A model generated the notes under the pieces. The model searched no databases. It was not told the origin of the DNA and was given only the letters and a program-made list of their open reading frames with translations. From Planctomycetota bacterium (GTDB lineage: Bacteria; Planctomycetota; J058), in assembly GCA_003695705.1 (NCBI GenBank), contig RFHU01000405.1:1-64000 (forward strand): DNA of 64,000 nucleotides, written 5' to 3'. Positions 1-64,000 of the stretch are shown here, one piece after another (positions within the stretch are counted from its first letter, which is position 1; each line of letters begins with the position of its first letter). The position numbers were made by a program, and so were the translations under genes.

Positions 1-2
1 CC

Positions 3-1034
3 ATGAAGCCGACCCTGAAACCCGCGGCCGACGACAGGGAGCCCGAGACGGAGGCGTCCGACGCCGTGGCCGGGCGCGATCTCGAGGCCGCCCGGCGCGT
101 GCTGCGCCAGGAAATCGACGGTCTGGCCGCCCTGGGGGCATCGCTGGATCATACCTTCGGCCGCGCTCTCAACCTGCTCGACGGCATCTCGGGGCGGATC
201 ACCGTCACCGGCATGGGCAAATCCGGGCATGTCGCCCGCAAGATCGCAGCCACGCTGGCCTCCACCGGCGCGCCGGCGCAGTTCGTTCATCCCGGCGAGG
301 CCAGCCACGGCGATCTCGGCATGATCGCCCCGGGCGATGCGGTGGTCGCCCTGTCCAACTCCGGCGAAACGCCGGAACTCAGCGACATCATCACCTATAC
401 CCGTCGCTTCGCCATTCCTCTGGTGGCCATCACCGGCGGCGCCGACAGCGCCCTGGCACAGGCCGCAGACGTGGCCCTGATCCTGCCCAAGGCGCCCGAG
501 GCCTGCCCCATGGGCCTGGCGCCGACCACCTCGACCACCATGATGCTGGCGCTTGGCGATGCCGTCGCAATCGCCCTTCTCGAGCGCAAGGGCTTTACGG
601 CCCAGGACTTTCAGCGCCTGCACCCGGGCGGCGCCCTGGGCCGCCGGCTGCTGCACGTGGCCGACATCATGCACGGCGCGGACGAATTGCCGCTGTGCCG
701 GCCCGACACTCTGATGGCCGAGGCCATTCTGACCATGACCGAACGGCGCTTCGGCTGCGTCGGCGTCATCGACGGCGACGGCGCCTTGATCGGAATCATC
801 ACCGACGGCGATCTGCGACGGAACATGACGCCGCGCCTGCTCGACCTTGCGGCCCGCGAAGTCATGACCAGGCAGCCGCGGACGATTTCCCCCCAGGCAC
901 TGGCCGCCGAGGCGCTGGGGATCATGAACGGCCTTCACAACGAACGGCGCATTACCAGCCTGTTCGTCGTCGACGGCGCACGCCCCGTGGGTATCGTGCA
1001 TATCCACGATTGCCTGCGCGCCGGCGTGGCATAA
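3..1034 (+). CDS. kdsD: Arabinose-5-phosphate isomerase (KpsF/GutQ family, SIS + two CBS domains)
   Basis: SIS motifs 'GMGKSGHVARKIAATLASTG', 'SNSGETPEL', then CBS repeats; upstream of lptC-lptA-lptB. Confidence 0.93.
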   Translation: MKPTLKPAADDREPETEASDAVAGRDLEAARRVLRQEIDGLAALGASLDHTFGRALNLLDGISGRITVTGMGKSGHVARKIAATLASTGAPAQFVHPGEASHGDLGMIAPGDAVVALSNSGETPELSDIITYTRRFAIPLVAITGGADSALAQAADVALILPKAPEACPMGLAPTTSTTMMLALGDAVAIALLERKGFTAQDFQRLHPGGALGRRLLHVADIMHGADELPLCRPDTLMAEAILTMTERRFGCVGVIDGDGALIGIITDGDLRRNMTPRLLDLAAREVMTRQPRTISPQALAAEALGIMNGLHNERRITSLFVVDGARPVGIVHIHDCLRAGVA

Positions 1035-1048
1035 AGCGCACGCGAACT

Positions 1049-1741
1049 ATGGACCGCGCCATATCCGCCCCCCGGACGATCGCCCCCGAACTGCCCCCGA
1101 CGCCGGCGCCGGCACCGCGTCAGCCGCCGCGGCTGTCGCTGCGCAATCGCTACAGCCTGTTCGTCACGACCATGAAGGTGATCCTGCCGGCAACCGCGGC
1201 GGCCCTCATTCTTCTAGTCGTGGCGTGGCCGCACCTGACGGCCCAGCGCGAAGGGTTCCGCATCGACGTTGCCGATCTCGGCCTCGAACAGGCCAAGACC
1301 CTGAGCATGGTCAACGCCCGTTTCGACGGCATCGACGAGCGCAACCGGCCCTATACCATCACCGCCGACGTCGCGACCCAGTCCAGCAGCAACGAAAACC
1401 TGATCACGCTCGAAGCGCCCAAAGCGGACATCACCCTGGAAGACGGCGCGTGGCTGGCGCTGTCGGCGCGCGAAGGACGTTATGACCGGGGTCGCAACCG
1501 CCTGGAGCTGTCCGGCGAGGTCAGCCTGTTTCACGACAAGGGGTTCGAGATCCGCACCGAATCGGCCCGCATCGATCTAGCCCGCGGCACCGCCGAGGGA
1601 AGCGAGCCGGTCACCGGACACGGCGCGGCCGGATCGCTGGTTGGCAAGGGATTTCGCATTCTCGACCGCGGCCGCCGGATCATCGTTCTCGGCAAAAGCC
1701 GGCTGATTCTACTGCCCGGCGCCCAGGAAGCCGTGCGATGA
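1049..1741 (+). CDS. lptC: LPS export ABC transporter periplasmic protein LptC
   Basis: ATG at 1049 in frame of ORF 695..1741; single N-terminal TM then beta-rich LptC-like sequence; between kdsD and lptA. Confidence 0.85.
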   Translation: MDRAISAPRTIAPELPPTPAPAPRQPPRLSLRNRYSLFVTTMKVILPATAAALILLVVAWPHLTAQREGFRIDVADLGLEQAKTLSMVNARFDGIDERNRPYTITADVATQSSSNENLITLEAPKADITLEDGAWLALSAREGRYDRGRNRLELSGEVSLFHDKGFEIRTESARIDLARGTAEGSEPVTGHGAAGSLVGKGFRILDRGRRIIVLGKSRLILLPGAQEAVR

Positions 1742-2643
1742 CCGCCCGGTCCGCGATTCTGGCGGGGGCCGTTGTCCTGACGCTTGCGGGCGGCGGCGTA
1801 TTCGTGCCGCTGACGGCCGTGCCGGCGATGGCGCAAGGAATCCAGGGCCTGCGCGGCGGCGATGCGCCGCTGGAGATCAACGCCGAAGACGGTATCGAGT
1901 GGCGCCGCGACGAACAGCTCTACATCGCCCGCGGCAACGCGGTGGCGACGCGTAACGACGTCTCCGTCTACGCCGACGTCATGACCGCGCACTACCGGCG
2001 CACCGAAACCGGCACCACCGACATCGACCGCATCGACGTCGTCGGCAACGTGCGCATCACCACGCCGACGGAAACCGTCTACGGCGATCGCGGCGCCTAC
2101 GACGTGCGCAACGGGATCGTCGTCCTGGTCGGCAAGGACCTGCGCCTGGAAGGCAAGGAAATCGTCATTACCGCCCGCGACAGCCTGGAATACTGGGAAA
2201 CCAAGCGCCTGGCGGTGGCACGCGGAAACGCCGTCGCGGTACGCGCGGACAAGCGCATCGCCGCCGACGTTCTCAGCGCCCAGTTCGCCCCCGACACGGA
2301 CGCGGATGCGGGGTCCGGCACCGGAAGCGGCGGATCGGACGGCACCCGGCTGAAAGTGTCGCAGATCGAAGCGTTCGGCAACGTGCGCATCTCCACGCCG
2401 AGGGAGTTCGCACGCGGGGAACACGGTGTATACTATGTCGAGCGCGAGTTTGCGACGCTCGACGGAGCCGTGCGCATCACCCGGGAGGAGAACCAGTTGA
2501 ACGGCGAATATGCCGAGATCGACCTGAAATCGGGCGTCAGCCGCCTGCTGCCCGCCCCCCCCGGTACCGCCGCCGCAACGGCCAAGCGGGTGCGCGGCCT
2601 TCTGGTGCCCAAACGCAAACCGAAGACCGGCGGCGGCTCGTGA
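1738..2643 (+). CDS. lptA: LptA/OstA-like LPS transport periplasmic protein
   Basis: Signal peptide; OstA-like repeats ('PLEINAEDGIEWRRDEQLYIARGNAVA', 'VVGNVRITTPTETVYGDRGAYDV'); 4-bp overlap with lptC. Confidence 0.88.
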   Translation: MTARSAILAGAVVLTLAGGGVFVPLTAVPAMAQGIQGLRGGDAPLEINAEDGIEWRRDEQLYIARGNAVATRNDVSVYADVMTAHYRRTETGTTDIDRIDVVGNVRITTPTETVYGDRGAYDVRNGIVVLVGKDLRLEGKEIVITARDSLEYWETKRLAVARGNAVAVRADKRIAADVLSAQFAPDTDADAGSGTGSGGSDGTRLKVSQIEAFGNVRISTPREFARGEHGVYYVEREFATLDGAVRITREENQLNGEYAEIDLKSGVSRLLPAPPGTAAATAKRVRGLLVPKRKPKTGGGS

Positions 2644-3470
2644 GCGCGGCGCGGCACAAAGGCCCGGGATCGCCGGCCTCCACCCCGCTCAGGGATCGCC
2701 GTGTCCCCGGCGCACCGGCAGAACGCGGCATGCGCCTGATCGCCGAAAACGACGGCTTGTCGGCGGTCAACATCGGCAAGTCGTTCAAGAAGCGGCCGGT
2801 CCTGCGCGGCATCAATCTGACCGTCCAGCGCGGCGAAGCGGTCGGCCTGCTGGGCCCGAACGGGGCCGGCAAGACGACCTGCTTCTACATCATCACCGGC
2901 CTGATCCGTCCCGACTACGGCTGGGTCACCCTCGACGGGCACGACATCACCGACATGCCGATGTACCGCCGCGCCCGCCTGGGCATCGGATACCTGCCGC
3001 AGGAGGCGAGCATCTTCCGCGGCCTCAGCGTAGAGCAGAACATCCGCGGCGTGCTCGAAGTCGTGGAGCCGGTCCGCGAACGGCGCGAAGCCATGCTCGA
3101 TGATCTTCTGGCCGAGTTTTCCATCACCCATCTGCGGCGCACCCCAGCGCTGGCCCTGTCCGGCGGCGAGCGGCGGCGGGTCGAAATCGCCCGGGCGCTG
3201 GCCTCGCAGCCGAATTTCATCCTGCTCGACGAGCCCCTGGCCGGGATCGACCCGATCGCCGTCAGCGACATCCGCGATCTGGTTTCGCACCTCAAGGACC
3301 GCGGGCTCGGGGTTCTGATCACCGACCACAACGTGCGCGAAACCCTGGAGATCGTCGATCGCGCCTACATCATCCATGACGGCGTGGTTCTGATGGAGGG
3401 GGCACCGGCCGAGATCGTGGCCCACGAGGACGTCCGGCGCGTTTACCTGGGCGAAAGATTTAGCCTTTAG
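2640..3470 (+). CDS. lptB: LPS export ABC transporter ATP-binding protein LptB (start may be internal, near 2730)
   Basis: Walker A 'GPNGAGKTTC', signature 'LSGGERRRVEIARAL', Walker B 'FILLDEPLAGID'. Confidence 0.95.
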   Translation: MSAARHKGPGSPASTPLRDRRVPGAPAERGMRLIAENDGLSAVNIGKSFKKRPVLRGINLTVQRGEAVGLLGPNGAGKTTCFYIITGLIRPDYGWVTLDGHDITDMPMYRRARLGIGYLPQEASIFRGLSVEQNIRGVLEVVEPVRERREAMLDDLLAEFSITHLRRTPALALSGGERRRVEIARALASQPNFILLDEPLAGIDPIAVSDIRDLVSHLKDRGLGVLITDHNVRETLEIVDRAYIIHDGVVLMEGAPAEIVAHEDVRRVYLGERFSL

Positions 3471-3481
3471 GGTTTTCAGAC

Positions 3482-5026
3482 ATGGCGGTGTCACATCGGC
3501 TGGACCTGCGCCAGACCCAATCGCTTGTGATGACGCCACAGTTGCAGCAGGCGATCAAGCTGCTGCAACTTTCCAATGCCGAACTTGCCGCGTATCTGAA
3601 TGCCGAGGTCGAGCGCAACCCGCTGCTCGAGCGCATCGAATCCGACACCGACTCCTTTGCATCCGACTCCGGGCCTGAGACCGGCGGCGCGCCCGGCGAC
3701 GCGGGAGGCGAGGCCACCGGGTTCGATCTTCCCCCCGTGCCCGACAGCGCCGATCTGACCGCGGCGGCAACCATGCCGGATGCCGCCGATGCGCCGCTCG
3801 ATACCGATTACGACAACCTCTACGACGACGGCCCCGCCGATACCTGGCCCGACGACGCCTGGACCGGCGGCCCCGGCGGCGGCACGGGTGCGGGACACAC
3901 CGGGGATGAGGGCAGGCAGGGTATCGATCAGCAGGCGGCAGGGCCGATCAGCCTGCGCCAGCACCTTCTGGATCAGGTGCAGATCGACCTCGACGACCCG
4001 GCCGAGCGCCTGATCGCGGTGCACCTGATCGACATGCTCGACGACTGCGGTTACCTGGCCGGCGACCTGGCGGAACTGGCCGCGCAACTCGGCTGTTCGC
4101 CCGAGCACATCGAAGCGACGTTGCGCAAGGTGCAGCGCTTCGACCCGCCGGGCATCTTCGCCCGCTCCCTCAGTGAATGCCTGGCGTTGCAACTGGCCGA
4201 ACGCGACCGTCTCGACCCGGCGATGGCGGCGCTGCTCGACCACCTGCCGCTGGTCGCCGCGCGCGATTATCCGACGCTGTGCAAGGTGTGCGGCGTCGAC
4301 CGTGACGATCTGGCCGACATGTTGAACGAAATCCGCGCCCTCGATCCCAAGCCGGCGCAGACCTTCGACGGACGGGCGGCCGAACCGGTGATCCCCGACA
4401 TTCTGATGCGCGCCGCACCGGACGGCGGCTGGATCATCGAGCTCAACGGCGACACCCTGCCGCGGGTCCTGGTCAATACGCATTACCACGCCCACGTGGC
4501 AGCACGCGTGCGTACCAAGGCCGAACGCGACTATGTCAATCAGCAGTTCCAGTCGGCGAACTGGCTGGTACGTTCGCTGCATCAGCGCGCGACGACCATC
4601 ATCAAGGTCGCGACCGAAATCGTCCGTCAGCAGGACGCCTTCTTCCGCAAGGGAATCCGGCATCTCCGGCCGCTGACGCTGCGCGACATCGCCGAAGCCA
4701 TCGACATGCACGAATCGACGGTGAGCCGGGTGACCACCAACAAATACATGGCCACGCCGCGCGGCATGTTCGAACTGAAGTACTTCTTCACCGCCGCCAT
4801 CGCCGGCGCCGGCGGCGGCGCCCATTCGGCCGAGGCGGTGCGCCACCGCATCAAAGCGCTGATCGAGGCCGAAACCCCGGATGCAGTGCTGTCCGACGAT
4901 GCCCTAGTTGCACGTCTGCGGGCCGAAGGCATCGACATCGCCCGGCGCACCGTCGCCAAATATCGCGAAGCCATGCGCATCCCTTCGTCGGTTCAACGCC
5001 GACGCGACAAGAAACTGCACGCCTGA
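3482..5026 (+). CDS. rpoN: RNA polymerase sigma-54 factor
   Basis: N-terminal 'LRQTQSLVMTPQLQQAIKLLQLSNAEL' and C-terminal RpoN box 'ARRTVAKYREAMRIPSSVQRR'. Confidence 0.97.
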   Translation: MAVSHRLDLRQTQSLVMTPQLQQAIKLLQLSNAELAAYLNAEVERNPLLERIESDTDSFASDSGPETGGAPGDAGGEATGFDLPPVPDSADLTAAATMPDAADAPLDTDYDNLYDDGPADTWPDDAWTGGPGGGTGAGHTGDEGRQGIDQQAAGPISLRQHLLDQVQIDLDDPAERLIAVHLIDMLDDCGYLAGDLAELAAQLGCSPEHIEATLRKVQRFDPPGIFARSLSECLALQLAERDRLDPAMAALLDHLPLVAARDYPTLCKVCGVDRDDLADMLNEIRALDPKPAQTFDGRAAEPVIPDILMRAAPDGGWIIELNGDTLPRVLVNTHYHAHVAARVRTKAERDYVNQQFQSANWLVRSLHQRATTIIKVATEIVRQQDAFFRKGIRHLRPLTLRDIAEAIDMHESTVSRVTTNKYMATPRGMFELKYFFTAAIAGAGGGAHSAEAVRHRIKALIEAETPDAVLSDDALVARLRAEGIDIARRTVAKYREAMRIPSSVQRRRDKKLHA

Positions 5027-5095
5027 GGTGGCCCCGTATCTTTCGTCCGGCATCCGGCACCGGCGGCCTTTGCGCCCGCCCGCACCGGTCCCGGA

Positions 5096-6358
5096 TCAGG
5101 TACGCGCGACATCCGGCGCACGAGCGCCCGCGGCAAGACGGTTCATGGCCGCGTCGAGACGCTCAAGCAGGCCCGTCGACAGCTCGATGTTCCGGGCCGA
5201 TCCGGTGACGGCGGCTTCCGTATTGCTTTTGATGTCGCGGATATCGCCGATGATGTCCGACAGCCGTCCGAGGTGATCCGACAGGGTTTCGACCGTTGCC
5301 CGCCCGCGCGTGACCAACGCCTCGATGTTCTGTCCCGTCGTCTCGACCCGGTCCGCGTATCGACCGACGTTGGTCCGGGCCGTCGACATGGCTTCGCCGA
5401 GGCCGTCGATGCGCTCAACCAGATGATTCGCTCCTTGCGACAGATCGCCTGTCAACTGCGCGATGCGTTCGACGATCTCGCCGGTTTTCTGCGCCAGGGC
5501 TTTGACCTCCGTCGCAACGACCGCAAACCCGCGTCCGGCCTCGCCGGCCGCGGCGGCTTCGATGGTGGCGTTGAGGGCCAGCAGACGCGTCTGCCGGCCA
5601 ACGTCGGCAATATCGTGCGCAAAGGTGCGGATGTCACTTACATTGTGCTGGAACTGTTCCATCATCGCGTGCAGCGCAGCAGTGGTGGCCGCGCCGCGGT
5701 CCATGTCGCCGCGAATCCCGCCGAGTGCGTCGCGCAGTTCGACGATCAGGGTCTGCGCGTGTCCCAGACGCTCTTCGTCCTCGCGCATCTTGCGCTGCAC
5801 CTGTTCGATGTCCTGTGCCAGCGCTTCGGAGCGTTCGATCAGACGGCGGATGAAAAGGGCCCGCTCCTTGGAGGTCCGATTGACGCCCTGGGCATTGGCC
5901 CGGATGGTCTGCCCCCGCGCTTCGGCCTCACCAAGCAGCGCCGCCAGTTCCTCTGTCTGCCGCACGCCCGCGCCTGCGCCCACGCCGGGCGCCGTCCCGC
6001 AAACCGCGACGGCACCGGTGTCGGGAACCGGATCGAGGGCATCGATACCGGGAACATTGAGACCGGGGACATTGAGACCGGGCGCGCCCGCCTCGCCCGC
6101 CCGGATCCGTCGCCAGGCGTTGAGGAACGACGTCACGGTCGAAACCGAACAGGGGACAGCGAACGTCAGGAGAACCTTGGCCCAGTTGAGCGCCGCCGCA
6201 CCGGTAAACACCTCCCATTGATTAATGAGCGTCAGGATTGGCGCCACGATCCCCGCGATGACAAGCGCGGTGCGCACACTGGCGGGCGAAACGGCGCTGC
6301 GCAGGGCGGTGGCCCAGGCCGCCTCGCCGCAGAGGCCCCCGCGGAGGGTGAGAATCAT
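5096..6358 (-). CDS. Methyl-accepting chemotaxis protein with NrtS-like N-terminal membrane region
   Basis: Signalling hairpin '[36 protein letters not shown]'; N-terminus '[24 protein letters not shown]...[25 protein letters not shown]' resembles NrtS. Confidence 0.88.
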
Positions 6359-6864
6359 GTCCGCACTCCGTCACTTGTATGAATTTCGGCTCCCGATCGA
6401 CAGGAAAAATACTCAATAAGCACCATGCGTCCGCATGCTGTCGTATGTAATATGGCAGAAAAACTAAGCAGAAATTAATGCTTCATTTGACCGCGAAAAC
6501 ACTTATCCCATCCCGGATTCACGACTTTTTCGATCATATCTGCACAAATGGGATGAGAGGTCCTGGGAACTGCTGCGCTTCTTTTCGAAAGCAGCCTTCC
6601 CCGGACGGCTGAAAAATCCGGGCGACGGACGGGCGATGAAGTGGACTGGAAATACCCGGCTCCAGGCCTCATATGAAGAGGCTGCGGGCCGCAGGAACCG
6701 CGGATGCGGGCGGGGTATCGCATCCCGGGTGCGCGGGACACGGAGGGGTGTTTGTGTTGACTCGATCTGGGCCCGTCCCTAAGGTGCGCGCCGTCAATGA
6801 ACCGGCCCGCGAAGCCGGAACAGCCCGGAGGATTTCCGGCACAATCCTGGATCTAAGCACGAAC

Positions 6865-7473
6865 ATGCAACTGACCGTCAAGGGCAAGCAGCTCGACGTC
6901 GGGGACGCCTTGCGAACCCATGTCCGAGACGCCCTGTCGCACATTCTCGACAAATATTTCGGCTCCGCGATCGAAGCCACCGTCACCTTGTCGCGCGAAA
7001 AGCATCGCTACCGCACGGTGGTCGTCGCTCATGTCGGGCGCGGCATCCAACTGCACGCGCAAGGCGAGGCCGACTCCCCTTACCAGGCCTTCGATACCGC
7101 CGCCGACCATCTGGCCAAGCGGCTGCGGCGCTACAAACGGCGCCTGCGCGACCACCACAAGGAAGCCGCCGGTGCGGCCGAGGCGATGATCGCGCGGCAG
7201 TACATTCTGGCCGAACACGACGAGGCCGAACCAGCCGATGATGGTGGCGCCGATACCGATACCCGGGTGCCCGTGGTCGTCGCTGAAATGACGACGGAAA
7301 TCCCGTGGCTGAGCGTATCCGAGGCGGTCATGCGCATGGATCTGGCCGATCAGCCGGTGCTGCTGTTTCGCAACAGCGCCCACAACGGCCTCAACCTGGT
7401 GTATCGTCGTCCCGACGGCCACATCGGCTGGATTGATCCGCGCGGCAACCGCGACGATCAGCCGAAACCATAA
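6865..7473 (+). CDS. hpf: Ribosome hibernation promoting factor, long form
   Basis: 'MQLTVKGKQLDVGDALRTHVRDALSHILDKYF' plus C-terminal dimerisation-type domain; upstream of ptsN. Confidence 0.92.
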   Translation: MQLTVKGKQLDVGDALRTHVRDALSHILDKYFGSAIEATVTLSREKHRYRTVVVAHVGRGIQLHAQGEADSPYQAFDTAADHLAKRLRRYKRRLRDHHKEAAGAAEAMIARQYILAEHDEAEPADDGGADTDTRVPVVVAEMTTEIPWLSVSEAVMRMDLADQPVLLFRNSAHNGLNLVYRRPDGHIGWIDPRGNRDDQPKP

Positions 7474-7482
7474 AGGTTCGTC

Positions 7483-7947
7483 ATGGAACTTGCCGATCTC
7501 ATCGCCCCCGAGGCGATCGTTCCCCGGCTCAAGGTGTCCAGCAAGAAGCAGGCTCTTCAGGAGCTCGCCAAGCGCGCCGCACACCTGACCGGGTTGCCCG
7601 AACGCACCATCTTCGAGGTTCTGAGCGAACGCGAACGCCTGGGGACGACCGGCGTCGGCCATGGCGTCGCGATCCCGCATGGGAAGCTGCCGCAACTGCA
7701 GCGGCTGCACGCGCTGTTCGCACGTCTGGAAGCGCCGATCGACTTTGATGCCATCGACGAGCAGCCGGTCGATCTGATCTGCGTGCTTCTGGCTCCGGAG
7801 ACTGCCGGCGCCGATCACCTCAAGGCCCTGGCCCGGGTCTCACGCCTGCTGCGCGACCGGGCAATGTGTGAAAAACTGCGCGGTGCCGACAGCGCCGAGG
7901 CCATTCATGCGCTGATCAGCGAATCGGCGAAAAGCCACGCCGCCTGA
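7483..7947 (+). CDS. ptsN: PTS IIA-like nitrogen regulatory protein
   Basis: EIIA-Ntr motif 'RERLGTTGVGHGVAIPHGKLPQL'; directly after hpf. Confidence 0.95.
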   Translation: MELADLIAPEAIVPRLKVSSKKQALQELAKRAAHLTGLPERTIFEVLSERERLGTTGVGHGVAIPHGKLPQLQRLHALFARLEAPIDFDAIDEQPVDLICVLLAPETAGADHLKALARVSRLLRDRAMCEKLRGADSAEAIHALISESAKSHAA

Positions 7948-8079
7948 ACACGTCGCCCGGTTCTGTCTCGCGATTTGTGGATTCGTATCCGCACGCCCGG
8001 CCCGGCGGGCCGTCACCGCGCGGCCGGCCCGGGGGCTGACCGCCCGGATGCACCCGAAGGCGCCTCAGTGGCGGAGGCG

Positions 8080-8131
8080 CCTCAGTGGACGCTGAACGGT
8101 TCGAGCCTCAGTGGACGCTGAACGGTTCGAG
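8080..8131. repeat. Perfect 26-bp tandem duplication (cctcagtggacgctgaacggttcgag x2)
   Basis: Copies at 8080-8105 and 8106-8131; the second covers the DUF1150 C-terminus and stop codon. Confidence 0.95.
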
Positions 8132-8329
8132 ATCGTTCTGGCGGATCATCGCCAGGGCGATGTCGCGGTTCGGCAGGACCGCCAGTTGCGTGCCGTCCGC
8201 GGCGTGGATGGCGAACACGGTCGTTTCGTCCCCATCCTTGATCGGCTTCACGTAGGCGATCTGCTGCAAACCAAGCGCCATCAGATCGCCCGGCGAGATA
8301 ACTTCCAGTACCGTATCGTTCTTCGTCAT
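8108..8329 (-). CDS. DUF1150 family small protein
   Basis: 'MTKNDTVLEVISPGDLMALGLQQIAYVKPIK...VFAIHAADGTQLAVLPNRDIALAMIRQNDLEPFSVH'; next to Hsp20, as often seen in alphaproteobacteria. Confidence 0.85.
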   Translation of the reverse strand: MTKNDTVLEVISPGDLMALGLQQIAYVKPIKDGDETTVFAIHAADGTQLAVLPNRDIALAMIRQNDLEPFSVH

Positions 8330-8439
8330 ACTTTTCTCTCTTTCCCTTCCTCTTCCGAGTCTCTTCCCCATTTTTCTTCCTCGACCTGGCTTGCACGTCC
8401 GGACCGGGTCATGCCCGCCCCGCCGTCACCGTCCGGGGC

Positions 8440-8940
8440 TCAGCCGTCCCGGGTGCCCGAGGCGCCTTTCAAGGCGCCTTTCGAGGCGGTTTTCGGGGCG
8501 GCTTTCGGGGTGCTCCCCGAGGCGCCCGTCGTGATGGTCACGCTGCGCACCTGCGGCTGGGTGATCGGCCGCTCCAGGTCAATGTGCAACAGACCGTTCT
8601 CCAGGCGCGCGCCGGCAACCTCGATCCCATCGGCGAGGACGAAACTGCGCTGGAACTGCCGCGCGGCGATGCCGCGGTGCAGATAGACCACGTCCTTGTC
8701 CTCGCTCTGACGGCCGCGGATCACCAACTGGTTGTCCTGGACCTGGATGTCCAGATCTTCGGGTGCAAACCCGGCAACCGCCAAGGTGATGCGCAGATGC
8801 GTCGGGTCGATCTGCTCCACGTTGTAGGGCGGGTATCCGTCCGCCGAGGCCTTCGAGACGCGTTCCAGCGCTTCCTCGAATTGCTCGAAGCCAAGCAGAA
8901 GCGGACTATTGAACAGGGATAGACGAGACATCGGCAGCAA
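8440..8940 (-). CDS. Small heat shock protein, Hsp20/IbpA family
   Basis: Alpha-crystallin core 'YPPYNVEQIDPTHLRITLAVAGFAPEDLDIQVQDNQLVIRG' and 'ARLENGLLHIDLERP'. Confidence 0.95.
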   Translation of the reverse strand: MLPMSRLSLFNSPLLLGFEQFEEALERVSKASADGYPPYNVEQIDPTHLRITLAVAGFAPEDLDIQVQDNQLVIRGRQSEDKDVVYLHRGIAARQFQRSFVLADGIEVAGARLENGLLHIDLERPITQPQVRSVTITTGASGSTPKAAPKTASKGALKGASGTRDG

Positions 8941-9215
8941 CCTCCTCCTGACATGAGCAAGGGCTGTTCAGGTTGGTATTCGAGCCCGCGGACCCGTCAT
9001 CCGGCATCCGAGAACCCTGGCGACCCGCGAACCGGCGCCGCCTGAGCATAATTTGGGGCCGTGCAACTGTAAAAACAAGGGGACCGGACGGGCGGAGCCC
9101 GCGGGCCGGGGACGAGATCTTCCGGGGCCCCCGACTGGTCGCATCCGCGCGACCCACGGCCGGAACCTCCGAAGATTCCAGGCTCCCGGAGTTCAGCCGG
9201 AAACAAAACCGAAAC

Positions 9216-9247
9216 AAAAAAAGACGGGAGCCTGCGGCCCCCGTCTT
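9216..9247 (-). terminator. Rho-independent terminator downstream of the H1-like gene
   Basis: On the minus strand: AAGACGGGGGCCGCAGGCTCCCGTCTTTTTTT (GACGGG/CCCGTC stem plus T tract). Confidence 0.8.
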
Positions 9248-9285
9248 CTTCGGTACGGGAAAAGTAAACCCGGATGGTGCGCAGA

Positions 9286-9822
9286 TTACATGCTGGCCGC
9301 GGCTCCGTTGCGCCATGCCACGACGCCGCTGCGACGGGCCTTGACGGTGGCGACCCGGCGCTTGGGTGCCGCGCGCTTCTTGGCGACCGTGCGCCGCTTG
9401 GCGACCTTGCGCTTCGGGGCCGCGCGCTTCTTGGCGACCTTGCGCTTCGGACCCGTGCGCTTCTTGGCAGCCTTGCGCTTCGGAGCCGCGCGCTTCTTCG
9501 ACGCCACCCGACGCTTGGCGGTGGTGCGGCGCTTCGTCGTCGCCCGACGCTTCTTGGCGACGGTTGCCTTGCGAGCCTTCTTCGCCGCCAGCTTCTTGGC
9601 TTTCAGGGCCTTCATCTTGGCTTTCTGAAGGGCCTTCTTCTTGGCCGCGAGCTTCTTCATCGCAGCCTTCTTCGCCGCCATCTGCTTCTTCACCAGGCGG
9701 CGCGCCGCGGTGATCTTCTTCTCGGCGCTCTTGACGGCCTTCTCGGCCGTCTTGACCTCACGGGTCAGCATGGCGGGAGTCTTGGGTTTTGAAGACTTCC
9801 GCTTCGTCTTGGTGGTGGCCAT
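9286..9822 (-). CDS. Histone H1-like Lys/Ala/Arg-rich nucleoid protein
   Basis: 178 aa of repetitive basic sequence, e.g. 'KKRAAPKRKAAKKRTGPKRKVAKKRAAPKRKVAKRR'. Confidence 0.85.
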   Translation of the reverse strand: MATTKTKRKSSKPKTPAMLTREVKTAEKAVKSAEKKITAARRLVKKQMAAKKAAMKKLAAKKKALQKAKMKALKAKKLAAKKARKATVAKKRRATTKRRTTAKRRVASKKRAAPKRKAAKKRTGPKRKVAKKRAAPKRKVAKRRTVAKKRAAPKRRVATVKARRSGVVAWRNGAAASM

Positions 9823-10371
9823 TATCCAATCCTCACAAGTCCTGAAGAAAGAGCGACGGCATGGAACCGCCGGTACCCCGTTTACCGGGACATATTTAAG
9901 AAAAGGTTACTGAAATTCTCTCCTTTCAAATGGTATCGGCATACGACTCTCGTAATTGCAACTATGCGCGGGAGTGACTCACCGCATTGACTGAGCCCCT
10001 GTTCAATAACGCCGCTTTCCAATTACCCGGACCACGGCACCCGAGAGGGAAGAGATCACTCTTTTGATTGTCCGCCACCGCCCAAAAAACTGGAGCGGCG
10101 CGACGAAAGCCCCGACGTCATCTTGGAAGCAAGGGACCAATACGCGGTCTCGATGACAGCAATTCTACCTCCATCCGCACCCTGGGGCGGCGGCGTCCCC
10201 GTCCCGACCGGGGCCATTAACCAGTTGAATTAACTTATATTTGTTTTGGACGATCGAAGAAAACGACACCCGTGAGCACGCTCCCGCCCCGGCGCCGGGC
10301 ATCACCGCAGATGCTTTCGGCGCGGCACCTGGCGTGCTACCCCATGGCGGTCATCGTCACCGATCGAGCCC

Positions 10372-11004
10372 ATGGACGAGCCCGCCGCAAACCCCGTCGA
10401 AGCACCGTCCCCGCCGCCCGCCGCCATGCCCCCGTGCCGCCGCGGTTTCGAGCGCGTGCGACACTGGTTCCGCGACGGGGCGCTGCGGCGGATGTTCCGC
10501 AATGCCGGCATCCTGCTCGGTGGCAAGACCGCGGCCGGGCTGCTCGACCTCGGTGCGTTCGTCGTCGCCGCCCGCGCGCTCGGCCCCGAAGCGCTCGGCG
10601 TTCTGGTGCTGGTCATGACCTACGCCCAGTTCATCAGCGGTCTGGCCAAGTTCCAGTCGTGGCAGGCGATCATCCATTACGGTGCCCGCTGCCTGGCCGA
10701 AAACCGACGAGCGGATTTCCAGAAGCTGGTCAAGTTCACCATGCTGCTCGACCTCGGCAGCGCCGGGACGGGAGCGGCCCTTGCGGTTGCGGCGGCGCCG
10801 CTCGTCGGACGGTGGCTGGGCTGGGAGGCCGACATCGTGCCGGTGGCAATGCTGAGCGGGGGGTTGGTTCTGGCCACCATATCGGCCACGCCGACCGGCA
10901 TCCTGCGTCTGTTCGACCGCTTCGACCTGCTGGCCGCCCAGAGTGCGGCGACGCCCGGGCTGCGCCTGCTCGGGGCCGTCGTGGCTGCCGGGGCGGGGGC
11001 CGGT
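10372..11004 (+). CDS. Polysaccharide flippase/O-antigen transporter-like membrane protein, 3'-truncated at the putative join
   Basis: 'MFRNAGILLGGKTAAGLLDLGAFVVAARALGPEALGVLVLVMTYAQFISGLAKFQSWQAII'; recognisable sequence stops near 'LLGAVVAAGAGAG', about half the expected length. Confidence 0.75.
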
Positions 11005-11025
11005 CGGCCACCGAGGCAGTTGGTT
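10985..11025. other. Putative chimeric junction between two unrelated genomic sources
   Basis: Flippase (+) and pentapeptide-repeat ORF (-) collide and both lose recognisable sequence; gene content changes abruptly. Confidence 0.7.
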
Positions 11026-11908
11026 CCGCCGGCTCCTGGGGCTTGGTCTCTTCTTCGCTCACCTTGCGGAAGCGGTGGGTTCCGAAGAAGAGCCCGCCGT
11101 CATCGCGCTGGAACCGAGCGGAGGGTGGCGCCACCTCCTGGGGCTTCGGGGGTTTGGCGGGCTTGGTGGCGACCCCGAGCTTCTCGGCCTGCGCTTGGGC
11201 CTTGAGGAGCATCTCCAAGCCCTTGAAGCGCTTGGTCGAGCGCGAGGTCATGGCCTTGAGGCCCACTTGCTTTTCGAACTCCGCTTGCTCGAGGTCGTAG
11301 CGCAGCCCCCAGGCCTTGGCGGGCCGTTCGGCCACCGCATCGAGGGCTCCCGAGTCGAAATTGCAGTTGTTGCAGTCGGCGTTGTGGAGGTTCGTCTGGG
11401 CCAGGGTCGCTCGGCAGAAGTTCGCCTTGCCGAGGTTCGCGCTGTCGAAGCTCGCCCGGCTGAGGTCGGCCTCGACGAAGACCGCGCCGGTGGCCTTGGC
11501 TTCGCGGAAGTGCGCGCCGTCGAGCTTGGCGCCGGTGAAGTCGGCCCGCGAGCAGTCGGCGCCATCGAGGCGGGCGAAGGAGAAGTCGGCGCCGCGGGCG
11601 TTCACTCGCTTGAGGTTGGCGTTCTCCAGGTTGCAGCGGAGGAGCTTCGAGCCGGCCAGGCTTGCCCAGGAGAGGTCCACCTTGCCGAACTTGGCGTCGG
11701 AGAGGTCCTCGTCCTCGAGGGTGATGCAACGCAAGTCCCGACCGTGCGGGACCTCGCGCACGTACATGAAGTCCTTCAAGATCTCGGCGATGCCGGCGCC
11801 GCCGTTGGTTCGGGCGTCGGCGATGATCTGCCGCTTCAGTTCACGGCCCCGGGGGGTTTCCCAGCGAATGGCGAGATCGTCGAGGCTGGCTCGAATGTCG
11901 TCTTGCAA
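11010..11908 (-). CDS. Pentapeptide-repeat protein, C-terminus lost at the putative join (TTG start)
   Basis: 'CNLENANLKRVNARGADFSFARLDGADCSRADFTGAKLDGAHF...DLSRASFDSANLGKANF'; ORF continues antisense into the flippase. Confidence 0.8.
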
Positions 11909-11993
11909 AGCTCTAAACCTTTGACCAGGAAAGCACTATAGGCGAACGGCCGATGACGGCGCAAGGGGTGCTCGCCTGCTATAGTCCCTCTGC

Positions 11994-13955
11994 ATGGCAA
12001 GAGGGCGCGGCCCTGGTGGAGGAAGACGCCCCGCGCCCTCCGGTCGGGGCCGACGGGGCGGGCCCCGGCGCCCGGAGCGGGGGGAGGCCGAGGAGTCGAC
12101 GACGAGTCCGCTCGAGTCCTCCGCCGAGTCGCGCCGGCGCGTGCATCCCGAGGTGCTGCCCCGACCCGGAGAGCGACTCCGCCGGCCGCGGTCCTTCCCC
12201 GAGGTTCAGCGCGTGGTGCGCGAACTCCGCGACCGCTGCGGCGAGTGCCGCTACCGACGCATCTGCGCCTTCGGCCCCGCCAAGTACCAGATCGAGGTGC
12301 ACTCTCGACCGGACGCGCGGCATCGCCACGCGGAGACGCTCAAGGAAGGCCTGCGGCGCCTGAGCCGGGCCGGTGAGGACTGGGAGGAGTCTCTCCTCTG
12401 GCTGCTCGGGGGCCGTGAGAAGGATGCCCTCCTCTCGGCCTGCCTTCTCGCGGTGGCCTGGCGCCGCCGACCCGAGAAGGTGCTCGCTCTCGCCGACTAC
12501 GCAGCCGAGCGTTGCGACGTCGACCGCCTCAAGGCGGAGCTCACCGAGTTGTCCTCCGAGGACGAGACGGGCCTCGCGCCGGGCCAGGGGATCGACCCGG
12601 ATGCTTTGCAGTGCCGCATGTTCCGCGGTCAGGTGATTCGCTTGGCCTCCTTCTTCCCCCGCGAGGAGGTCCTGCGCGCCATGCAAGAACTCCTCGTGCT
12701 GGGCGCCGACGACGAAGGCCGCCTGTTCCAGTACGAGGCGGTGGGGGTCCTGGCCCTCTTGATCGGCCTCCGCTTGCCCGGGGACCGTTGGGTTCGCAGC
12801 CTGGAAAAGGACATCGCAGGGCCGTTCCGGGCGACCTTCGCCCACCGCGACCCGGGCAACGGCTCCCTCGATCTGTTCTTTCCCTACCGGCGCGGAAAGA
12901 AGCGCAGCTACCTCTACTACCGCCGGGATCCCGAAGGCCGCGAGCGAATCAGCAGCATCGACAAGATTCGCATCGACTCGCTCCTCTACCGCATCTTCCT
13001 CGTCTTCAAGGACGACAAGATGAAGGTGCACCGCATCTTCAAGGAGCTGGCGCGGCACATCAACGTGCGCGCCGGCGACTACAACGTCGATCACGTGCTC
13101 GCCGGCTTCGATCGCCTTTCCGCGGAGGACCTGCTGCTGCTGGGGATCTACGCGCCCGCGCTGGCCCGCGCCGTGGGGCATTACCTGGAGATTCCCGACT
13201 ACCACCGACTGGTGAAGTTCCTCTACTCGTTGCGGACCGAGAGCGGGCGCCGCGGCGCGCAGCCGATCCCCGCCCACGAGAAGGTCGTGGGGGCGCACGC
13301 CGAGTGGCTCGACCTCGTGGACGCCATCGGGGAGGACGTCATCAAGCGTGTGTTTGCGGCCCTCTTCGCCCTCAACGCCAGCTACCGCAGGCGGGTCTAC
13401 ACCACCCCCACCTACCTGAAGATCGGCGAGGTGGCCTACCTGCTTACCGCGCTCGCCGGCTGGAACCCCAAGGGGCTCGAACTCGAGCTCAAGCAGGGGC
13501 GCAAGGCCTTGGCCTTCGTGGCTTACGGCCTACAGCCTCCCGGGAAGTGGTCGCGGTTGCGGGTCCGTCGCCTGCGCCGCGCCTACGAACGCGCCCTCGA
13601 CCGCGGCGACGAACAGATCGAACGCGCCATCGAGCAAGGAATGCGCTACATGGCTGCCTTGCACGGCTTCGACGACTTCGCCGAGCTGGAGGCGGAGGCG
13701 GCCGACGAGGAGTGGGTGCCCGAGACTGCCGAGCCCCGGGCCCTCGACCGCGCCGAGGCGTCCGCGGAGGATTTCAGCGAGTACGAGGACTCCGGAGACT
13801 CTTTCGTCGTCGATGCAATGGACGAGGCCGAAGAACTCTTCGTCGTCGTCGAGGACGGACAGGCCTCCCGCTCGGGACGGCTCAAGACCCAGCGCATGCC
13901 CCGCGCCCAGGATGAAGACGAGCTCTACCTCGAGGAGAGCGACCCGGGCGACTGA
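11994..13955 (+). CDS. Uncharacterised 653-aa protein with small Cys cluster
   Basis: Long ORF; 'CGECRYRRICAFG' motif; acidic C-terminus; no family recognised; TATAGT 8 nt upstream of ATG. Confidence 0.75.
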   Translation: MARGRGPGGGRRPAPSGRGRRGGPRRPERGEAEESTTSPLESSAESRRRVHPEVLPRPGERLRRPRSFPEVQRVVRELRDRCGECRYRRICAFGPAKYQIEVHSRPDARHRHAETLKEGLRRLSRAGEDWEESLLWLLGGREKDALLSACLLAVAWRRRPEKVLALADYAAERCDVDRLKAELTELSSEDETGLAPGQGIDPDALQCRMFRGQVIRLASFFPREEVLRAMQELLVLGADDEGRLFQYEAVGVLALLIGLRLPGDRWVRSLEKDIAGPFRATFAHRDPGNGSLDLFFPYRRGKKRSYLYYRRDPEGRERISSIDKIRIDSLLYRIFLVFKDDKMKVHRIFKELARHINVRAGDYNVDHVLAGFDRLSAEDLLLLGIYAPALARAVGHYLEIPDYHRLVKFLYSLRTESGRRGAQPIPAHEKVVGAHAEWLDLVDAIGEDVIKRVFAALFALNASYRRRVYTTPTYLKIGEVAYLLTALAGWNPKGLELELKQGRKALAFVAYGLQPPGKWSRLRVRRLRRAYERALDRGDEQIERAIEQGMRYMAALHGFDDFAELEAEAADEEWVPETAEPRALDRAEASAEDFSEYEDSGDSFVVDAMDEAEELFVVVEDGQASRSGRLKTQRMPRAQDEDELYLEESDPGD

Positions 13956-13978
13956 CTCCTGGGGAGCGGCGGCGCTCG

Positions 13979-14218
13979 TCAGGCCTCGCGGACGGGCTCC
14001 GACTTGCGCCGCACCTCGTAGAGGAGCGATGCGTCGAGCGGATACTCCCGCCCGTGCGCGTAGAGGCAGGTCTGGCCGGCGGGGTTCTTGCCGAGGGCCA
14101 CGAGCTCGCCGCGGGGGATGTGGTCGACGCACTGTCCGCCGGCGAACCAACCCTTCAGCCCGTAGAGGTCGCCCAAGAGGCGTCGCCGCTCGAGCGTCGC
14201 GATCTTCTCCTGTGCCAT
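13979..14218 (-). CDS. Small uncharacterised protein (79 aa)
   Basis: Reads in the same direction as, and just upstream-coordinate of, the FabI-like gene. Confidence 0.5.
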   Translation of the reverse strand: MAQEKIATLERRRLLGDLYGLKGWFAGGQCVDHIPRGELVALGKNPAGQTCLYAHGREYPLDASLLYEVRRKSEPVREA

Positions 14219-14240
14219 GTGCGTCCTCCTCCTCGGGCCC

Positions 14241-15080
14241 TCAGTCGATCCGCGTCGCTCGGGCCACGATGTCGTTGTCGAAGTAGTTGACCCGCATTCC
14301 CGCGTCGACGACCAGCCCCTGCGCGTTGATCCCGGACGAGCGGGGCGAGAGGAGGAAGGCGACCGCGTTGGCTACTTCCTCGGTGCGGAGGGCTTGTTTG
14401 CGCAGGGTGGCCTGCTCGGCGAACAGGTACTTGGGGACGTAGCCGGGGATGCCGGCGCTGGCGCTGGTCTTGAGCAGACCCGGGCGCACGGAGTTGAAGC
14501 GCACGCGCCCCAGGGCCGAGAAGCTCTTGGCCAGGAAGACCACGGTGGAGTCCAAGGCGGCCTTGACCGGCGCCATGTAGCCGTAGTTCTCGGCGGCCAT
14601 TTCGGTGGTCGAGATCGATACGGTGACCACCGAGGCGTCCGCGGCGAAGTGGGGGCGGAGGGCGTTGCTGACGGCGATCAGCGAGTAGCAGGAGATGTCG
14701 ACCGCCTGGAGGAAGTCCTCGCGCCGCGTCTCGTGGAAGGGCAGGGGACCTGCGGGGTAGTTGGCGAACGCGATCGAGTGCACCAGCCCGGCGAGGGGTT
14801 TCCCCCAGGATCGGCACTGCTCGCCTACCGCCGCCGCCAGCGCATCGATCTCCTCCTGCCGCTCCACGTCGCAGACCAGGAGGGGTTCGTCGGGGATCAA
14901 CTTCTTGCGCAGTTGCTCCACCCGCTGGGGAGAGCGGGCGGACCAGATCACGCGCGCACCTGCCTCGCGTAGGAGGCGACCCGTGTGGTAGGCGACGCTC
15001 TTGCGGTTCGCGACGCCCATGACCAGGACGGGCGCATCGGCGAGGCCGAGGAAGTCGAAGTTCACGGGCGGCTCACTCAC
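14241..15080 (-). CDS. Enoyl-[ACP] reductase (FabI-like SDR)
   Basis: '[26 protein letters not shown]', 'LVHSIAFAN', Y-x6-K in '[15 protein letters not shown]', '[19 protein letters not shown]'. Confidence 0.9.
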
Positions 15081-15519
15081 TGGGCTTCGGCGCGAGGGCG
15101 ACGGCGAAGGCGCTGGTCACCGCCACCTTTCCCGCGACGGCGGCCTTTCCGCTCAGGTGGTAGAGCTTGGAGAGGGCGTCGTCGAGCTGGACCTCGATGT
15201 CCAGGACGTCGCCCGGACGGACCATGGCGCGGAAGCGGGTGTCCTTGATGCGGGTCATGACGGGCAGCAGTCCGGCGGCCAACTCTTCGCGCGCTCGCTG
15301 GGCGAGGAGCAGAGCACCGCTCTGGAAGATCGCCTCGCACACCAAGACCCCCGGCGTGATGGGGAAGTCGGGGTAGTGCCCGCGGAAGACGTCGAGATCG
15401 GGATCGACGCGCTTGCGGGTCACGATGCGGTCTCCCTCGAGGGCGACGATCTCGTCGACCCAGAGGAAGGGGGGGCGGTGGGGGATGCCTTCGAGGACCC
15501 TCGGGTCGACGCCGCTCAC
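15073..15519 (-). CDS. 3-hydroxyacyl-ACP dehydratase, FabZ-like (GTG start)
   Basis: '[18 protein letters not shown]' (catalytic His) and '[28 protein letters not shown]' (catalytic Glu); C-terminus of ORF 15073..16500. Confidence 0.9.
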
Positions 15520-16964
15520 GCCTGCGCAAGCTCCGCGGTGCGCACTCCGTGGAGGTACTTCTCCACGTTGTGCGCCTGGATGACCCCGTAGTTCACGGTT
15601 CCCAGCCAGCCCGACATGATGATCCCCACCGAGCCGGCGTGGTAGAGCCCGGGGATCTGCTCGTGCAGGCCCATGCTGATCTCGAGCCCCTCGAACTTGG
15701 TCCCGAAGGAGGCGCCCCCCCAGTGCCGGGTGTAGCGCTTGAAGGTCCGCGGCGTGGCTGCCTCCTTCCATTCGATCTTCTCGCGGATGCCCGGCAGATA
15801 CTTCTCCTCGAGCACGCGGATGGTGTCTTCGATGAGTTCCTCCTTGGCGCGCCGGTATTCCTCCTCGGTATCGAACTGCCAGTCCTCCCACCAGGCATTG
15901 GTGGACGAGACGATGGCGGTCCGCTCGGGGGTCACCCCCGGGCGGATGGACGGGTAGTAGACCGAGAAGGTCCGCGACGTGGGCGGATGCGCGAGGAGGG
16001 CCTGGTAGTCGTAGACCGGGTGCGTGGAGGTGAACAGGAGGTCCCCGATGTTGGGGATGGTGGCCCCGTCGGCGAGCCCTAGGTAGACCTGCGTCGAGGA
16101 GTTGTTGAGGCGTACCTTGTCGACCTTGGCGATGAACTCGGGGCTGAAGTTCTCGTCGCCCACGAGCCCGTGGATGGTCTGCAGCAGGTTTGCGTTCGAC
16201 ACGACGGCCTTGGCGCGGATCTCCTTGCCGTTGACGACCACGCCGCGGCAGAGGCCTCCTTCGACGATGACCTGCTGAACGTCGGCGAGGATGCGGATGT
16301 CTACGCCGTTCTTCTCCAGCTCCGCCCGCATTAGCCGCAGGAGCTTGTCGGTTCCGCCTTGGTAGATGTAACAGCCCTTCGACATGAAGTTGCTGAACAC
16401 GATGCCGTAGCTGATCGCGGGATCCTCGGGAGTCGAGCCGTTGGCGTAGGTGATGGGCTCCATGAGGAAGCGCACCACGTCGTTGCGTCCGGGGAACCAC
16501 TTCTCGAACAGCTCTGCGGTGGTCATGTCGCTCCGGTCGTAGAAGTCCATTCCGCGGACTTCCTCGAAGAAGCCCTCCACCTTCTCCGGGGCGATGCGGA
16601 ACTCCTCGACCATCAGGCGGGTGAAATCCTGCCGGTCGAACTCGGTGGTGATCTGGTACTGGGGGTTTTCGAAGCGGATGCCGTGGACGCGGACGATGTC
16701 GTCGGCGATTTCCTTGCTCCAGTACTTGCGGCAGGCTTTCTTCATTCCGTAAGGGAAGCCGTGCAGCGAGATGTCGAAGATCCTCCGCCCGCGGCGGCGG
16801 AAGAAGGTCGCCAGACCACCGAGTTGGTAGTGATGCTCGCAGAGGAGCACCGAGTGTCCCGCGCGGCCCAGACGGTTGGCGGCGGTCAGCCCGGCGAGGC
16901 CCGAGCCGATGACGATGACGTCGTAGGCGGGCTGGACGCCCTTGAGGTGGTCGCGTGGTGCCAT
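15516..16964 (-). CDS. Phytoene desaturase/CrtI-like FAD-dependent oxidoreductase (copy 1)
   Basis: '[42 protein letters not shown]' FAD motif; C-terminal '[29 protein letters not shown]'; 4-bp overlap with FabZ-like gene. Confidence 0.88.
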
Positions 16965-16966
16965 GG

Positions 16967-18424
16967 TCAGCTCCCGGCCATGAGGACTCGAGCGTTGGCG
17001 ATGGAGATCCCAGAGAGCATGGCTCCCACGATCCCCAGGAAACCTTGGTCCGTCCCGCACACGTAGAGGCCCGCGACGGGTGTGCGTCCGCTGCGGACCT
17101 TCCGCGGCGAGCCGTAGACCGCGCCGTGGATCCGGTCGGTGAAGTGGTGGATGGTGGTGGGGGTGAAGACGTCGTCCGCGACGACGTGGGCGCGGAAGTC
17201 CCCGCCGAGGACCGAGGCGACCTTCTCCTGCTGTCGCTCCAGCCAGCGCCGCTTGGCGCTCGCGTAGGGCTCCGGCTTCTCCAGCGCAGCCCAGCGGTCG
17301 TAGTTGGCGATGGACGTTACCCGCAGGAGCCCCTCGGGCAGTGGCTTTGCGTGGGCGTAGTTGTTGGGGCAGCAGATGACCCCGGAGCGCAGGTCGCAGT
17401 CGTCGTCCGAGCGGCGGTAGTCGAAGCGGTCCGAGTCGTTGTAGAAGACGATGGTCTGCTCGATGCCGAGTTGCCGGGGCTCCGCATCGAGGACCATGAT
17501 CGACTCGACGAAGCTCATTCGTCCGGGCGGCGCCTCCTCGGACCGCGCGGTTCGGTCGTCGATCAGGGCGAGCGTCTCGGGGTAGCCCGCCGTGGAGAGG
17601 ACGACGGGAGCCTCGATGACCTCGCCAGGTTCGTCGGCCATCGCCAGGACCTCGGCGCGGCGGCGCCCCAGCTTGGTGACCCCCCGCGCCTTCTGGAGTT
17701 CGACGCCTACGGCGCGTCCCTTGCGGGTCAGGATCCTGCGCACGCCGCTGCGGAGACGCAGTTCGCCGCCTTCCTCTCGGAAGCGAGCGAGGAGCGCGTC
17801 GATCACGGTGCGTACTCCCCCCTCGGGGCGGGCGAAGCCCTCCTTGAAGATGCTCTTGAACATGATGCAGAACTGCCCGAACTCCATTTCGTTCTCTTCG
17901 GGCGAGCCGTAGTACATCAGCGGACAATAGAGCATGTCGATGAGGAGGGGGTCGGAGATGAACTCCTCCAGCACCGGCCGGGAGGGGATGGGGCGAGCGT
18001 CGAGAGAGAGCTCGTCGTGTTCCTCGATGCGCTCCACGAGCCGGTCGAAGCCTTCCCGTTGGGAGGGGAAGGTCTCGTGGACGCTCTGTCGGAAGTCCTC
18101 GAAGTCGTTCGCGAAGCGGAGGGTCACGCCCGGGAAGCGGATCTCCGAGCCGATCTGCGGGCAGAGCCGAAAGGCCTCGTAGGGGATGCGCAGCTGGCGG
18201 AGCAGCTTGGTCAGCGGCGCTCGCCGGGTCCCTCGCGGGACGTAGTTGGTCATTGCGTGGAGGCCGACGTCGAAGGGGCGCCCGTGGCGGTGGTAGTACG
18301 AATTCAGTCCGCCCGGCGCGTAGTGCCGCTCGAGGAGGAGTACCCTCCGGTCGTACATGGCCAGGCGGATGCCCGCGGCGAGGCCCGCCATGCCGGCGCC
18401 GATGATGATGACGTCGTAGTCCAT
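16967..18424 (-). CDS. Phytoene desaturase/CrtI-like FAD-dependent oxidoreductase (copy 2)
   Basis: '[58 protein letters not shown]', C-terminal '[26 protein letters not shown]'; 2-bp gap to copy 1. Confidence 0.88.
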
Positions 18425-18662
18425 GCTGTTTTGCGCCCGCGCGGCCGCCTGCGTTGCGGAACGGGGCCGCCGGAGCGAGACGCGCCGCCCCCGCTGGGAG
18501 CGAGGCGGAGCCTCTGCAGAACCGGCGGCTCTGGGGTTCCTGGCCGGGTCCCCGGACCCAAAGGTCTGCGGACGAAACGCCCCCGAGACCGCCTCCGCCC
18601 GCGGCGACGGGCGGAGGGCCTCGACCAGGCGCGGGCCGCGCGGCCTGCCCGCGGGCGAGGGG

Positions 18663-18920
18663 CTAGAGCTTGCCTTCGAGGAGCGGGCCGAGGTACTCGG
18701 TGCAGCTGTCGAGGGTGGCGAGCTTGGGGTAGGCCTCCTCGGGGACCTCGATGCCGTAGCGCTTGCGAAGCTCCATGACAATGTCGAGGAAGTCCATGCT
18801 GTCGAGGTCGAGCTGGTCCCGCAGCCGGACGTCGGGCTTGACGTCATCGAGGTCTTCGTCGGGGGCGATGGTGGCGATGATGTCGAGAACGACGGCCGCG
18901 ACGGAAGTGGAAGTCGACAC
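18663..18920 (-). CDS. Acyl carrier protein (GTG start)
   Basis: 85 aa; phosphopantetheine site 'DQLDLDSMDFLDIVMEL'; between KAS and CrtI-like genes. Confidence 0.9.
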   Translation of the reverse strand: MSTSTSVAAVVLDIIATIAPDEDLDDVKPDVRLRDQLDLDSMDFLDIVMELRKRYGIEVPEEAYPKLATLDSCTEYLGPLLEGKL

Positions 18921-18943
18921 GATTACACCTCTGAAGGAAGCGG

Positions 18944-20185
18944 TTAGGCGACGAAGCGGCGGACGACCACCGCCGAGTTGATCCCGAGCATCCCGAAGCT
19001 GTTGTTCAAGATGACGTCCACCTGCGGGACTTCCCGGGGCTCGCCGATCACGAGTCCGGGGAGCGCGCACTCGGGGTCGAGCTCGTCGACGTTGATGGTG
19101 GGATGAACGACCTTGTCCTCGAAGGAGGGCAGGTTCCCGGCCAACTCCAGCGCGCCTGCGGCGCCCATGCAGTGGCCGATGTAGCTCTTGGTGTTGTTGA
19201 CGTAGACCCCTTCCGCGTTGCCGAACACGGCGCGGACCGCGGCGCACTCCTTGATGTCGCCCTGGCGGGTCGCGGTGGCGTGGGTGCTGACGATGTCCAC
19301 GTCCCCGGGCTCGAGGCGCGCCCGCTCGAGGGCGAGCCGCATGCACTCCGCCTGGCGCTCCGAATTGGGGAGCACGGCGTCGGTGGCGTCGGAGTTCATG
19401 GCGTAGCCCACGATTTCGCCGAGGATGGGCGCGTCGCGGCGCCGGGCCTGCTCGAGAGTCTCCAGCACGTAGACGGCGCCCCCCTCGGAGACCACGATCC
19501 CGTTCCGGGCCATGTCGAAGGGGCGGGAGGCCTTGGCGGGGTCCTCGTGCTCGGCGAGGGCCCCTTGCGCCTTGAAGCTGGCGAAGATGCCGAAGGTGTG
19601 AATCGCTTCGGAGACTCCGCCGGCGAGGGCGACGTCGACTTCGCCGAGGCGGAGCATCTGCACGCCCTGGATCAAGCCGGCGTTTCCGGCCGCGCAGGCG
19701 GCGCCAATCGTGTAGTGCGGACCCGGGAGCCCCATGTTGATGGTGACTTCTCCGGCGGGGTTGTTCGCCACGGTCCGGGGGTTGTGATGGTGGGACCAGT
19801 ACTTCACCTCGTTGTTGTACTGGCCGAGGGAGTAGACCTCGTTCTCGGTCTCCACGTTGCCGTGCTCGGTGATGCCCAGGAACACGCCGATCCGCCGGCG
19901 GTCGACCTGCTCGAGGTCGAGGTCGGCGGCGCGCACGGCCTCCTGGCAGCAGTAGATGGAGACCGAGCCCGCCCGGGTCCCCTTGCGCAACTCCTTGCGC
20001 TTCTGATAGCGGGTTGCCTCGAAGCGGCAGATGCCGGCGAGGGTGGGCCCTACGTAGCGGATCTCGTAGGGCTGAACTCCCGAACGGCCCTCGAGGAGGG
20101 CGCCGCGAAATTCGGCGAGGGAGTCGCCGTTCGGGGCCGTCAGGCCGATTCCCGTGATGACGATGCGCTGCCGTGGGTCCTGCAT
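18944..20185 (-). CDS. Beta-ketoacyl-ACP synthase (KAS I/II, FabF-like, divergent)
   Basis: Cys in 'YTIGAACAAGNAG', His in 'THATATRQGD' and 'KSYIGHCMGAAGALE', C-terminal 'NNSFGMLGINSAVVVRR'. Confidence 0.92.
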   Translation of the reverse strand: MQDPRQRIVITGIGLTAPNGDSLAEFRGALLEGRSGVQPYEIRYVGPTLAGICRFEATRYQKRKELRKGTRAGSVSIYCCQEAVRAADLDLEQVDRRRIGVFLGITEHGNVETENEVYSLGQYNNEVKYWSHHHNPRTVANNPAGEVTINMGLPGPHYTIGAACAAGNAGLIQGVQMLRLGEVDVALAGGVSEAIHTFGIFASFKAQGALAEHEDPAKASRPFDMARNGIVVSEGGAVYVLETLEQARRRDAPILGEIVGYAMNSDATDAVLPNSERQAECMRLALERARLEPGDVDIVSTHATATRQGDIKECAAVRAVFGNAEGVYVNNTKSYIGHCMGAAGALELAGNLPSFEDKVVHPTINVDELDPECALPGLVIGEPREVPQVDVILNNSFGMLGINSAVVVRRFVA

Positions 20186-20485
20186 AAACCAGCCCCCCTC
20201 AACCGGATGGGGGAGCGCACTATCGCAAACGCAGGCCGCGGTGGCGAGTCTGATCTCTCCTTTGGACGGCGGCCGACCCGCCCGAGACCCCTCCGTGACG
20301 GACTTTGGACACGCGGTGACCTTGCGGCTTCGTCTTCGCCGGGCTCCTCGGACTCCGGGGGCCCGAGCCAGCGCTCCTGGAGCCGGACCGTCTGGAACCG
20401 GATGCCCCGAACCCCCAACAAAAACCGTCTGCTCGGACGAGCGCTCGTGCTAGACTCCCGCGCTTTCGCAGGGGGAAGACCAAGG
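20186..20485. promoter_or_regulatory. Divergent intergenic control region between KAS and oleA
   Basis: 300 bp between divergent starts; -10-like GATAGT at 20219-20224 (-) and TAGACT at 20451-20456 (+). Confidence 0.5.
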
Positions 20486-21541
20486 ATGCGCTACGAGAGC
20501 GTTTGTCTGGCCGGCTTCGGCTACGAGTTGCCGCCGCGGGTGGTCACCTCGCTGGCCATCGAGGACGCCTTGGCGCCGCTCTACCAGAAGCTCGACCTGC
20601 CGCCCGGGCGCCTCGAACTCATCAGCGGCGTCCGCGAGCGGCGCTTCTGGGAGGAGGGGACGACGCCGAGCAGCGTCAGCATTCGCACGGCCGGCGAGGC
20701 CATCGAACGCGCCGGCTTCCCCCGGGAGCGGATCGGCGCCTTGGTCCACACCTCCGTTTCCCGGGATTTCCTCGAGCCGGCCACGGCCAGCGTCGTGGCC
20801 GGGGCGCTCGACCTCCCGGCCGCCGCCTTGGTCTTCGACATCTCCAACGCCTGCCTCGGCTTCCTCGATGGGCTGGTCACCGTGGCCAACATGATCGAAC
20901 TCGGCCAGATCGAAGCCGGGGTGGTCGTCGCCACCGAGGCGGGAGAGGGCCTGGTCGACGCGACCATTGCGGACCTCAACGCCAAGGCCAGCAACGGCAT
21001 CTCGCGCAAGAGCATCAAGCCGGCCTTCGCTTCCCTGACCATCGGCTCCGGATCGGTCGCGGCGCTTCTTGCCCGGCGAGACGCGACCGCGCCGCGCCCG
21101 CGCCTCCTGGGCGGCGCTTTCCGCCAAGCCACCGAGCACAACGCGCTTTGCCGGAGTGCTCCCGATCAGGGCTTCGCCGGCGGCGCCCACCCGCTCATGG
21201 AGACCCGCTCCGAGAAGGTCCTCGAGCACGGTTGCGCCCTGGCCAACGAGACCTGGGTCGCCTTCAAGCGGGAATTGGGTTGGGACGAGACGACTCCGGA
21301 CGCGTTCTTCTGCCACCAGGTAGGGGCCGGCTACCGGCGGACCCTCTTCTCTTCGCTGGGGCTCGACCTCGAGCGAGACCAGCCGACCCTCGAGTTCCTG
21401 GGGAACATCGGCTCGGTCTCGCTGCCTTTGGGACTGGCCCTCGCCGAGCGTGACGGGCGCCTTCGCGCCGGAGACCGCCTGGCCTTGCTCGGCATCGGCA
21501 GCGGCCTCAATTGCATGATGCTCGGCGTGGAGTGGGCGTGA
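20486..21541 (+). CDS. oleA: OleA-type thiolase superfamily, acyl-CoA condensing enzyme
   Basis: 'HTSVSRDFLEPATASVVAGALDLPAAALVFDISNACLGFLDGL'; immediately followed by oleB, oleC and oleD homologues. Confidence 0.88.
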   Translation: MRYESVCLAGFGYELPPRVVTSLAIEDALAPLYQKLDLPPGRLELISGVRERRFWEEGTTPSSVSIRTAGEAIERAGFPRERIGALVHTSVSRDFLEPATASVVAGALDLPAAALVFDISNACLGFLDGLVTVANMIELGQIEAGVVVATEAGEGLVDATIADLNAKASNGISRKSIKPAFASLTIGSGSVAALLARRDATAPRPRLLGGAFRQATEHNALCRSAPDQGFAGGAHPLMETRSEKVLEHGCALANETWVAFKRELGWDETTPDAFFCHQVGAGYRRTLFSSLGLDLERDQPTLEFLGNIGSVSLPLGLALAERDGRLRAGDRLALLGIGSGLNCMMLGVEWA

Positions 21542-22446
21542 GTTTCGACCCCGCGTGCCTGGGAGAACTCTATCCCTGGACGCCGCTCCGCTTTCGCATG
21601 CGCAGCGGCCACGAGCTGAGCGCGTTGGACGTGGGGCCGCCCGACGCGCCCCCCATGCTCATGCTGCACGGGAACCCCACTTGGTCCTTCTACTACCGCA
21701 ACCTGGTCAAGGCCTTCGCGGGAGACTTCCGCTGCGTCGTCCCCGACCACATGGGTGCCGGCCTCTCGGACAAGCCCCAGCGCTATCCCTACACCCTTGC
21801 CCAGCACATCGAGAACGTGCAGGAGGTCACCGACCGACTCGTCCTGCGCGACGTCACCCTCGTCGTCCACGATTGGGGCGGTGCCATCGGCATGGGCTGG
21901 GCCGTGCGCAACCCCGAGCGCGTGCGGCGCATCGTCGTCCTCAACACCGCAGCCTTTCGTTCGCAGCGCATCCCCTTCAGCATCGACCTGTGTCGCCTGC
22001 CGGGCTTTGGCGCTCTCTGCATCCGCGGGCTCAACGCCTTCGCGCGCGCCGCCCTGGTGCGTGCCGCGACGACCCGCCTCCCCGAGGAGGTGCGCCGCGG
22101 CTACCTTGGCCCCTACGACTCGTGGGCCCATCGGGTGGGCCACCTGCGCTTCGTCCAAGACATCCCCATGCACCCGGGGATCCCCTCCTGGAAGACCTTG
22201 GTCGAGATCGAGGAGGGCCTCGCGGGCCTCCGCGAGCACCCCATGCTCATCTGCTGGGGAGGGCGCGACTTCTGCTTCGACGACCGCTTCCTCGCGGAGT
22301 GGCGCAGGCGCTTCCCCGAGGCCGAGGTGCATCGCTTCGCCGACGCGGGCCACTACGTTCTCGAGGACGCCGGCGAGCGCGTAGAGGCCGCTCTGCGCGC
22401 CTTCCTCCAGCGGACCGAGGCCCTCGCGGGGTCGGCAGATCGGTGA
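21538..22446 (+). CDS. oleB: OleB-type alpha/beta hydrolase (beta-lactone decarboxylase, haloalkane dehalogenase fold); start uncertain (21511 or 21538)
   Basis: 'LHGNPTWSFYYRNLVKAF', nucleophile motif 'VHDWGGAIGMGWA', C-terminal 'FADAGHYVLEDAGE'. Confidence 0.87.
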   Translation: MSFDPACLGELYPWTPLRFRMRSGHELSALDVGPPDAPPMLMLHGNPTWSFYYRNLVKAFAGDFRCVVPDHMGAGLSDKPQRYPYTLAQHIENVQEVTDRLVLRDVTLVVHDWGGAIGMGWAVRNPERVRRIVVLNTAAFRSQRIPFSIDLCRLPGFGALCIRGLNAFARAALVRAATTRLPEEVRRGYLGPYDSWAHRVGHLRFVQDIPMHPGIPSWKTLVEIEEGLAGLREHPMLICWGGRDFCFDDRFLAEWRRRFPEAEVHRFADAGHYVLEDAGERVEAALRAFLQRTEALAGSADR

Positions 22447-24137
22447 CCGAGACCCTGGCGCCCAGCGCCGCCTCCTCGGCTCGCCTGAACATCGCCCATC
22501 ACCTCCCGCGCCAGGCCGACGAGCGCCCCCACCAGCGCGCCCTCGTCGTCGCGCGAGGCCGCGGACGCGACGGACGCACGGCCTACGCGCAGCTGACCTT
22601 TGCCCAGCTCGATGCGCTCACCGACCGCACGGCCCACGCCTTGCGCTCGACGGGCGTCGAGCCGGGAGACCGGGTGCTCATCCTCGTCCGTCCTGGCTTC
22701 GAGCTCATCGCCTCCATCTACGCGGTGTTCAAGATCGGGGCGGTGGCCGTGTTCATCGATCCCGGCATGGGCCTCGGCCCCCTCGCCCGTTGCGTCGAGC
22801 GCATCGCGCCGCGCTGGTTCATCGGCGTCTCCCGAGCGCACCTCGCCTTGACCCTCTTCGGTCGCCGGGCCCTGCGCACCGTGCGGGGTCGGTTCTTGGT
22901 CGGCGGCGGTCCCGGGCTGGGCGCCATCGATCTCGACGCGCTCGCCGCTGCCTGTCCGCCGACTCCCTTTCCCCTCGCCCCGACCCGTGCCGACGACACC
23001 GCGGCCGTCCTGTTCACCAGCGGGAGCACCGGGCCGGCCAAGGGGGTGGTCTACGAGCACGGCATGTTCGACGCTCAGGTTCGCCAACTCCGAGCGGTCT
23101 ACGGCATCGAGCCGGGCGAGGTCGATCTGCCGGGCCTCCCCATCTTTGCGCTGTTCAGTGTGGCCCTCGGCGCGACCACGGTCTTCCCCGACATGGACCC
23201 CACGCGGCCCGCAGCCCTCGACCCGGCTCGCTGGGTGGAATTCGTCCAGGACCACGGGGTGACCTATTCCTTCGGTTCCCCGGCCATCTGGCGGCGGGTG
23301 GTTCGCCATTGCCAAGCGCGCGGCCTGCAGCTCCCCTCGCTGCGGCGTGTGCTGATGGCCGGCGCTCCCGTTCCTCCCTGGTTGCACGAGGCCCTCCTTG
23401 CCGACGTCCTGGCTCCGGGCGCCGACACGCACACCCCCTACGGGGCCACGGAGGCCCTGCCCGTGGCTTCCATCACCGGCCGTGATCTGGCCGACTCCTT
23501 CGCGCGCACCCGGCGCGGCGAAGGCATTTGCGTGGGCCAGCCCCTCCCCGAAGTGGAAGTACGCATCATCGCGGTCGACGACGGTCCGTTGGCTTCTTTC
23601 GACGACGCCCGCCTGCTCCCCCCCGGCGAGCGCGGCGAGGTGGTGGTGCACGGTCCCACGGTCACCAAGGCCTACTGCGAGTTGCCCGAGGCGACCGCCA
23701 CGGCGAAGCTCCGCGACGGGAAGGGGCGCGTGTGGCACCGCATGGGCGACGTGGGCTGCTTGGACGAGGACGGGCGCTTGTGGTTCTTCGGCCGCAAGGC
23801 GCATCGCGTCGTGACGGGCAGCGAGACCCTCTACCCGGTCGCGGTGGAGGCCATCTTCGACGAGCATCCCCGCGTCTTCCGCTCCGCCCTCATCGGGCTC
23901 GGCGACCGCCCCGCGCAACGGCCCGCGGTGGTCGTGCAGCCCGAGGAGGGCGCGTTCCCCGTTTCCCGCGCGGCGCGCGCCGCGTTCTGCGAGGAATTGC
24001 GTGCCCTTGGGGCGCGCTTTCCCCACACCGCAGAGATCGAGCGCTTCTTCTTCCACCGCGCGTTCCCCGTCGACCTGCGACACAACGCCAAGATCCGTCG
24101 CGGAGAGCTGGCCGCCTGGGCTGCGCGGCAGGGCTGA
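22443..24137 (+). CDS. oleC: OleC-type AMP-dependent synthetase (beta-lactone synthetase), GTG start
   Basis: 'AVLFTSGSTGPAKGVVYEHGMF', 'TPYGATEALPVASI', 'WHRMGDVGCLDEDGRLWFFGRKAHRV', 'DLRHNAKIRRGEL'; ATGA-type 4-bp overlap with oleB. Confidence 0.9.
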   Translation: MTETLAPSAASSARLNIAHHLPRQADERPHQRALVVARGRGRDGRTAYAQLTFAQLDALTDRTAHALRSTGVEPGDRVLILVRPGFELIASIYAVFKIGAVAVFIDPGMGLGPLARCVERIAPRWFIGVSRAHLALTLFGRRALRTVRGRFLVGGGPGLGAIDLDALAAACPPTPFPLAPTRADDTAAVLFTSGSTGPAKGVVYEHGMFDAQVRQLRAVYGIEPGEVDLPGLPIFALFSVALGATTVFPDMDPTRPAALDPARWVEFVQDHGVTYSFGSPAIWRRVVRHCQARGLQLPSLRRVLMAGAPVPPWLHEALLADVLAPGADTHTPYGATEALPVASITGRDLADSFARTRRGEGICVGQPLPEVEVRIIAVDDGPLASFDDARLLPPGERGEVVVHGPTVTKAYCELPEATATAKLRDGKGRVWHRMGDVGCLDEDGRLWFFGRKAHRVVTGSETLYPVAVEAIFDEHPRVFRSALIGLGDRPAQRPAVVVQPEEGAFPVSRAARAAFCEELRALGARFPHTAEIERFFFHRAFPVDLRHNAKIRRGELAAWAARQG

Positions 24138-24141
24138 GCCC

Positions 24142-25167
24142 ATGGCCCGGGCGTTGGTCACCGGCGGCGGAGGTTTCCTGGGGCGTGCCCTCTGCCTGCA
24201 GCTCCTCGCCGCCGGCGACGAGGTGGCCGTCTTCAGTCGCCGCCGTTTTCCCGACCTCGAGGAGCGTGGGGTCGAGTCCTTGCAGGGCGACCTGGCCGAC
24301 GCCAAGGCCGTGCGCGCGGCCTGTGCAGGACGCGAGGTGGTCTACCACGTGGCCGCCCTCGCCGGCGCCTGGGGCGACCCCGCTCGCTACGAGGCCACCA
24401 ACGTCATCGGCACGCGCAACGTCATCGCCGCCTGTCGTGCGGGCGGCGTTCCCAAGCTCGTGTTCACCAGCTCGCCCAGCGTCGTCGCGCCCCCGACCCC
24501 CCACGATCTGATCGACGCGGACGAGTCGACCCCTTATCCCGAGCGTACCCTCGCCGACTACCCCCGCACCAAGGCCTTGGCCGAGCGCGACGTGCTCGCA
24601 GCCAACGACCGGAAGCTCGCCACCTGCGCTCTCCGTCCGCACCTCATCCTCGGCCCCGGAGACCCGCACCTTCTCCCGCGCGTCTTCGCGCGCGCCCGCG
24701 CCGGCCGCCTGCGCATCGTCGGGGCGGGGACGAACCTCGTCGACTTCACCTACGTGGAGGACGCGGCGCGCGCCCATCGACTGGCGGCGGCTTGCCTCGA
24801 CCCGGGCGGTCCAGCGGCCGGTCGCGCGTACTTCATCACCCAAGGCGAACCTGTCGCCCTCTGGCCCTGGATCAACGGGTTGCTGGAGGCGGTCGGCCTC
24901 CCACCGGTCACCCGCCGCATTTCCCTTCGGGGGGCCATGCGCCTTGGGGGTGCGCTCGAGGCCACCTGGCGCTGGCTGCGACTCTCCGGCGAGCCTCCCA
25001 TGACGCGCTTCGTCGCCCTGCAGCTCGCCACCACGCACACCTTCTCCATTGCCGCGGCGCGACGCGACCTGCGCTACGAGCCCAGCCTGAGCATGGACGA
25101 GCTCACCGCTCTGCTCGCCGAACACTACGGCCGGGGACCCGGTCGCGCCGTCGCCCACGGCGGCTGA
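24142..25167 (+). CDS. oleD: OleD-type NAD(P)-dependent 2-alkyl-3-oxoalkanoate reductase (extended SDR)
   Basis: 'ALVTGGGGFLGRALCLQLLAAGDEV', 'YPRTKALAE' (Y-x3-K); last gene of oleABCD. Confidence 0.9.
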   Translation: MARALVTGGGGFLGRALCLQLLAAGDEVAVFSRRRFPDLEERGVESLQGDLADAKAVRAACAGREVVYHVAALAGAWGDPARYEATNVIGTRNVIAACRAGGVPKLVFTSSPSVVAPPTPHDLIDADESTPYPERTLADYPRTKALAERDVLAANDRKLATCALRPHLILGPGDPHLLPRVFARARAGRLRIVGAGTNLVDFTYVEDAARAHRLAAACLDPGGPAAGRAYFITQGEPVALWPWINGLLEAVGLPPVTRRISLRGAMRLGGALEATWRWLRLSGEPPMTRFVALQLATTHTFSIAAARRDLRYEPSLSMDELTALLAEHYGRGPGRAVAHGG

Positions 25168-25329
25168 CGTGGGCGCTCCGCCGCGCGGAGGCGGTGAGAG
25201 GCAGGCCGGGAAGGAAGCGAAGGCCCGGTCGATTGCGAGAAGGGAAAGGTCTTCTCGGCTTGCCGCTCGCATTGCCAGGCCCTAGTTTGGTTCGTAGGTC
25301 GGCGGGCGCTCCGGCGCCGGGATGGTTCC

Positions 25330-26544
25330 TTGCTCCTCTCCGAGTTCCTCGATTGCTTCGGCGGCCTCAGCGAAGAAGAGTTCTTGCGCCGCTTCGCGCA
25401 CCCCTTCCTCCTTGCGGTTGCCGACCCCAACGCAGCAGAGCGCGGACGGCCGGTCTACATGGTCCGCCGGAGCGGCGAAGAAGGCGTCGTCGTTGGCCGA
25501 GGCGCGCGCTGCCACATCCGCATCAAGGACCCGCTCGTCTCCACCCGCCACGCCGATCTCCTTCCCCCCGCGGCGCCGGGCGCTCCCTGGCGCATCGTCG
25601 ACCGCGGTTCGACGAATCACACCACCCTCGACGGTCGCCGCCTCGAGCCGGGCGTTCCGGAGGAACTCGTCGACGGGGCCAGCATCCGATTCGGCCTCAA
25701 CAGCTGCTACGTGTTCCACCTCGCTCCTTCCTTTCGCGAGGTGCTCGCACCCCTCCTCCGCGCGGCGGGGCCGGCCGCCGAACCCGCGAAGACCGACGTC
25801 ATCGACGGTCCGGCGTCCAGCTCCGCTTCCGGGGAGGAGGTGCCGTGTCCGGGAGGCCCAGGAGATCGCCTTCCCCTCGACGGCGAGGTGCTCCTCTTCT
25901 GCGACACGCAGGACCCTCTGCCCCTCGCGGTGGGTCAGCGAGTGGTCGTCGGGCGCAGCCCCAAGCACGCGCAACTGGTCCTGCAAGGCAAGCAGGTGTC
26001 GCGGCGGCATCTCGAGTTCGAGCGACGACCGGACGGCATCTACGCCCGCGACCTCGGCAGCGCCAACGGGACGTTCTTCGCCGGCGGGAAGTTGCCGGGG
26101 AGCTGGACCCGCGTCGTCCTCGGGCAGGTACTGCGGGTCAGCAGCTACCGACTGAGCGCCGACCGCCCGCAGAGCAGCGGCAGCTCGGGCTTCTTGCCCG
26201 GCGCCAGCCTCCTGCGGCGAGAGGGCGACCCGGCCGAGGGCATCGTCAGCTCCCTCTCCGAGCAGCCTCTCAGCGAGATCCTCCAGCACATCGAGGAGGA
26301 CCGCCTGAGCGGTCTCGTGCGTGTCGTTGGAGAGAGCCTCAAGGGACAAATTGGCTTTCGCGACGGTCGACCCCTCTACGCTGCGACCAGCGACGGACGC
26401 GAAGCCGAGGAGGCGGTGCGGGCCCTGCTGCGCGTTTCGATTGGTTCCTGCCTCCTCCTCGAGACGGAGCCGCGCGCGGGGACGCCTCGGCTCGCTCGCA
26501 GCTTCTCCGAGATCATCCTGGAGGAGTTCCTCGAGCAGTCCTGA
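25330..26544 (+). CDS. Two FHA domains plus C-terminal DUF4388/PATAN-like domain
   Basis: 'VVGRGARCHIRIKDPLVSTRHADLLPP', 'VVGRSPKHAQLVLQGKQVSRRHLEFERRPDGIYARDLGSANGTFF'; C-terminal 'PLSEILQHIEEDRLSGLVRVVGESLKGQIGFRDGRPLYA'. Confidence 0.85.
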   Translation: MLLSEFLDCFGGLSEEEFLRRFAHPFLLAVADPNAAERGRPVYMVRRSGEEGVVVGRGARCHIRIKDPLVSTRHADLLPPAAPGAPWRIVDRGSTNHTTLDGRRLEPGVPEELVDGASIRFGLNSCYVFHLAPSFREVLAPLLRAAGPAAEPAKTDVIDGPASSSASGEEVPCPGGPGDRLPLDGEVLLFCDTQDPLPLAVGQRVVVGRSPKHAQLVLQGKQVSRRHLEFERRPDGIYARDLGSANGTFFAGGKLPGSWTRVVLGQVLRVSSYRLSADRPQSSGSSGFLPGASLLRREGDPAEGIVSSLSEQPLSEILQHIEEDRLSGLVRVVGESLKGQIGFRDGRPLYAATSDGREAEEAVRALLRVSIGSCLLLETEPRAGTPRLARSFSEIILEEFLEQS

Positions 26545-26752
26545 GGACGTCGCTGCTTCCTCCAGGGAGTTGCGGCGTCGGCGGGCTCGTCCGCCCTCGG
26601 GAGGATCGGCCCCGCGCCCTCCGTTCGTCGAAGACCTCCTCCGGCGGGCGCGGACTGGTCCGAGATGGCAAGATCTCGACCCGCCGCGGGCCACCCGTCG
26701 CGCGGCGTGCGCTCTCGACCCACTGAGCCCTTCCCCACCGGCAGGTGCGAAC

Positions 26753-28486
26753 ATGACCCCCGCAGAACTGCGCGCCCGCGCCCACGAGTGGCTGCGCCAC
26801 GACCCCGACCCCGCCACCCGCAGCGAGCTCGAGGACCTCCTCGCCCGCGGCGACGAGGCGCAGGCGGAACTCGCCGAGCGCTTCGCGGGCCCGCTGCGCT
26901 TTGGGACCGCCGGCCTGCGGGGGCTGCTCGGCGCCGGCATCGCCCGCATGAACCGCGCGGTGGTTCTCCGGACGACCTACGGGCTCGCCCAAACCCTCCT
27001 CGCCCGAGACCCCGAGCGCGCCCGGAGAAGGGGCGTGGCGGTGGGCTACGACGGCCGCCGCATGAGCCGCGAATTCGCCGAGGACGCGGTCGGTGTCCTC
27101 GCGGCCCAGGGGGTTCCCGCCCACCTCGTTCCCAGTCCCTGCCCCACACCGCTCCTCGCCTTCGCCGTCACCGAACTCGGCGCCGCGGCGGGGGTCATGA
27201 TCACGGCCAGCCACAATCCGCCCGAGTACAACGGCTACAAGGTCTACGCAGCCAACGGCGCTCAGATCGTGCCGCCCCTCGACGAAGCCATCGCCGCTGC
27301 CATCGACGCCGCTCCTCCCGCCGACGCCATCGAGCGGGCAGAGGCCGACGCGGCTCGGGGCGCAGGTCGCCTCGTGGAGCACGGCGAGGAACTCGAGCGA
27401 CGCTACCTCGAGGCGGTGAGTGCCTGCGCGACCTTCGGGCCGGGCGGGCGCCGCGACCTCCCCCTGGTCTACACTCCCCTGCACGGCGTCGGGGAGCGGC
27501 TCGTGCGCCGGATCCTCGAAGGCGCGGGCTTTTCCGACTTGGCCACCGTAGCCGAGCAGCGCGACCCCGACGGCGACTTCCCCACGGTGCGCTTCCCCAA
27601 CCCGGAGGAGCCGGGCGCCCTCGACCTGGGCCTGGCCCTCGCCCGCGAGCGAGATGCAGCCCTCCTCCTCGCCAACGACCCCGACGCGGATCGCTTGGCC
27701 GTCGCCGTGCGCCGCGGCCCAGGCGACTACGTGGTGCTCACGGGCAACGAGTTGGGCGTCCTCCTCGGCCACGCCCTGCTTACCCGCGGCGCCTTCCCTG
27801 GCGGAGCCGACCGGCTCGTGGCGACGACCATCGTGTCCTCGCCCCAACTCGGAGCCATCGCACGCTCGCTCGGGGTTCGCTACGAAGAGACGCTCACCGG
27901 CTTCAAGTGGATTGCCAACCTGGCCATCGAGCAGGAGCGCGCCGCGGGGGCCCGCTTCGTGTTCGGCTACGAGGAAGCCCTCGGCTACACGGTGGGCCCC
28001 ACCGTGCGGGACAAGGACGGCGTCGGAGCGGCGCTCGCCGTGGCCGAGCTCGCCGCGCACCTTGCCGCCGAAGGGCGCACCCTCCTCGACGCCCTCGAGG
28101 ACATTGCCCGCGAGTACGGCCTCTACGCCAGCGCCCAGCGGAGCACGGTCTACCCGGGCACCGAGGGTCTGCGCGCGATGGGCGCCATCATGGACGGCCT
28201 GCGTGCCCGACCCCCCGCGACCATCGCGGGCGCCCGCGTCATCGAGGTCCGCGACTACCTTGCCGGCGTCGGAGGCTTGCCGCGCAGCAACGTACTCGGC
28301 TTCCACCTCGAGGGAGGCGACCGGATCATTGCGCGTCCGAGCGGCACCGAGCCCAAGATCAAGTTCTACTTCGACGTCCGCCTCGAACTCGGCGAAGAGC
28401 CCTACGCTGCGGGCAAGGAGCGCGCCCGCGCTCGGATCGAGGAGCTTGCGAGCGCCTTCGCGGCCATCGCGCGCCCTCCCGCCTGA
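26753..28486 (+). CDS. Phosphoglucomutase/phosphomannomutase (alpha-D-phosphohexomutase family)
   Basis: 'FGTAGLRGLLGAG', 'GVMITASHNPPEYNGYKVY', 'LANDPDADRLAVAVR', 'RPSGTEPKIKFYFDV'. Confidence 0.94.
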   Translation: MTPAELRARAHEWLRHDPDPATRSELEDLLARGDEAQAELAERFAGPLRFGTAGLRGLLGAGIARMNRAVVLRTTYGLAQTLLARDPERARRRGVAVGYDGRRMSREFAEDAVGVLAAQGVPAHLVPSPCPTPLLAFAVTELGAAAGVMITASHNPPEYNGYKVYAANGAQIVPPLDEAIAAAIDAAPPADAIERAEADAARGAGRLVEHGEELERRYLEAVSACATFGPGGRRDLPLVYTPLHGVGERLVRRILEGAGFSDLATVAEQRDPDGDFPTVRFPNPEEPGALDLGLALARERDAALLLANDPDADRLAVAVRRGPGDYVVLTGNELGVLLGHALLTRGAFPGGADRLVATTIVSSPQLGAIARSLGVRYEETLTGFKWIANLAIEQERAAGARFVFGYEEALGYTVGPTVRDKDGVGAALAVAELAAHLAAEGRTLLDALEDIAREYGLYASAQRSTVYPGTEGLRAMGAIMDGLRARPPATIAGARVIEVRDYLAGVGGLPRSNVLGFHLEGGDRIIARPSGTEPKIKFYFDVRLELGEEPYAAGKERARARIEELASAFAAIARPPA

Positions 28487-28606
28487 TTCCCCCTTGCTTT
28501 TGCCGACCCTCGCGTTGGCTCGCCGGTTCTGTTCTCTGCACGCTGAACCGTCCCGGTCGTTGCTGAGCTGGTTTCCGGTCTCGCCTGCGGGCACCGCCCC
28601 GCGGCC

Positions 28607-30793
28607 TCAGTGCCCGCGCGCCTCCAGTTCTTCGTAGCCGACTTCGCCGACGAGCGAGCCTCCGAGGCGCGGAAGCCAGGCCCGCTCCTGGTAGCGGACC
28701 CGCACGGGGCGTCCCTCCTCCAGCCGGGCCGAGCCCTGGAGCTCGTAGCGCCGCGCCCAGGGAGGCAGCGGGCGGGCGGCCGCTCCCTCGACCAGGACCC
28801 GGCCCCGACGGAGTTCGAAGCGGAGCTCGACGGGGAGGTCGAGGCCGAGGAAGGGCGTGCGCAGGGTCTCCGTCCAGCGCGAGCCGGGGCGCGCGCCTGC
28901 GGGGGGCACGCAGTGGAGGACGAAGTCCAGGTCGCGCCGCAACGCCTCGTCCGTGAAGCCTTGCGCAACCAGCTTGGCGGTCTGTCCACCTCCAACCCGC
29001 TCTGGGGGGAGCGCCGGGAGGACCCGCTCGTCGCGGAGCCGCTCCACCCCCCGGCAAGAGAGTACGGCCCCGCGGCGGGGGTCGAGGAGGAGTTCGACGG
29101 CTTGGCCTTGAATGCCGCCGAGGGCGCTGAGTTGATCGGGGGCGTCGGGGTGCCAGCCGTCGTAGCGGAGCCGGGGTCCGACCCTCGCCAGGCCGAAGGC
29201 GAAGTCGACCATCAGCCGCTCGATGGTTGCCTCGAGGCGCGCGCCGTCCGGGCGCAGCTCGAGCACGACGAAGCGGTGGTCGGACTTCCAGGCGCCACGG
29301 CGCTGCGGCGGCGCGTCTCCGGGCGGCTGGTAGTCGGTGGTTCGCCAAAAGCGCCCTCGCCAGGAGTCCCCCGGTGCCAGGGCCCAACCGGCGCCTTGCG
29401 CGGGGGAGGCATCGCCCCGGGAGGTTCCGGAACCCCTCTCCGGAGGTGGCGGTTCTCGCTTCGGGAGGGGCTGCGCCGCTTCGGTCCCGGGCGCCGGCCG
29501 CGTCGGAGCGGGGGCCTTCGGCCCTCGGCCGAGGGCGAAGGCGAGGCCGCCGGCGACGAGTCCGGAGAGGGCCAGTCCGCCGAAGAGGAATTCGGGTCGG
29601 CGCACCCTCCGCACCGGCCGGTGCGCCCCGGATTGGGCCGCGCAGCGCACCGCGTCGACGAAGGCCCGCGCGCTCGGAAGGCGTTCGGACGGATCCTTGG
29701 CCAGGGCTCGCAGCACCACCGCGCCGAGGGCGGGGGGGACCTCGGGCCGGAGGGCGCACGGGTCGGGGGGCGGCGCGTTCACGACGGCCTCGAGGGTGGC
29801 CAAGGCCCCGCGGCCTGCGAAGGGCGGGCGGCCAGCGAGGGCGGCGAAGAGGAGGGCTCCGAGCCCGTAGACGTCGGCTCGTTCGTCGACCGCCTTGAGT
29901 CCCAAGGCCTGCTCGGGGGACAGGTAGCCGGGCGTCCCCAGCACGGCCCCGGTCCGGCTCAAGCGCTCGCGCTCGCTGCCGAGCGCGAGACCGAGCCCGA
30001 AGTCCACCAGGCGAGGCTCGCCGCGGTCGTCGAAGAGCACATTCTCCGGCTTGAGGTCGCGGTGCAGCACGCCGTGCTCGTGGGCGTGGGCCACTGCGGA
30101 GCCGAGGGCGCAGGCGAGCCGTGCCGCCGTGTCCACCGGGAGCGGCCCCTTCCGCAGTCGTTCTTCCAGCGACGGCCCGGGCAGCAGGTCCTGCACGAGG
30201 TAGGGGACCGGGCCGTCGAAGCGGGCCGAGTGCACCCGAACCACGTGCGGGTGGTCGAGGCGAGCGAGGTATTCTCCTTCGCGGCGGAAGCGGTGCAGCA
30301 GTTCGTCGTCCAGGGCCGCGTCCGCAAGGGCCAGGGTCTTGAGAGCGAAGCGTGCCCCGCCCGAGGTCGTGACCTCGTAGACGGTGCCCATGCCGCCTCG
30401 GCCGATGACCCGCCGCACCGTGTAGGGTCCCAGCCGCTGCCCCGGTCGCAGCTGCCCGCCCGTGAGGGCGAGCTGGGCGGTGACTTCCCCTCCCGCGGCA
30501 CCGCCGGCCGCGGACTCGCTCTCGACCCAGGTCGGGGTGCGCGCGCTCGGGCGCGCGGTCCGGGGCGCTGCTGCGGGCATCGAGCACGCGGCACGGGCTT
30601 CGGCCTCGGCGCGGCCGAGCTGCTCTTCGGGCAGCGCCTCCGCGGTACGCAAGACCGACGCCAAGGTCGCCGAAAGCCCCTGCCGGCGGCGACGTCCGAC
30701 CTCCGCGAGGCTCTGCCGGAGGCGCTCCTCGGAGAGGAGCCCGTCGCGTCGTAGGATCTGCGCCAGGGCCGCATCGCCGTCGTGGCACCGCAC
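28607..30793 (-). CDS. Serine/threonine protein kinase with C-terminal extracytoplasmic region (GTG start)
   Basis: 'VIGRGGMGTVYEVTTSGGARFALK', 'HEHGVLHRDLKPENVLF', 'DFGLGLALG', single TM 'FLFGGLALSGLVAGGLAFALG'. Confidence 0.9.
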   Translation of the reverse strand: MRCHDGDAALAQILRRDGLLSEERLRQSLAEVGRRRRQGLSATLASVLRTAEALPEEQLGRAEAEARAACSMPAAAPRTARPSARTPTWVESESAAGGAAGGEVTAQLALTGGQLRPGQRLGPYTVRRVIGRGGMGTVYEVTTSGGARFALKTLALADAALDDELLHRFRREGEYLARLDHPHVVRVHSARFDGPVPYLVQDLLPGPSLEERLRKGPLPVDTAARLACALGSAVAHAHEHGVLHRDLKPENVLFDDRGEPRLVDFGLGLALGSERERLSRTGAVLGTPGYLSPEQALGLKAVDERADVYGLGALLFAALAGRPPFAGRGALATLEAVVNAPPPDPCALRPEVPPALGAVVLRALAKDPSERLPSARAFVDAVRCAAQSGAHRPVRRVRRPEFLFGGLALSGLVAGGLAFALGRGPKAPAPTRPAPGTEAAQPLPKREPPPPERGSGTSRGDASPAQGAGWALAPGDSWRGRFWRTTDYQPPGDAPPQRRGAWKSDHRFVVLELRPDGARLEATIERLMVDFAFGLARVGPRLRYDGWHPDAPDQLSALGGIQGQAVELLLDPRRGAVLSCRGVERLRDERVLPALPPERVGGGQTAKLVAQGFTDEALRRDLDFVLHCVPPAGARPGSRWTETLRTPFLGLDLPVELRFELRRGRVLVEGAAARPLPPWARRYELQGSARLEEGRPVRVRYQERAWLPRLGGSLVGEVGYEELEARGH

Positions 30794-30815
30794 GCGACGA
30801 GTATGGCAAGGGCCG

Positions 30816-32723
30816 TCAGCCTTCGCCGCCCTCGCCCGCGTCGCCCTCGCCGACTTCCCCTCGGGTGGGCCAGTTCTTCCCGGCGAGCTGGCGCAAGATC
30901 CGCTCGTCCTGCGCTGAGCTCGTGCTCCCGGCATCGGGCGTCGCAAGGTCGGCCGCGGCCGCGGCGGCCGCTTCTCGCTCGGCTGCGCGCTCCTCGGCCT
31001 CCATCTGCTCGCGGAGCCGTTGCCGGGAGAGCAAGGCGGTCGCCGCAGCGCGACCGCGCTCGCGGGCCGAGACCCCCTCGTCTCCGCTGCCGTCGCCCCG
31101 GCCGATCGGTCGCACGGCCTGGGTCCGGGTCGTCACGCCGTCCGCAGGGCCGGATGGCGGGGAGTCGTTCACCAGGTGCACGGTCTGGGTGGGGAACGCG
31201 AAGGAGAGGCCTAGGTCCTCGGCCAGGCGCATGATGTCCAAGATGAGGCGTTGCTTCTCTTGCAGTTCCCGCCCCCAGTTGGGGGTGTCGAAAAAGGTGT
31301 AGACGAGGATCTCGATGGCCGAGGCACCGAAGCCGGTCACGTAGACCTGGAAGTAGTCCTTGCGGGTGGTGGGATGCTGGCGGATCAACTCGCGGATCCC
31401 CTCGCAGAAGCCCTCGAGTTGCTCGGGGGTCGCGTCGTAGGTGACTCCGAGGGTGGTCTTCCAGCGCCGGTAGCGCCGCGCGCCCATGTTGTCGACGACC
31501 GCCGTGAGGAGCTTGGCGTTGGGGATGGTGATGACCGACTGGTAGAAGGTGCGGATCCGCGTGCTGCGGAAGCCGACTTCCTCGATGCTCCCTTCGACGC
31601 CGTCGATGAGCACCCAGTCGCCGACTTCGAAGGGGCGGTCGAGGACCACGGTCAGCGAGCCGAAGAAATTCTTGACCGTGTCCTGCGCGGCGAGGGCGAA
31701 GGCCAGGCCGCCCAGTCCCAGGCCCGTGAGCATTCCCGAGACCGAGAAGCCCATCGAGTCGGCCACGAACACGAGCCCGAAGACGACGATGAACACCTTG
31801 GCCGACTTGCGGACCAGGGGGACGAGCAGGTCGTCGAACTTGCTGACGCTCTTTGCGGCCTTCCGCTCCAAGGCATTGCACAGCACGTCCACCAGGCGGT
31901 AGGCCCCCCACACGCCAGCGACGGCGGTCACGAAGGTGACCAGGACCGAGGCCACCGAGAGGGCCTTGGGCGGGAGCCCGAGCCAGTTGAGGCCGCCCCA
32001 CCAGAAGAGCGCCATGGCGAGCATGGCGAAGGGGCGCAGACTGCGGCGGGTGAGTTCGCGGTCCGCGTCCATCTTCTGGGTGCGCAGGATGAGGGCCACG
32101 ATGGCCGTCAGCACGGCGATGACCAGGCGGTCGAGGATGAGCCCCAGCACGACGAGGAGGGCAATGCCGACCCACTGCCAGTATTCGAGGAGCACGGCCT
32201 TCTGACGGAGGACCTCAGGGGCGTGGGCACGCAGCCACTCGGCCGCGCTGGCGTACTTCGGTCCGCGTGCGCGCTCTTCGAGGGCTTGGGCCAGGTCGGG
32301 GATGGCGATCTGAACGGTGTAGTCGGAGAAGCGCCACTCGCCGTCGAGGCGCACCAGTTCGAGTTGCCCGACGCCGCCGGGGTCCTGGTAGAGCACGTAG
32401 GGCTCACCGGGGGGGACGCCGCCGTCGCGCGCCGAAGAGACTTCGTCGAGGGAGTCCGGGTCGAAGCCCGTGCGCGCGAGGATCTCGGCGAGCTGCAGCA
32501 CGCGCTTGCGTCCCACCTCCTCGCGCATGCTGGAGATGCCCGTTAGGTCGAGGCAGGCCATGGCTTCGGCCATGGCCACGTCGTCTCCGGACTGAGCGGC
32601 CGCGGCCGCCTCGAGGAAGGTGCGCACGGTGCTCTGGGGCGATTCCAGTTCCTGAGCCCCCGCGACGGCGAACCAGGAGATCGCGAGGAGGACGCTCCCG
32701 AACCAGGCTCCGAGGCGCTTCAT
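30816..32723 (-). CDS. MscS-family mechanosensitive channel with N-terminal periplasmic domain
   Basis: 'SVSGMLTGLGLGGLAFALAAQDTVKNFFGSLTVVLDRPFEVGDWVLIDGVEGSIEEVGFRSTRIRTF'; ATG at 32723 with TATAGT 9 nt upstream. Confidence 0.92.
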   Translation of the reverse strand: MKRLGAWFGSVLLAISWFAVAGAQELESPQSTVRTFLEAAAAAQSGDDVAMAEAMACLDLTGISSMREEVGRKRVLQLAEILARTGFDPDSLDEVSSARDGGVPPGEPYVLYQDPGGVGQLELVRLDGEWRFSDYTVQIAIPDLAQALEERARGPKYASAAEWLRAHAPEVLRQKAVLLEYWQWVGIALLVVLGLILDRLVIAVLTAIVALILRTQKMDADRELTRRSLRPFAMLAMALFWWGGLNWLGLPPKALSVASVLVTFVTAVAGVWGAYRLVDVLCNALERKAAKSVSKFDDLLVPLVRKSAKVFIVVFGLVFVADSMGFSVSGMLTGLGLGGLAFALAAQDTVKNFFGSLTVVLDRPFEVGDWVLIDGVEGSIEEVGFRSTRIRTFYQSVITIPNAKLLTAVVDNMGARRYRRWKTTLGVTYDATPEQLEGFCEGIRELIRQHPTTRKDYFQVYVTGFGASAIEILVYTFFDTPNWGRELQEKQRLILDIMRLAEDLGLSFAFPTQTVHLVNDSPPSGPADGVTTRTQAVRPIGRGDGSGDEGVSARERGRAAATALLSRQRLREQMEAEERAAEREAAAAAAADLATPDAGSTSSAQDERILRQLAGKNWPTRGEVGEGDAGEGGEG

Positions 32724-32860
32724 GGGCCTGGGACTATACGGCATGCTCCCCTGCGTGCCAGCCAGCGGGACGCGAGCGGAGCGGGGAGGCTGTTGACCTC
32801 CTTGGTATCTGCAGCGACCCGCTTCCGGTGGGGCTCCTGACGGAGCGAAGGGGCTGCGCC

Positions 32861-35071
32861 TCAGCGCGCCGTCCGCGCCGGGGCGCCCCGCGCCGACCAT
32901 TCGTAGCGCAGCCCGACCAGGCTGACCTCGACGGGGAGGCCGCTGAGCTCGCGAGCGCGCGCGGCGAGGCGGTTGGCCAGTTCCTCCGGGGGGGCCACCG
33001 GGGCGGCGACGACGACTTCGAGGCGATGGCGGTCGCTGGTGGGGGGAAGCTTCGCCAGTGCGACCAGGGCCACCCCGGGGAATTCTTCGATGGCATGGCG
33101 CAGCTCGTGGCGCAGGCGCGGGGTGAGCTCGAACTCGGCCTGCCGCTCGGCGAGGGAGCCAAGCAGCGACGAGGCCAGGGGGACGGCGATGACCGCGGCG
33201 GTGAGCCAGAGCCCCACCTGCAGCCGCTGGGCCCACACCCGCGCCCGTTGCTCGCGCCGCGCCTGCACGCCGAGGACCCGGAACACGATGGCCGCGCCGA
33301 GGACGATGGCGACGAGGTTGGTGCCGAAGAGCGCCGCGGCACCCTCTCCGTTCCGGTAGGCGCCCTGTGCGAAGCTGATTCCCACGGTGGCGATGGGCGG
33401 CACGAGGGCCGCGGCGATGGCCACCCCGGGCAGCGCGCCCGAGAGCTCGGGCCTTGCCAGGGCGTAGGCGGCCGCGAGGCCGGAGAGGAAGGCCACCAGC
33501 AAGTCGAGCACGTTTGGAGAACCCCGCGCGAGGAGTTCGTCGGTGAGCCCGCGCCCAGGGATGGCGCCGCCGAAGGCCAGGCCCACTCCGAAGCCAATGA
33601 GCAGCGCGGTGAGGACGCCCAGGAGCACCGAGCGCGCGGCTTGGCGGACCAGGACCGCGTTCCCCTGCACGAGCCCGAGGCCGGCTCCGATCATGGGCGT
33701 CATCAGAGGAGCGACCAGCATGGCGCCGATGACCACGGCCGCCGAATTCTGGATCAGCCCGAGCGAGGCGATTGCGGTGGAGAGGCTGATGAGCAGGAAG
33801 AAGTCGATTCCGAAGCGAGAACCGGTCTGCAGGCGTTCGAAGAGGGCGATGCGGTCCTCGCGCCCGAGGCTGGGTAGGTAGGGGCGCACCCGTTCGACGA
33901 CGGCCTCCCGCAGGCGAGAGACCAGCGGGCGCCGGCGGCGGACGACCGCCACCGCCATGCCGTGCTCGCCCGCCAGGAGTCGCTCGGGGATGGTCCCGAA
34001 GAGGAGGCGGCGCGCGAAGCCTTCGTCCGAGGCCCCCACGAGGAGCAGGTCGAACTCGCCGCCGCGGGCGCGGTCGGCGATGCCCTGCAGGGGCCGGTCG
34101 GCGAGGACCACCTCGGGTCGAAGCCAAGGGCTCGGGCTCACTCCGGCCGAGGCGAGGGCCCTGGAGAGCAGGCGTTCGCCCACGGCCCGGGCCACCTCGG
34201 GGTCGTCGGCGTCGGGCTCCACGAAGAGGGGCACAGCGAGGCCGTCTTCGTCGCGGGCCATGGCGTCGGCCAAGCGCAAGGCGACCGCGGCGTGCGGTCC
34301 GCCTGCCGCGGGGACCAGGATGCGTTCGCAGCGCACGCCGCTGTTGCCGGAAGCGCGGAGGACCAGGACGTCGCAGGACACGGCGCGCGCCAGGATCTGC
34401 CGCCCGAGGTCGGGGAGTTCGTCCGCGCTGCGGGTGTGCTTGCCGACCACGATCAAGGTGGCTCCGCGGGCCTCGATCTCCGCGAGGACGGCGGCGAAGC
34501 GGCTGGGATGGCTCACGGAACGCAGGCTGATCCACTCGGAGCGCTCGAGGGGAGGCTGCGGATGTTCGCCGGCGCGGTGGGAGCAACCCAGGGTGGGACA
34601 GCCTCCGGCGCGCTCCCAGCAGGCGCTGTGCACCCGCACGAAGCATTCGGGGCAGCGACGCGTCGCGGCGTCTGCGAAGGGCTCGTGGCACTCGGCGCAG
34701 CGAAGGCGCCCGGTGGGCCGACCGAGGCCTGCGGACCCCTCCTGCGCCGGGGGGGGCGCGTCGGCGACCGCAGCGGGTTCCGCGGGCCCGCCCGGCGTGG
34801 GGCGCTCCGCGGCCGGTTCGCCGCCGGCGGGCCCTTCCGGCTCGTCGCTGAAGAGGCCGTGGGCTTCCACCACGGCCCGACGCAGCGCGCGGCGCACCGG
34901 ATGCTGGTCCTCGTCGTCGTCGAGGCGCAGCTCCACCGCTTCGCTGGGCTTGGTGCCCCGCGCGGGGTGGAGGACGTCGAGATGGGTCTTGAGGGCCCGA
35001 GCGAAGCGCGCCCCCCAGCGCACCAGGGGGGCGGCTTCGTCTGCGGTGGAGACGACGACGAGGACCGACAC
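32861..35071 (-). CDS. Usp/RING-like zinc finger/Usp/DUF389 membrane fusion protein (GTG start)
   Basis: 'LRCAECHEPFADAATRRCPECFVRVHSACWERAGGCPTLGCSH'; Usp-like 'ATLIVVGKHTRSADELPDLGRQILARAVSCDVLVLR'; DUF389 'NSAAVVIGAMLVAPLMTPMIGAGLGLVQGN'. Confidence 0.8.
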   Translation of the reverse strand: MSVLVVVSTADEAAPLVRWGARFARALKTHLDVLHPARGTKPSEAVELRLDDDEDQHPVRRALRRAVVEAHGLFSDEPEGPAGGEPAAERPTPGGPAEPAAVADAPPPAQEGSAGLGRPTGRLRCAECHEPFADAATRRCPECFVRVHSACWERAGGCPTLGCSHRAGEHPQPPLERSEWISLRSVSHPSRFAAVLAEIEARGATLIVVGKHTRSADELPDLGRQILARAVSCDVLVLRASGNSGVRCERILVPAAGGPHAAVALRLADAMARDEDGLAVPLFVEPDADDPEVARAVGERLLSRALASAGVSPSPWLRPEVVLADRPLQGIADRARGGEFDLLLVGASDEGFARRLLFGTIPERLLAGEHGMAVAVVRRRRPLVSRLREAVVERVRPYLPSLGREDRIALFERLQTGSRFGIDFFLLISLSTAIASLGLIQNSAAVVIGAMLVAPLMTPMIGAGLGLVQGNAVLVRQAARSVLLGVLTALLIGFGVGLAFGGAIPGRGLTDELLARGSPNVLDLLVAFLSGLAAAYALARPELSGALPGVAIAAALVPPIATVGISFAQGAYRNGEGAAALFGTNLVAIVLGAAIVFRVLGVQARREQRARVWAQRLQVGLWLTAAVIAVPLASSLLGSLAERQAEFELTPRLRHELRHAIEEFPGVALVALAKLPPTSDRHRLEVVVAAPVAPPEELANRLAARARELSGLPVEVSLVGLRYEWSARGAPARTAR

Positions 35072-35132
35072 GATGCGGGCATCCTACGGAGGCGATCGGC
35101 CGACCGCGACCTCGCCTCGGCGCCCTCCGACT

Positions 35133-35903
35133 TCAGCGCAGGGCGTCGCGGTCTCGCTGGGGCGCCACGCTCAGGAATCCATCTCGCTCGGGATCGCTCG
35201 TTGCCGACAGCCAGGCGCCGGGGAAGGGCTCGGAGTCCAGCGAGAGCCATTCCACCGAAGCGTCGACGCGCGCCAGGTTCCAGCCGTCCGGATGGTTGCC
35301 GCGCATGCGCGGCTCGGGGCCTCCGCGTGCCAGCACCGCCTTGTCGGCCGCCAGAGGAGTCCGCGGCGGAGCGTTGCGGCCCAGCGCGCGCCGTGTCCAG
35401 CCGTAGGAGATCGCCTCGCAGCCCTCGAGGGTGGGCGAAGGCCCTGCGCTCCCGGCGGGCTCGGTCAGCCAGCGGCGCTGTGCGGCGCGCACCTCGGCGC
35501 TCGTGCGGGGACGCGCAGTGGCTGCCGGGCACACCAGGGTCTCGGGGTCGCTCAGGTAGCCGCCAAGGAACAGCGCCCGGAAGGCGCGTGGGGTGTCCGC
35601 GGTGCTCGGATCTCCGTCGAGCTCGTCGGGTCCTCGCGCGTGGGGGAAGAGACCGTGGTCGTCGGCGTACTGCGCCGCCGCGAGCGCGATGCCGCGCAGC
35701 CGGTTGGCGCACGCCGCCCGCAAACGCGCCGCCGCGCGCGCGTGCTGCGCGGGCAAGACCACGGCCAGGCCCACGGAGAGGCCGAGCGTTGCCAGAAACA
35801 GGAGGGCGCACCCCAAGACCACGCGGGAGCCGGGGACGCCGGGGGGCACGGGTCCGGTGGGCTCGCAGGGATCGGGGGCGTGGGGCACGGTCACGTGGAC
35901 CAT
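35133..35903 (-). CDS. DUF1559-like / pseudopilin-like single-TM protein
   Basis: 'CANRLRGIALAAAQYADDHGLFPHA' and C-terminal 'RMRGNHPDGWNLARVDASVEWLSLD', as in planctomycete DUF1559-type proteins. Confidence 0.55.
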   Translation of the reverse strand: MVHVTVPHAPDPCEPTGPVPPGVPGSRVVLGCALLFLATLGLSVGLAVVLPAQHARAAARLRAACANRLRGIALAAAQYADDHGLFPHARGPDELDGDPSTADTPRAFRALFLGGYLSDPETLVCPAATARPRTSAEVRAAQRRWLTEPAGSAGPSPTLEGCEAISYGWTRRALGRNAPPRTPLAADKAVLARGGPEPRMRGNHPDGWNLARVDASVEWLSLDSEPFPGAWLSATSDPERDGFLSVAPQRDRDALR

Positions 35904-35940
35904 TGGACTCTGCCGGGGCCCCGTCGGGTAGAGTCGACGG

Positions 35941-37158
35941 GTGCGCGGCCTGCGACCCCTCGCCTGCCTCCTCTTCGTCGTCCTCGTCGTCGCCGAGGCG
36001 CCCGTGGCGGCCCGCGCCCAGGAACCCCGTCCGCTTCGCTTGCGGGTGGTGAGCCACAACGTGTGGGGACTCCCGTGGGGAATTTCGCGCCAGCGCGAGG
36101 AGCGATTGGCCGCGCTGGGGCCAGCGCTGGCCGCCTTGAAGCCGGACGTGGTGGCCTTGCAGGAGGTGTGGGTCCCGGCCGACGGGGAACGCCTCGCCCG
36201 CGACCTTGCGGCCGCGGGCCTCGTCCATCATCGGCACGTCTCCGAGGGCTTGCTCGGCAGCGGCCTGCTCGTCGCCTCCCGTTACCCCCTGCAGGGCGCG
36301 CGCTTCGTCGAGTTCTACCTCGCCGGAAAGCCCCACCGCGTCGGGCACGGAGACTTCTACGCGCGCAAGGGGGCGCTCCTCCTCCGGCTGGACACGCCGG
36401 CCGGTCCCCTCCTCCTCGCCGACACCCACTGGCACGCCCGCTACGGAACGTGCGAGTACGAAGCCTTGCAGGTGACCCAGGCCTTGCAGGTGATCGACCT
36501 CCTCGGCGACCACGGCGCGCGTCCGCCGGCGCGGCCCGACGACCCGGCGCGCCCTCCGCTGGTTCTCTGCGGCGATCTCAACAGCGAGCGCGGCGATCTC
36601 CCTTTTCGCCTCCTCTGCGCGGGCGCTGCCCTCCGCGCTCCTCGCGCTCCGCTGCGCATCGACTGGCTGCTCGCTCGCGACGGCGGTCGCGTGCGCGTGG
36701 ACGTCCTCGGCGTGCGGCCACACGCCCTCAGCGACCCGCATCCCCTTCCGGGCGGCGGTCGCGCGCGCCTCTCCGACCACGACGCGGTGGTCGTGGACCT
36801 GCGCCTCGCGCCGGGGCGGCCGCGGGCCGAGCCCCCGGAGCAGGCCCGGGAGCGCTGGGAGGCGGTCTCCGCCGAGGCCATCCGGCTGCTGGAGCGCGAA
36901 CGGGCCGCCGTCCGGGACTTGCAGGAGCGTGCGCTGGGCCGGGCGGTGGTCTTGGGGCTGGCCTCGCTGCTCCTGTTCCTCGGGGCCCGCGCCTGGAGCC
37001 GGCGCAAGGAGAAGCCCGGGCGCCTGGGCTGCGCCCTGGGCGGCGCCTCCCTCTTGGCCCTCCACCTCCTCGCCTGGGCGATCTACTTCGGCGCCCTGTT
37101 CGCCCCGTATTACGCGGCGGGGCTCGCGCGGGGCCTCGCTCGCCTCGGCGCGGGTTGA
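35941..37158 (+). CDS. Endonuclease/exonuclease/phosphatase-fold protein, neutral sphingomyelinase-like, with C-terminal TM hairpin (GTG start)
   Basis: 'VVSHNVWGLPWGISRQREERL', 'DVVALQEVW', 'LADTHWHARY', 'LCGDLNSE', 'RLSDHDAVVVDL'; two C-terminal hydrophobic helices. Confidence 0.82.
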   Translation: MRGLRPLACLLFVVLVVAEAPVAARAQEPRPLRLRVVSHNVWGLPWGISRQREERLAALGPALAALKPDVVALQEVWVPADGERLARDLAAAGLVHHRHVSEGLLGSGLLVASRYPLQGARFVEFYLAGKPHRVGHGDFYARKGALLLRLDTPAGPLLLADTHWHARYGTCEYEALQVTQALQVIDLLGDHGARPPARPDDPARPPLVLCGDLNSERGDLPFRLLCAGAALRAPRAPLRIDWLLARDGGRVRVDVLGVRPHALSDPHPLPGGGRARLSDHDAVVVDLRLAPGRPRAEPPEQARERWEAVSAEAIRLLERERAAVRDLQERALGRAVVLGLASLLLFLGARAWSRRKEKPGRLGCALGGASLLALHLLAWAIYFGALFAPYYAAGLARGLARLGAG

Positions 37159-37310
37159 CCGGCCGCGCGGATTCCGCGCCACCCCCCGGGAACGGCCGCC
37201 GCGCCGACGCACTCGTTTCCCGGGCGCAAGGCTTCGGGACGTCCGGCGGGAAGATCCGCCCGTCGGCCCAGAGCGCGCCGCCGAGCCGGCGCACGCCAGG
37301 GGCGTTTGCT

Positions 37311-38540
37311 TCAGCGACGGGGACGGCGCGAGGTCCGCGAGGTCCGCGAGCGGGCCCCGGGAGGACGGCGCAGGGCGGCCTGCGCCCCCGAGGACTGCAG
37401 GGCACGGCGACCGGGGCGCTTGCGGGGGCGACGCCGCTTGGCCCGCGCCCGTCGCTGGGCTGCGAATTCTTCCAGCGGGTCGCCGTCGCGCCAGGAGCCG
37501 CTCCCCTCGGAGGGATCGGCCTCCGTCGGGGCGTCCTGCCCCGCGCGCGAGGTGGTGGCGTCGAAGGCAATGGCGCTCCGCGAGCCGGAGAGCCCGAGGG
37601 GCGGCGGTTCGGGGAGGGGCGTAGCGGACGGCGGGGGGGAGAGGGACTCTTCGAGGAGCGCGGCGAGGGGGTCGCCCTTCCCCCTGCTTGGCGACGACCG
37701 CGCGAGGCGGTCGACGTCGATGCGGTCGGCGGCGACCTCGTGGAAGGAGGTCACCTCGTCCTCGTCGAGGAACTCGAGGGCCCCTTCGTCGAGGACGGGA
37801 GGCGCGGCGAGGGCGGGGGTGGAGGACCTTCTCGCCTCGAGCGTGCGCAGGTCGGTGTCGTCGTCGTCGGGGAGGAGGCGGAGCGCGTCGGTGAATTCGT
37901 CCTCGGCTTCGTCGTCGGCCTCGATGGCCGCGAGCAAGGGGTCGTCCTCGTCCGACGGCCCGCGACGGACCGCGTCGGTCAGAAGGCTGTGGGCGAAGGG
38001 GTCCTCGTCCGCCGTGGGAGAGGGCCCGCGCGCCGTGTCGGTCCGAAGGCTGTGGGCGAAGGGGTCCTCGTCCGCCGCGTTGCGTGGAGTCGGCTCGGCG
38101 TGCAGGGGCGCGGCGGGCGCGGCGCCGGAGGGGGGAGGGCCCTTGTGTGCGCCTCGGGCCGGCAGGCCCTCGAAGGGCGGCGCGGGTTCGTCGAAGGGAT
38201 CGCGTTCTCCCAGAGCCTCTGGGTCGCGCGGGGGCGCCACGCGGGGCGCGGACTTCGCCGCGGGGGCCTTCCCCTTCGTCCGGGGAGCGTATTGCTCGCG
38301 GGTGGCCTTGAGGTGCGGGTAGTTGGCCACCACCCAGCGGGCCCAGCGTTCGAATTGCAGGGCCTGCCGAGCGTCGATGATGCCTTCGAGCTGCGCGACC
38401 GTGAACAGTGTGGTCGAGGGGCACGAAGCCAACCACTCGAGCTGGATCTCGCGGCAGTGCTGCAAGGCCTCCTTGGACGGGAAGCCCGCCCGCTTGGCCA
38501 GGGCGACGAACAGGCGATCTCCGAGCGCGAAGGCTGCCAC
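37311..38540 (-). CDS. Uncharacterised protein with helical N-terminal domain and long disordered acidic region (GTG start)
   Basis: N-terminal 'GDRLFVALAKRAGFPSKEALQHCREIQLEWLA'; low-complexity Asp/Glu-rich remainder with an internal repeat. Confidence 0.65.
   Translation of the reverse strand: MAAFALGDRLFVALAKRAGFPSKEALQHCREIQLEWLASCPSTTLFTVAQLEGIIDARQALQFERWARWVVANYPHLKATREQYAPRTKGKAPAAKSAPRVAPPRDPEALGERDPFDEPAPPFEGLPARGAHKGPPPSGAAPAAPLHAEPTPRNAADEDPFAHSLRTDTARGPSPTADEDPFAHSLLTDAVRRGPSDEDDPLLAAIEADDEAEDEFTDALRLLPDDDDTDLRTLEARRSSTPALAAPPVLDEGALEFLDEDEVTSFHEVAADRIDVDRLARSSPSRGKGDPLAALLEESLSPPPSATPLPEPPPLGLSGSRSAIAFDATTSRAGQDAPTEADPSEGSGSWRDGDPLEEFAAQRRARAKRRRPRKRPGRRALQSSGAQAALRRPPGARSRTSRTSRRPRR
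37974..38077. repeat. Two near-identical 41-bp repeats, 63-bp period (DEDPFAHSL[RL]TD)
   Basis: 37974-38014 and 38037-38077 differ by one base; in-frame 21-aa period. Confidence 0.9.
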
Positions 38541-38841
38541 TCCAGACCCTCTCCTTCCCTTCCGGGCTCTCCTAAGCACACCGAAGTCCGCTCGGCGGCG
38601 GCCGCGCTTCCTCGGCGGATTCAAGACTTCCGTCGGCCTCGGCCCTTCTCCCCTTCGCCTCCTGAGACCGTCGAGCGACGGAAACGGGGCGCAGGGGCGA
38701 TGTCTTCCGGTGGACGAAACGCAAGTTCGGCCGAGTCGGGGGGGGCGGCGCAGCTTCGGCGGGGAGTCTTTTCTGGGGGGCCGTCTGCCCGGCGAGCGGC
38801 GCGGGCTCGGGCCTGCGCGGCCCGGGGCGGAAGGCGTGGTT

Positions 38842-40896
38842 TCAGGGGGCGCGCCCGGAGGTCGGGGGAGCGTAGCGGCGCGCGGCGAGGTCGTGGACGG
38901 CGCGCAGGACTTCCTCACGCTCCGGAAGGTCGCGGGCGGCCTCGACGCGGGCGGCTTGCTCGAGGAGGGTTTCGCCGGGGCGGCGCGCCAGGCCGTGGCG
39001 CGCGAGGCGGCGGTCCACCGCCAGGTAGCGCTCTCTGAGGGCGACGAGCTCGGCCGACAGGGGGCGCGGGGCCCAGCGCCAGGGGCGTCGGCCGCGCCGG
39101 CCGCGCCGCAGACGGTAGAGGCCGTAAAGGAGGAGGAGGCCAACGAAGGCAGCCACCCGCGCCGAGGAGGAGACCAACCACACGAGCAATTCGCGCAACA
39201 CCCCGCCCAGCGCGCCGAACAAACCGGCCAGGCCCTCGCGCGCGAAGGCGCCGCGCAGGCGGGCCCACCAGCCCGCAAGGGCGTCGAGGAGGGCCTCGCT
39301 CCGCGACGCGGGCACGTTGGGGGGGAGGCCGTCGCCGGGGGTGAACTCGCAGAGGATCCAGCCCGCTTGCGGGTCGTAGGCCTCGGCCCAGGCGTGGGCG
39401 TGCTCGTTGCGCGCGATCCACAGGGTGGCGTCGAGGGGACTGCGTTCGTGGCAGAGGAAGCCGGTGACGTAGCGGGCGCGCACGCCGTAGCGCCGAAGCA
39501 GCAGCACTCCGGCCGACGCGAACAGCTCGCAGTGTCCGTGCCGCTTTTCGAGCAGGAACTGGGCCAAGGGGTCGCGCCCGCGCTCGAAGCGAATGCCCAG
39601 CCGGTAGCGGTAGCGCCTCGCGAACCACGCCTCGATTTTGCGCGCGAGCGCGCGCGGCGGCAGGCCAGGGCGCAGCCCGATGCGTTTGCCCACCGCGTCG
39701 AGGGCTGCGAGCAGTTCGGGCGGGCCCTCGGGCAGGGCGAGCCATTCGGTGCGCTCCGCGTCGGCCCGGGGCGCCGAGGCGCCCAGGAGCACACCGTAGC
39801 CTTTCTCGCTGCTGAAGCCGGTGGCCTTTGCCGTGCCCCCGGGGAGGAGCGCGAGCACCTTGTCGGGGGTCTGGACCGCGGCGGCCTTCAGGGGGAGGAA
39901 CAGGTGCGCGGCGTAGCGCGCCGTGGTGTGCACCACCAGATCAGCCGTTGGGGCGGGAGGCAGCGGGGGGGCACCGGGCAACCGGCACCAGCCGGGCGGC
40001 GCGCCCCGTCCCACGGGGAGCGTCCCCTGCGCGGGACTCTGCCAGCCGCCACCGTCGTAGCGCGCAAACGCGCGCCCGCGTAGGTAGCCCGGCGCCCGGG
40101 AAGCCGTTGCCCGCAGAGCGACGGTTCGGCCGCTGCGCTGCAGGGCACGCTCGATGTCGCCGAGTCGCGCGCGGTCGGAGAAGCCGCCCGGAGAGTTCGG
40201 CAACAGGTCCGCTCGACCGAGCGCGCGGCGGACCATCTCTCGCGCCCGGTCGATGCGCGCGCGGACGAACACGGTGCCCAGGGCGGTTCCCGCGGCGACG
40301 AGGGCCATGGCCGCCGCGGCCGCCGCGCGCGCCGCCCAGGAGCGGCCAGCGGCCGTTCGTTCGAGCGGGAGGTGGAGGCGCAGGCCCACGAGGGCGGCCG
40401 CCGCGTAGACGCCGACCAGGGGCAGGTAGCGCTCGGACCGCACGTCGGCGCCGCAGGTAGCCAGCGCCGCAGCGCTGCAGCCGAAGACGACGGCGAAGCG
40501 ACGCGGATCCCAGCGCGAGTAGAGTTTCCACACCGCCAGCGCGAGGAGGAACAGGCTCGCGTGCCAGGGGAAGTTCAGGCCCAGTCCGCTGCGGCCGGTG
40601 ATCTCCCAGGCCTGGGTCAAGGCCGCGAAGGGAAGCGCGAACAGGCCCAGGCCGATGACTCCGGCCGGGAGCAGGGGGCCGGGGGAGCCGGGGCGGGGCT
40701 GCGGCACCCGCCGCCATACCCACCAGCGCGCCAGCAAGGGGTGCAGGGCGGTCGCTCCCAACACCGGCGCCAGGAGCGGCCAGGCCTCACCACGGGCGGC
40801 CCAGCCGAGCGCCAGCGCTCCCGCGACCAAGAGCGCGTAACTTGGCAGGTCGTCGGCGCGCGCGCCGGAGGCAGACGCCGCGGCGGCCCGCGTCAC
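38842..40896 (-). CDS. Transglutaminase-like domain membrane protein (GTG start)
   Basis: Multi-TM N-terminus; catalytic-type 'KRHGHCELFASAGVLLLRRYGVRARYVTGF' and 'NEHAHAWAEAYDPQAGWILCEFTPG'. Confidence 0.88.
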   Translation of the reverse strand: MTRAAAASASGARADDLPSYALLVAGALALGWAARGEAWPLLAPVLGATALHPLLARWWVWRRVPQPRPGSPGPLLPAGVIGLGLFALPFAALTQAWEITGRSGLGLNFPWHASLFLLALAVWKLYSRWDPRRFAVVFGCSAAALATCGADVRSERYLPLVGVYAAAALVGLRLHLPLERTAAGRSWAARAAAAAAMALVAAGTALGTVFVRARIDRAREMVRRALGRADLLPNSPGGFSDRARLGDIERALQRSGRTVALRATASRAPGYLRGRAFARYDGGGWQSPAQGTLPVGRGAPPGWCRLPGAPPLPPAPTADLVVHTTARYAAHLFLPLKAAAVQTPDKVLALLPGGTAKATGFSSEKGYGVLLGASAPRADAERTEWLALPEGPPELLAALDAVGKRIGLRPGLPPRALARKIEAWFARRYRYRLGIRFERGRDPLAQFLLEKRHGHCELFASAGVLLLRRYGVRARYVTGFLCHERSPLDATLWIARNEHAHAWAEAYDPQAGWILCEFTPGDGLPPNVPASRSEALLDALAGWWARLRGAFAREGLAGLFGALGGVLRELLVWLVSSSARVAAFVGLLLLYGLYRLRRGRRGRRPWRWAPRPLSAELVALRERYLAVDRRLARHGLARRPGETLLEQAARVEAARDLPEREEVLRAVHDLAARRYAPPTSGRAP

Positions 40897-42293
40897 CAGG
40901 CCTCGATCCCCGCCTCGACCTCGGCGGGGGTGTAGCAGGCAATGGGCTCGCCCGCGACGGGCACGTGGGGCGGCAGCCGGGTGGGCCCGTCGCGGACCAC
41001 GGCCACCTTGAGCGCCACTCCGTGGTCGGCCAGGGCTTGGACGAAGCGCCGGCGGTCTTCGTCCCAGTCGAGGAGGATCAGGACCGCGGTGGCGATGCGG
41101 TCGACCTCGCGGAACAGGGACGGCGCCAGGGTGGCGAAGGGGTTCTGGGGACAGGGTTCCACGCAGGCGAGCAGGTCGAGGACCTTCTCGAGGGAGGCCA
41201 GGCTGCGTCCGGCCATCAGGTGGTAGAGGTCGGGGCCTGCGGCGAAGAGGTCGATGATGTATTCGCGGCGGCTGAGGACGTCGGCCACCGCGGCCCCGAG
41301 GGAGACGGCCGCCTCGAAGGAGGTCTCGCCGCGCGGTTGCCCGGCCGCGTAGGTGTCGAGGACGAGCGCGATGCGGGTGAGGTATTCCTGTTGGTATTCG
41401 CGCACCACGGGAGCGCCGACGCGTGCCCACGCCCGCTGGTCGAGGTCGCGCAGGCGGTCTCCGCTGCGGTACTCGCGGTTGCCTATGAATTCTTCGGACT
41501 CCCCGACGCGGCTCACCAGGGCCAGGCCCCCCGGCTGGTGGCGGCGTCCCACGGGCAGGTCGACCCCGGCCATGGGGCGGAAGCGGGGGGTGACGAGGAC
41601 CTGCACCGGGTCGCGCTGGCGGCGGGCGCAACGCACGAGGCCGAAAGGGAACGCCGTGCGGAGCTCCGCCCCCCAGACCTCGTAGGCGCCCCGGCGCGGG
41701 AAAGAGAGCCAGTGGCGCAGGGTCGCCTCCTCGCCGGGCGCGAGCTCGGCCAGCGCCTCGCGGCGCGCTCCGAGTTGGACGCGGTGGGCGTTCCTGGGGG
41801 GGATCCACTCTCCGGCCTCGAGGTCGAAGCCGGGCAACCAGCCCTCGTTGCGCACGCGGACGCGGACCTCCACCTGCGCTCCGGCCGCGACTCGCTCGGG
41901 AAAGCGCCGCTCCAGCCGGACCCGCGGTCGCGAGAGCCAGCCGAGCGCCAGCGATCCCCAGAACAGGGTCCACAGGAAGACGACGAAGGCGTAGAGGGGG
42001 AAGCCGCCGTGCAGGTAGGCCAGGGCCACCAGCGTCGCCACGCTCGCGACCCCCAAGAGCGCCCGGCCGGCATCCGTCAGCCCTCCCCGCCACAGGGCCC
42101 AGAGGCGAGGGAAGGAGGAGGGCTGCTCCGGCGAGGGATACCAGGCTGCTTCCAGGCGTTCGAGCCAGCGCACCCGGGCATCGTAGCCGGCAAGGCGCGC
42201 CCAACCGTGCCTCCCCGGCGGCGCCGCAACGGCGGCGCAGGAGAGCCTGCCCCGGCCCCCGGATCGGGCCTCCCCCGCGCCAAGCCTGGACAA
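40893..42293 (-). CDS. DUF58 domain protein (start may be internal)
   Basis: 'NREYRSGDRLRDLDQRAWARVGAPVVREYQQEYLTRIALVLDTYA'; 4-bp overlap with transglutaminase-like gene. Confidence 0.85.
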   Translation of the reverse strand: MSRLGAGEARSGGRGRLSCAAVAAPPGRHGWARLAGYDARVRWLERLEAAWYPSPEQPSSFPRLWALWRGGLTDAGRALLGVASVATLVALAYLHGGFPLYAFVVFLWTLFWGSLALGWLSRPRVRLERRFPERVAAGAQVEVRVRVRNEGWLPGFDLEAGEWIPPRNAHRVQLGARREALAELAPGEEATLRHWLSFPRRGAYEVWGAELRTAFPFGLVRCARRQRDPVQVLVTPRFRPMAGVDLPVGRRHQPGGLALVSRVGESEEFIGNREYRSGDRLRDLDQRAWARVGAPVVREYQQEYLTRIALVLDTYAAGQPRGETSFEAAVSLGAAVADVLSRREYIIDLFAAGPDLYHLMAGRSLASLEKVLDLLACVEPCPQNPFATLAPSLFREVDRIATAVLILLDWDEDRRRFVQALADHGVALKVAVVRDGPTRLPPHVPVAGEPIACYTPAEVEAGIEAW

Positions 42294-42364
42294 AGCGCCT
42301 GCGCGCGTTCACCCTGAAGTCCGGAAACGACGTCAGCGGAAGTGGGGAAGGAAACGGAAGCCCC

Positions 42365-43171
42365 GTGGAGTGGGCCGCCCTCCTCGTTCTGCTCTTCTGC
42401 TCCGACGTGGTCGAGGTCGTCCCCGCCGCGGAGCGCCCTTCCAAGCACCTGCTCTTCCTGGTGGACACCTCGGGGAGCATGGAGGGAGACAAGTTCGCCA
42501 GCGCTTGCCAGGCCGTGGTGGACATCGCCGCCCAGCCGGTCGACGCCATGGAGATCGCCATCCTCGCCTTCGACGACGAGGTTGCACGCTGGCCGGGCCT
42601 TCCCGCGTCCGGCGGTCCCCCTCCGCGCTTCCAGGCCACGGTGCCTCCCCGGGCGCTGCCCCGCGCCCCCGCCCGTCGCGTGCCGCCCGGTTGGGCTGCC
42701 CTGCCCTCGCGCGAGGCGGTCCGGCACGCTTCGGCCTGGCTGGCGCGGCGGCCCCCCGAGGGAGGCACCCGGATCATTCCCGCCCTTCGCGCCGCCCTCG
42801 CCGAACCGCGCAAGGAACTGACCGTCGTGCTGGTGAGCGACGGGCAGTTCTACCAAGAGCGCGGCGAGGCGATCCTCGCCGCGCTCGAGGAGGCGCAGCG
42901 TGCGCGCGAGGCCAAGGGTCTGGGCCGGGCCCTCCTGCTCGTGTTCGCCGTCGGCGAGCCGGCCGCCCTCTTGGAGGACCTCGGCCGCCTCGGCCGCGGC
43001 GGTACCTACCGGCGCGCCAGAGCCGAAGACGCCGCCGACGAAGGAGCGCCGCCCCAGACCGCGCCCTCCAAGCCGAAGCGGCGCTCTTCGTCCCGCCCGG
43101 GGACCCCGGGCGGCGCACCGCCGCCGGCGGGTCCCTTCCGCAGCGCCCCGCCCGCGCCGGCCCCTCGCTGA
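42365..43171 (+). CDS. von Willebrand factor type A domain protein (GTG start)
   Basis: MIDAS motif 'HLLFLVDTSGSMEGDKFASACQAVVDIAA', later 'LTVVLVSDGQFY'. Confidence 0.82.
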   Translation: MEWAALLVLLFCSDVVEVVPAAERPSKHLLFLVDTSGSMEGDKFASACQAVVDIAAQPVDAMEIAILAFDDEVARWPGLPASGGPPPRFQATVPPRALPRAPARRVPPGWAALPSREAVRHASAWLARRPPEGGTRIIPALRAALAEPRKELTVVLVSDGQFYQERGEAILAALEEAQRAREAKGLGRALLLVFAVGEPAALLEDLGRLGRGGTYRRARAEDAADEGAPPQTAPSKPKRRSSSRPGTPGGAPPPAGPFRSAPPAPAPR

Positions 43172-43357
43172 GCGGACGCCCCAACTCGGTCCGGAAGACC
43201 CCGGCTCCACCGAACCGGACCCGGCTCGTTCCACGAGCGTCTCCCAAGTCCTCACCCTACGCAGGACGGTGGAGGTCGCGGGCCACGTCGACTCCCGCAC
43301 CCTTTCCTGCGCGAGGGGCGCCGGCGGGAGGCGCCTCGACCGTGCTATCCTCCAGCC

Positions 43358-45571
43358 ATGCCGCAGCGAGAGGAGGCGCATCTCTTCGGGGAGACCGCCC
43401 TCGCCCAGGGCTTCGTGACCCCAGAACAGCTCGAGGCCGCCCTCGCGCAGCAACGCACCCGCGGCGGCGGGCTTCCCCTGGGCGCCATCATGGTGAACAT
43501 GGGCCTGTTGACCCTTCCCGAGGCCACGGCCATCGAGAAGCTCAACGCGGCCCTCCGCGCCCGCGATGCCGCAGAGGCCGAGGAGGAGGACGAGGAACCA
43601 CCGCTCACCGGGAAGGTCCTCGGCGGTTGTTTGCTCCTCGAGCGCCTCGCCGTGGGAAGCATGGGGAGCACCTACCGGGCGCACCATCTGCGCCTCGACC
43701 GCGACGTGGTCGTCAAGGTGCTGCACCGCAGGCTGATCGCCGTCGAAGGGAACCTCGAGCGATTCGCTCGCGAGGCCCGCGCCGCAGCAGCCCTCGACCA
43801 CCCCGCCGTGGTCGCGGTCTACGACTTCGACATCCAGGACGAGATCCCTTTCATCGTCATGCAGTACGTCCGCGGACAGGATCTGCGGCAGGTCCTCGAG
43901 GCGCGCGGCGCGCTCGGCGCGCGGCGCGCCCTCTGGGTCGGGGCTCGCGTGCTCGAAGGGTTGCGGCACGCCCACGCCCACGGGATCGTGCACCGGGACA
44001 TCAAGCCGGCGAACCTGCTGATTACGCCCGAGCCCCGCGTCAAGATCGCGGACTTCGGCCTCGTGCGCATCCTCTCGCGTCCCACGGGGGAGGAACTTTC
44101 CTCCTTCGGCGAGATCGTAGGGACTCCGCAGTACATGTCGCCCGAGCAAGCCATGGGCGACGACTTCGACCACCGGGCCGACCTCTACGCGCTGGGCATT
44201 ACCCTCTTCGAACTCATCGCCGGTCGCCCTCCCTTCACGGGGAACTCCACCATCGAGGTGCTCGAGAAGCACATCACCGAACCCCTTCCGCCGCTTTCGC
44301 GCTTCGCCCCCACCTCCAGCCCGGAGCTCGACGCCCTGTTCGCTCGCCTGTGCGCCAAGGATCCCGGAGACCGCTTCGCCGACGCGGGTGTGGCGCTGGA
44401 GGCGGTTCAGGCCCTTCGCTTTGCCAGCGACGGGAGCACGCGGCGCCTGGAGCGCATTGGCCCCGACGATCCCTCGCGAAGCGAGAGCACGCCGCCCATC
44501 GTCAGCGAACGGGCCCTCGAAGAGCTCAAGGCGCGCTTGCGCCGCTCCCGCAGCTTCGTGGCCTTCGAGGCCGAGGAGGAGGAGCTTCCCTCCGAAGTCG
44601 TGGACGCTTCCTTCTCCGCCGTGGCGGTCGTTCCTCACGACGTCCTCGCGGAGTCCCGCGCGCGGTTGGAGCGCGCTCTCGAGGACCCTGCGCGGCGCGT
44701 CCCGCGGCTCATGCAGCGGATGCTGCGCGAAGGCCGTCCGGACGAACTCCTCGCGCTCGGACCGGAATTCGAGCGCGCGCTCCCCGACTCGGCGGCGGTG
44801 GCCTTCTACTTGGGACGAGCTCACGACGACGAGGGACAGCTCGAGGAGGCCCGCGCGAAGTTCGCCTTGGCGGCGGCCCTCTCCCCCGACCACCTGCAGG
44901 CGCGCTTGCATCTCGCGCGTGTCCTCGTGGCCATGGGTCGCATCGGGCAAGCCGTCGACGCGTTGCGGGAGGCGACCCACTGGCATCCGAGCTCTGTGCA
45001 GGCAATGGTCCGCCTCGCCGAGGTCCTCTACGTGGTCCAGGGCGACCGCGAGGCCGCGGTCGAGGCCTACGAGAAAGCCATCGAGCTGGCACCCAGCCGC
45101 TGGCAACTCCGTCAGCAGCTCGCTTGGGTCCTCTACGAACTGGGACGCCTCGACGACGCCGAGGCCGTGCTCGAGGAAGTCGTGGCCTGGCGGGAAGGCG
45201 ATGCCGAGCCGGCCCAGAAACTCCTTGCGCGGGTTCGCCGCAAGCGCGCTCGCCTCGGCGCGCAGCGCGAGGAATCGGACCGGCGAGGGCCGGGAGGCAA
45301 GTCCAGCGCCCACCTGGCCGCGGTGCGCCTGGCGACCGCGAGCCGCAAGTGGGCGCGCGTTCTGGAGGCCGCCGAGGCCGGCCTCGCCCGCGCTCCGAGG
45401 TCCGTCGAGCTCCTCTTGGCCAAGGCGAGGGCCTTGCGGGAGCTGGGGCGCTTCTCCGACGCCGTCGAAGCCTACGCCGTGGCCCTCGGCCTCGACCCCG
45501 ATTCCGAGGAGGCCCAAGAGGGCCTCCTCGCGGCCCAGGCGGAGCGCAAGGCGCGCCGCGCACGCTCGTGA
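43358..45571 (+). CDS. Serine/threonine protein kinase with C-terminal TPR repeats
   Basis: '[26 protein letters not shown]', '[33 protein letters not shown]'; TPR-like '[31 protein letters not shown]' etc. Confidence 0.92.
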
Positions 45572-46884
45572 CCGCCTCCGCGCCACGGTTCGAAACCAGC
45601 GCACGACCGCTCGCAGAGGACCTGGCGACCGCGGGCGGAGACTCGGCCGCGGCCCCCGCACTGCCCGCACACGAGCGCCTTCGCGTGGCGCGGGTCATCG
45701 CCCGCTTGAACATCGGCGGTCCCGCCCGACACTGCGCCCTCCTCGGCAACGGTTTCGCTCGCCGGGGCGCCGAGACCGTGCTCTACACGGGCAGGCCGGG
45801 GCCGGGAGAGCGCGAGCTCCCCGTTGCGCCCAAGGCGGGCTTCCGCATCGAGCGGGTCCCCGGCCTCGGTCCGGCCCCCGCCCCCTTCGACGATCTGCGC
45901 GCCCTCCTCCACCTGGCGCGCGCCTTCCGCCGCCAACGGCCGCACGTCGTCCACACCCACACCGCCAAGGCCGGAGCTCTCGGTCGCCTCGCCGCTCGTC
46001 TGGCCGGCGTGCCCGTGGTCCTGCACACCTTCCACGGGCACGTCCTCGAGGGCTACTTCGGGCCCTTGGCCAGCGCAGCCGCACGCGCTGCGGAGCGTGC
46101 GCTGGCCCGTACCAGCCAGCGGCTGCTGACCCTCTCCCCGCGCCTGCGCGACGAACTCGTCCTGCGCTTGCGCGTGGCACCCCCCGAGCGCTTCGAGGTC
46201 GTGCCCCTCGGTCGCGAACTCGACGAACTCCGCGCCCTCGACCGCAGGCCGGCCGCGGCGCCCCTGCGCGCGGCGCTCGGCCTCCCCCCCCACGCCTTCG
46301 TCGTGGGCTACGTCGGTCGCCTGGCCCCCGTAAAGCGCGTCCCCCTCTTGGTGGAGGCCTTCGCGCGCCTCGCGGCGCGCCGGCCCGAGGCGCACTTGCT
46401 CGTGGTGGGCGACGGCGGGGAGCGCGCCCGTGTCGAGGCCGCCGTCGACGCCCACGGCCTGCGCGGTCGCGTCCTGCTCCTCGGCTGGCGCGAAGACCTC
46501 CCCGCGGTGTACCGGGCCATCGACGTCCTGGCCTTGGCCAGCCGCAACGAGGGGACGCCTCTCTCGGTCATCGAGGCCTTCGCCGCGGGCGTGCCCGCGG
46601 TCGCACCCCGCGTTGGGGGGCTGGCGGACATGTTCTCCGCGCAGGCGCCGAGCGGCCTCGACCTCCCGGCGCCGGTCGAGGCTTGCGCCGAAGGGGCCCT
46701 CGTGCCGGAGGGCGACGTCTCCGCCTTGGCCCTCGCCTTGGAAGGCCTGGCCGGGTCTCCCGGCGCGCTCGCCGCTTGCGGGGAAGCCGCCCGCCGTGCC
46801 AGTGGGCGCTGGAGCGCCGAGCGCCTCCTCGACGCCCTCTGGGCCCTCTACCACCGCCTGCTGGCCGAGGTCGGGTCGCGATGA
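45568..46884 (+). CDS. Glycosyltransferase family 4-type (GTG start)
   Basis: '[36 protein letters not shown]', '[34 protein letters not shown]', '[31 protein letters not shown]'. Confidence 0.92.
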
Positions 46885-48629
46885 ACGGACTGCCGCCGGG
46901 GGTCCGCGCCGAGCACGTGCTCGCCTTCGTAGCCGCCCTCGTCGCCTGCGCAGGCGGCGCCCACCTGGCTGCCGGTGCCGCGCGCCGCCTGGGCTTCGTC
47001 GCCACGCCGCGCGCCGACCGCTGGAGCCGAGGCGCGGTCCCCCTCGGCGGGGGGGTGGCCGTGGTCGCCGTCCTGTCCGGAGGCCTGTGGTTCGGGTCGC
47101 CCGATCTCTTGGTGGCGGTGGCCGCCGTCTTCCTCCTGGGCCTCGTGGATGACCTGCGCGGGGTGTCTCCGCCCGCCAAGCTCGTGGTGCAGACCTTGGC
47201 CGCGTGCTGGATGGTCGCCGCTCCGCTGACCGACGGCGGGCCCAGCCTCTTGTTCCGGGCTCCGAACGCCCTCGCGCTCCCGCTGACCATCGTGTGGTAC
47301 GTGGGCGTCTGCAACGCGGTGAACCTACTCGACAACATGGACGGCAGCGCCGCGGGCGTGGTGGCGGTCGCGACGGCCTTCGTCTACGTGCTGGCGGTGG
47401 GGGGGCTTTCGCCCGACCCCCGCCTGGCCACCGCGGCGGCGGTCCTCGCCGGCGCCTGCCTCGGCTTCCTCAGCGCCAACTTTCCCCCCGCCCGCGTGTT
47501 CCTCGGCGACGCCGGGAGCCTGCCCCTCGGCTTCGCCCTCGCCGGCCTCGCCATCTCCCTCCCCCGCGGAGGAGGCGGCCTGCGGGAACTGGCCATTCCG
47601 GCCTTCCTCCTCGGAACCCCCATCTTCGACACGGCCTTGGTCTGGTTCGGACGGCGCGCTGCCCGCCGCCCCTTCCTCGCGGGAGGTACCGACCACACGA
47701 CCCACCGCCTCGTCGCCCTCGGACTCTCCGAGCGCCGCACCTTGGTGGTCCTCTACGGCGCAACGGCGGCCCTGGGCGGCGTCGCCCTGGCCATCGCCCG
47801 GGGCGGCCTCGGCACGGCGGTCATCACGGCCCTTGCCGGCGGCGCTGCCCTCGTCCTGGGAGGGCTCCTCTTGGGGGAGGCCCGCGTCTACCCCGCTGCG
47901 CAGGACTCGCTCTCCGCTCGCTCGGCCGGGCGCTGGCGCCCCCTCCTCTACTCCGTCGAATTGCTCGTCGACGTCGGCCTCCTCAGCGCCGCATGGCTGG
48001 GCGCCTACGCCCTCCGCTTCGACGGGGAGGACCTCGCCTTCTACCTGCGCGCGAGCGCGCTCCCCGCCCTGCCGGTGGTCATCGGCGCCAAGGTCCTCTC
48101 GCTGTTCGCCTTCCGCCTCTACCGCGGCGTGTGGAAGAACATCGCCGGGCGGGACCTCTTCGCCATCGGCAAGGCGGTCAGCCTGGCCAGTCTCATCATC
48201 GTGGTCGCCGCCACGGGCTTGCAGCGCTTCGAACACTACTCCCGCGGCGTCGTGGTCATCGACTGGCTGCTCTCCCTGGGGGCCGTCGCCTTCAGCCGTT
48301 CGGCGCTCCGCCTCGGTCGGGACGCCCTGTCCGGCCTCGCCGACCGCCCCCGGCGGGCGGTCCTGCTCGGCCCCAGAGGGCTCCTTCCCCTCCTCGAGCG
48401 CGACCTCGATGGCCTCGAGCTCGTCGGAACCATCGGGGGGAGCGGCTTCGAGGGCGCCGACTCCTCGGAGTCGCCCGACCTCGCGGACGGGGCCGGACTG
48501 GTCGAGCAGGCCCGCGCCGCCGAGGCGGAGGTGGTCCTCGTGGGCCTGCCCCTCGCTCCGAACGACCCGCGCCTCGGGGCCCTGGGGCGGGCCTTCGAGC
48601 TGCGCTGGGTGCGGGCGAGCACCCACTGA
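46881..48629 (+). CDS. WecA/MraY-like undecaprenyl-phosphate sugar-1-P transferase fused to CapD/FlaA1-like membrane domain
   Basis: 'LGLVDDLRGVSPPAKLVVQ', 'NAVNLLDNMDGSAAGV', 'VFLGDAGSLPLGFALAG'; then 'LLVDVGLLSAAWLGAYALRFDG...LFAFRLYRGVWKNIAGRDL'. Confidence 0.85.
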   Translation: MNGLPPGVRAEHVLAFVAALVACAGGAHLAAGAARRLGFVATPRADRWSRGAVPLGGGVAVVAVLSGGLWFGSPDLLVAVAAVFLLGLVDDLRGVSPPAKLVVQTLAACWMVAAPLTDGGPSLLFRAPNALALPLTIVWYVGVCNAVNLLDNMDGSAAGVVAVATAFVYVLAVGGLSPDPRLATAAAVLAGACLGFLSANFPPARVFLGDAGSLPLGFALAGLAISLPRGGGGLRELAIPAFLLGTPIFDTALVWFGRRAARRPFLAGGTDHTTHRLVALGLSERRTLVVLYGATAALGGVALAIARGGLGTAVITALAGGAALVLGGLLLGEARVYPAAQDSLSARSAGRWRPLLYSVELLVDVGLLSAAWLGAYALRFDGEDLAFYLRASALPALPVVIGAKVLSLFAFRLYRGVWKNIAGRDLFAIGKAVSLASLIIVVAATGLQRFEHYSRGVVVIDWLLSLGAVAFSRSALRLGRDALSGLADRPRRAVLLGPRGLLPLLERDLDGLELVGTIGGSGFEGADSSESPDLADGAGLVEQARAAEAEVVLVGLPLAPNDPRLGALGRAFELRWVRASTH

Positions 48630-48719
48630 CGAGGCAACCCATGCTGGTCCAGGCGGTTAGGAAACCGCAATCCCTCCTCTGGGCTCGCGCGTAGCAAGGG
48701 GCAGGGGAAGACGCAGCGC

Positions 48720-49292
48720 GTGCCCGCGACCCTGGACGAACGGGAGTTGGTGCGACGAAGCCTCGCGGGAGACCGAGAGGCCTTCCGGATCATCGTGCTC
48801 CGGCACCAGCGCGAGCTGGCGAACACCATCTACCGCCTGACCGGGGACCGGAGCGCCACCGAGGACCTCGTGCAAGAGACCTTCCTGCGCGCCTACCGCG
48901 CCCTCGACCGCTTCGACCCCCGCTACCGCCTTGCCACGTGGCTGCGGAGCATTGCGCTCAACGTGACCCGCGACCGGGGACGGCGCGAGCGGGTGCGCAG
49001 CGAGCACCTTCCCCGGCTGCAGGCCCGGGCCGCGGCGGAGCGGTGCGAGCCCCCGCCGCCGCCCGAGGCCGCTGCCCGCAAGGAAGTCCTGGGCGCCGTT
49101 CTCGATGCCTTGGCCCACCTCACTCCCGAACAGCGAGAGGCCGTCGTGCTCTCGGTGTTCGACGGCCTCACCCAGCGCGAGGTGGCCGAGGTGCTCGGCG
49201 CGCCGCTCGGCACCGTCAAGACCCGCCTCCGCTCCGCCTACCGCAGACTCCGCGACCTCGTTGCCCCCCTCCGTCCTGGAGGCGCCCCATGA
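48720..49292 (+). CDS. RNA polymerase ECF-type sigma-70 factor (GTG start)
   Basis: Region 2 'DRSATEDLVQETFLRAYRALDRFDPRYRLATWLRSIALN', region 4 'LTPEQREAVVLSVFDGLTQREVAEVLGAPLGTVKTRLRSAYRRLR'. Confidence 0.92.
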   Translation: MPATLDERELVRRSLAGDREAFRIIVLRHQRELANTIYRLTGDRSATEDLVQETFLRAYRALDRFDPRYRLATWLRSIALNVTRDRGRRERVRSEHLPRLQARAAAERCEPPPPPEAAARKEVLGAVLDALAHLTPEQREAVVLSVFDGLTQREVAEVLGAPLGTVKTRLRSAYRRLRDLVAPLRPGGAP

Positions 49293-50140
49293 AGACCTGC
49301 GACGACGTCCTCGACCTGCTCCCCGACGCCCTTCCCTTCCTCGGCGCCGACGGTGCCGAGCTGCGCGACCACCTCACGGTGTGCGCCGCCTGCGCCGAGG
49401 CCGCCGAGGCCATGGCCGAGACGGCGGCGCTCCTGCGCGCGCACGCGCCGGTCGCCCCCGAGCTCGGCAAGGGCTTCGCCGACCGGGTCCTCGCCGCCCT
49501 CGGACCGACGCCCGCCCAGCGCCCGCGGCCCGCGGGCGGTTTGCTGCGCGCCGCCGCCGTCGCCCTCGCAGCCTTCGGCCTCGGACTCGTCTTCGGGCGG
49601 GGCTGGGAGGAGGGCTTCCCCCAGGGCCCGCCGGCGCCGACCGCGGCGGGGGCCGCTCCGAGCCTGCCGGCGGCGCCGGCGACCCCGGCCGCCTCCCCCC
49701 CGGCTCCGCGCTCCGTCGGACGGCCGGTCCCGTTGGGCCGGCGCCTCGGCGTCGCCCTCGACGCCGAGGGAGATCCGCTCGGCCACTACGTGCGACAGGC
49801 CGCGCGGGTCCTCGAGGCGCTCGAGCGCCTGGATGGGCGGGACGCCGCCGCCCTCGACGTCGTCGCGCGGCACGTCGAGCAGGCCGGCCTCCTCGACGCC
49901 GGCGAGCGCCTCCTGCTCCTCCTTCGCGAGGAGCCGGGCTCGGAGCTGGCCCGCGGTCTTGCTCCCTTGGTCGCCGGCACCCAGCTCGTGCTGCGGAAGG
50001 TCCGCCACGCTCGCGACGACGACGACCCGCGGCGTGCTCTGTGGACCCTTCGCCAGGAGGTCGAGCAGACGCAACTCCTCGAAACCTGCAAAGCGGTCTT
50101 GGCCCTGCGCCGCCGAGCCCTTTCCCGCGAGCCCCTCTGA
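49289..50140 (+). CDS. Putative anti-sigma factor (zf-HC2-like N-terminus, single TM)
   Basis: 'CDDVLDLLPDALPFLGADGAELRDHLTVCAACAEAAEAMAETAALL'; TM 'LLRAAAVALAAFGLGLVFG'; ATGA overlap with ECF gene. Confidence 0.75.
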   Translation: MKTCDDVLDLLPDALPFLGADGAELRDHLTVCAACAEAAEAMAETAALLRAHAPVAPELGKGFADRVLAALGPTPAQRPRPAGGLLRAAAVALAAFGLGLVFGRGWEEGFPQGPPAPTAAGAAPSLPAAPATPAASPPAPRSVGRPVPLGRRLGVALDAEGDPLGHYVRQAARVLEALERLDGRDAAALDVVARHVEQAGLLDAGERLLLLLREEPGSELARGLAPLVAGTQLVLRKVRHARDDDDPRRALWTLRQEVEQTQLLETCKAVLALRRRALSREPL

Positions 50141-50268
50141 ATGAGCCGGAACCGTCTCGCAGCCCTTGCCCAACCACCGACGGCTTGCGCGGACCGCTCG
50201 GGCGGCGCGCGGACTCGTGGGCCGTCGACCGCCCAGGACCTCCCTCGAACCCGCCCGGAGAGTGACTC

Positions 50269-52197
50269 GTGATGCGCATCGAAACCGCCTGCGCTCTGGC
50301 CGTCGCGGCCTTGGCCCTTTCCCCGTCTGCCTCAGCTCAGGAGGCGGCTCCGCCCGCTCCGGAGGAGGTCCCTGCGGACCTTGCCCTCTACACCGAGGCC
50401 TCGTTGCGGATGCACCGCGGGGAGCACGAGGCCGCCCTGGCCAAGTTGGACGCACTCCTCCGCCAGCATGCGGAGAGTCCCCTACGTGTGCCGGCCCGCT
50501 TCTGGCGCGGACAGTGCCTCGAGAACCTCGGCCGCCTGGCCGCGGCCCGGCGGGCCTACCAGGCCCTCATCGCCGAAGCGCCGCAGAGCGGTTGGGCCGC
50601 GGATGCCCGGCGGCGGCTCGCCGCGCTGGCCGCTCGCGCGCCGCTGGCCGCGGCCCCCGGCGACGCCCGCCGTGTGCTCGTCCTGGCCAACGGCGACCGA
50701 CTCTCCGGGAGAGTTCTCGAAGAAGACGAGGGCGCGTTGCGCCTGCGGGTCGAGGGGGTGGGTCTCCTTCGGATCCCACGGAAGCGCCTGGCCTCGGTCT
50801 ACCTCCTCGAGGACGGTGATGCGGAGCCTGCGGAGGGGACGACGCGGGAGACCGAGCGCAAGGAGACGCGCGTGCGCAAGACGGTCCGGCGCACCAAGGA
50901 CGGCCGCACGCTCGTCACCATCGAGCGCGAGCGCGAAGGAGCCGGCGCCGGCGAACGCGAGGAGCACGTCGAACTCCACTTGCGTGGACTCGACGACCTC
51001 GACGAGTTGCCCGAGGGCTTGCGCCGGCACCTGAAGCTGCGCCTGCGCGGAGGAGACCGCGGCGAGCGAGGGCCCGCCACCGAGGAGGAACTGCGCATCA
51101 TTCTTCGCGGCGATGGGGACGACGACGACGAGGACGTCCTGGCCGACCTCGACGAGTGGGCCGAGCACCCCCGCGAGGGCCGCTGGACGCTGGACGACGA
51201 CGAACGGCTGGGCGGGGCCTTGGGCGGGCTGTGGAAGGACGTGCCGGGGCCGTGGAGTGCCGGGCGTGGCGCGGAAGGGTTCGCGGACTGGACCGAGGCC
51301 CTGTTCCTGGGCGACGAACTCCGCCGCGACCGCATCTTCCTCCGCAACGGCGACAAGCTCTCCGGGCGCGTCCTGGGGGTGGACGAGCGCAGCGTCCGAC
51401 TGAAGACCGACTACGGAGAACTCACCATCGACCGCGCGCAGGTGCGGGGGATCGTCTTCGCCCGCCCGCCCCGGCCCTTTCTGGGTCTCCTCGGCGGCCG
51501 GTCCTCGGAGCGCGGCGTCGTCGTCGAGGGCGTTGCCCCCGGGAGCGGCGCCGAGCGCGCCGGGCTTCGCGCCGGAGACCTTTTGCTCGCCGTCGACGGC
51601 GCTCCGGTGCGCAGCCTCGCCGACGTCGCCGAGCGGCTGGAGGGCAAGCGCCCCGGCGACGTCCTCCGCCTCGAGGTCCAGCGCGGCGAAGAGCGCCTCA
51701 GTTTGCGCGCCCCCCTCGGCGAACGCCCGCGGCGGCGGGCGGCCATCCTCCGCCGCTGGGAGCGCCGCGGGGCCCGCGGCTCGGCCGACGGAGACCGGGG
51801 CGACGCTCCCCGCGATCGCGTGTCGGGGAGGCCATTCTTGGGCGTCGTCTGCGAAGAGGGCAAGGGAGGCGTGCGCATCGCTCGCGTCCTCCCCGGGAGT
51901 GCCCTCGCCGGCATCGCTCGGCCCGGCGACCGAATCCTCTCCTTCGACGGGCACCCGGTCGAAGACACCGCCGCCCTGAGGGCCCGGGTCGGCCGAACCC
52001 GTCCCGGGCAGCAAGTCCGCATTCGCCTGCGGCGCGGCGAGGGGAAGGTCCTCGACGTCACGGTTGCCATGGGCGCTCGGCCCGCTCGGCCCGCTCCGCC
52101 CGCTCCGCCCGCTCCGCCCGCTCCGCCCGCTCCGCCCGCTCCGCCCGCTCCGCCCGCTCCGCCCGCTCCGCCGGAGCGGAGTCCGCGACAGTACTGA
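50269..52197 (+). CDS. Secreted TPR-like plus two PDZ domains with duplicated beta-barrel-like module and (PAP)n tail
   Basis: Signal peptide; 'LANGDRLSGRVLEEDEGALRLRVEGVGLLRIPRKRLASVYLL' and 'LRNGDKLSGRVLGVDERSVRLKTDYGELTIDRAQVRGIVF'; PDZ 'VEGVAPGSGAERAGLRAGDLLLAVDGAPV'. Confidence 0.8.
   Translation: MMRIETACALAVAALALSPSASAQEAAPPAPEEVPADLALYTEASLRMHRGEHEAALAKLDALLRQHAESPLRVPARFWRGQCLENLGRLAAARRAYQALIAEAPQSGWAADARRRLAALAARAPLAAAPGDARRVLVLANGDRLSGRVLEEDEGALRLRVEGVGLLRIPRKRLASVYLLEDGDAEPAEGTTRETERKETRVRKTVRRTKDGRTLVTIEREREGAGAGEREEHVELHLRGLDDLDELPEGLRRHLKLRLRGGDRGERGPATEEELRIILRGDGDDDDEDVLADLDEWAEHPREGRWTLDDDERLGGALGGLWKDVPGPWSAGRGAEGFADWTEALFLGDELRRDRIFLRNGDKLSGRVLGVDERSVRLKTDYGELTIDRAQVRGIVFARPPRPFLGLLGGRSSERGVVVEGVAPGSGAERAGLRAGDLLLAVDGAPVRSLADVAERLEGKRPGDVLRLEVQRGEERLSLRAPLGERPRRRAAILRRWERRGARGSADGDRGDAPRDRVSGRPFLGVVCEEGKGGVRIARVLPGSALAGIARPGDRILSFDGHPVEDTAALRARVGRTRPGQQVRIRLRRGEGKVLDVTVAMGARPARPAPPAPPAPPAPPAPPAPPAPPAPPAPPERSPRQY
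52081..52170. repeat. 9-bp minisatellite (cccgctccg) x10 encoding Pro-Ala-Pro
   Basis: Ten in-frame 9-bp units; first unit varies (cccgctcgg). Confidence 0.95.
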
Positions 52198-52293
52198 GTT
52201 CCCACGGCGCTCGGTCCCCACGCCGTGCCCGGAGCCGCCCGTCCGCGCCGCGGTCGCCCCCGCGCCCGGGCGGGCGGGGTAGGATCCACGCCA

Positions 52294-53193
52294 GTGAGTG
52301 AGTCCTCTGCGCACGACGTGAGTCACGCCCTCCTCGCGCACGCCGCCGCGCTGGCCAGCGAAGTCGAGGCCTCGGCCGTCTTCGTCTACGCCGACGCGCT
52401 TTCGGGCGACGAGCTGCCGGGGGGCCTCGCCGAGCGCATGCTCGCGGTCGTCCGCAGCGACGAACAAGAGAAGGAGGCCCAGGAGCGAGGTCTGCGGACG
52501 ATCCGCGTCCCCAGCCAGCTCTTGACCCGCATGGGGCAGGTCAAAGTCGCCGTGCTCATTGCCCTCGCCCGCGGGCTCCTCCGCCCCGGCGACCGCATCG
52601 TGTGCCTGGCAGGCATCGCCAATTCGGGCAACCTCGACATGCTCTTGGTGACCGACGTCGGCAAGGAATTCGAGGTCTTCCTGGCCCCCAGCGCGGGGGA
52701 GGCCATCGTGCCCTACCTCCACCCCGAGGTCCTCAGCCGGGTCCTCGAGATCGCCGTGGCGTTGGGGAGCGAGGGGCGGGAAGGGAAGCCCGTCGGGACC
52801 CTCTTCGTCGTGGGCGACACCGAGAAGGTGCTCCCGCTGACGCATCAAATGATCCTCAACCCCTTCCACGGCTACCGCGAGGAGGAGCGGAACATCCTCG
52901 ACCACCGCCTGGAGGAGACGGTCAAAGAGCTGGCGACCGTGGATGGAGCCTTCATCATTCGCGGCGATGGGGTCATCCACTCGGCGGGAACCTACCTCAA
53001 GACCTCTGCCTTCCCCGAAGAGGGCCTTCCGCCAGGCCTGGGTGCGCGGCATCAGGCCGCGGCGGGCATCAGCTTCGTCACCGACTGCATCGCCGTTGCG
53101 GTCAGCCAGTCCACCGGAACCGTGACCGTCTTCCGCAACGGGAAGATCGTCACGGCCCTGGAGAAGCCGCCCTCGGCGGGCGCCCCGCGCTGA
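52294..53193 (+). CDS. Diadenylate cyclase (DAC) with N-terminal alpha/beta domain, DacZ-like (GTG start)
   Basis: 'VDGAFIIRGDGVIHSAGTYL' (DGA) and 'GARHQAAAGISFVTDCIAVAVSQSTGTVTVFRNGKI' (RHxxA); N-terminal PK-C-like sequence. Confidence 0.85.
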   Translation: MSESSAHDVSHALLAHAAALASEVEASAVFVYADALSGDELPGGLAERMLAVVRSDEQEKEAQERGLRTIRVPSQLLTRMGQVKVAVLIALARGLLRPGDRIVCLAGIANSGNLDMLLVTDVGKEFEVFLAPSAGEAIVPYLHPEVLSRVLEIAVALGSEGREGKPVGTLFVVGDTEKVLPLTHQMILNPFHGYREEERNILDHRLEETVKELATVDGAFIIRGDGVIHSAGTYLKTSAFPEEGLPPGLGARHQAAAGISFVTDCIAVAVSQSTGTVTVFRNGKIVTALEKPPSAGAPR

Positions 53194-53209
53194 AACCGCC
53201 CGACGCGAC

Positions 53210-55564
53210 TCAAAAGTCGAGGGCGACCTTCTTCGCCTTCGCGCGTGCCTTGCGAGGCTTGCGCACGACCAGGCCGAGGAACTGTTGCGGGCGCAGGCCG
53301 AGGACGCGGCGGCCGCAGGGGCCGAACTCCACCCCCTCTAGATTGCGCAGGGCGACGCGGTCGCCGAGCAACTCCGCGAAGGACTCGGGGGTGTAGGCGA
53401 TCTTCTCCAGCCGCACGCTTCGGGTGGCCAGGAAGGCACGCAGGGTCTCGAAGAAGGACTGGGTGGTCTGGAGCACTTCGACCCGCCCGTCGAGGCCGAT
53501 CCATTCGCTCACCTGCACGAGGCTCCACTCCAGTCCGAGCGTCGTGGCGACCTGCGCGAGATGCCCGAAGTGGATCGAGTATTCGGCGTGGTCCAAGTGG
53601 TTGGATGGCTCCGGAAAGCGGGTCTGCGAACCGTATTCGGTGACGAGCGCGCGGCCGCCCGGTCTCAGCACCCGCGCCACCTCCTCCAAGAAGGCGAAGG
53701 CCCCTACGTTGACGAAGAACAGTCCGGGGGCGTTGCGGACGTCGAGTCCGTAGCGTCGGACGGCCGCTGCGCCGGGCCCGCCCTCCTCGCCGCCGTCCTC
53801 TTCGATGTCGACTCGCCGTGTCGGAGCCACGCGCAGGTCCGCGATGACCTCGTTGGAGACGAGGAAGTCCACGCTTCCCGTTGCGAGCGGAAGGCGCTCG
53901 GCGTCGCCCCCCACCAGGCGCACGCGGTCGGCGTGGGGGCGTGTCCGTCGTTGCTGAGAGGCGCGCAAGGCGGGCGAGAGGTCCACGATGGCGTAGCGCA
54001 GGCGCCGGAAGAGGCGCGGCGCCTGGATGGCCAGTCCGTCGAGGAAGTCCTTGGCGAAGAAGCCGGTGCCGCCGCCCACCTCCACCGCCTGGAAGACACC
54101 CTCCGCAGCGGGCGGAAGCACCCCCCGCTGCAGCAGTCCGGCCGCGAGGGCGGCGCCGTAGCTGCGGCCCCCGAGGGCCGGGTGCCCGCGGCGCAGCGCG
54201 TGGGAGAGGGTGGTCTCTCGGGCGTCGAACTGCTCGTCGGCGTCGTCGATGCCGACCTTGTGGTAGGTGCGAGTCTCGAATTCCTCCTGCGGGGGGTCCA
54301 CCGCGGATGCCCGCAAGAGCGGATAGGGCATCGTGCTGAGGGCGTAGGGTGGGAGGCCGACCATCTCGTAGGCGTCCTTCGGTCGGGGCAGGAGCTTGAG
54401 CAGTTGCCGGCGGGAGTGGGTCCAGCGCACGATGGTCCGTCGCACCTTGCCCGCGAGGTCCTCGGTGCCCGGGAACTCCCGCTCCAGACGGGCGATGATC
54501 TCGCTCGTGCGCAAGTTGCCTCCGCACATCCGGAACAGGCGACCGGGAAGCGGATCGAGGCGCTCGAGGACCACCTCTCCCTGGCGACGGTCCTTGTAGC
54601 AGAGGCTCACGCCGCCGTCGGGCTCGCGGTAGGAGACGATCCAGGGGCCGCGCAGTGGGTGCCAGTCGCTCACGAAGGCCAGCGGGTCCGACCCCGCGGA
54701 GATGAGCACCAAGTGCGCGACCAAGGTCTCTCGGAAGCTTTCCAGATCTTCGAGCGCAAACTCGGAGGCGAAGACGGTGGTCGCCTCGCTCCAGCGTCGA
54801 GGGACCTGGAAGAAGTCCAAGAAGCCGAGCACCTTCTCGTGCAGGCCGATGATGTCGCCCACGAGGTCGTGGTAGAGGAAGACCTCGGAACCGCGGCGGA
54901 AGAAGGAGAGATGGGGCGAGCAGACCAGCAGCGGGTCGTCTTCGCCGCCCGCGTCGGGTTCCTCGTGCGGTCCCACGTCGGGAACGTCGGCCTCGCCGGC
55001 GTCGATGCGCCGTTCCACCTCGGCGGCCAGTTCCTTGAGTTGCGCGGTGGGCTGGGGCCACGCGGCCTCGGCGAGCGGGACGACGCGGGTCCGCACTCGC
55101 TCCACCAGGGCGCGCTTGGCAGCCTCCGGCTCCCGCGCGCGGAGTAGGGAGCGCAGCTCGTCTGCTTGCTCCGCGAGGAGGATCAGAAGCGCCTCGGGAG
55201 CCGAGGAGGAACGGGCGAGGCCGTCCTCGCCCTCCGCCGCCGCGGCGAGCAGGTCGCAGAGCCGCGCGACGCGCTCGCCAAGGGTCTCGGCTACCTCTTC
55301 GCGCCGGACTCCTTCGCCGCGGGGGAGGACGTCGTGGACCAAAGCGGTTGCGAGGATTTCGGGGTCTCGGACCTCCCACTCGCGAAGCAAGAGCCCGGCG
55401 ACCCGCACGGGGTGGCCGAGGGCCTCGCTCCCGTCGCTGCGACGCTGGCGGTCGTGCGCCTTGCGAGCCAGGCGGAGCGCCGCCTCCAGGAGGGGACGTG
55501 CGTCCAAGAGGCCGGCGCGGGCCACGGCCGTGAAGAGGTCGGCGAGGTCGTCGTCCGCGGACAT
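53210..55564 (-). CDS. Fusion: RelA/SpoT-like HD domain + uncharacterised middle region + SAM-dependent methyltransferase-like domain
   Basis: 'ALRLARKAHDRQRRSDGSEALGHPVRVAGLLLREWEVRDPEILATALVHDVL'; C-terminal 'FQAVEVGGGTGFFAKDFLDGLA...FLEEVARVLRPGGRALVTEYG'. Confidence 0.72.
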   Translation of the reverse strand: MSADDDLADLFTAVARAGLLDARPLLEAALRLARKAHDRQRRSDGSEALGHPVRVAGLLLREWEVRDPEILATALVHDVLPRGEGVRREEVAETLGERVARLCDLLAAAAEGEDGLARSSSAPEALLILLAEQADELRSLLRAREPEAAKRALVERVRTRVVPLAEAAWPQPTAQLKELAAEVERRIDAGEADVPDVGPHEEPDAGGEDDPLLVCSPHLSFFRRGSEVFLYHDLVGDIIGLHEKVLGFLDFFQVPRRWSEATTVFASEFALEDLESFRETLVAHLVLISAGSDPLAFVSDWHPLRGPWIVSYREPDGGVSLCYKDRRQGEVVLERLDPLPGRLFRMCGGNLRTSEIIARLEREFPGTEDLAGKVRRTIVRWTHSRRQLLKLLPRPKDAYEMVGLPPYALSTMPYPLLRASAVDPPQEEFETRTYHKVGIDDADEQFDARETTLSHALRRGHPALGGRSYGAALAAGLLQRGVLPPAAEGVFQAVEVGGGTGFFAKDFLDGLAIQAPRLFRRLRYAIVDLSPALRASQQRRTRPHADRVRLVGGDAERLPLATGSVDFLVSNEVIADLRVAPTRRVDIEEDGGEEGGPGAAAVRRYGLDVRNAPGLFFVNVGAFAFLEEVARVLRPGGRALVTEYGSQTRFPEPSNHLDHAEYSIHFGHLAQVATTLGLEWSLVQVSEWIGLDGRVEVLQTTQSFFETLRAFLATRSVRLEKIAYTPESFAELLGDRVALRNLEGVEFGPCGRRVLGLRPQQFLGLVVRKPRKARAKAKKVALDF

Positions 55565-55636
55565 GGGCGGAGTCTACACCACACCGCGTGCCTCGTCCCC
55601 GCGGGCGCCGCCTGCCCCGAAGGCCGCGGACGACAG

Positions 55637-58600
55637 TCAGTAGGCCACGATGCGCAGCTTGCGGACCCGGCCGGAGGCGTCGTCCCCGAAGCGCAGGGAC
55701 GGATACACCGAGCGGGTGGGGAGGCGGCTCGGGCCCGTCAGCCAGAGACCGTCGACGACGACCTGGGCGACCTTGGCGTCGAGGTCGATCCAGCACACCC
55801 CCTTGCGGACGGCATCTGCGCCCACGGGCAAGATCCAGCTCAGCTGAGCCGGCTTGCGCCCACCCGGCCGCACCCCGAGTTGGAAGCGCAGCTCGGTGCC
55901 CTCGCGGCATTCGTATTCGAACTCGATCTTGCCCCGTTCGAGGCCCCGCGTGGACCAGAGCACGCCGCCCTTGGGGGCCTCGAGGCCGCGGCCGCCGGGC
56001 CTCCATTCGCCGTGGAGGACCAGTCCGCGCTCGTCCCGCGCGGCTGCGTCCAACAGGATCCGCGCGCCGCGCCCGGGCCGCGTGTTCGCCTCTTGCTCGC
56101 GAAGGAGCAGGTCGCGCGCCACCAGTCGCCTTCGCAGCAAGGGCGCCTTCGCGGCGCCCTGCTTGGGCCATTCGAGTTGCAACTCGGTGACGCGCAGGTG
56201 GGCCTTCGAGCCGACCCCGAAGCGCGGCTTCCGCGGGCGCAGGTTCCGGAAGGCATTCGCGGGCACCTCGAGGTCCTTGGGCCCGATGCGGAACACCCGC
56301 GCGCCCTCCTTGACGTCGAATTCGATTCGCTTGGCCTTGGTCATTTTGCGGGAGCCTTGCTCCTCGACGAGCTTGCGCCGACCCAAGAAGACTTGCCACG
56401 TTGCATCGGGGTCGACCTCCTGCCGCAGGTCTCCCAGGAACACCTCGATCAAGTCCTCGTCCCGCGAAGAGAGCTCCGCGCTGGCCCGCTCCGGCAGGTA
56501 GTCCTCGAGGGAGAGGGACAATCGACCGTTCTCGAGTACGACGGCGCCGCTCTGGCGCACGGCGCCGAAGGGGCGCTTGGGATCGACCGGCTCGATGTCG
56601 AAGTCGCCAACCTCCTCCCCGCGGAAGCGCCACCGCAAGAACCCCTTGCGGAGCTTTGCGGCGAAGAGGTCTTCCCCGTCGCGACGCAGCTCGCTCACGC
56701 GATCGATCCACTGCTCTCGTTTGCTCCGCCAGGCGCGGGTCTGTCCGTGATCGCGCACGTAGGCCTCGAGTCCGCGCAAGAGCGAGCTGTCCTTCTTCTT
56801 TTCCAGCGCGCGCCACTCGTTTTCGGCGTCCTTCTCGGCTGCGTCGTCGAGTTCGTTCCGCAAGGCTTTCAGCCAGGCGATGGTTTCGCGGCGCCGCTTC
56901 GCCGCGGGGAGGGATCCTGCCTCGTCGAGGTGGCGGGAGCGATCCGCTCCTCGGTAGAGCTCGAGGAGACCGAGCGCGTAGTGGACGGCGCTCAGGTCGC
57001 CCTCTCCCTCCTTCTTCGTGCCGCGTCCCAGGACGATGGCCTCTAGGTCTTCGAGCTCGAGCGCGAAGGGGTCGACGAGCGCGCTCGCGTCGCGCCCGCG
57101 CAGGAGCAGGAGGTCGTCCTCGCGGACCTGCAGTTCTTGGATCGAGAAGCGGTCGCCTTCGTAGAAGGAGGCGCGGCGGAGGCGTCGCGAGTCCTCTCGG
57201 AGACTCTCTGCGATCAGGCGCCGGAGCTTCGCGAGGGTCTCCATGTCTTCTTCGACCTCGCGCACCAGTGCGCTGATCCCGCGGACGTCGGGGTCGCGGA
57301 CGATGTCCTTGAGGGCGGTGCGGGCGCGCGCGAAGTCGCCGACGGCCATTGCAGGCCACACGTCGCCGTCCAGCCGACCGCGGACGGCGCGTTTGGTGTC
57401 CAGGGTTCCGTTGGCGGCGCGTGCCCGGGCCGCCCCCGCAGCGGCCTTGGCCTCGGGGGGCCTGAGCGCAAGCAGCGCAGCCTCCCGAGGAGTGCGCGCC
57501 GCTTGCTCCTCGGTTGCCCGTTCGGAGCCCTCCTCCGAGCTCTTCGCGGCGGCTGCGTTCTCGGCCGGCCTGCGCGTTGGCGGTGGCTCGTCCCTCCCTT
57601 CGCGCGGCTTTTCCTCCTCGGTGGGCTTGGCTCCGATCCGACGCCCCTCGTCGTCCACCGCCGAGGAGCTTCCCCCCGCGCGCGGAGACGCGGGAGGTTC
57701 CTCGTTCTTCGCGGGCGCGGGCCTCGCCGTGGAGGGGGGGGGATCCACTCGTGCGGCTGTGCGCAGCGGCCTCCGCCGGCGTCGTCTCGGTGGCTCGTCG
57801 CCGGAGAGAGCCAGGTAGACGAGCGCGGGGAACAGGACCGCGGCGGCCGCGCCCGCTCCGATCAGGGCCGATCGGTTGCGCGTGGCCCAACGCCGCAGGG
57901 AGCCGGCGGCGCCGGTCACTCCTTTGGCCCCACCCACGCCGAAGCCCTTGCGGTGTCGGATCAAGTCGGCGAGCAAGTCGTTTGCACTCTGGTAGCGCCG
58001 CTCGGGATCCTTCTCCAGTGCCTTGAGCACCATTCCATCGATGTCGGGATGCAGGCTCTTCTTGATCGAGGTCGGCAGGGGAGGGTCCGTGTTCAGGATG
58101 TTGGTGCCGACTTCGGCGGCGGTCTCCCCCTGGAAGGGGCGCTGCCCGGTGGTGATCTCGTAGAGGATGACGCCCAGGGAGAAGACGTCGGCGCGCTGGT
58201 CGATGTGCTTGGCGCTGCGGAGTTGCTCGGGCGCCATGTAGTAGGGCGTTCCCAGGGCGGAGCCGGTGCGGGTCATGCCGATGCCCTGGTCCATGATCTT
58301 GGCCAAGCCGAAGTCGAGGACGTGCCCCCGACCGGCCTTGTCCACGATCACGTTCTGAGGTTTGAGGTCGCGGTGGATGACGTTCCGCTCGTGGGCGTGG
58401 GCCATGGCCTCGCAGATGTCGAAGAAGACCTGCATCTTCTCGTGGGGTTCGAGTTCTCCTTCCTCGAGGAGGGTTTCGAAGTCGCGGCCTTCGACGTAGT
58501 CCATGGCGTACCAGTCGAAATTGCCTACTCGTCCGTAGTCGTGGACTCCGACGATGCGCTCGTGCTCCAGCCGCCGCATGGCTTCGACTTCGCGGCGAAA

Positions 58601-59437
58601 ACGCTGGCGTCGCCGGTCGGATCCCTTGTCGTCTCCTCCCAACAGGACCTTGACCGCGTAGTGTTCGTCGCTGCCCTGCTTGCGCGCCTTGTAGATGACC
58701 CCCATCCCGCCGCGCCCGATGAGCTTGACGAGCTCGTAGTTGCCGATGACCTCCCCCGGTTCGGGTTCGCGACGGGCCTGCCCGCCATCGGCCGAGGCGC
58801 TCATGATGAAGTCTGCCCGGGGATCGCGTTCGGAGGGGACGGGGTCGGGCGGTGCGAGCTCCAGCCCCGCGGCGGCGTCCGGGGTCTGGCTGGCGGCGGG
58901 GGTGGACTCGAGCAGCGAAGGAGGCGCCTCGTAGGGCGGCGTGTCGGGGTGGACGCCCGCCTCGTCGGAGAGCATCAGGGGGGAGTCCTCGTCGAGGGAC
59001 TCCTCGAGGGAGCCGGGGGCCAACACCCCTTCGAAGCCCGAGGTCTGGGCGCAGGGGTCGCCCCCGCGCGAGGACGGCGCGAGCGCCTGAGGGGTTGCCG
59101 CGGCCCAGGCCGCCGACGCGTTCGGCGTCGAGGCCGAGGCCGGGGGAGGGCTCCCCCAGGCGTTCGGAGTCGAGGCCGAGGGGGGAGTCGCCAACGCGTT
59201 CGGTGCCGGGGACGAGAGGGCGCCTTCGAGGGGCAAGCTGGCTTGGAGCCGCTGGTAGGCGGCCGGGTCGATGACCCCTCGGGAGAGCAGGAGCTGGGTG
59301 AAGGACGCCCTTACTCCTCTCTGCAGGTAGTGCGTGTATTCCTGGTAGAGGCGGCGCGCGGTCGGCTGGTCGGAGAGGCCGAGGCGTACGACTTCGCGGG
59401 CGACGGCGGCGGCGTGCTGTGCGAAGGGAGGGTCCAT
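55637..59437 (-). CDS. Large serine/threonine protein kinase (1266 aa) with long extracytoplasmic C-terminus
   Basis: '[30 protein letters not shown]', '[33 protein letters not shown]', TM '[21 protein letters not shown]'. Confidence 0.92.
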   Translation of the reverse strand: [1266 protein letters not shown]

Positions 59438-59587
59438 GACTCCTTAGGATGAACTGTAGCGGTGGGGTCCGTTGCTGCGCAAGCGGTGCCCGTGTGCCCT
59501 CGGCCCGGAGCGTTCCCGGTGCGGGAGGAGGCCGGACGGGGGAGGGGCGCAAGCCCTCACTGCTTCGCCGCCGGCGGGATCGTGCTC

Positions 59588-59611
59588 GCAGGGGAGTTCG
59601 AACTCCCCTGC
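59588..59611. other. Perfect 24-bp palindrome gcaggggagttcgaactcccctgc in an intergenic region
   Basis: Equals its own reverse complement; between the 59665 gene stop and the 59437 kinase start. Confidence 0.9.
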
Positions 59612-59664
59612 TGCGCAACCGCGAGAAGGACTCTGGGAAGCGGCGACGACGTGTTCCGCTTCGC

Positions 59665-61074
59665 TCAGGCCTCCCGGGTGCTCTCGGGCTCGCTCCCTTC
59701 GTGCTCCTCGCCGACGAGCCGCGAGACGTCCCAGGCTCCCGAGCTGGTTTCGAAGAAGCCGAGTGCCTCCTGTACTTCGGAGGAGCGGAGTTCGGTGGTA
59801 ATGGCCTCGTCCTCCGCATCGGCGTCGAGGGAGCGCGCGGCTTCGATCATGGCCCGCACCTCGTCGGCTCGTAGCCGGCGCGTACGGTCGAAGTGGTCGA
59901 GAACCTCCTCGAGGTCTTCGTCGGCGAGGTCCTCGTCGGCGAGGTCCTCCTCGGAGAGGTCTTCGGCGGCGGCCGAGATGGCGCGCAGCGCGGCCGTGAC
60001 CGATCCTGCCTCCTCGGTGGCGGGGAAGACGCTGCCCGTTGGGGCATCTCCGTCGGCGTCGTCGTCGTCGGTGGCGTCGGCGTCGTCCTCGTCGTCGTCG
60101 TCCGTGAGGCCGTCGTCCGCATCCGCGTCGTCGTCGTCGTCCGCGGCGTCGTCGCCGGCCACGGCCTCCGCGGCGTCCTCGAGTTCTGCATCGTCGAGTT
60201 CCTCGGCGTCGTCGAGTTCCTCGTCGGCGGCGAGTACCAGGGCCTCTTCCTCGTCCGCCAGGATCTCGTCGGGAAGGTCTTCGACCGCTCCGCCGTAGGG
60301 GAGGCCGGCTTCGTGCGCGTGCAGGAGCCAGGCGGTGAAGGACTCGAGCTCTTCGGGCTTGAGGAAGAGGATGTCGGTGTGCTCGTGACGCGCCAGGAGG
60401 CGCCGGGTCCCCGGAGGCACCATGACCCCTTCGGGGGCGTGGGCGACCAGGAGGGAGACGAGCCCGAGGTAGTTCTGCAGGGCGTTGCGGCTGCGGCCGG
60501 GCAGGTGGGCGTAGATGCCCGTGGTGTCGTGGCGCACGCGGAAGAGCTCGGGTCCTTCGAGGAGAAGGTCCACACCGAGTCGCAGGCGCACGCGCTCTCG
60601 GTCCTCGTAGAGTTCGATGCCTGCACGCAGCTTGTTGACCTCCGGAGTGGTTGCGCTCGTGGCGCGGAGCGGGAGGGCGTCGGATTCGTCGCTGCCCGAC
60701 TCGGAGCGGACCGCGAAGGCGTTGACGGCGACGACCTCTTCCCAGGGGACCTCGCGGGGCGGCTTGAAACGGACCCCCAGCCGGAGCCCCTGCGGACCGA
60801 CCTCCACGTGGCCGGCGCGTTTGGCGCGCGGGGGCGTCCGCAGACGCTCGACGATGAAGCTTCCTAGGCCCAGGCGCGCCAGCCCGCGCATGATGCGTCG
60901 GGCGTAGGGCGCGGGAACGTCGCGGACGACCACGCCGTGTCCGTAGCGGACCGTGAGCGCCGCGTCGGCTTCCGGGCAGCCGAGGACTTCGGCGACCACA
61001 CGAGCCACTCGGAGCAGGTCGGCGACGAGGACTTCGGGATCGTCGAGGAGGAGGCTCGCGCGGCGCTTGCTCAT
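59665..61074 (-). CDS. Uncharacterised protein with Asp-rich low-complexity linker
   Basis: 469-aa ORF; Asp-rich segment 'DDAADDDDDADADDGLTDDDDEDDADATDDDDADGD'; TAGGAT 9 nt upstream of ATG. Confidence 0.7.
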   Translation of the reverse strand: MSKRRASLLLDDPEVLVADLLRVARVVAEVLGCPEADAALTVRYGHGVVVRDVPAPYARRIMRGLARLGLGSFIVERLRTPPRAKRAGHVEVGPQGLRLGVRFKPPREVPWEEVVAVNAFAVRSESGSDESDALPLRATSATTPEVNKLRAGIELYEDRERVRLRLGVDLLLEGPELFRVRHDTTGIYAHLPGRSRNALQNYLGLVSLLVAHAPEGVMVPPGTRRLLARHEHTDILFLKPEELESFTAWLLHAHEAGLPYGGAVEDLPDEILADEEEALVLAADEELDDAEELDDAELEDAAEAVAGDDAADDDDDADADDGLTDDDDEDDADATDDDDADGDAPTGSVFPATEEAGSVTAALRAISAAAEDLSEEDLADEDLADEDLEEVLDHFDRTRRLRADEVRAMIEAARSLDADAEDEAITTELRSSEVQEALGFFETSSGAWDVSRLVGEEHEGSEPESTREA

Positions 61075-61140
61075 GAGGCTCGCATCCTACGGAGTGGCCG
61101 GGCGCCCCGCTACGGGGAAGGTTCGCCCGCTCGGGCCGAC

Positions 61141-61887
61141 TCACTCGTGAGAGAACACGAGCACGTAGATGTCGTAGATGGCATGGGTGTAGACCGCGAT
61201 CGCGAACCCCCGCACCGCGAAGATCAGACAGAACAAGGCCCCGGCGAGGAAGCGGAAGATGAAGGAGAAGAGGCGGAAGCTCTCGGGTCCCGCGTAGTGC
61301 GCGAGGGAGAAGAGGAAGGAGGAGAAGACGACCGCTCCCAGCGCCGCCGCTCGTTCGGGGACGAACTTCCCCAGCGCCCAGGTCAGCAAGGAGAAGAGTC
61401 CGAGGCGGAACACGAGCTCTTCGTTGACCCCTGCGCCCAAGGAGACGAACACGCGTCCGAAGAGCCCCAGCTCTGCGTGTCCGGTCTGCAGCCCGGGCGG
61501 AACGGGAAGGTAGCTCATGACGAACAGGATGACCGTTCCCAGGAGGAGGGCGTAGACGGTGGCTTCGAGGAGGACGCCCACGACCACGCGGGGGTCGAAG
61601 CGTCCCTTGTGGCGCGCGTAGAGGTAGCCGAGCACCCCGGCCAAGAAGAGGAGCCCGTTGAAGACGAGCAGCCCTCGAACCCCCCACTGGCGGAGGAGGA
61701 CGACCGTGACGAAGTCGACGCCGTTGATCGTCTTGCCGCGGGTCAGGAACAGGCCGACCTCGTAGACCAAGAGCAGGGGCAAGACCAAGAGCAAGGAATT
61801 GCCGAGATCCCGCGTCTGCGCGAAGTAGGACGCCGGACCCGCCGCTGCGGACTCCGCCGTCGACGCTTCCGTCCGCTCCTCGCTCAT
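61141..61887 (-). CDS. CPBP family intramembrane metalloprotease
   Basis: 'GAGVNEELVFRLGLFSLLTW' (EExxxR), 'FSLAHYAG', 'YTHAIYDIY'; multi-TM. Confidence 0.88.
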   Translation of the reverse strand: MSEERTEASTAESAAAGPASYFAQTRDLGNSLLLVLPLLLVYEVGLFLTRGKTINGVDFVTVVLLRQWGVRGLLVFNGLLFLAGVLGYLYARHKGRFDPRVVVGVLLEATVYALLLGTVILFVMSYLPVPPGLQTGHAELGLFGRVFVSLGAGVNEELVFRLGLFSLLTWALGKFVPERAAALGAVVFSSFLFSLAHYAGPESFRLFSFIFRFLAGALFCLIFAVRGFAIAVYTHAIYDIYVLVFSHE

Positions 61888-62035
61888 GCCTCGAAGCTAC
61901 CCGATGGCTGCCCGAACGGCCCAGGGAAAGCGCCCGCGGCTCGCGCGTACGACTCCGCGCCCCAGCCTTCGCCGCGGGGCGGGAAGCGGCCCCCCTCGTC
62001 GGCGGATGGCCCTCGCTGGTAGCATGTCCGCCTCC

Positions 62036-62920
62036 ATGGACCTGCCCCGAACCGAACGACGCGCGGTCGGTGGGCTTGCCCTCGACCTGGCGAGCCCCGA
62101 AGAGCTTGCGCGGGCCTTCGCGCGCGCAGATCGGGAAGCCGCAGACGCGGTGGCCCGTGCGCACACCCAAGTCGCCGCGGCCATTGCGCTGGCCGGCGAG
62201 ACCCTCGCCGCGGGCGGCCGGCTCCTCTTCGCCGGGGCCGGCACCAGCGGCCGCCTGGCGGTGATGGAGGCCGCCGAGTGTTGGCCCACCTTTTCCAGTC
62301 GCGCCGTCGTGGGCTTCATGGCCGGCGGGCCCGATGCGTTCCTCGAGGCCCAGGAGGGCGCGGAAGACGATGCGAACGCCGGGCACCGGGCCGTACGCGA
62401 ACGCGGGATCGGTGCGGCCGATGCTCTCTGCGGCGTGAGCGCAAGCGGCCGTACCCCCTTCGTCTTGGGTGCTCTCTCCGAGGCGCGCGCCGCGGGGGCC
62501 CGCACCTTGCTCCTTTCCTGCGCTCCCGCTCCCGCAGGCGCCTGCGCGGACGTGCGCATCGAGCTGGACCCGGGTCCCGAACTCCTTGCGGGATCGACCC
62601 GCCTCAAGGCGGGAACCGCCACCAAGATGGTCCTGAACGCGATCACCACCGGTGCGATGGCGCGCTGTGGGAAGATCTACGAGGACTTGATGGTGGACGT
62701 AGTTCCCAGCAACGCGAAGCTGCGCGCGCGCGCGGTCCGCATCGTCGCGGCGCTGGCCGGTGTGAGCCCCGAGGAGGCGCAGGGATTGCTCGAGAAGGCC
62801 GCCGGTGAGGTCAAGACCGCCGTGGTCATGGCCCGCGCGGGCCTGCCGGCGGGTCCCGCGCGCGTCCGCTTGAAGGCGGCGTGCGGGCACCTGCGCCATG
62901 CCCTCGAGGCGGACCGATGA
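62036..62920 (+). CDS. murQ: N-acetylmuramic acid 6-phosphate etherase (start 62036 or 62024)
   Basis: 'TERRAVGGLALDLASPEEL', 'LLFAGAGTSGRLAVMEAAECWPTF', 'EDDANAGHRAV', 'STRLKAGTATKMVLNAITTGAM'. Confidence 0.93.
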   Translation: MDLPRTERRAVGGLALDLASPEELARAFARADREAADAVARAHTQVAAAIALAGETLAAGGRLLFAGAGTSGRLAVMEAAECWPTFSSRAVVGFMAGGPDAFLEAQEGAEDDANAGHRAVRERGIGAADALCGVSASGRTPFVLGALSEARAAGARTLLLSCAPAPAGACADVRIELDPGPELLAGSTRLKAGTATKMVLNAITTGAMARCGKIYEDLMVDVVPSNAKLRARAVRIVAALAGVSPEEAQGLLEKAAGEVKTAVVMARAGLPAGPARVRLKAACGHLRHALEADR

Positions 62921-64000
62921 GCTCGCGGCTCGACGAGCTGCTGGCCGTTGCCCGCAAGCCCGAGCGGCGCATCGTGGGGCTGATGAGCGGCACGTCCCTG
63001 GACGGGATCGACGCCGCCCTCTGCCGCGTTTCGGGATGCGGGACCGCCACCGAAGTCGTCCTGGAGCGCTTCCGCACCCTCCCCTTTTCTCCGCAGCTTC
63101 GCGACCGCATCGAGGCCGCCCTCGAGGGGGACGCCCATACGCTGTGCACGGTCAATTTCGAACTCGGCGAGGCCTTTGCCCAGGCCGCCCGCGACGTGGT
63201 GGAGGAGGCCGGCCACGGCCTCGACGAAGTCGACGTGATCGCTTCGCACGGGCAGACCGTGCATCACGTCGACCGCGCCAAGTCCGCGACCCCGTCCACC
63301 CTCCAGATCGGGGAGCCGGCGGTCATCGCCGAGCGCACGGGGCGGCTGGTGGTCGCGGACTTCCGGCCGCGCGACATCGCGGCGGGCGGCGCGGGCGCGC
63401 CCTTGGTGGCCTACGCCGACCACTGTCTGTTCTCCCGTCCCGGCCGGACCCGCCTTCTCCAGAACATCGGCGGCATCGCCAACGTGACGGTCGTCACCGA
63501 GCGCCCCGAGGACGTCGTGGCCTTCGACACCGGCCCCGGGAACCTGGTGATCGACGAGGTGTGCCGTGAGGTCCTCCAAGACGAAGATGCCTTCGACCGC
63601 GACGGGGCCTACTCGCGCCTCGGCGAGGTCGACGCCCCCCTCCTGGCCCGCCTTCTCGACGACGGCTACTTTCGTCGCCCCCCGCCCAAGACGACCGGAC
63701 GCGAGGAATTCGGCGCCGACTACACGCGAGAGCTCATCGACACCTACGACCCGACGCGGCTCATCGACCTGCTCGCGACGGTGGTCCAGTTCACCGCGTC
63801 ATCCATCGTCCAGGCCTACCGGGACTTCGTCTTCCCGCGCTTCCCGGTGGACGAGGTGGTGGTCTCGGGAGGCGGCGTCCACAACCAAACCCTCATGGAC
63901 GCCCTCCGCCGGGAGCTGGAGGCGGACGGCGTTGCCCTCCGGCATTTCGACGAGCTCGAAGTGGGCTTTTCCGCCGACGCCAAGGAGGCGGTCGCTTTCG
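62917..64000 (+). CDS. anmK: Anhydro-N-acetylmuramic acid kinase, 3' end outside window
   Basis: 'GLMSGTSLDGIDAAL', 'IASHGQTVHH', 'LQNIGGIANVTVV', 'VAFDTGPGNLVID', 'VVSGGGVHNQTLMDALRREL'; ATGA overlap with murQ; ORF open to 64000. Confidence 0.93.
   Translation, partial: MSSRLDELLAVARKPERRIVGLMSGTSLDGIDAALCRVSGCGTATEVVLERFRTLPFSPQLRDRIEAALEGDAHTLCTVNFELGEAFAQAARDVVEEAGHGLDEVDVIASHGQTVHHVDRAKSATPSTLQIGEPAVIAERTGRLVVADFRPRDIAAGGAGAPLVAYADHCLFSRPGRTRLLQNIGGIANVTVVTERPEDVVAFDTGPGNLVIDEVCREVLQDEDAFDRDGAYSRLGEVDAPLLARLLDDGYFRRPPPKTTGREEFGADYTRELIDTYDPTRLIDLLATVVQFTASSIVQAYRDFVFPRFPVDEVVVSGGGVHNQTLMDALRRELEADGVALRHFDELEVGFSADAKEAVAF

Follow-up and report, generated by a model that had tools for sequence, protein, structure and literature searches.

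A planctomycete genome carries a set of genes resembling a fatty-acid synthase back to back with a complete oleABCD operon, which raises the question of what this set makes and whether its product is meant for OleA. The host is represented by an uncultured metagenome-assembled genome (MAG), and the window that we analysed is a 64,000-nt stretch of it. A preliminary description had proposed that the left arm builds a desaturated, isomerised or cyclised acyl chain for OleA, and had drawn an analogy to the ladderane-associated clusters of anammox bacteria.

Gene content of the divergent locus

Profile and PDB sequence searches confirmed all ten genes of positions 14241-25167, with coordinates, strands and families as described before. 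The minus-strand arm (FabI-FabZ-CrtI1-CrtI2-ACP-KAS) starts with KAS, a FabF-like elongating ketosynthase of 413 aa (18944-20185; TIGR03150, 4.9e-92), which has an ortholog group of its own in alignments. It is followed by a dedicated acyl carrier protein of 85 aa (ACP; 18663-18920; PF00550, 4.4e-09), the CrtI/CRTISO-type FAD oxidoreductases CrtI2 (485 aa; 16967-18424) and CrtI1 (482 aa; 15516-16964; Amino_oxidase; TIGR02730, 3.9e-31), a FabZ-like 3-hydroxyacyl-ACP dehydratase (148 aa; 15073-15519; PF07977, 2.6e-19; TIGR01750, 1.1e-31) and, at the end, a FabI-like enoyl-ACP reductase (274 aa; 14241-15065; PF13561, 6.7e-53; NCBIfam FabI models). According to motif checks and alignments, the catalytic motifs are intact in KAS (Cys/His/His), FabZ (His), FabI (Y-x6-K) and ACP (DSM phosphopantetheine site). 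The short gaps or overlaps previously attributed to this arm are found at most junctions (FabZ/CrtI1 -4, CrtI1/CrtI2 +2, ACP/KAS +23 bp; FabI/FabZ +7 bp with the GTG at 15065, or an 8-bp overlap with the upstream GTG at 15080), but not between ACP and CrtI2, where the gene coordinates leave a 238-bp spacer (18425-18662, no strand) that had been passed over.

The plus-strand arm encodes the thiolase OleA (20486-21541; NF006720, 419.5 bits against a cut-off of 285; PDB OleA 3row, 3.8e-63), with the active-site Cys, Glu, His and Asn in the conserved motifs LEPATAS, NACL, CHQVG and GNIGS; OleB, a β-lactone decarboxylase of haloalkane-dehalogenase fold, assigned by PF00561, its HDWGG motif and its operon position (21532-22446); the AMP-binding β-lactone synthetase OleC (22443-24137; NF006754, 641 bits, above cut-off; TSGSTGPAKG intact); and the 2-alkyl-3-oxoalkanoate reductase OleD (24142-25167; NF042422, 399.7 bits; YxxxK intact). 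OleC and OleD stay below the equivalog cut-offs, which refer to Xanthomonas and Shewanella (546 vs 900 bits for NF045786 and 400 vs 580 bits for NF042422). With homologs of OleB, OleC and OleD adjoining OleA, the locus has the gene set of the OleABCD pathway. The junctions measure -10 (oleA/oleB), -4 (oleB/oleC) and +4 bp (oleC/oleD), in line with the overlaps and the 4-bp gap reported earlier, and the control region between KAS and oleA, given as about 300 bp, is 300 bp long (20186-20485, no strand). No sigma-70 consensus was found in this region, a result that carries no information for planctomycetes; across the whole window, searches for Rfam families and tRNAs gave no matches.

CrtI1 and CrtI2 belong to two separate, long-stemmed clades in our tree, and alignments and tree identify CrtI1 as a distinct family kept across phyla. 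Their AlphaFold models (pLDDT 88 for CrtI1 and 89 for CrtI2) have the CrtI-type FAD fold, and in both cases the top PDB match is the carotenoid desaturase 4rep. On the TIGR02730 profile, CrtI1 (108 bits) and CrtI2 (80 bits) do not reach the curated cut-off of 587 bits.

Distribution of the cassette and its linkage to OleA

We searched 392 Planctomycetota genomes and found CrtI1 in 96, CrtI2 in 97 and both in 95 of them. Co-occurrence with OleA is near-obligate: 94 of the 96 CrtI1 genomes encode OleA, in some cases on a separate contig, and the remaining two, both MAGs, have listed completeness values of 80% and 61%. CrtI1 is missing in 51 genomes with and 245 without OleA; like all co-occurrence counts here, these are phylogenetically non-independent, and a single origin per module would suffice to produce them. 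The KAS ortholog follows the same pattern (35/38 CrtI-positive genomes tested, 0/12 CrtI-negative ones), with a bimodal score distribution of 638-785 bits against at most 289 bits.

The genes are also physically linked. OleA lies within 10.3 kb of CrtI1 in 37 of the 94 genomes that have both (~1e-58 under random placement, with shared ancestry ignored), and six of six relatives from the same family have CrtI1 plus neighbouring cassette genes. The cassette, often extended by FabG, is found beside ole genes in Planctomycetota, Verrucomicrobiota and MAGs labelled Chloroflexota, Nitrospirota and Bdellovibrionota. For a number of high-GC loci, in which a simple gene caller chose shadow frames, we relied on tblastn calls. 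It is divergent from the ole genes in the window and in locus L028, downstream of OleD in L036 and L099, upstream of OleA in L039, L061 and L091, and between OleA and OleBCD in L143, L147 and L148. That the linkage persists in several gene orders points to more than inherited order. The adjacency is thus not confined to this genome; such confinement, according to the preliminary description, would have refuted its proposal. Recurrence across phyla and the close CrtI1-OleA pairs rule out a chance neighbourhood. Where the genes are dispersed, KAS, ACP and CrtI2 often still stand together and CrtI1 accompanies FabZ in some genomes, which suggests that the CrtI enzymes act at the acyl-ACP stage. 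Taken together, these data strongly support the left arm as a dedicated acyl-chain module functionally coupled to OleA.

Complementarity with the Pfa synthase and a proposed pathway

Among 49 OleA-positive genomes that lack CrtI, 47 encode a PfaA-like PUFA synthase. Pfa is known to deliver 16:4-ACP to OleA, and Pfa together with OleA has been expressed in E. coli in search of a polyunsaturated ketone (PMC6463001). By contrast, none of 98 CrtI-positive genomes has a PfaA above the curated TIGR02813 cut-off (p ~1.7e-34 for CrtI/Pfa exclusivity, with ancestry ignored). In genome G000, a TIGR02813 search at 1e-60 found no match; since the multidomain KS-AT-tandem ACP-KR-DH protein is missing there, the cassette may act like Pfa, but is not Pfa. 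One candidate holder of both systems, G196, was rejected, as its PfaA-like protein has an NMO-KS-AT-KR architecture without tandem ACP and PS-DH domains and scores below the cut-off. Two families (f28 and f49) include both types, in different genera. Among isolates, Gimesia, Bythopirellula, Rhodopirellula baltica and Stieleria are of the CrtI type and Planctopirus limnophila is of the Pfa type. In the OleA tree, the Pfa-linked sequences sampled (20 of 20) group in a single clade (support 100/100), with the CrtI-linked OleAs outside.

This complementarity makes it probable that the chain built by the left arm is unsaturated. Our preferred reading, to which we assign a probability of roughly two in three, is that a discrete type-II synthase takes the role of Pfa and provides OleA with a polyunsaturated acyl-ACP, to yield an olefin like hentriacontanonaene (C31:9). 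The minus arm would use its own ACP to assemble a chain with double bonds, most likely several, with elongation by KAS and a reductive cycle by FabG, FabZ and FabI; FabG, a cassette member in many relatives, is presumably supplied here by a housekeeping copy. In some cycles, CrtI1 and CrtI2 would work on the acyl-ACP as enoyl isomerases or desaturases, and the double bonds that they fix would be protected from reduction. OleA would then join two such chains head to head, accepting them at the ACP level; its product would be turned into the polyunsaturated olefin by OleD, OleC and OleB. As FabZ and FabI look ordinary, the sequences are compatible with a saturated or monounsaturated chain, too.

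Since the cassette recurs across several phyla where Pfa synthase is missing, cassette and ole genes are probably another, so far uncharacterised pathway by which polyunsaturated hydrocarbons are made, the second after Pfa. We see even odds for a broader proposal, a third way of making polyunsaturated acyl chains that differs from both oxygen-dependent desaturases and Pfa, is widespread in Planctomycetota and extends to several other phyla. In it, a discrete type-II synthase dedicated to OleA would employ the two new families of CrtI-like flavoenzymes to introduce cis double bonds into the acyl-ACP, perhaps in the absence of oxygen.

Other readings have to be weighed against this one. CrtI1 and CrtI2 might come into play once OleABCD has completed the C31 olefin, with the remaining cassette only supplying chains. 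The action of CrtI on phytoene, itself a head-to-head condensed hydrocarbon, offers a precedent, and the nearest fold is that of the carotenoid desaturase 4rep; we nevertheless regard such late action as unlikely, given that in nearly all orders the CrtI genes sit within the FAS run (ACP-CrtI2-CrtI1-FabG/FabZ) and not with oleBCD, and that scattered genomes keep CrtI2 with KAS-ACP and, in some cases, CrtI1 with FabZ. Alternatively, two distinct uncharacterised FAD enzyme families could modify the chain other than by polyunsaturation, making it, for instance, trans, conjugated or cyclised, and lead to a new hydrocarbon or ketone. This, too, appears improbable: the cassette has no methyltransferase or radical SAM gene, cyclisation is unsupported for want of the latter, and the Pfa complementarity favours polyunsaturation. 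Of the original proposal, a dedicated supply of OleA stands, unsaturation is probable and cyclisation has no support. Where it envisaged an unusual hydrocarbon or ketone, our data favour a known kind of product, a C31:9-type polyunsaturated hydrocarbon, made via a different synthase. Finally, the nearly complete and potentially oxygen-independent elongation set, together with the anaerobic PUFA synthesis proposed for similar clusters (PMC2649909), might suggest a bulk anaerobic unsaturated-fatty-acid pathway for membranes that replaces FabA/FabB and has OleA merely as a user. However, the cassette is nearly confined to OleA genomes and mutually exclusive with Pfa, and the many genomes without CrtI1 must also make membranes, which leaves this reading with a low probability.

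If the preferred pathway is correct, it would explain the occurrence of C31:9 in bacteria without Pfa synthase, an old question: Desulfotalea psychrophila produces C31:8 and C31:9 without any PUFA PKS (Rattray et al., 2009, PMC2649909), and C31:9 is also reported from Planctomycetes (PMC2649909). It would supply function hypotheses for two large uncharacterised CrtI-like families, offer a set of small proteins in place of Pfa for making polyunsaturated chains, and suggest where the polyunsaturated C31 biomarkers of many uncultured lineages come from. Existing isolates make the hypothesis accessible to gas chromatography.

Comparison with known systems

CrtI1 and CrtI2 share their flavoprotein fold with the CrtI/CrtD/CRTISO carotenoid desaturases and isomerases (4rep, 4dgk, 5mog), but at only ~16-17% identity in structural alignments and with FAS genes as neighbours; the substrates of these closest PDB relatives are carotenoids, not acyl chains. 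The FASII clusters of D. psychrophila contain three phytoene-desaturase-like genes (PMC2649909) and belong to a Pfa-less C31:8/C31:9 producer. Candidates for comparison there are DP1860 and the consecutively numbered DP2405/DP2406, which may correspond to CrtI2 and CrtI1, respectively; unlike the cassette, the clusters also include radical-SAM genes. That study did not connect them to OleABCD (PMC2649909), and we found no paper tying such a cassette to OleABCD.

The anammox ladderane candidate clusters (kuste3603-3608, kuste3335-3352) likewise unite FabF, ACP, FabZ and CrtI-like genes (PMC4790861, PMC2649909), but they have radical SAM genes as well as FabF paralogs whose active sites are altered, neither of which occurs in the cassette (no radical SAM gene in the cassette and flanking genes scanned, 10736-32723). 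OleA, CrtI1 and CrtI2 have no match in anammox-family genomes, and the KAS ortholog is missing in 4/4 tested; since these markers are absent, the cassette is not a ladderane cluster. With the anammox CrtI-like proteins outside both families in the tree (at best 119 bits on the CrtI1 profile, where orthologs score 389-895 bits), kinship is contradicted and, despite the shared combination of genes, hardly credible, which sets a widespread CrtI-Ole system apart from superficially similar clusters.

The ole arm itself is a complete OleABCD pathway with intact motifs and an OleA above the curated family cut-off. It differs from known examples in the OleC and OleD scores below the equivalog cut-offs, in an OleA outside the Pfa-linked clade and in its acyl supply, which would come from a dedicated type-II cassette and not from Pfa or the housekeeping FAS. 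The closest functional parallel is Pfa (PfaA-E) with OleA, where dedicated KS, ACP, DH and ER activities, often encoded next to ole genes, supply the acyl chain as well; yet the CrtI cassette consists of discrete small proteins without a type-I PKS, and it has two CrtI-like FAD enzymes where Pfa has dehydratase/isomerase domains.

The cassette and its gene order

Gene calls and profile searches recovered in place all ten genes of the preliminary description, which lie in bases 1-64000 of contig C37 of a MAG of 6.6 Mb (564 contigs, 88% complete). The minus arm (14241-20185) comprises KAS, a FabF-like elongating ketosynthase, followed by ACP, the CrtI-like FAD oxidoreductases CrtI2 and CrtI1, FabZ and FabI; the plus arm, reaching to 25167, comprises oleA, oleB, oleC and oleD, and 300 bp separate KAS from oleA. 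The spacing described earlier needs one correction: a 238-bp spacer separates ACP from CrtI2. On motif inspection, the catalytic motifs of the checked proteins are intact, and no FabG is present in the window cassette. Immediately 3' of FabI, on the same strand, a 79-aa ORF with no Pfam match (13979-14218(-)) is possibly the final gene of this operon.

Elsewhere in the window, a conserved-looking run at 3-7947(+) encodes a SIS/CBS protein (KdsD-like), two small exported-type proteins, an ABC-type ATPase (by position), sigma-54 RpoN, the ribosome hibernation factor HPF and a PTS EIIA. The right half of the window encodes three large serine/threonine protein kinases (28607-30793(-), 43358-45571(+), 55637-59437(-)), along with several proteins of the FHA, TPR and PDZ types.

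CrtI1, at 73-77% identity, and nearby cassette genes occur in all six same-family genomes, and OleA adjoins the cassette on the contig in three of these. Searching 84,980 species genomes with a CrtI1 alignment yielded at least 572 confirmed candidates, of which 80 were kept. Among the matches listed are Planctomycetota (Rhodopirellula, Stieleria, Bythopirellula, Gimesia), Verrucomicrobiota (Opitutia) and MAGs labelled Nitrospinota, Nitrospirota, Chloroflexota, Bdellovibrionota and Deltaproteobacteria. The recurrent core order is KAS-ACP-CrtI2-CrtI1-(FabG)-FabZ-FabI, with FabG between CrtI1 and FabZ in 23 of 78 scored loci, and the position of the ole genes varies around it: they are divergent, as in the window, in L028 and L042, OleABCD lies upstream in L036 and L099, OleAB(C) lies downstream in L039, L061, L091 and L106, and a split OleA/cassette/OleBC(D) arrangement is found in L143, L147 and L148.

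Individual loci show further peculiarities. L100, from a MAG labelled Dehalococcoidales, has the duplicated order OleA-KAS-ACP-OleA-KAS-CrtI2-CrtI1-FabG-FabZ-FabI. Between oleD and KAS, L036 (6570-7172(+)) and L038 (4476-5084(+)) encode a MarR/HTH-like protein that may regulate the cassette locally. In these two f26 loci, which represent two genera, the cassette FabZ (L036:11914-13044(+), 376 aa; L038:10292-11581(+), 429 aa) is a single ORF interrupted in frame by an insert in which REP-like palindromes surround an IS200/Y1 transposase-like (RAYT-type) domain. In L038, two more in-frame inserts of the same palindromic repeat (peptide AGxxPALP) lie in CrtI2.

Co-occurrence with OleA and exclusivity with Pfa

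In 392 Planctomycetota genomes, CrtI1 was found in 96, CrtI2 in 97, both together in 95, and OleA (NF006720) in 145. OleA is present in 94 of the 96 CrtI1 genomes; the two exceptions are MAGs whose listed completeness is 80% and 61%. In these 94 genomes, it lies within 10.3 kb in 37, at least 150 kb away on the same contig in 17, and on a different contig in 40. The KAS ortholog (638-785 bits) was found in 35 of 38 genomes tested that have the cassette CrtI genes, and it was absent from all 12 tested that do not (top score at most 281 bits). Named loci led to 13 genomes; OleA is present in 11 of them, with Rhodopirellula baltica, Stieleria, Bythopirellula and a Gimesia MAG among these 11.

We searched the same 392 genomes for PfaA of the multidomain PUFA synthase Pfa (TIGR02813). 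A match counted as PfaA-like if it began at the KS N-terminus and scored above 600 bits; one split case (G325) was also included. A PfaA-like protein occurs in 47 of 49 genomes with OleA and without the CrtI genes, but in only one genome with both (G196), where it scores under the curated cut-off and lacks the tandem ACP and PS-DH domains. Over this cut-off, the counts are 40 of 49 versus none, and the 13 genomes traced from named loci contain no such PfaA. By our reading of the tables, CrtI1 is spread over 12 families and Pfa with OleA over 23, and only f28 and f49 contain both, in different genera; Pfa with OleA also occurs in two other families of the window's order (G007, G009). This module swap within f28 and f49, together with the genomes in which the genes are scattered, is a better argument than p values, which ignore shared ancestry.

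In a tree of 57 OleA sequences, the 20 Pfa-linked OleAs form a single clade (support 100/100). Two divergent OleA-like genes of L134 (G014:C81:4081-5127 and 7428-8030) sit on a long branch; their genome has neither Pfa nor the CrtI cassette.

The CrtI-like proteins and known lipid pathways

CrtI1 and CrtI2 form two distinct monophyletic families in the tree, apart from carotenoid CrtI and anammox CrtI-like proteins, with long stems that make their deep placement unsure. Both score far under the carotenoid model cut-offs, and their structural models (pLDDT 88 and 89) best match the carotenoid desaturase 4rep, at 16-17% identity. Genomes with dispersed genes (R. baltica, G155, G306, G360) keep KAS-ACP-CrtI2 together and, in some cases, CrtI1-FabZ, which suggests acyl-ACP as the predicted substrate of CrtI2 and CrtI1.

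The preliminary description had also raised a likeness to anammox ladderane clusters. Family f45 is probably the anammox one, judging by matches to hydrazine synthase alpha (PF18582), a profile that matches other families as well, weighed together with genome size and completeness. In G095 (4.4 Mb, one contig), which is Kuenenia-like in size, a FabF-FabF-CrtI-radical-SAM run reproduces the published kuste3605-3608 order. Profile searches of f45 genomes gave no match for OleA, CrtI1 or CrtI2, the KAS ortholog was found in none of four tested, and the CrtI-like genes of this family reach at most 119 bits against CrtI1; we therefore reject the cassette as a ladderane cluster. Several genomes of this probable anammox family (G058, G112, G127, G156) lack OleA but encode multidomain proteins resembling PfaA, which are about 2.8-2.9 thousand aa long and, at 800-830 bits, fall short of the cut-off; G095 has no such protein.

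With Pfa, 16:4-ACP is passed to OleA to yield C31:9 (PMC6463001; PMC4882568). In the cassette, CrtI1 and CrtI2 would set the cis double bonds; we favour enoyl-ACP isomerisation, since this chemistry is redox-neutral and oxygen-independent. Support from chemistry for the overall scheme is indirect and comes from Desulfotalea psychrophila, which produces C31:8 and C31:9 without a PKS and whose FASII clusters hold three phytoene-desaturase-like genes, and from C31:9 noted in Planctomycetes (PMC2649909).

Rattray et al. (2009) took such genes as the basis for a proposed anaerobic extension of FASII to PUFAs, not tied to OleABCD (PMC2649909), and Shulse and Allen (2011) tied pfa-like types to ole genes (PMC3098273). 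In the literature searched, we came across no publication that connects a type-II cassette containing CrtI genes with OleABCD, or that remarks on the mutual exclusion of this cassette and Pfa. There is a fair chance that the cassette represents a new route to polyunsaturated chains. Compared with Pfa, it carries KAS, ACP, FabG, FabZ and FabI as discrete equivalents, but where Pfa has dehydratase/isomerase domains, the cassette has two flavoenzymes instead.
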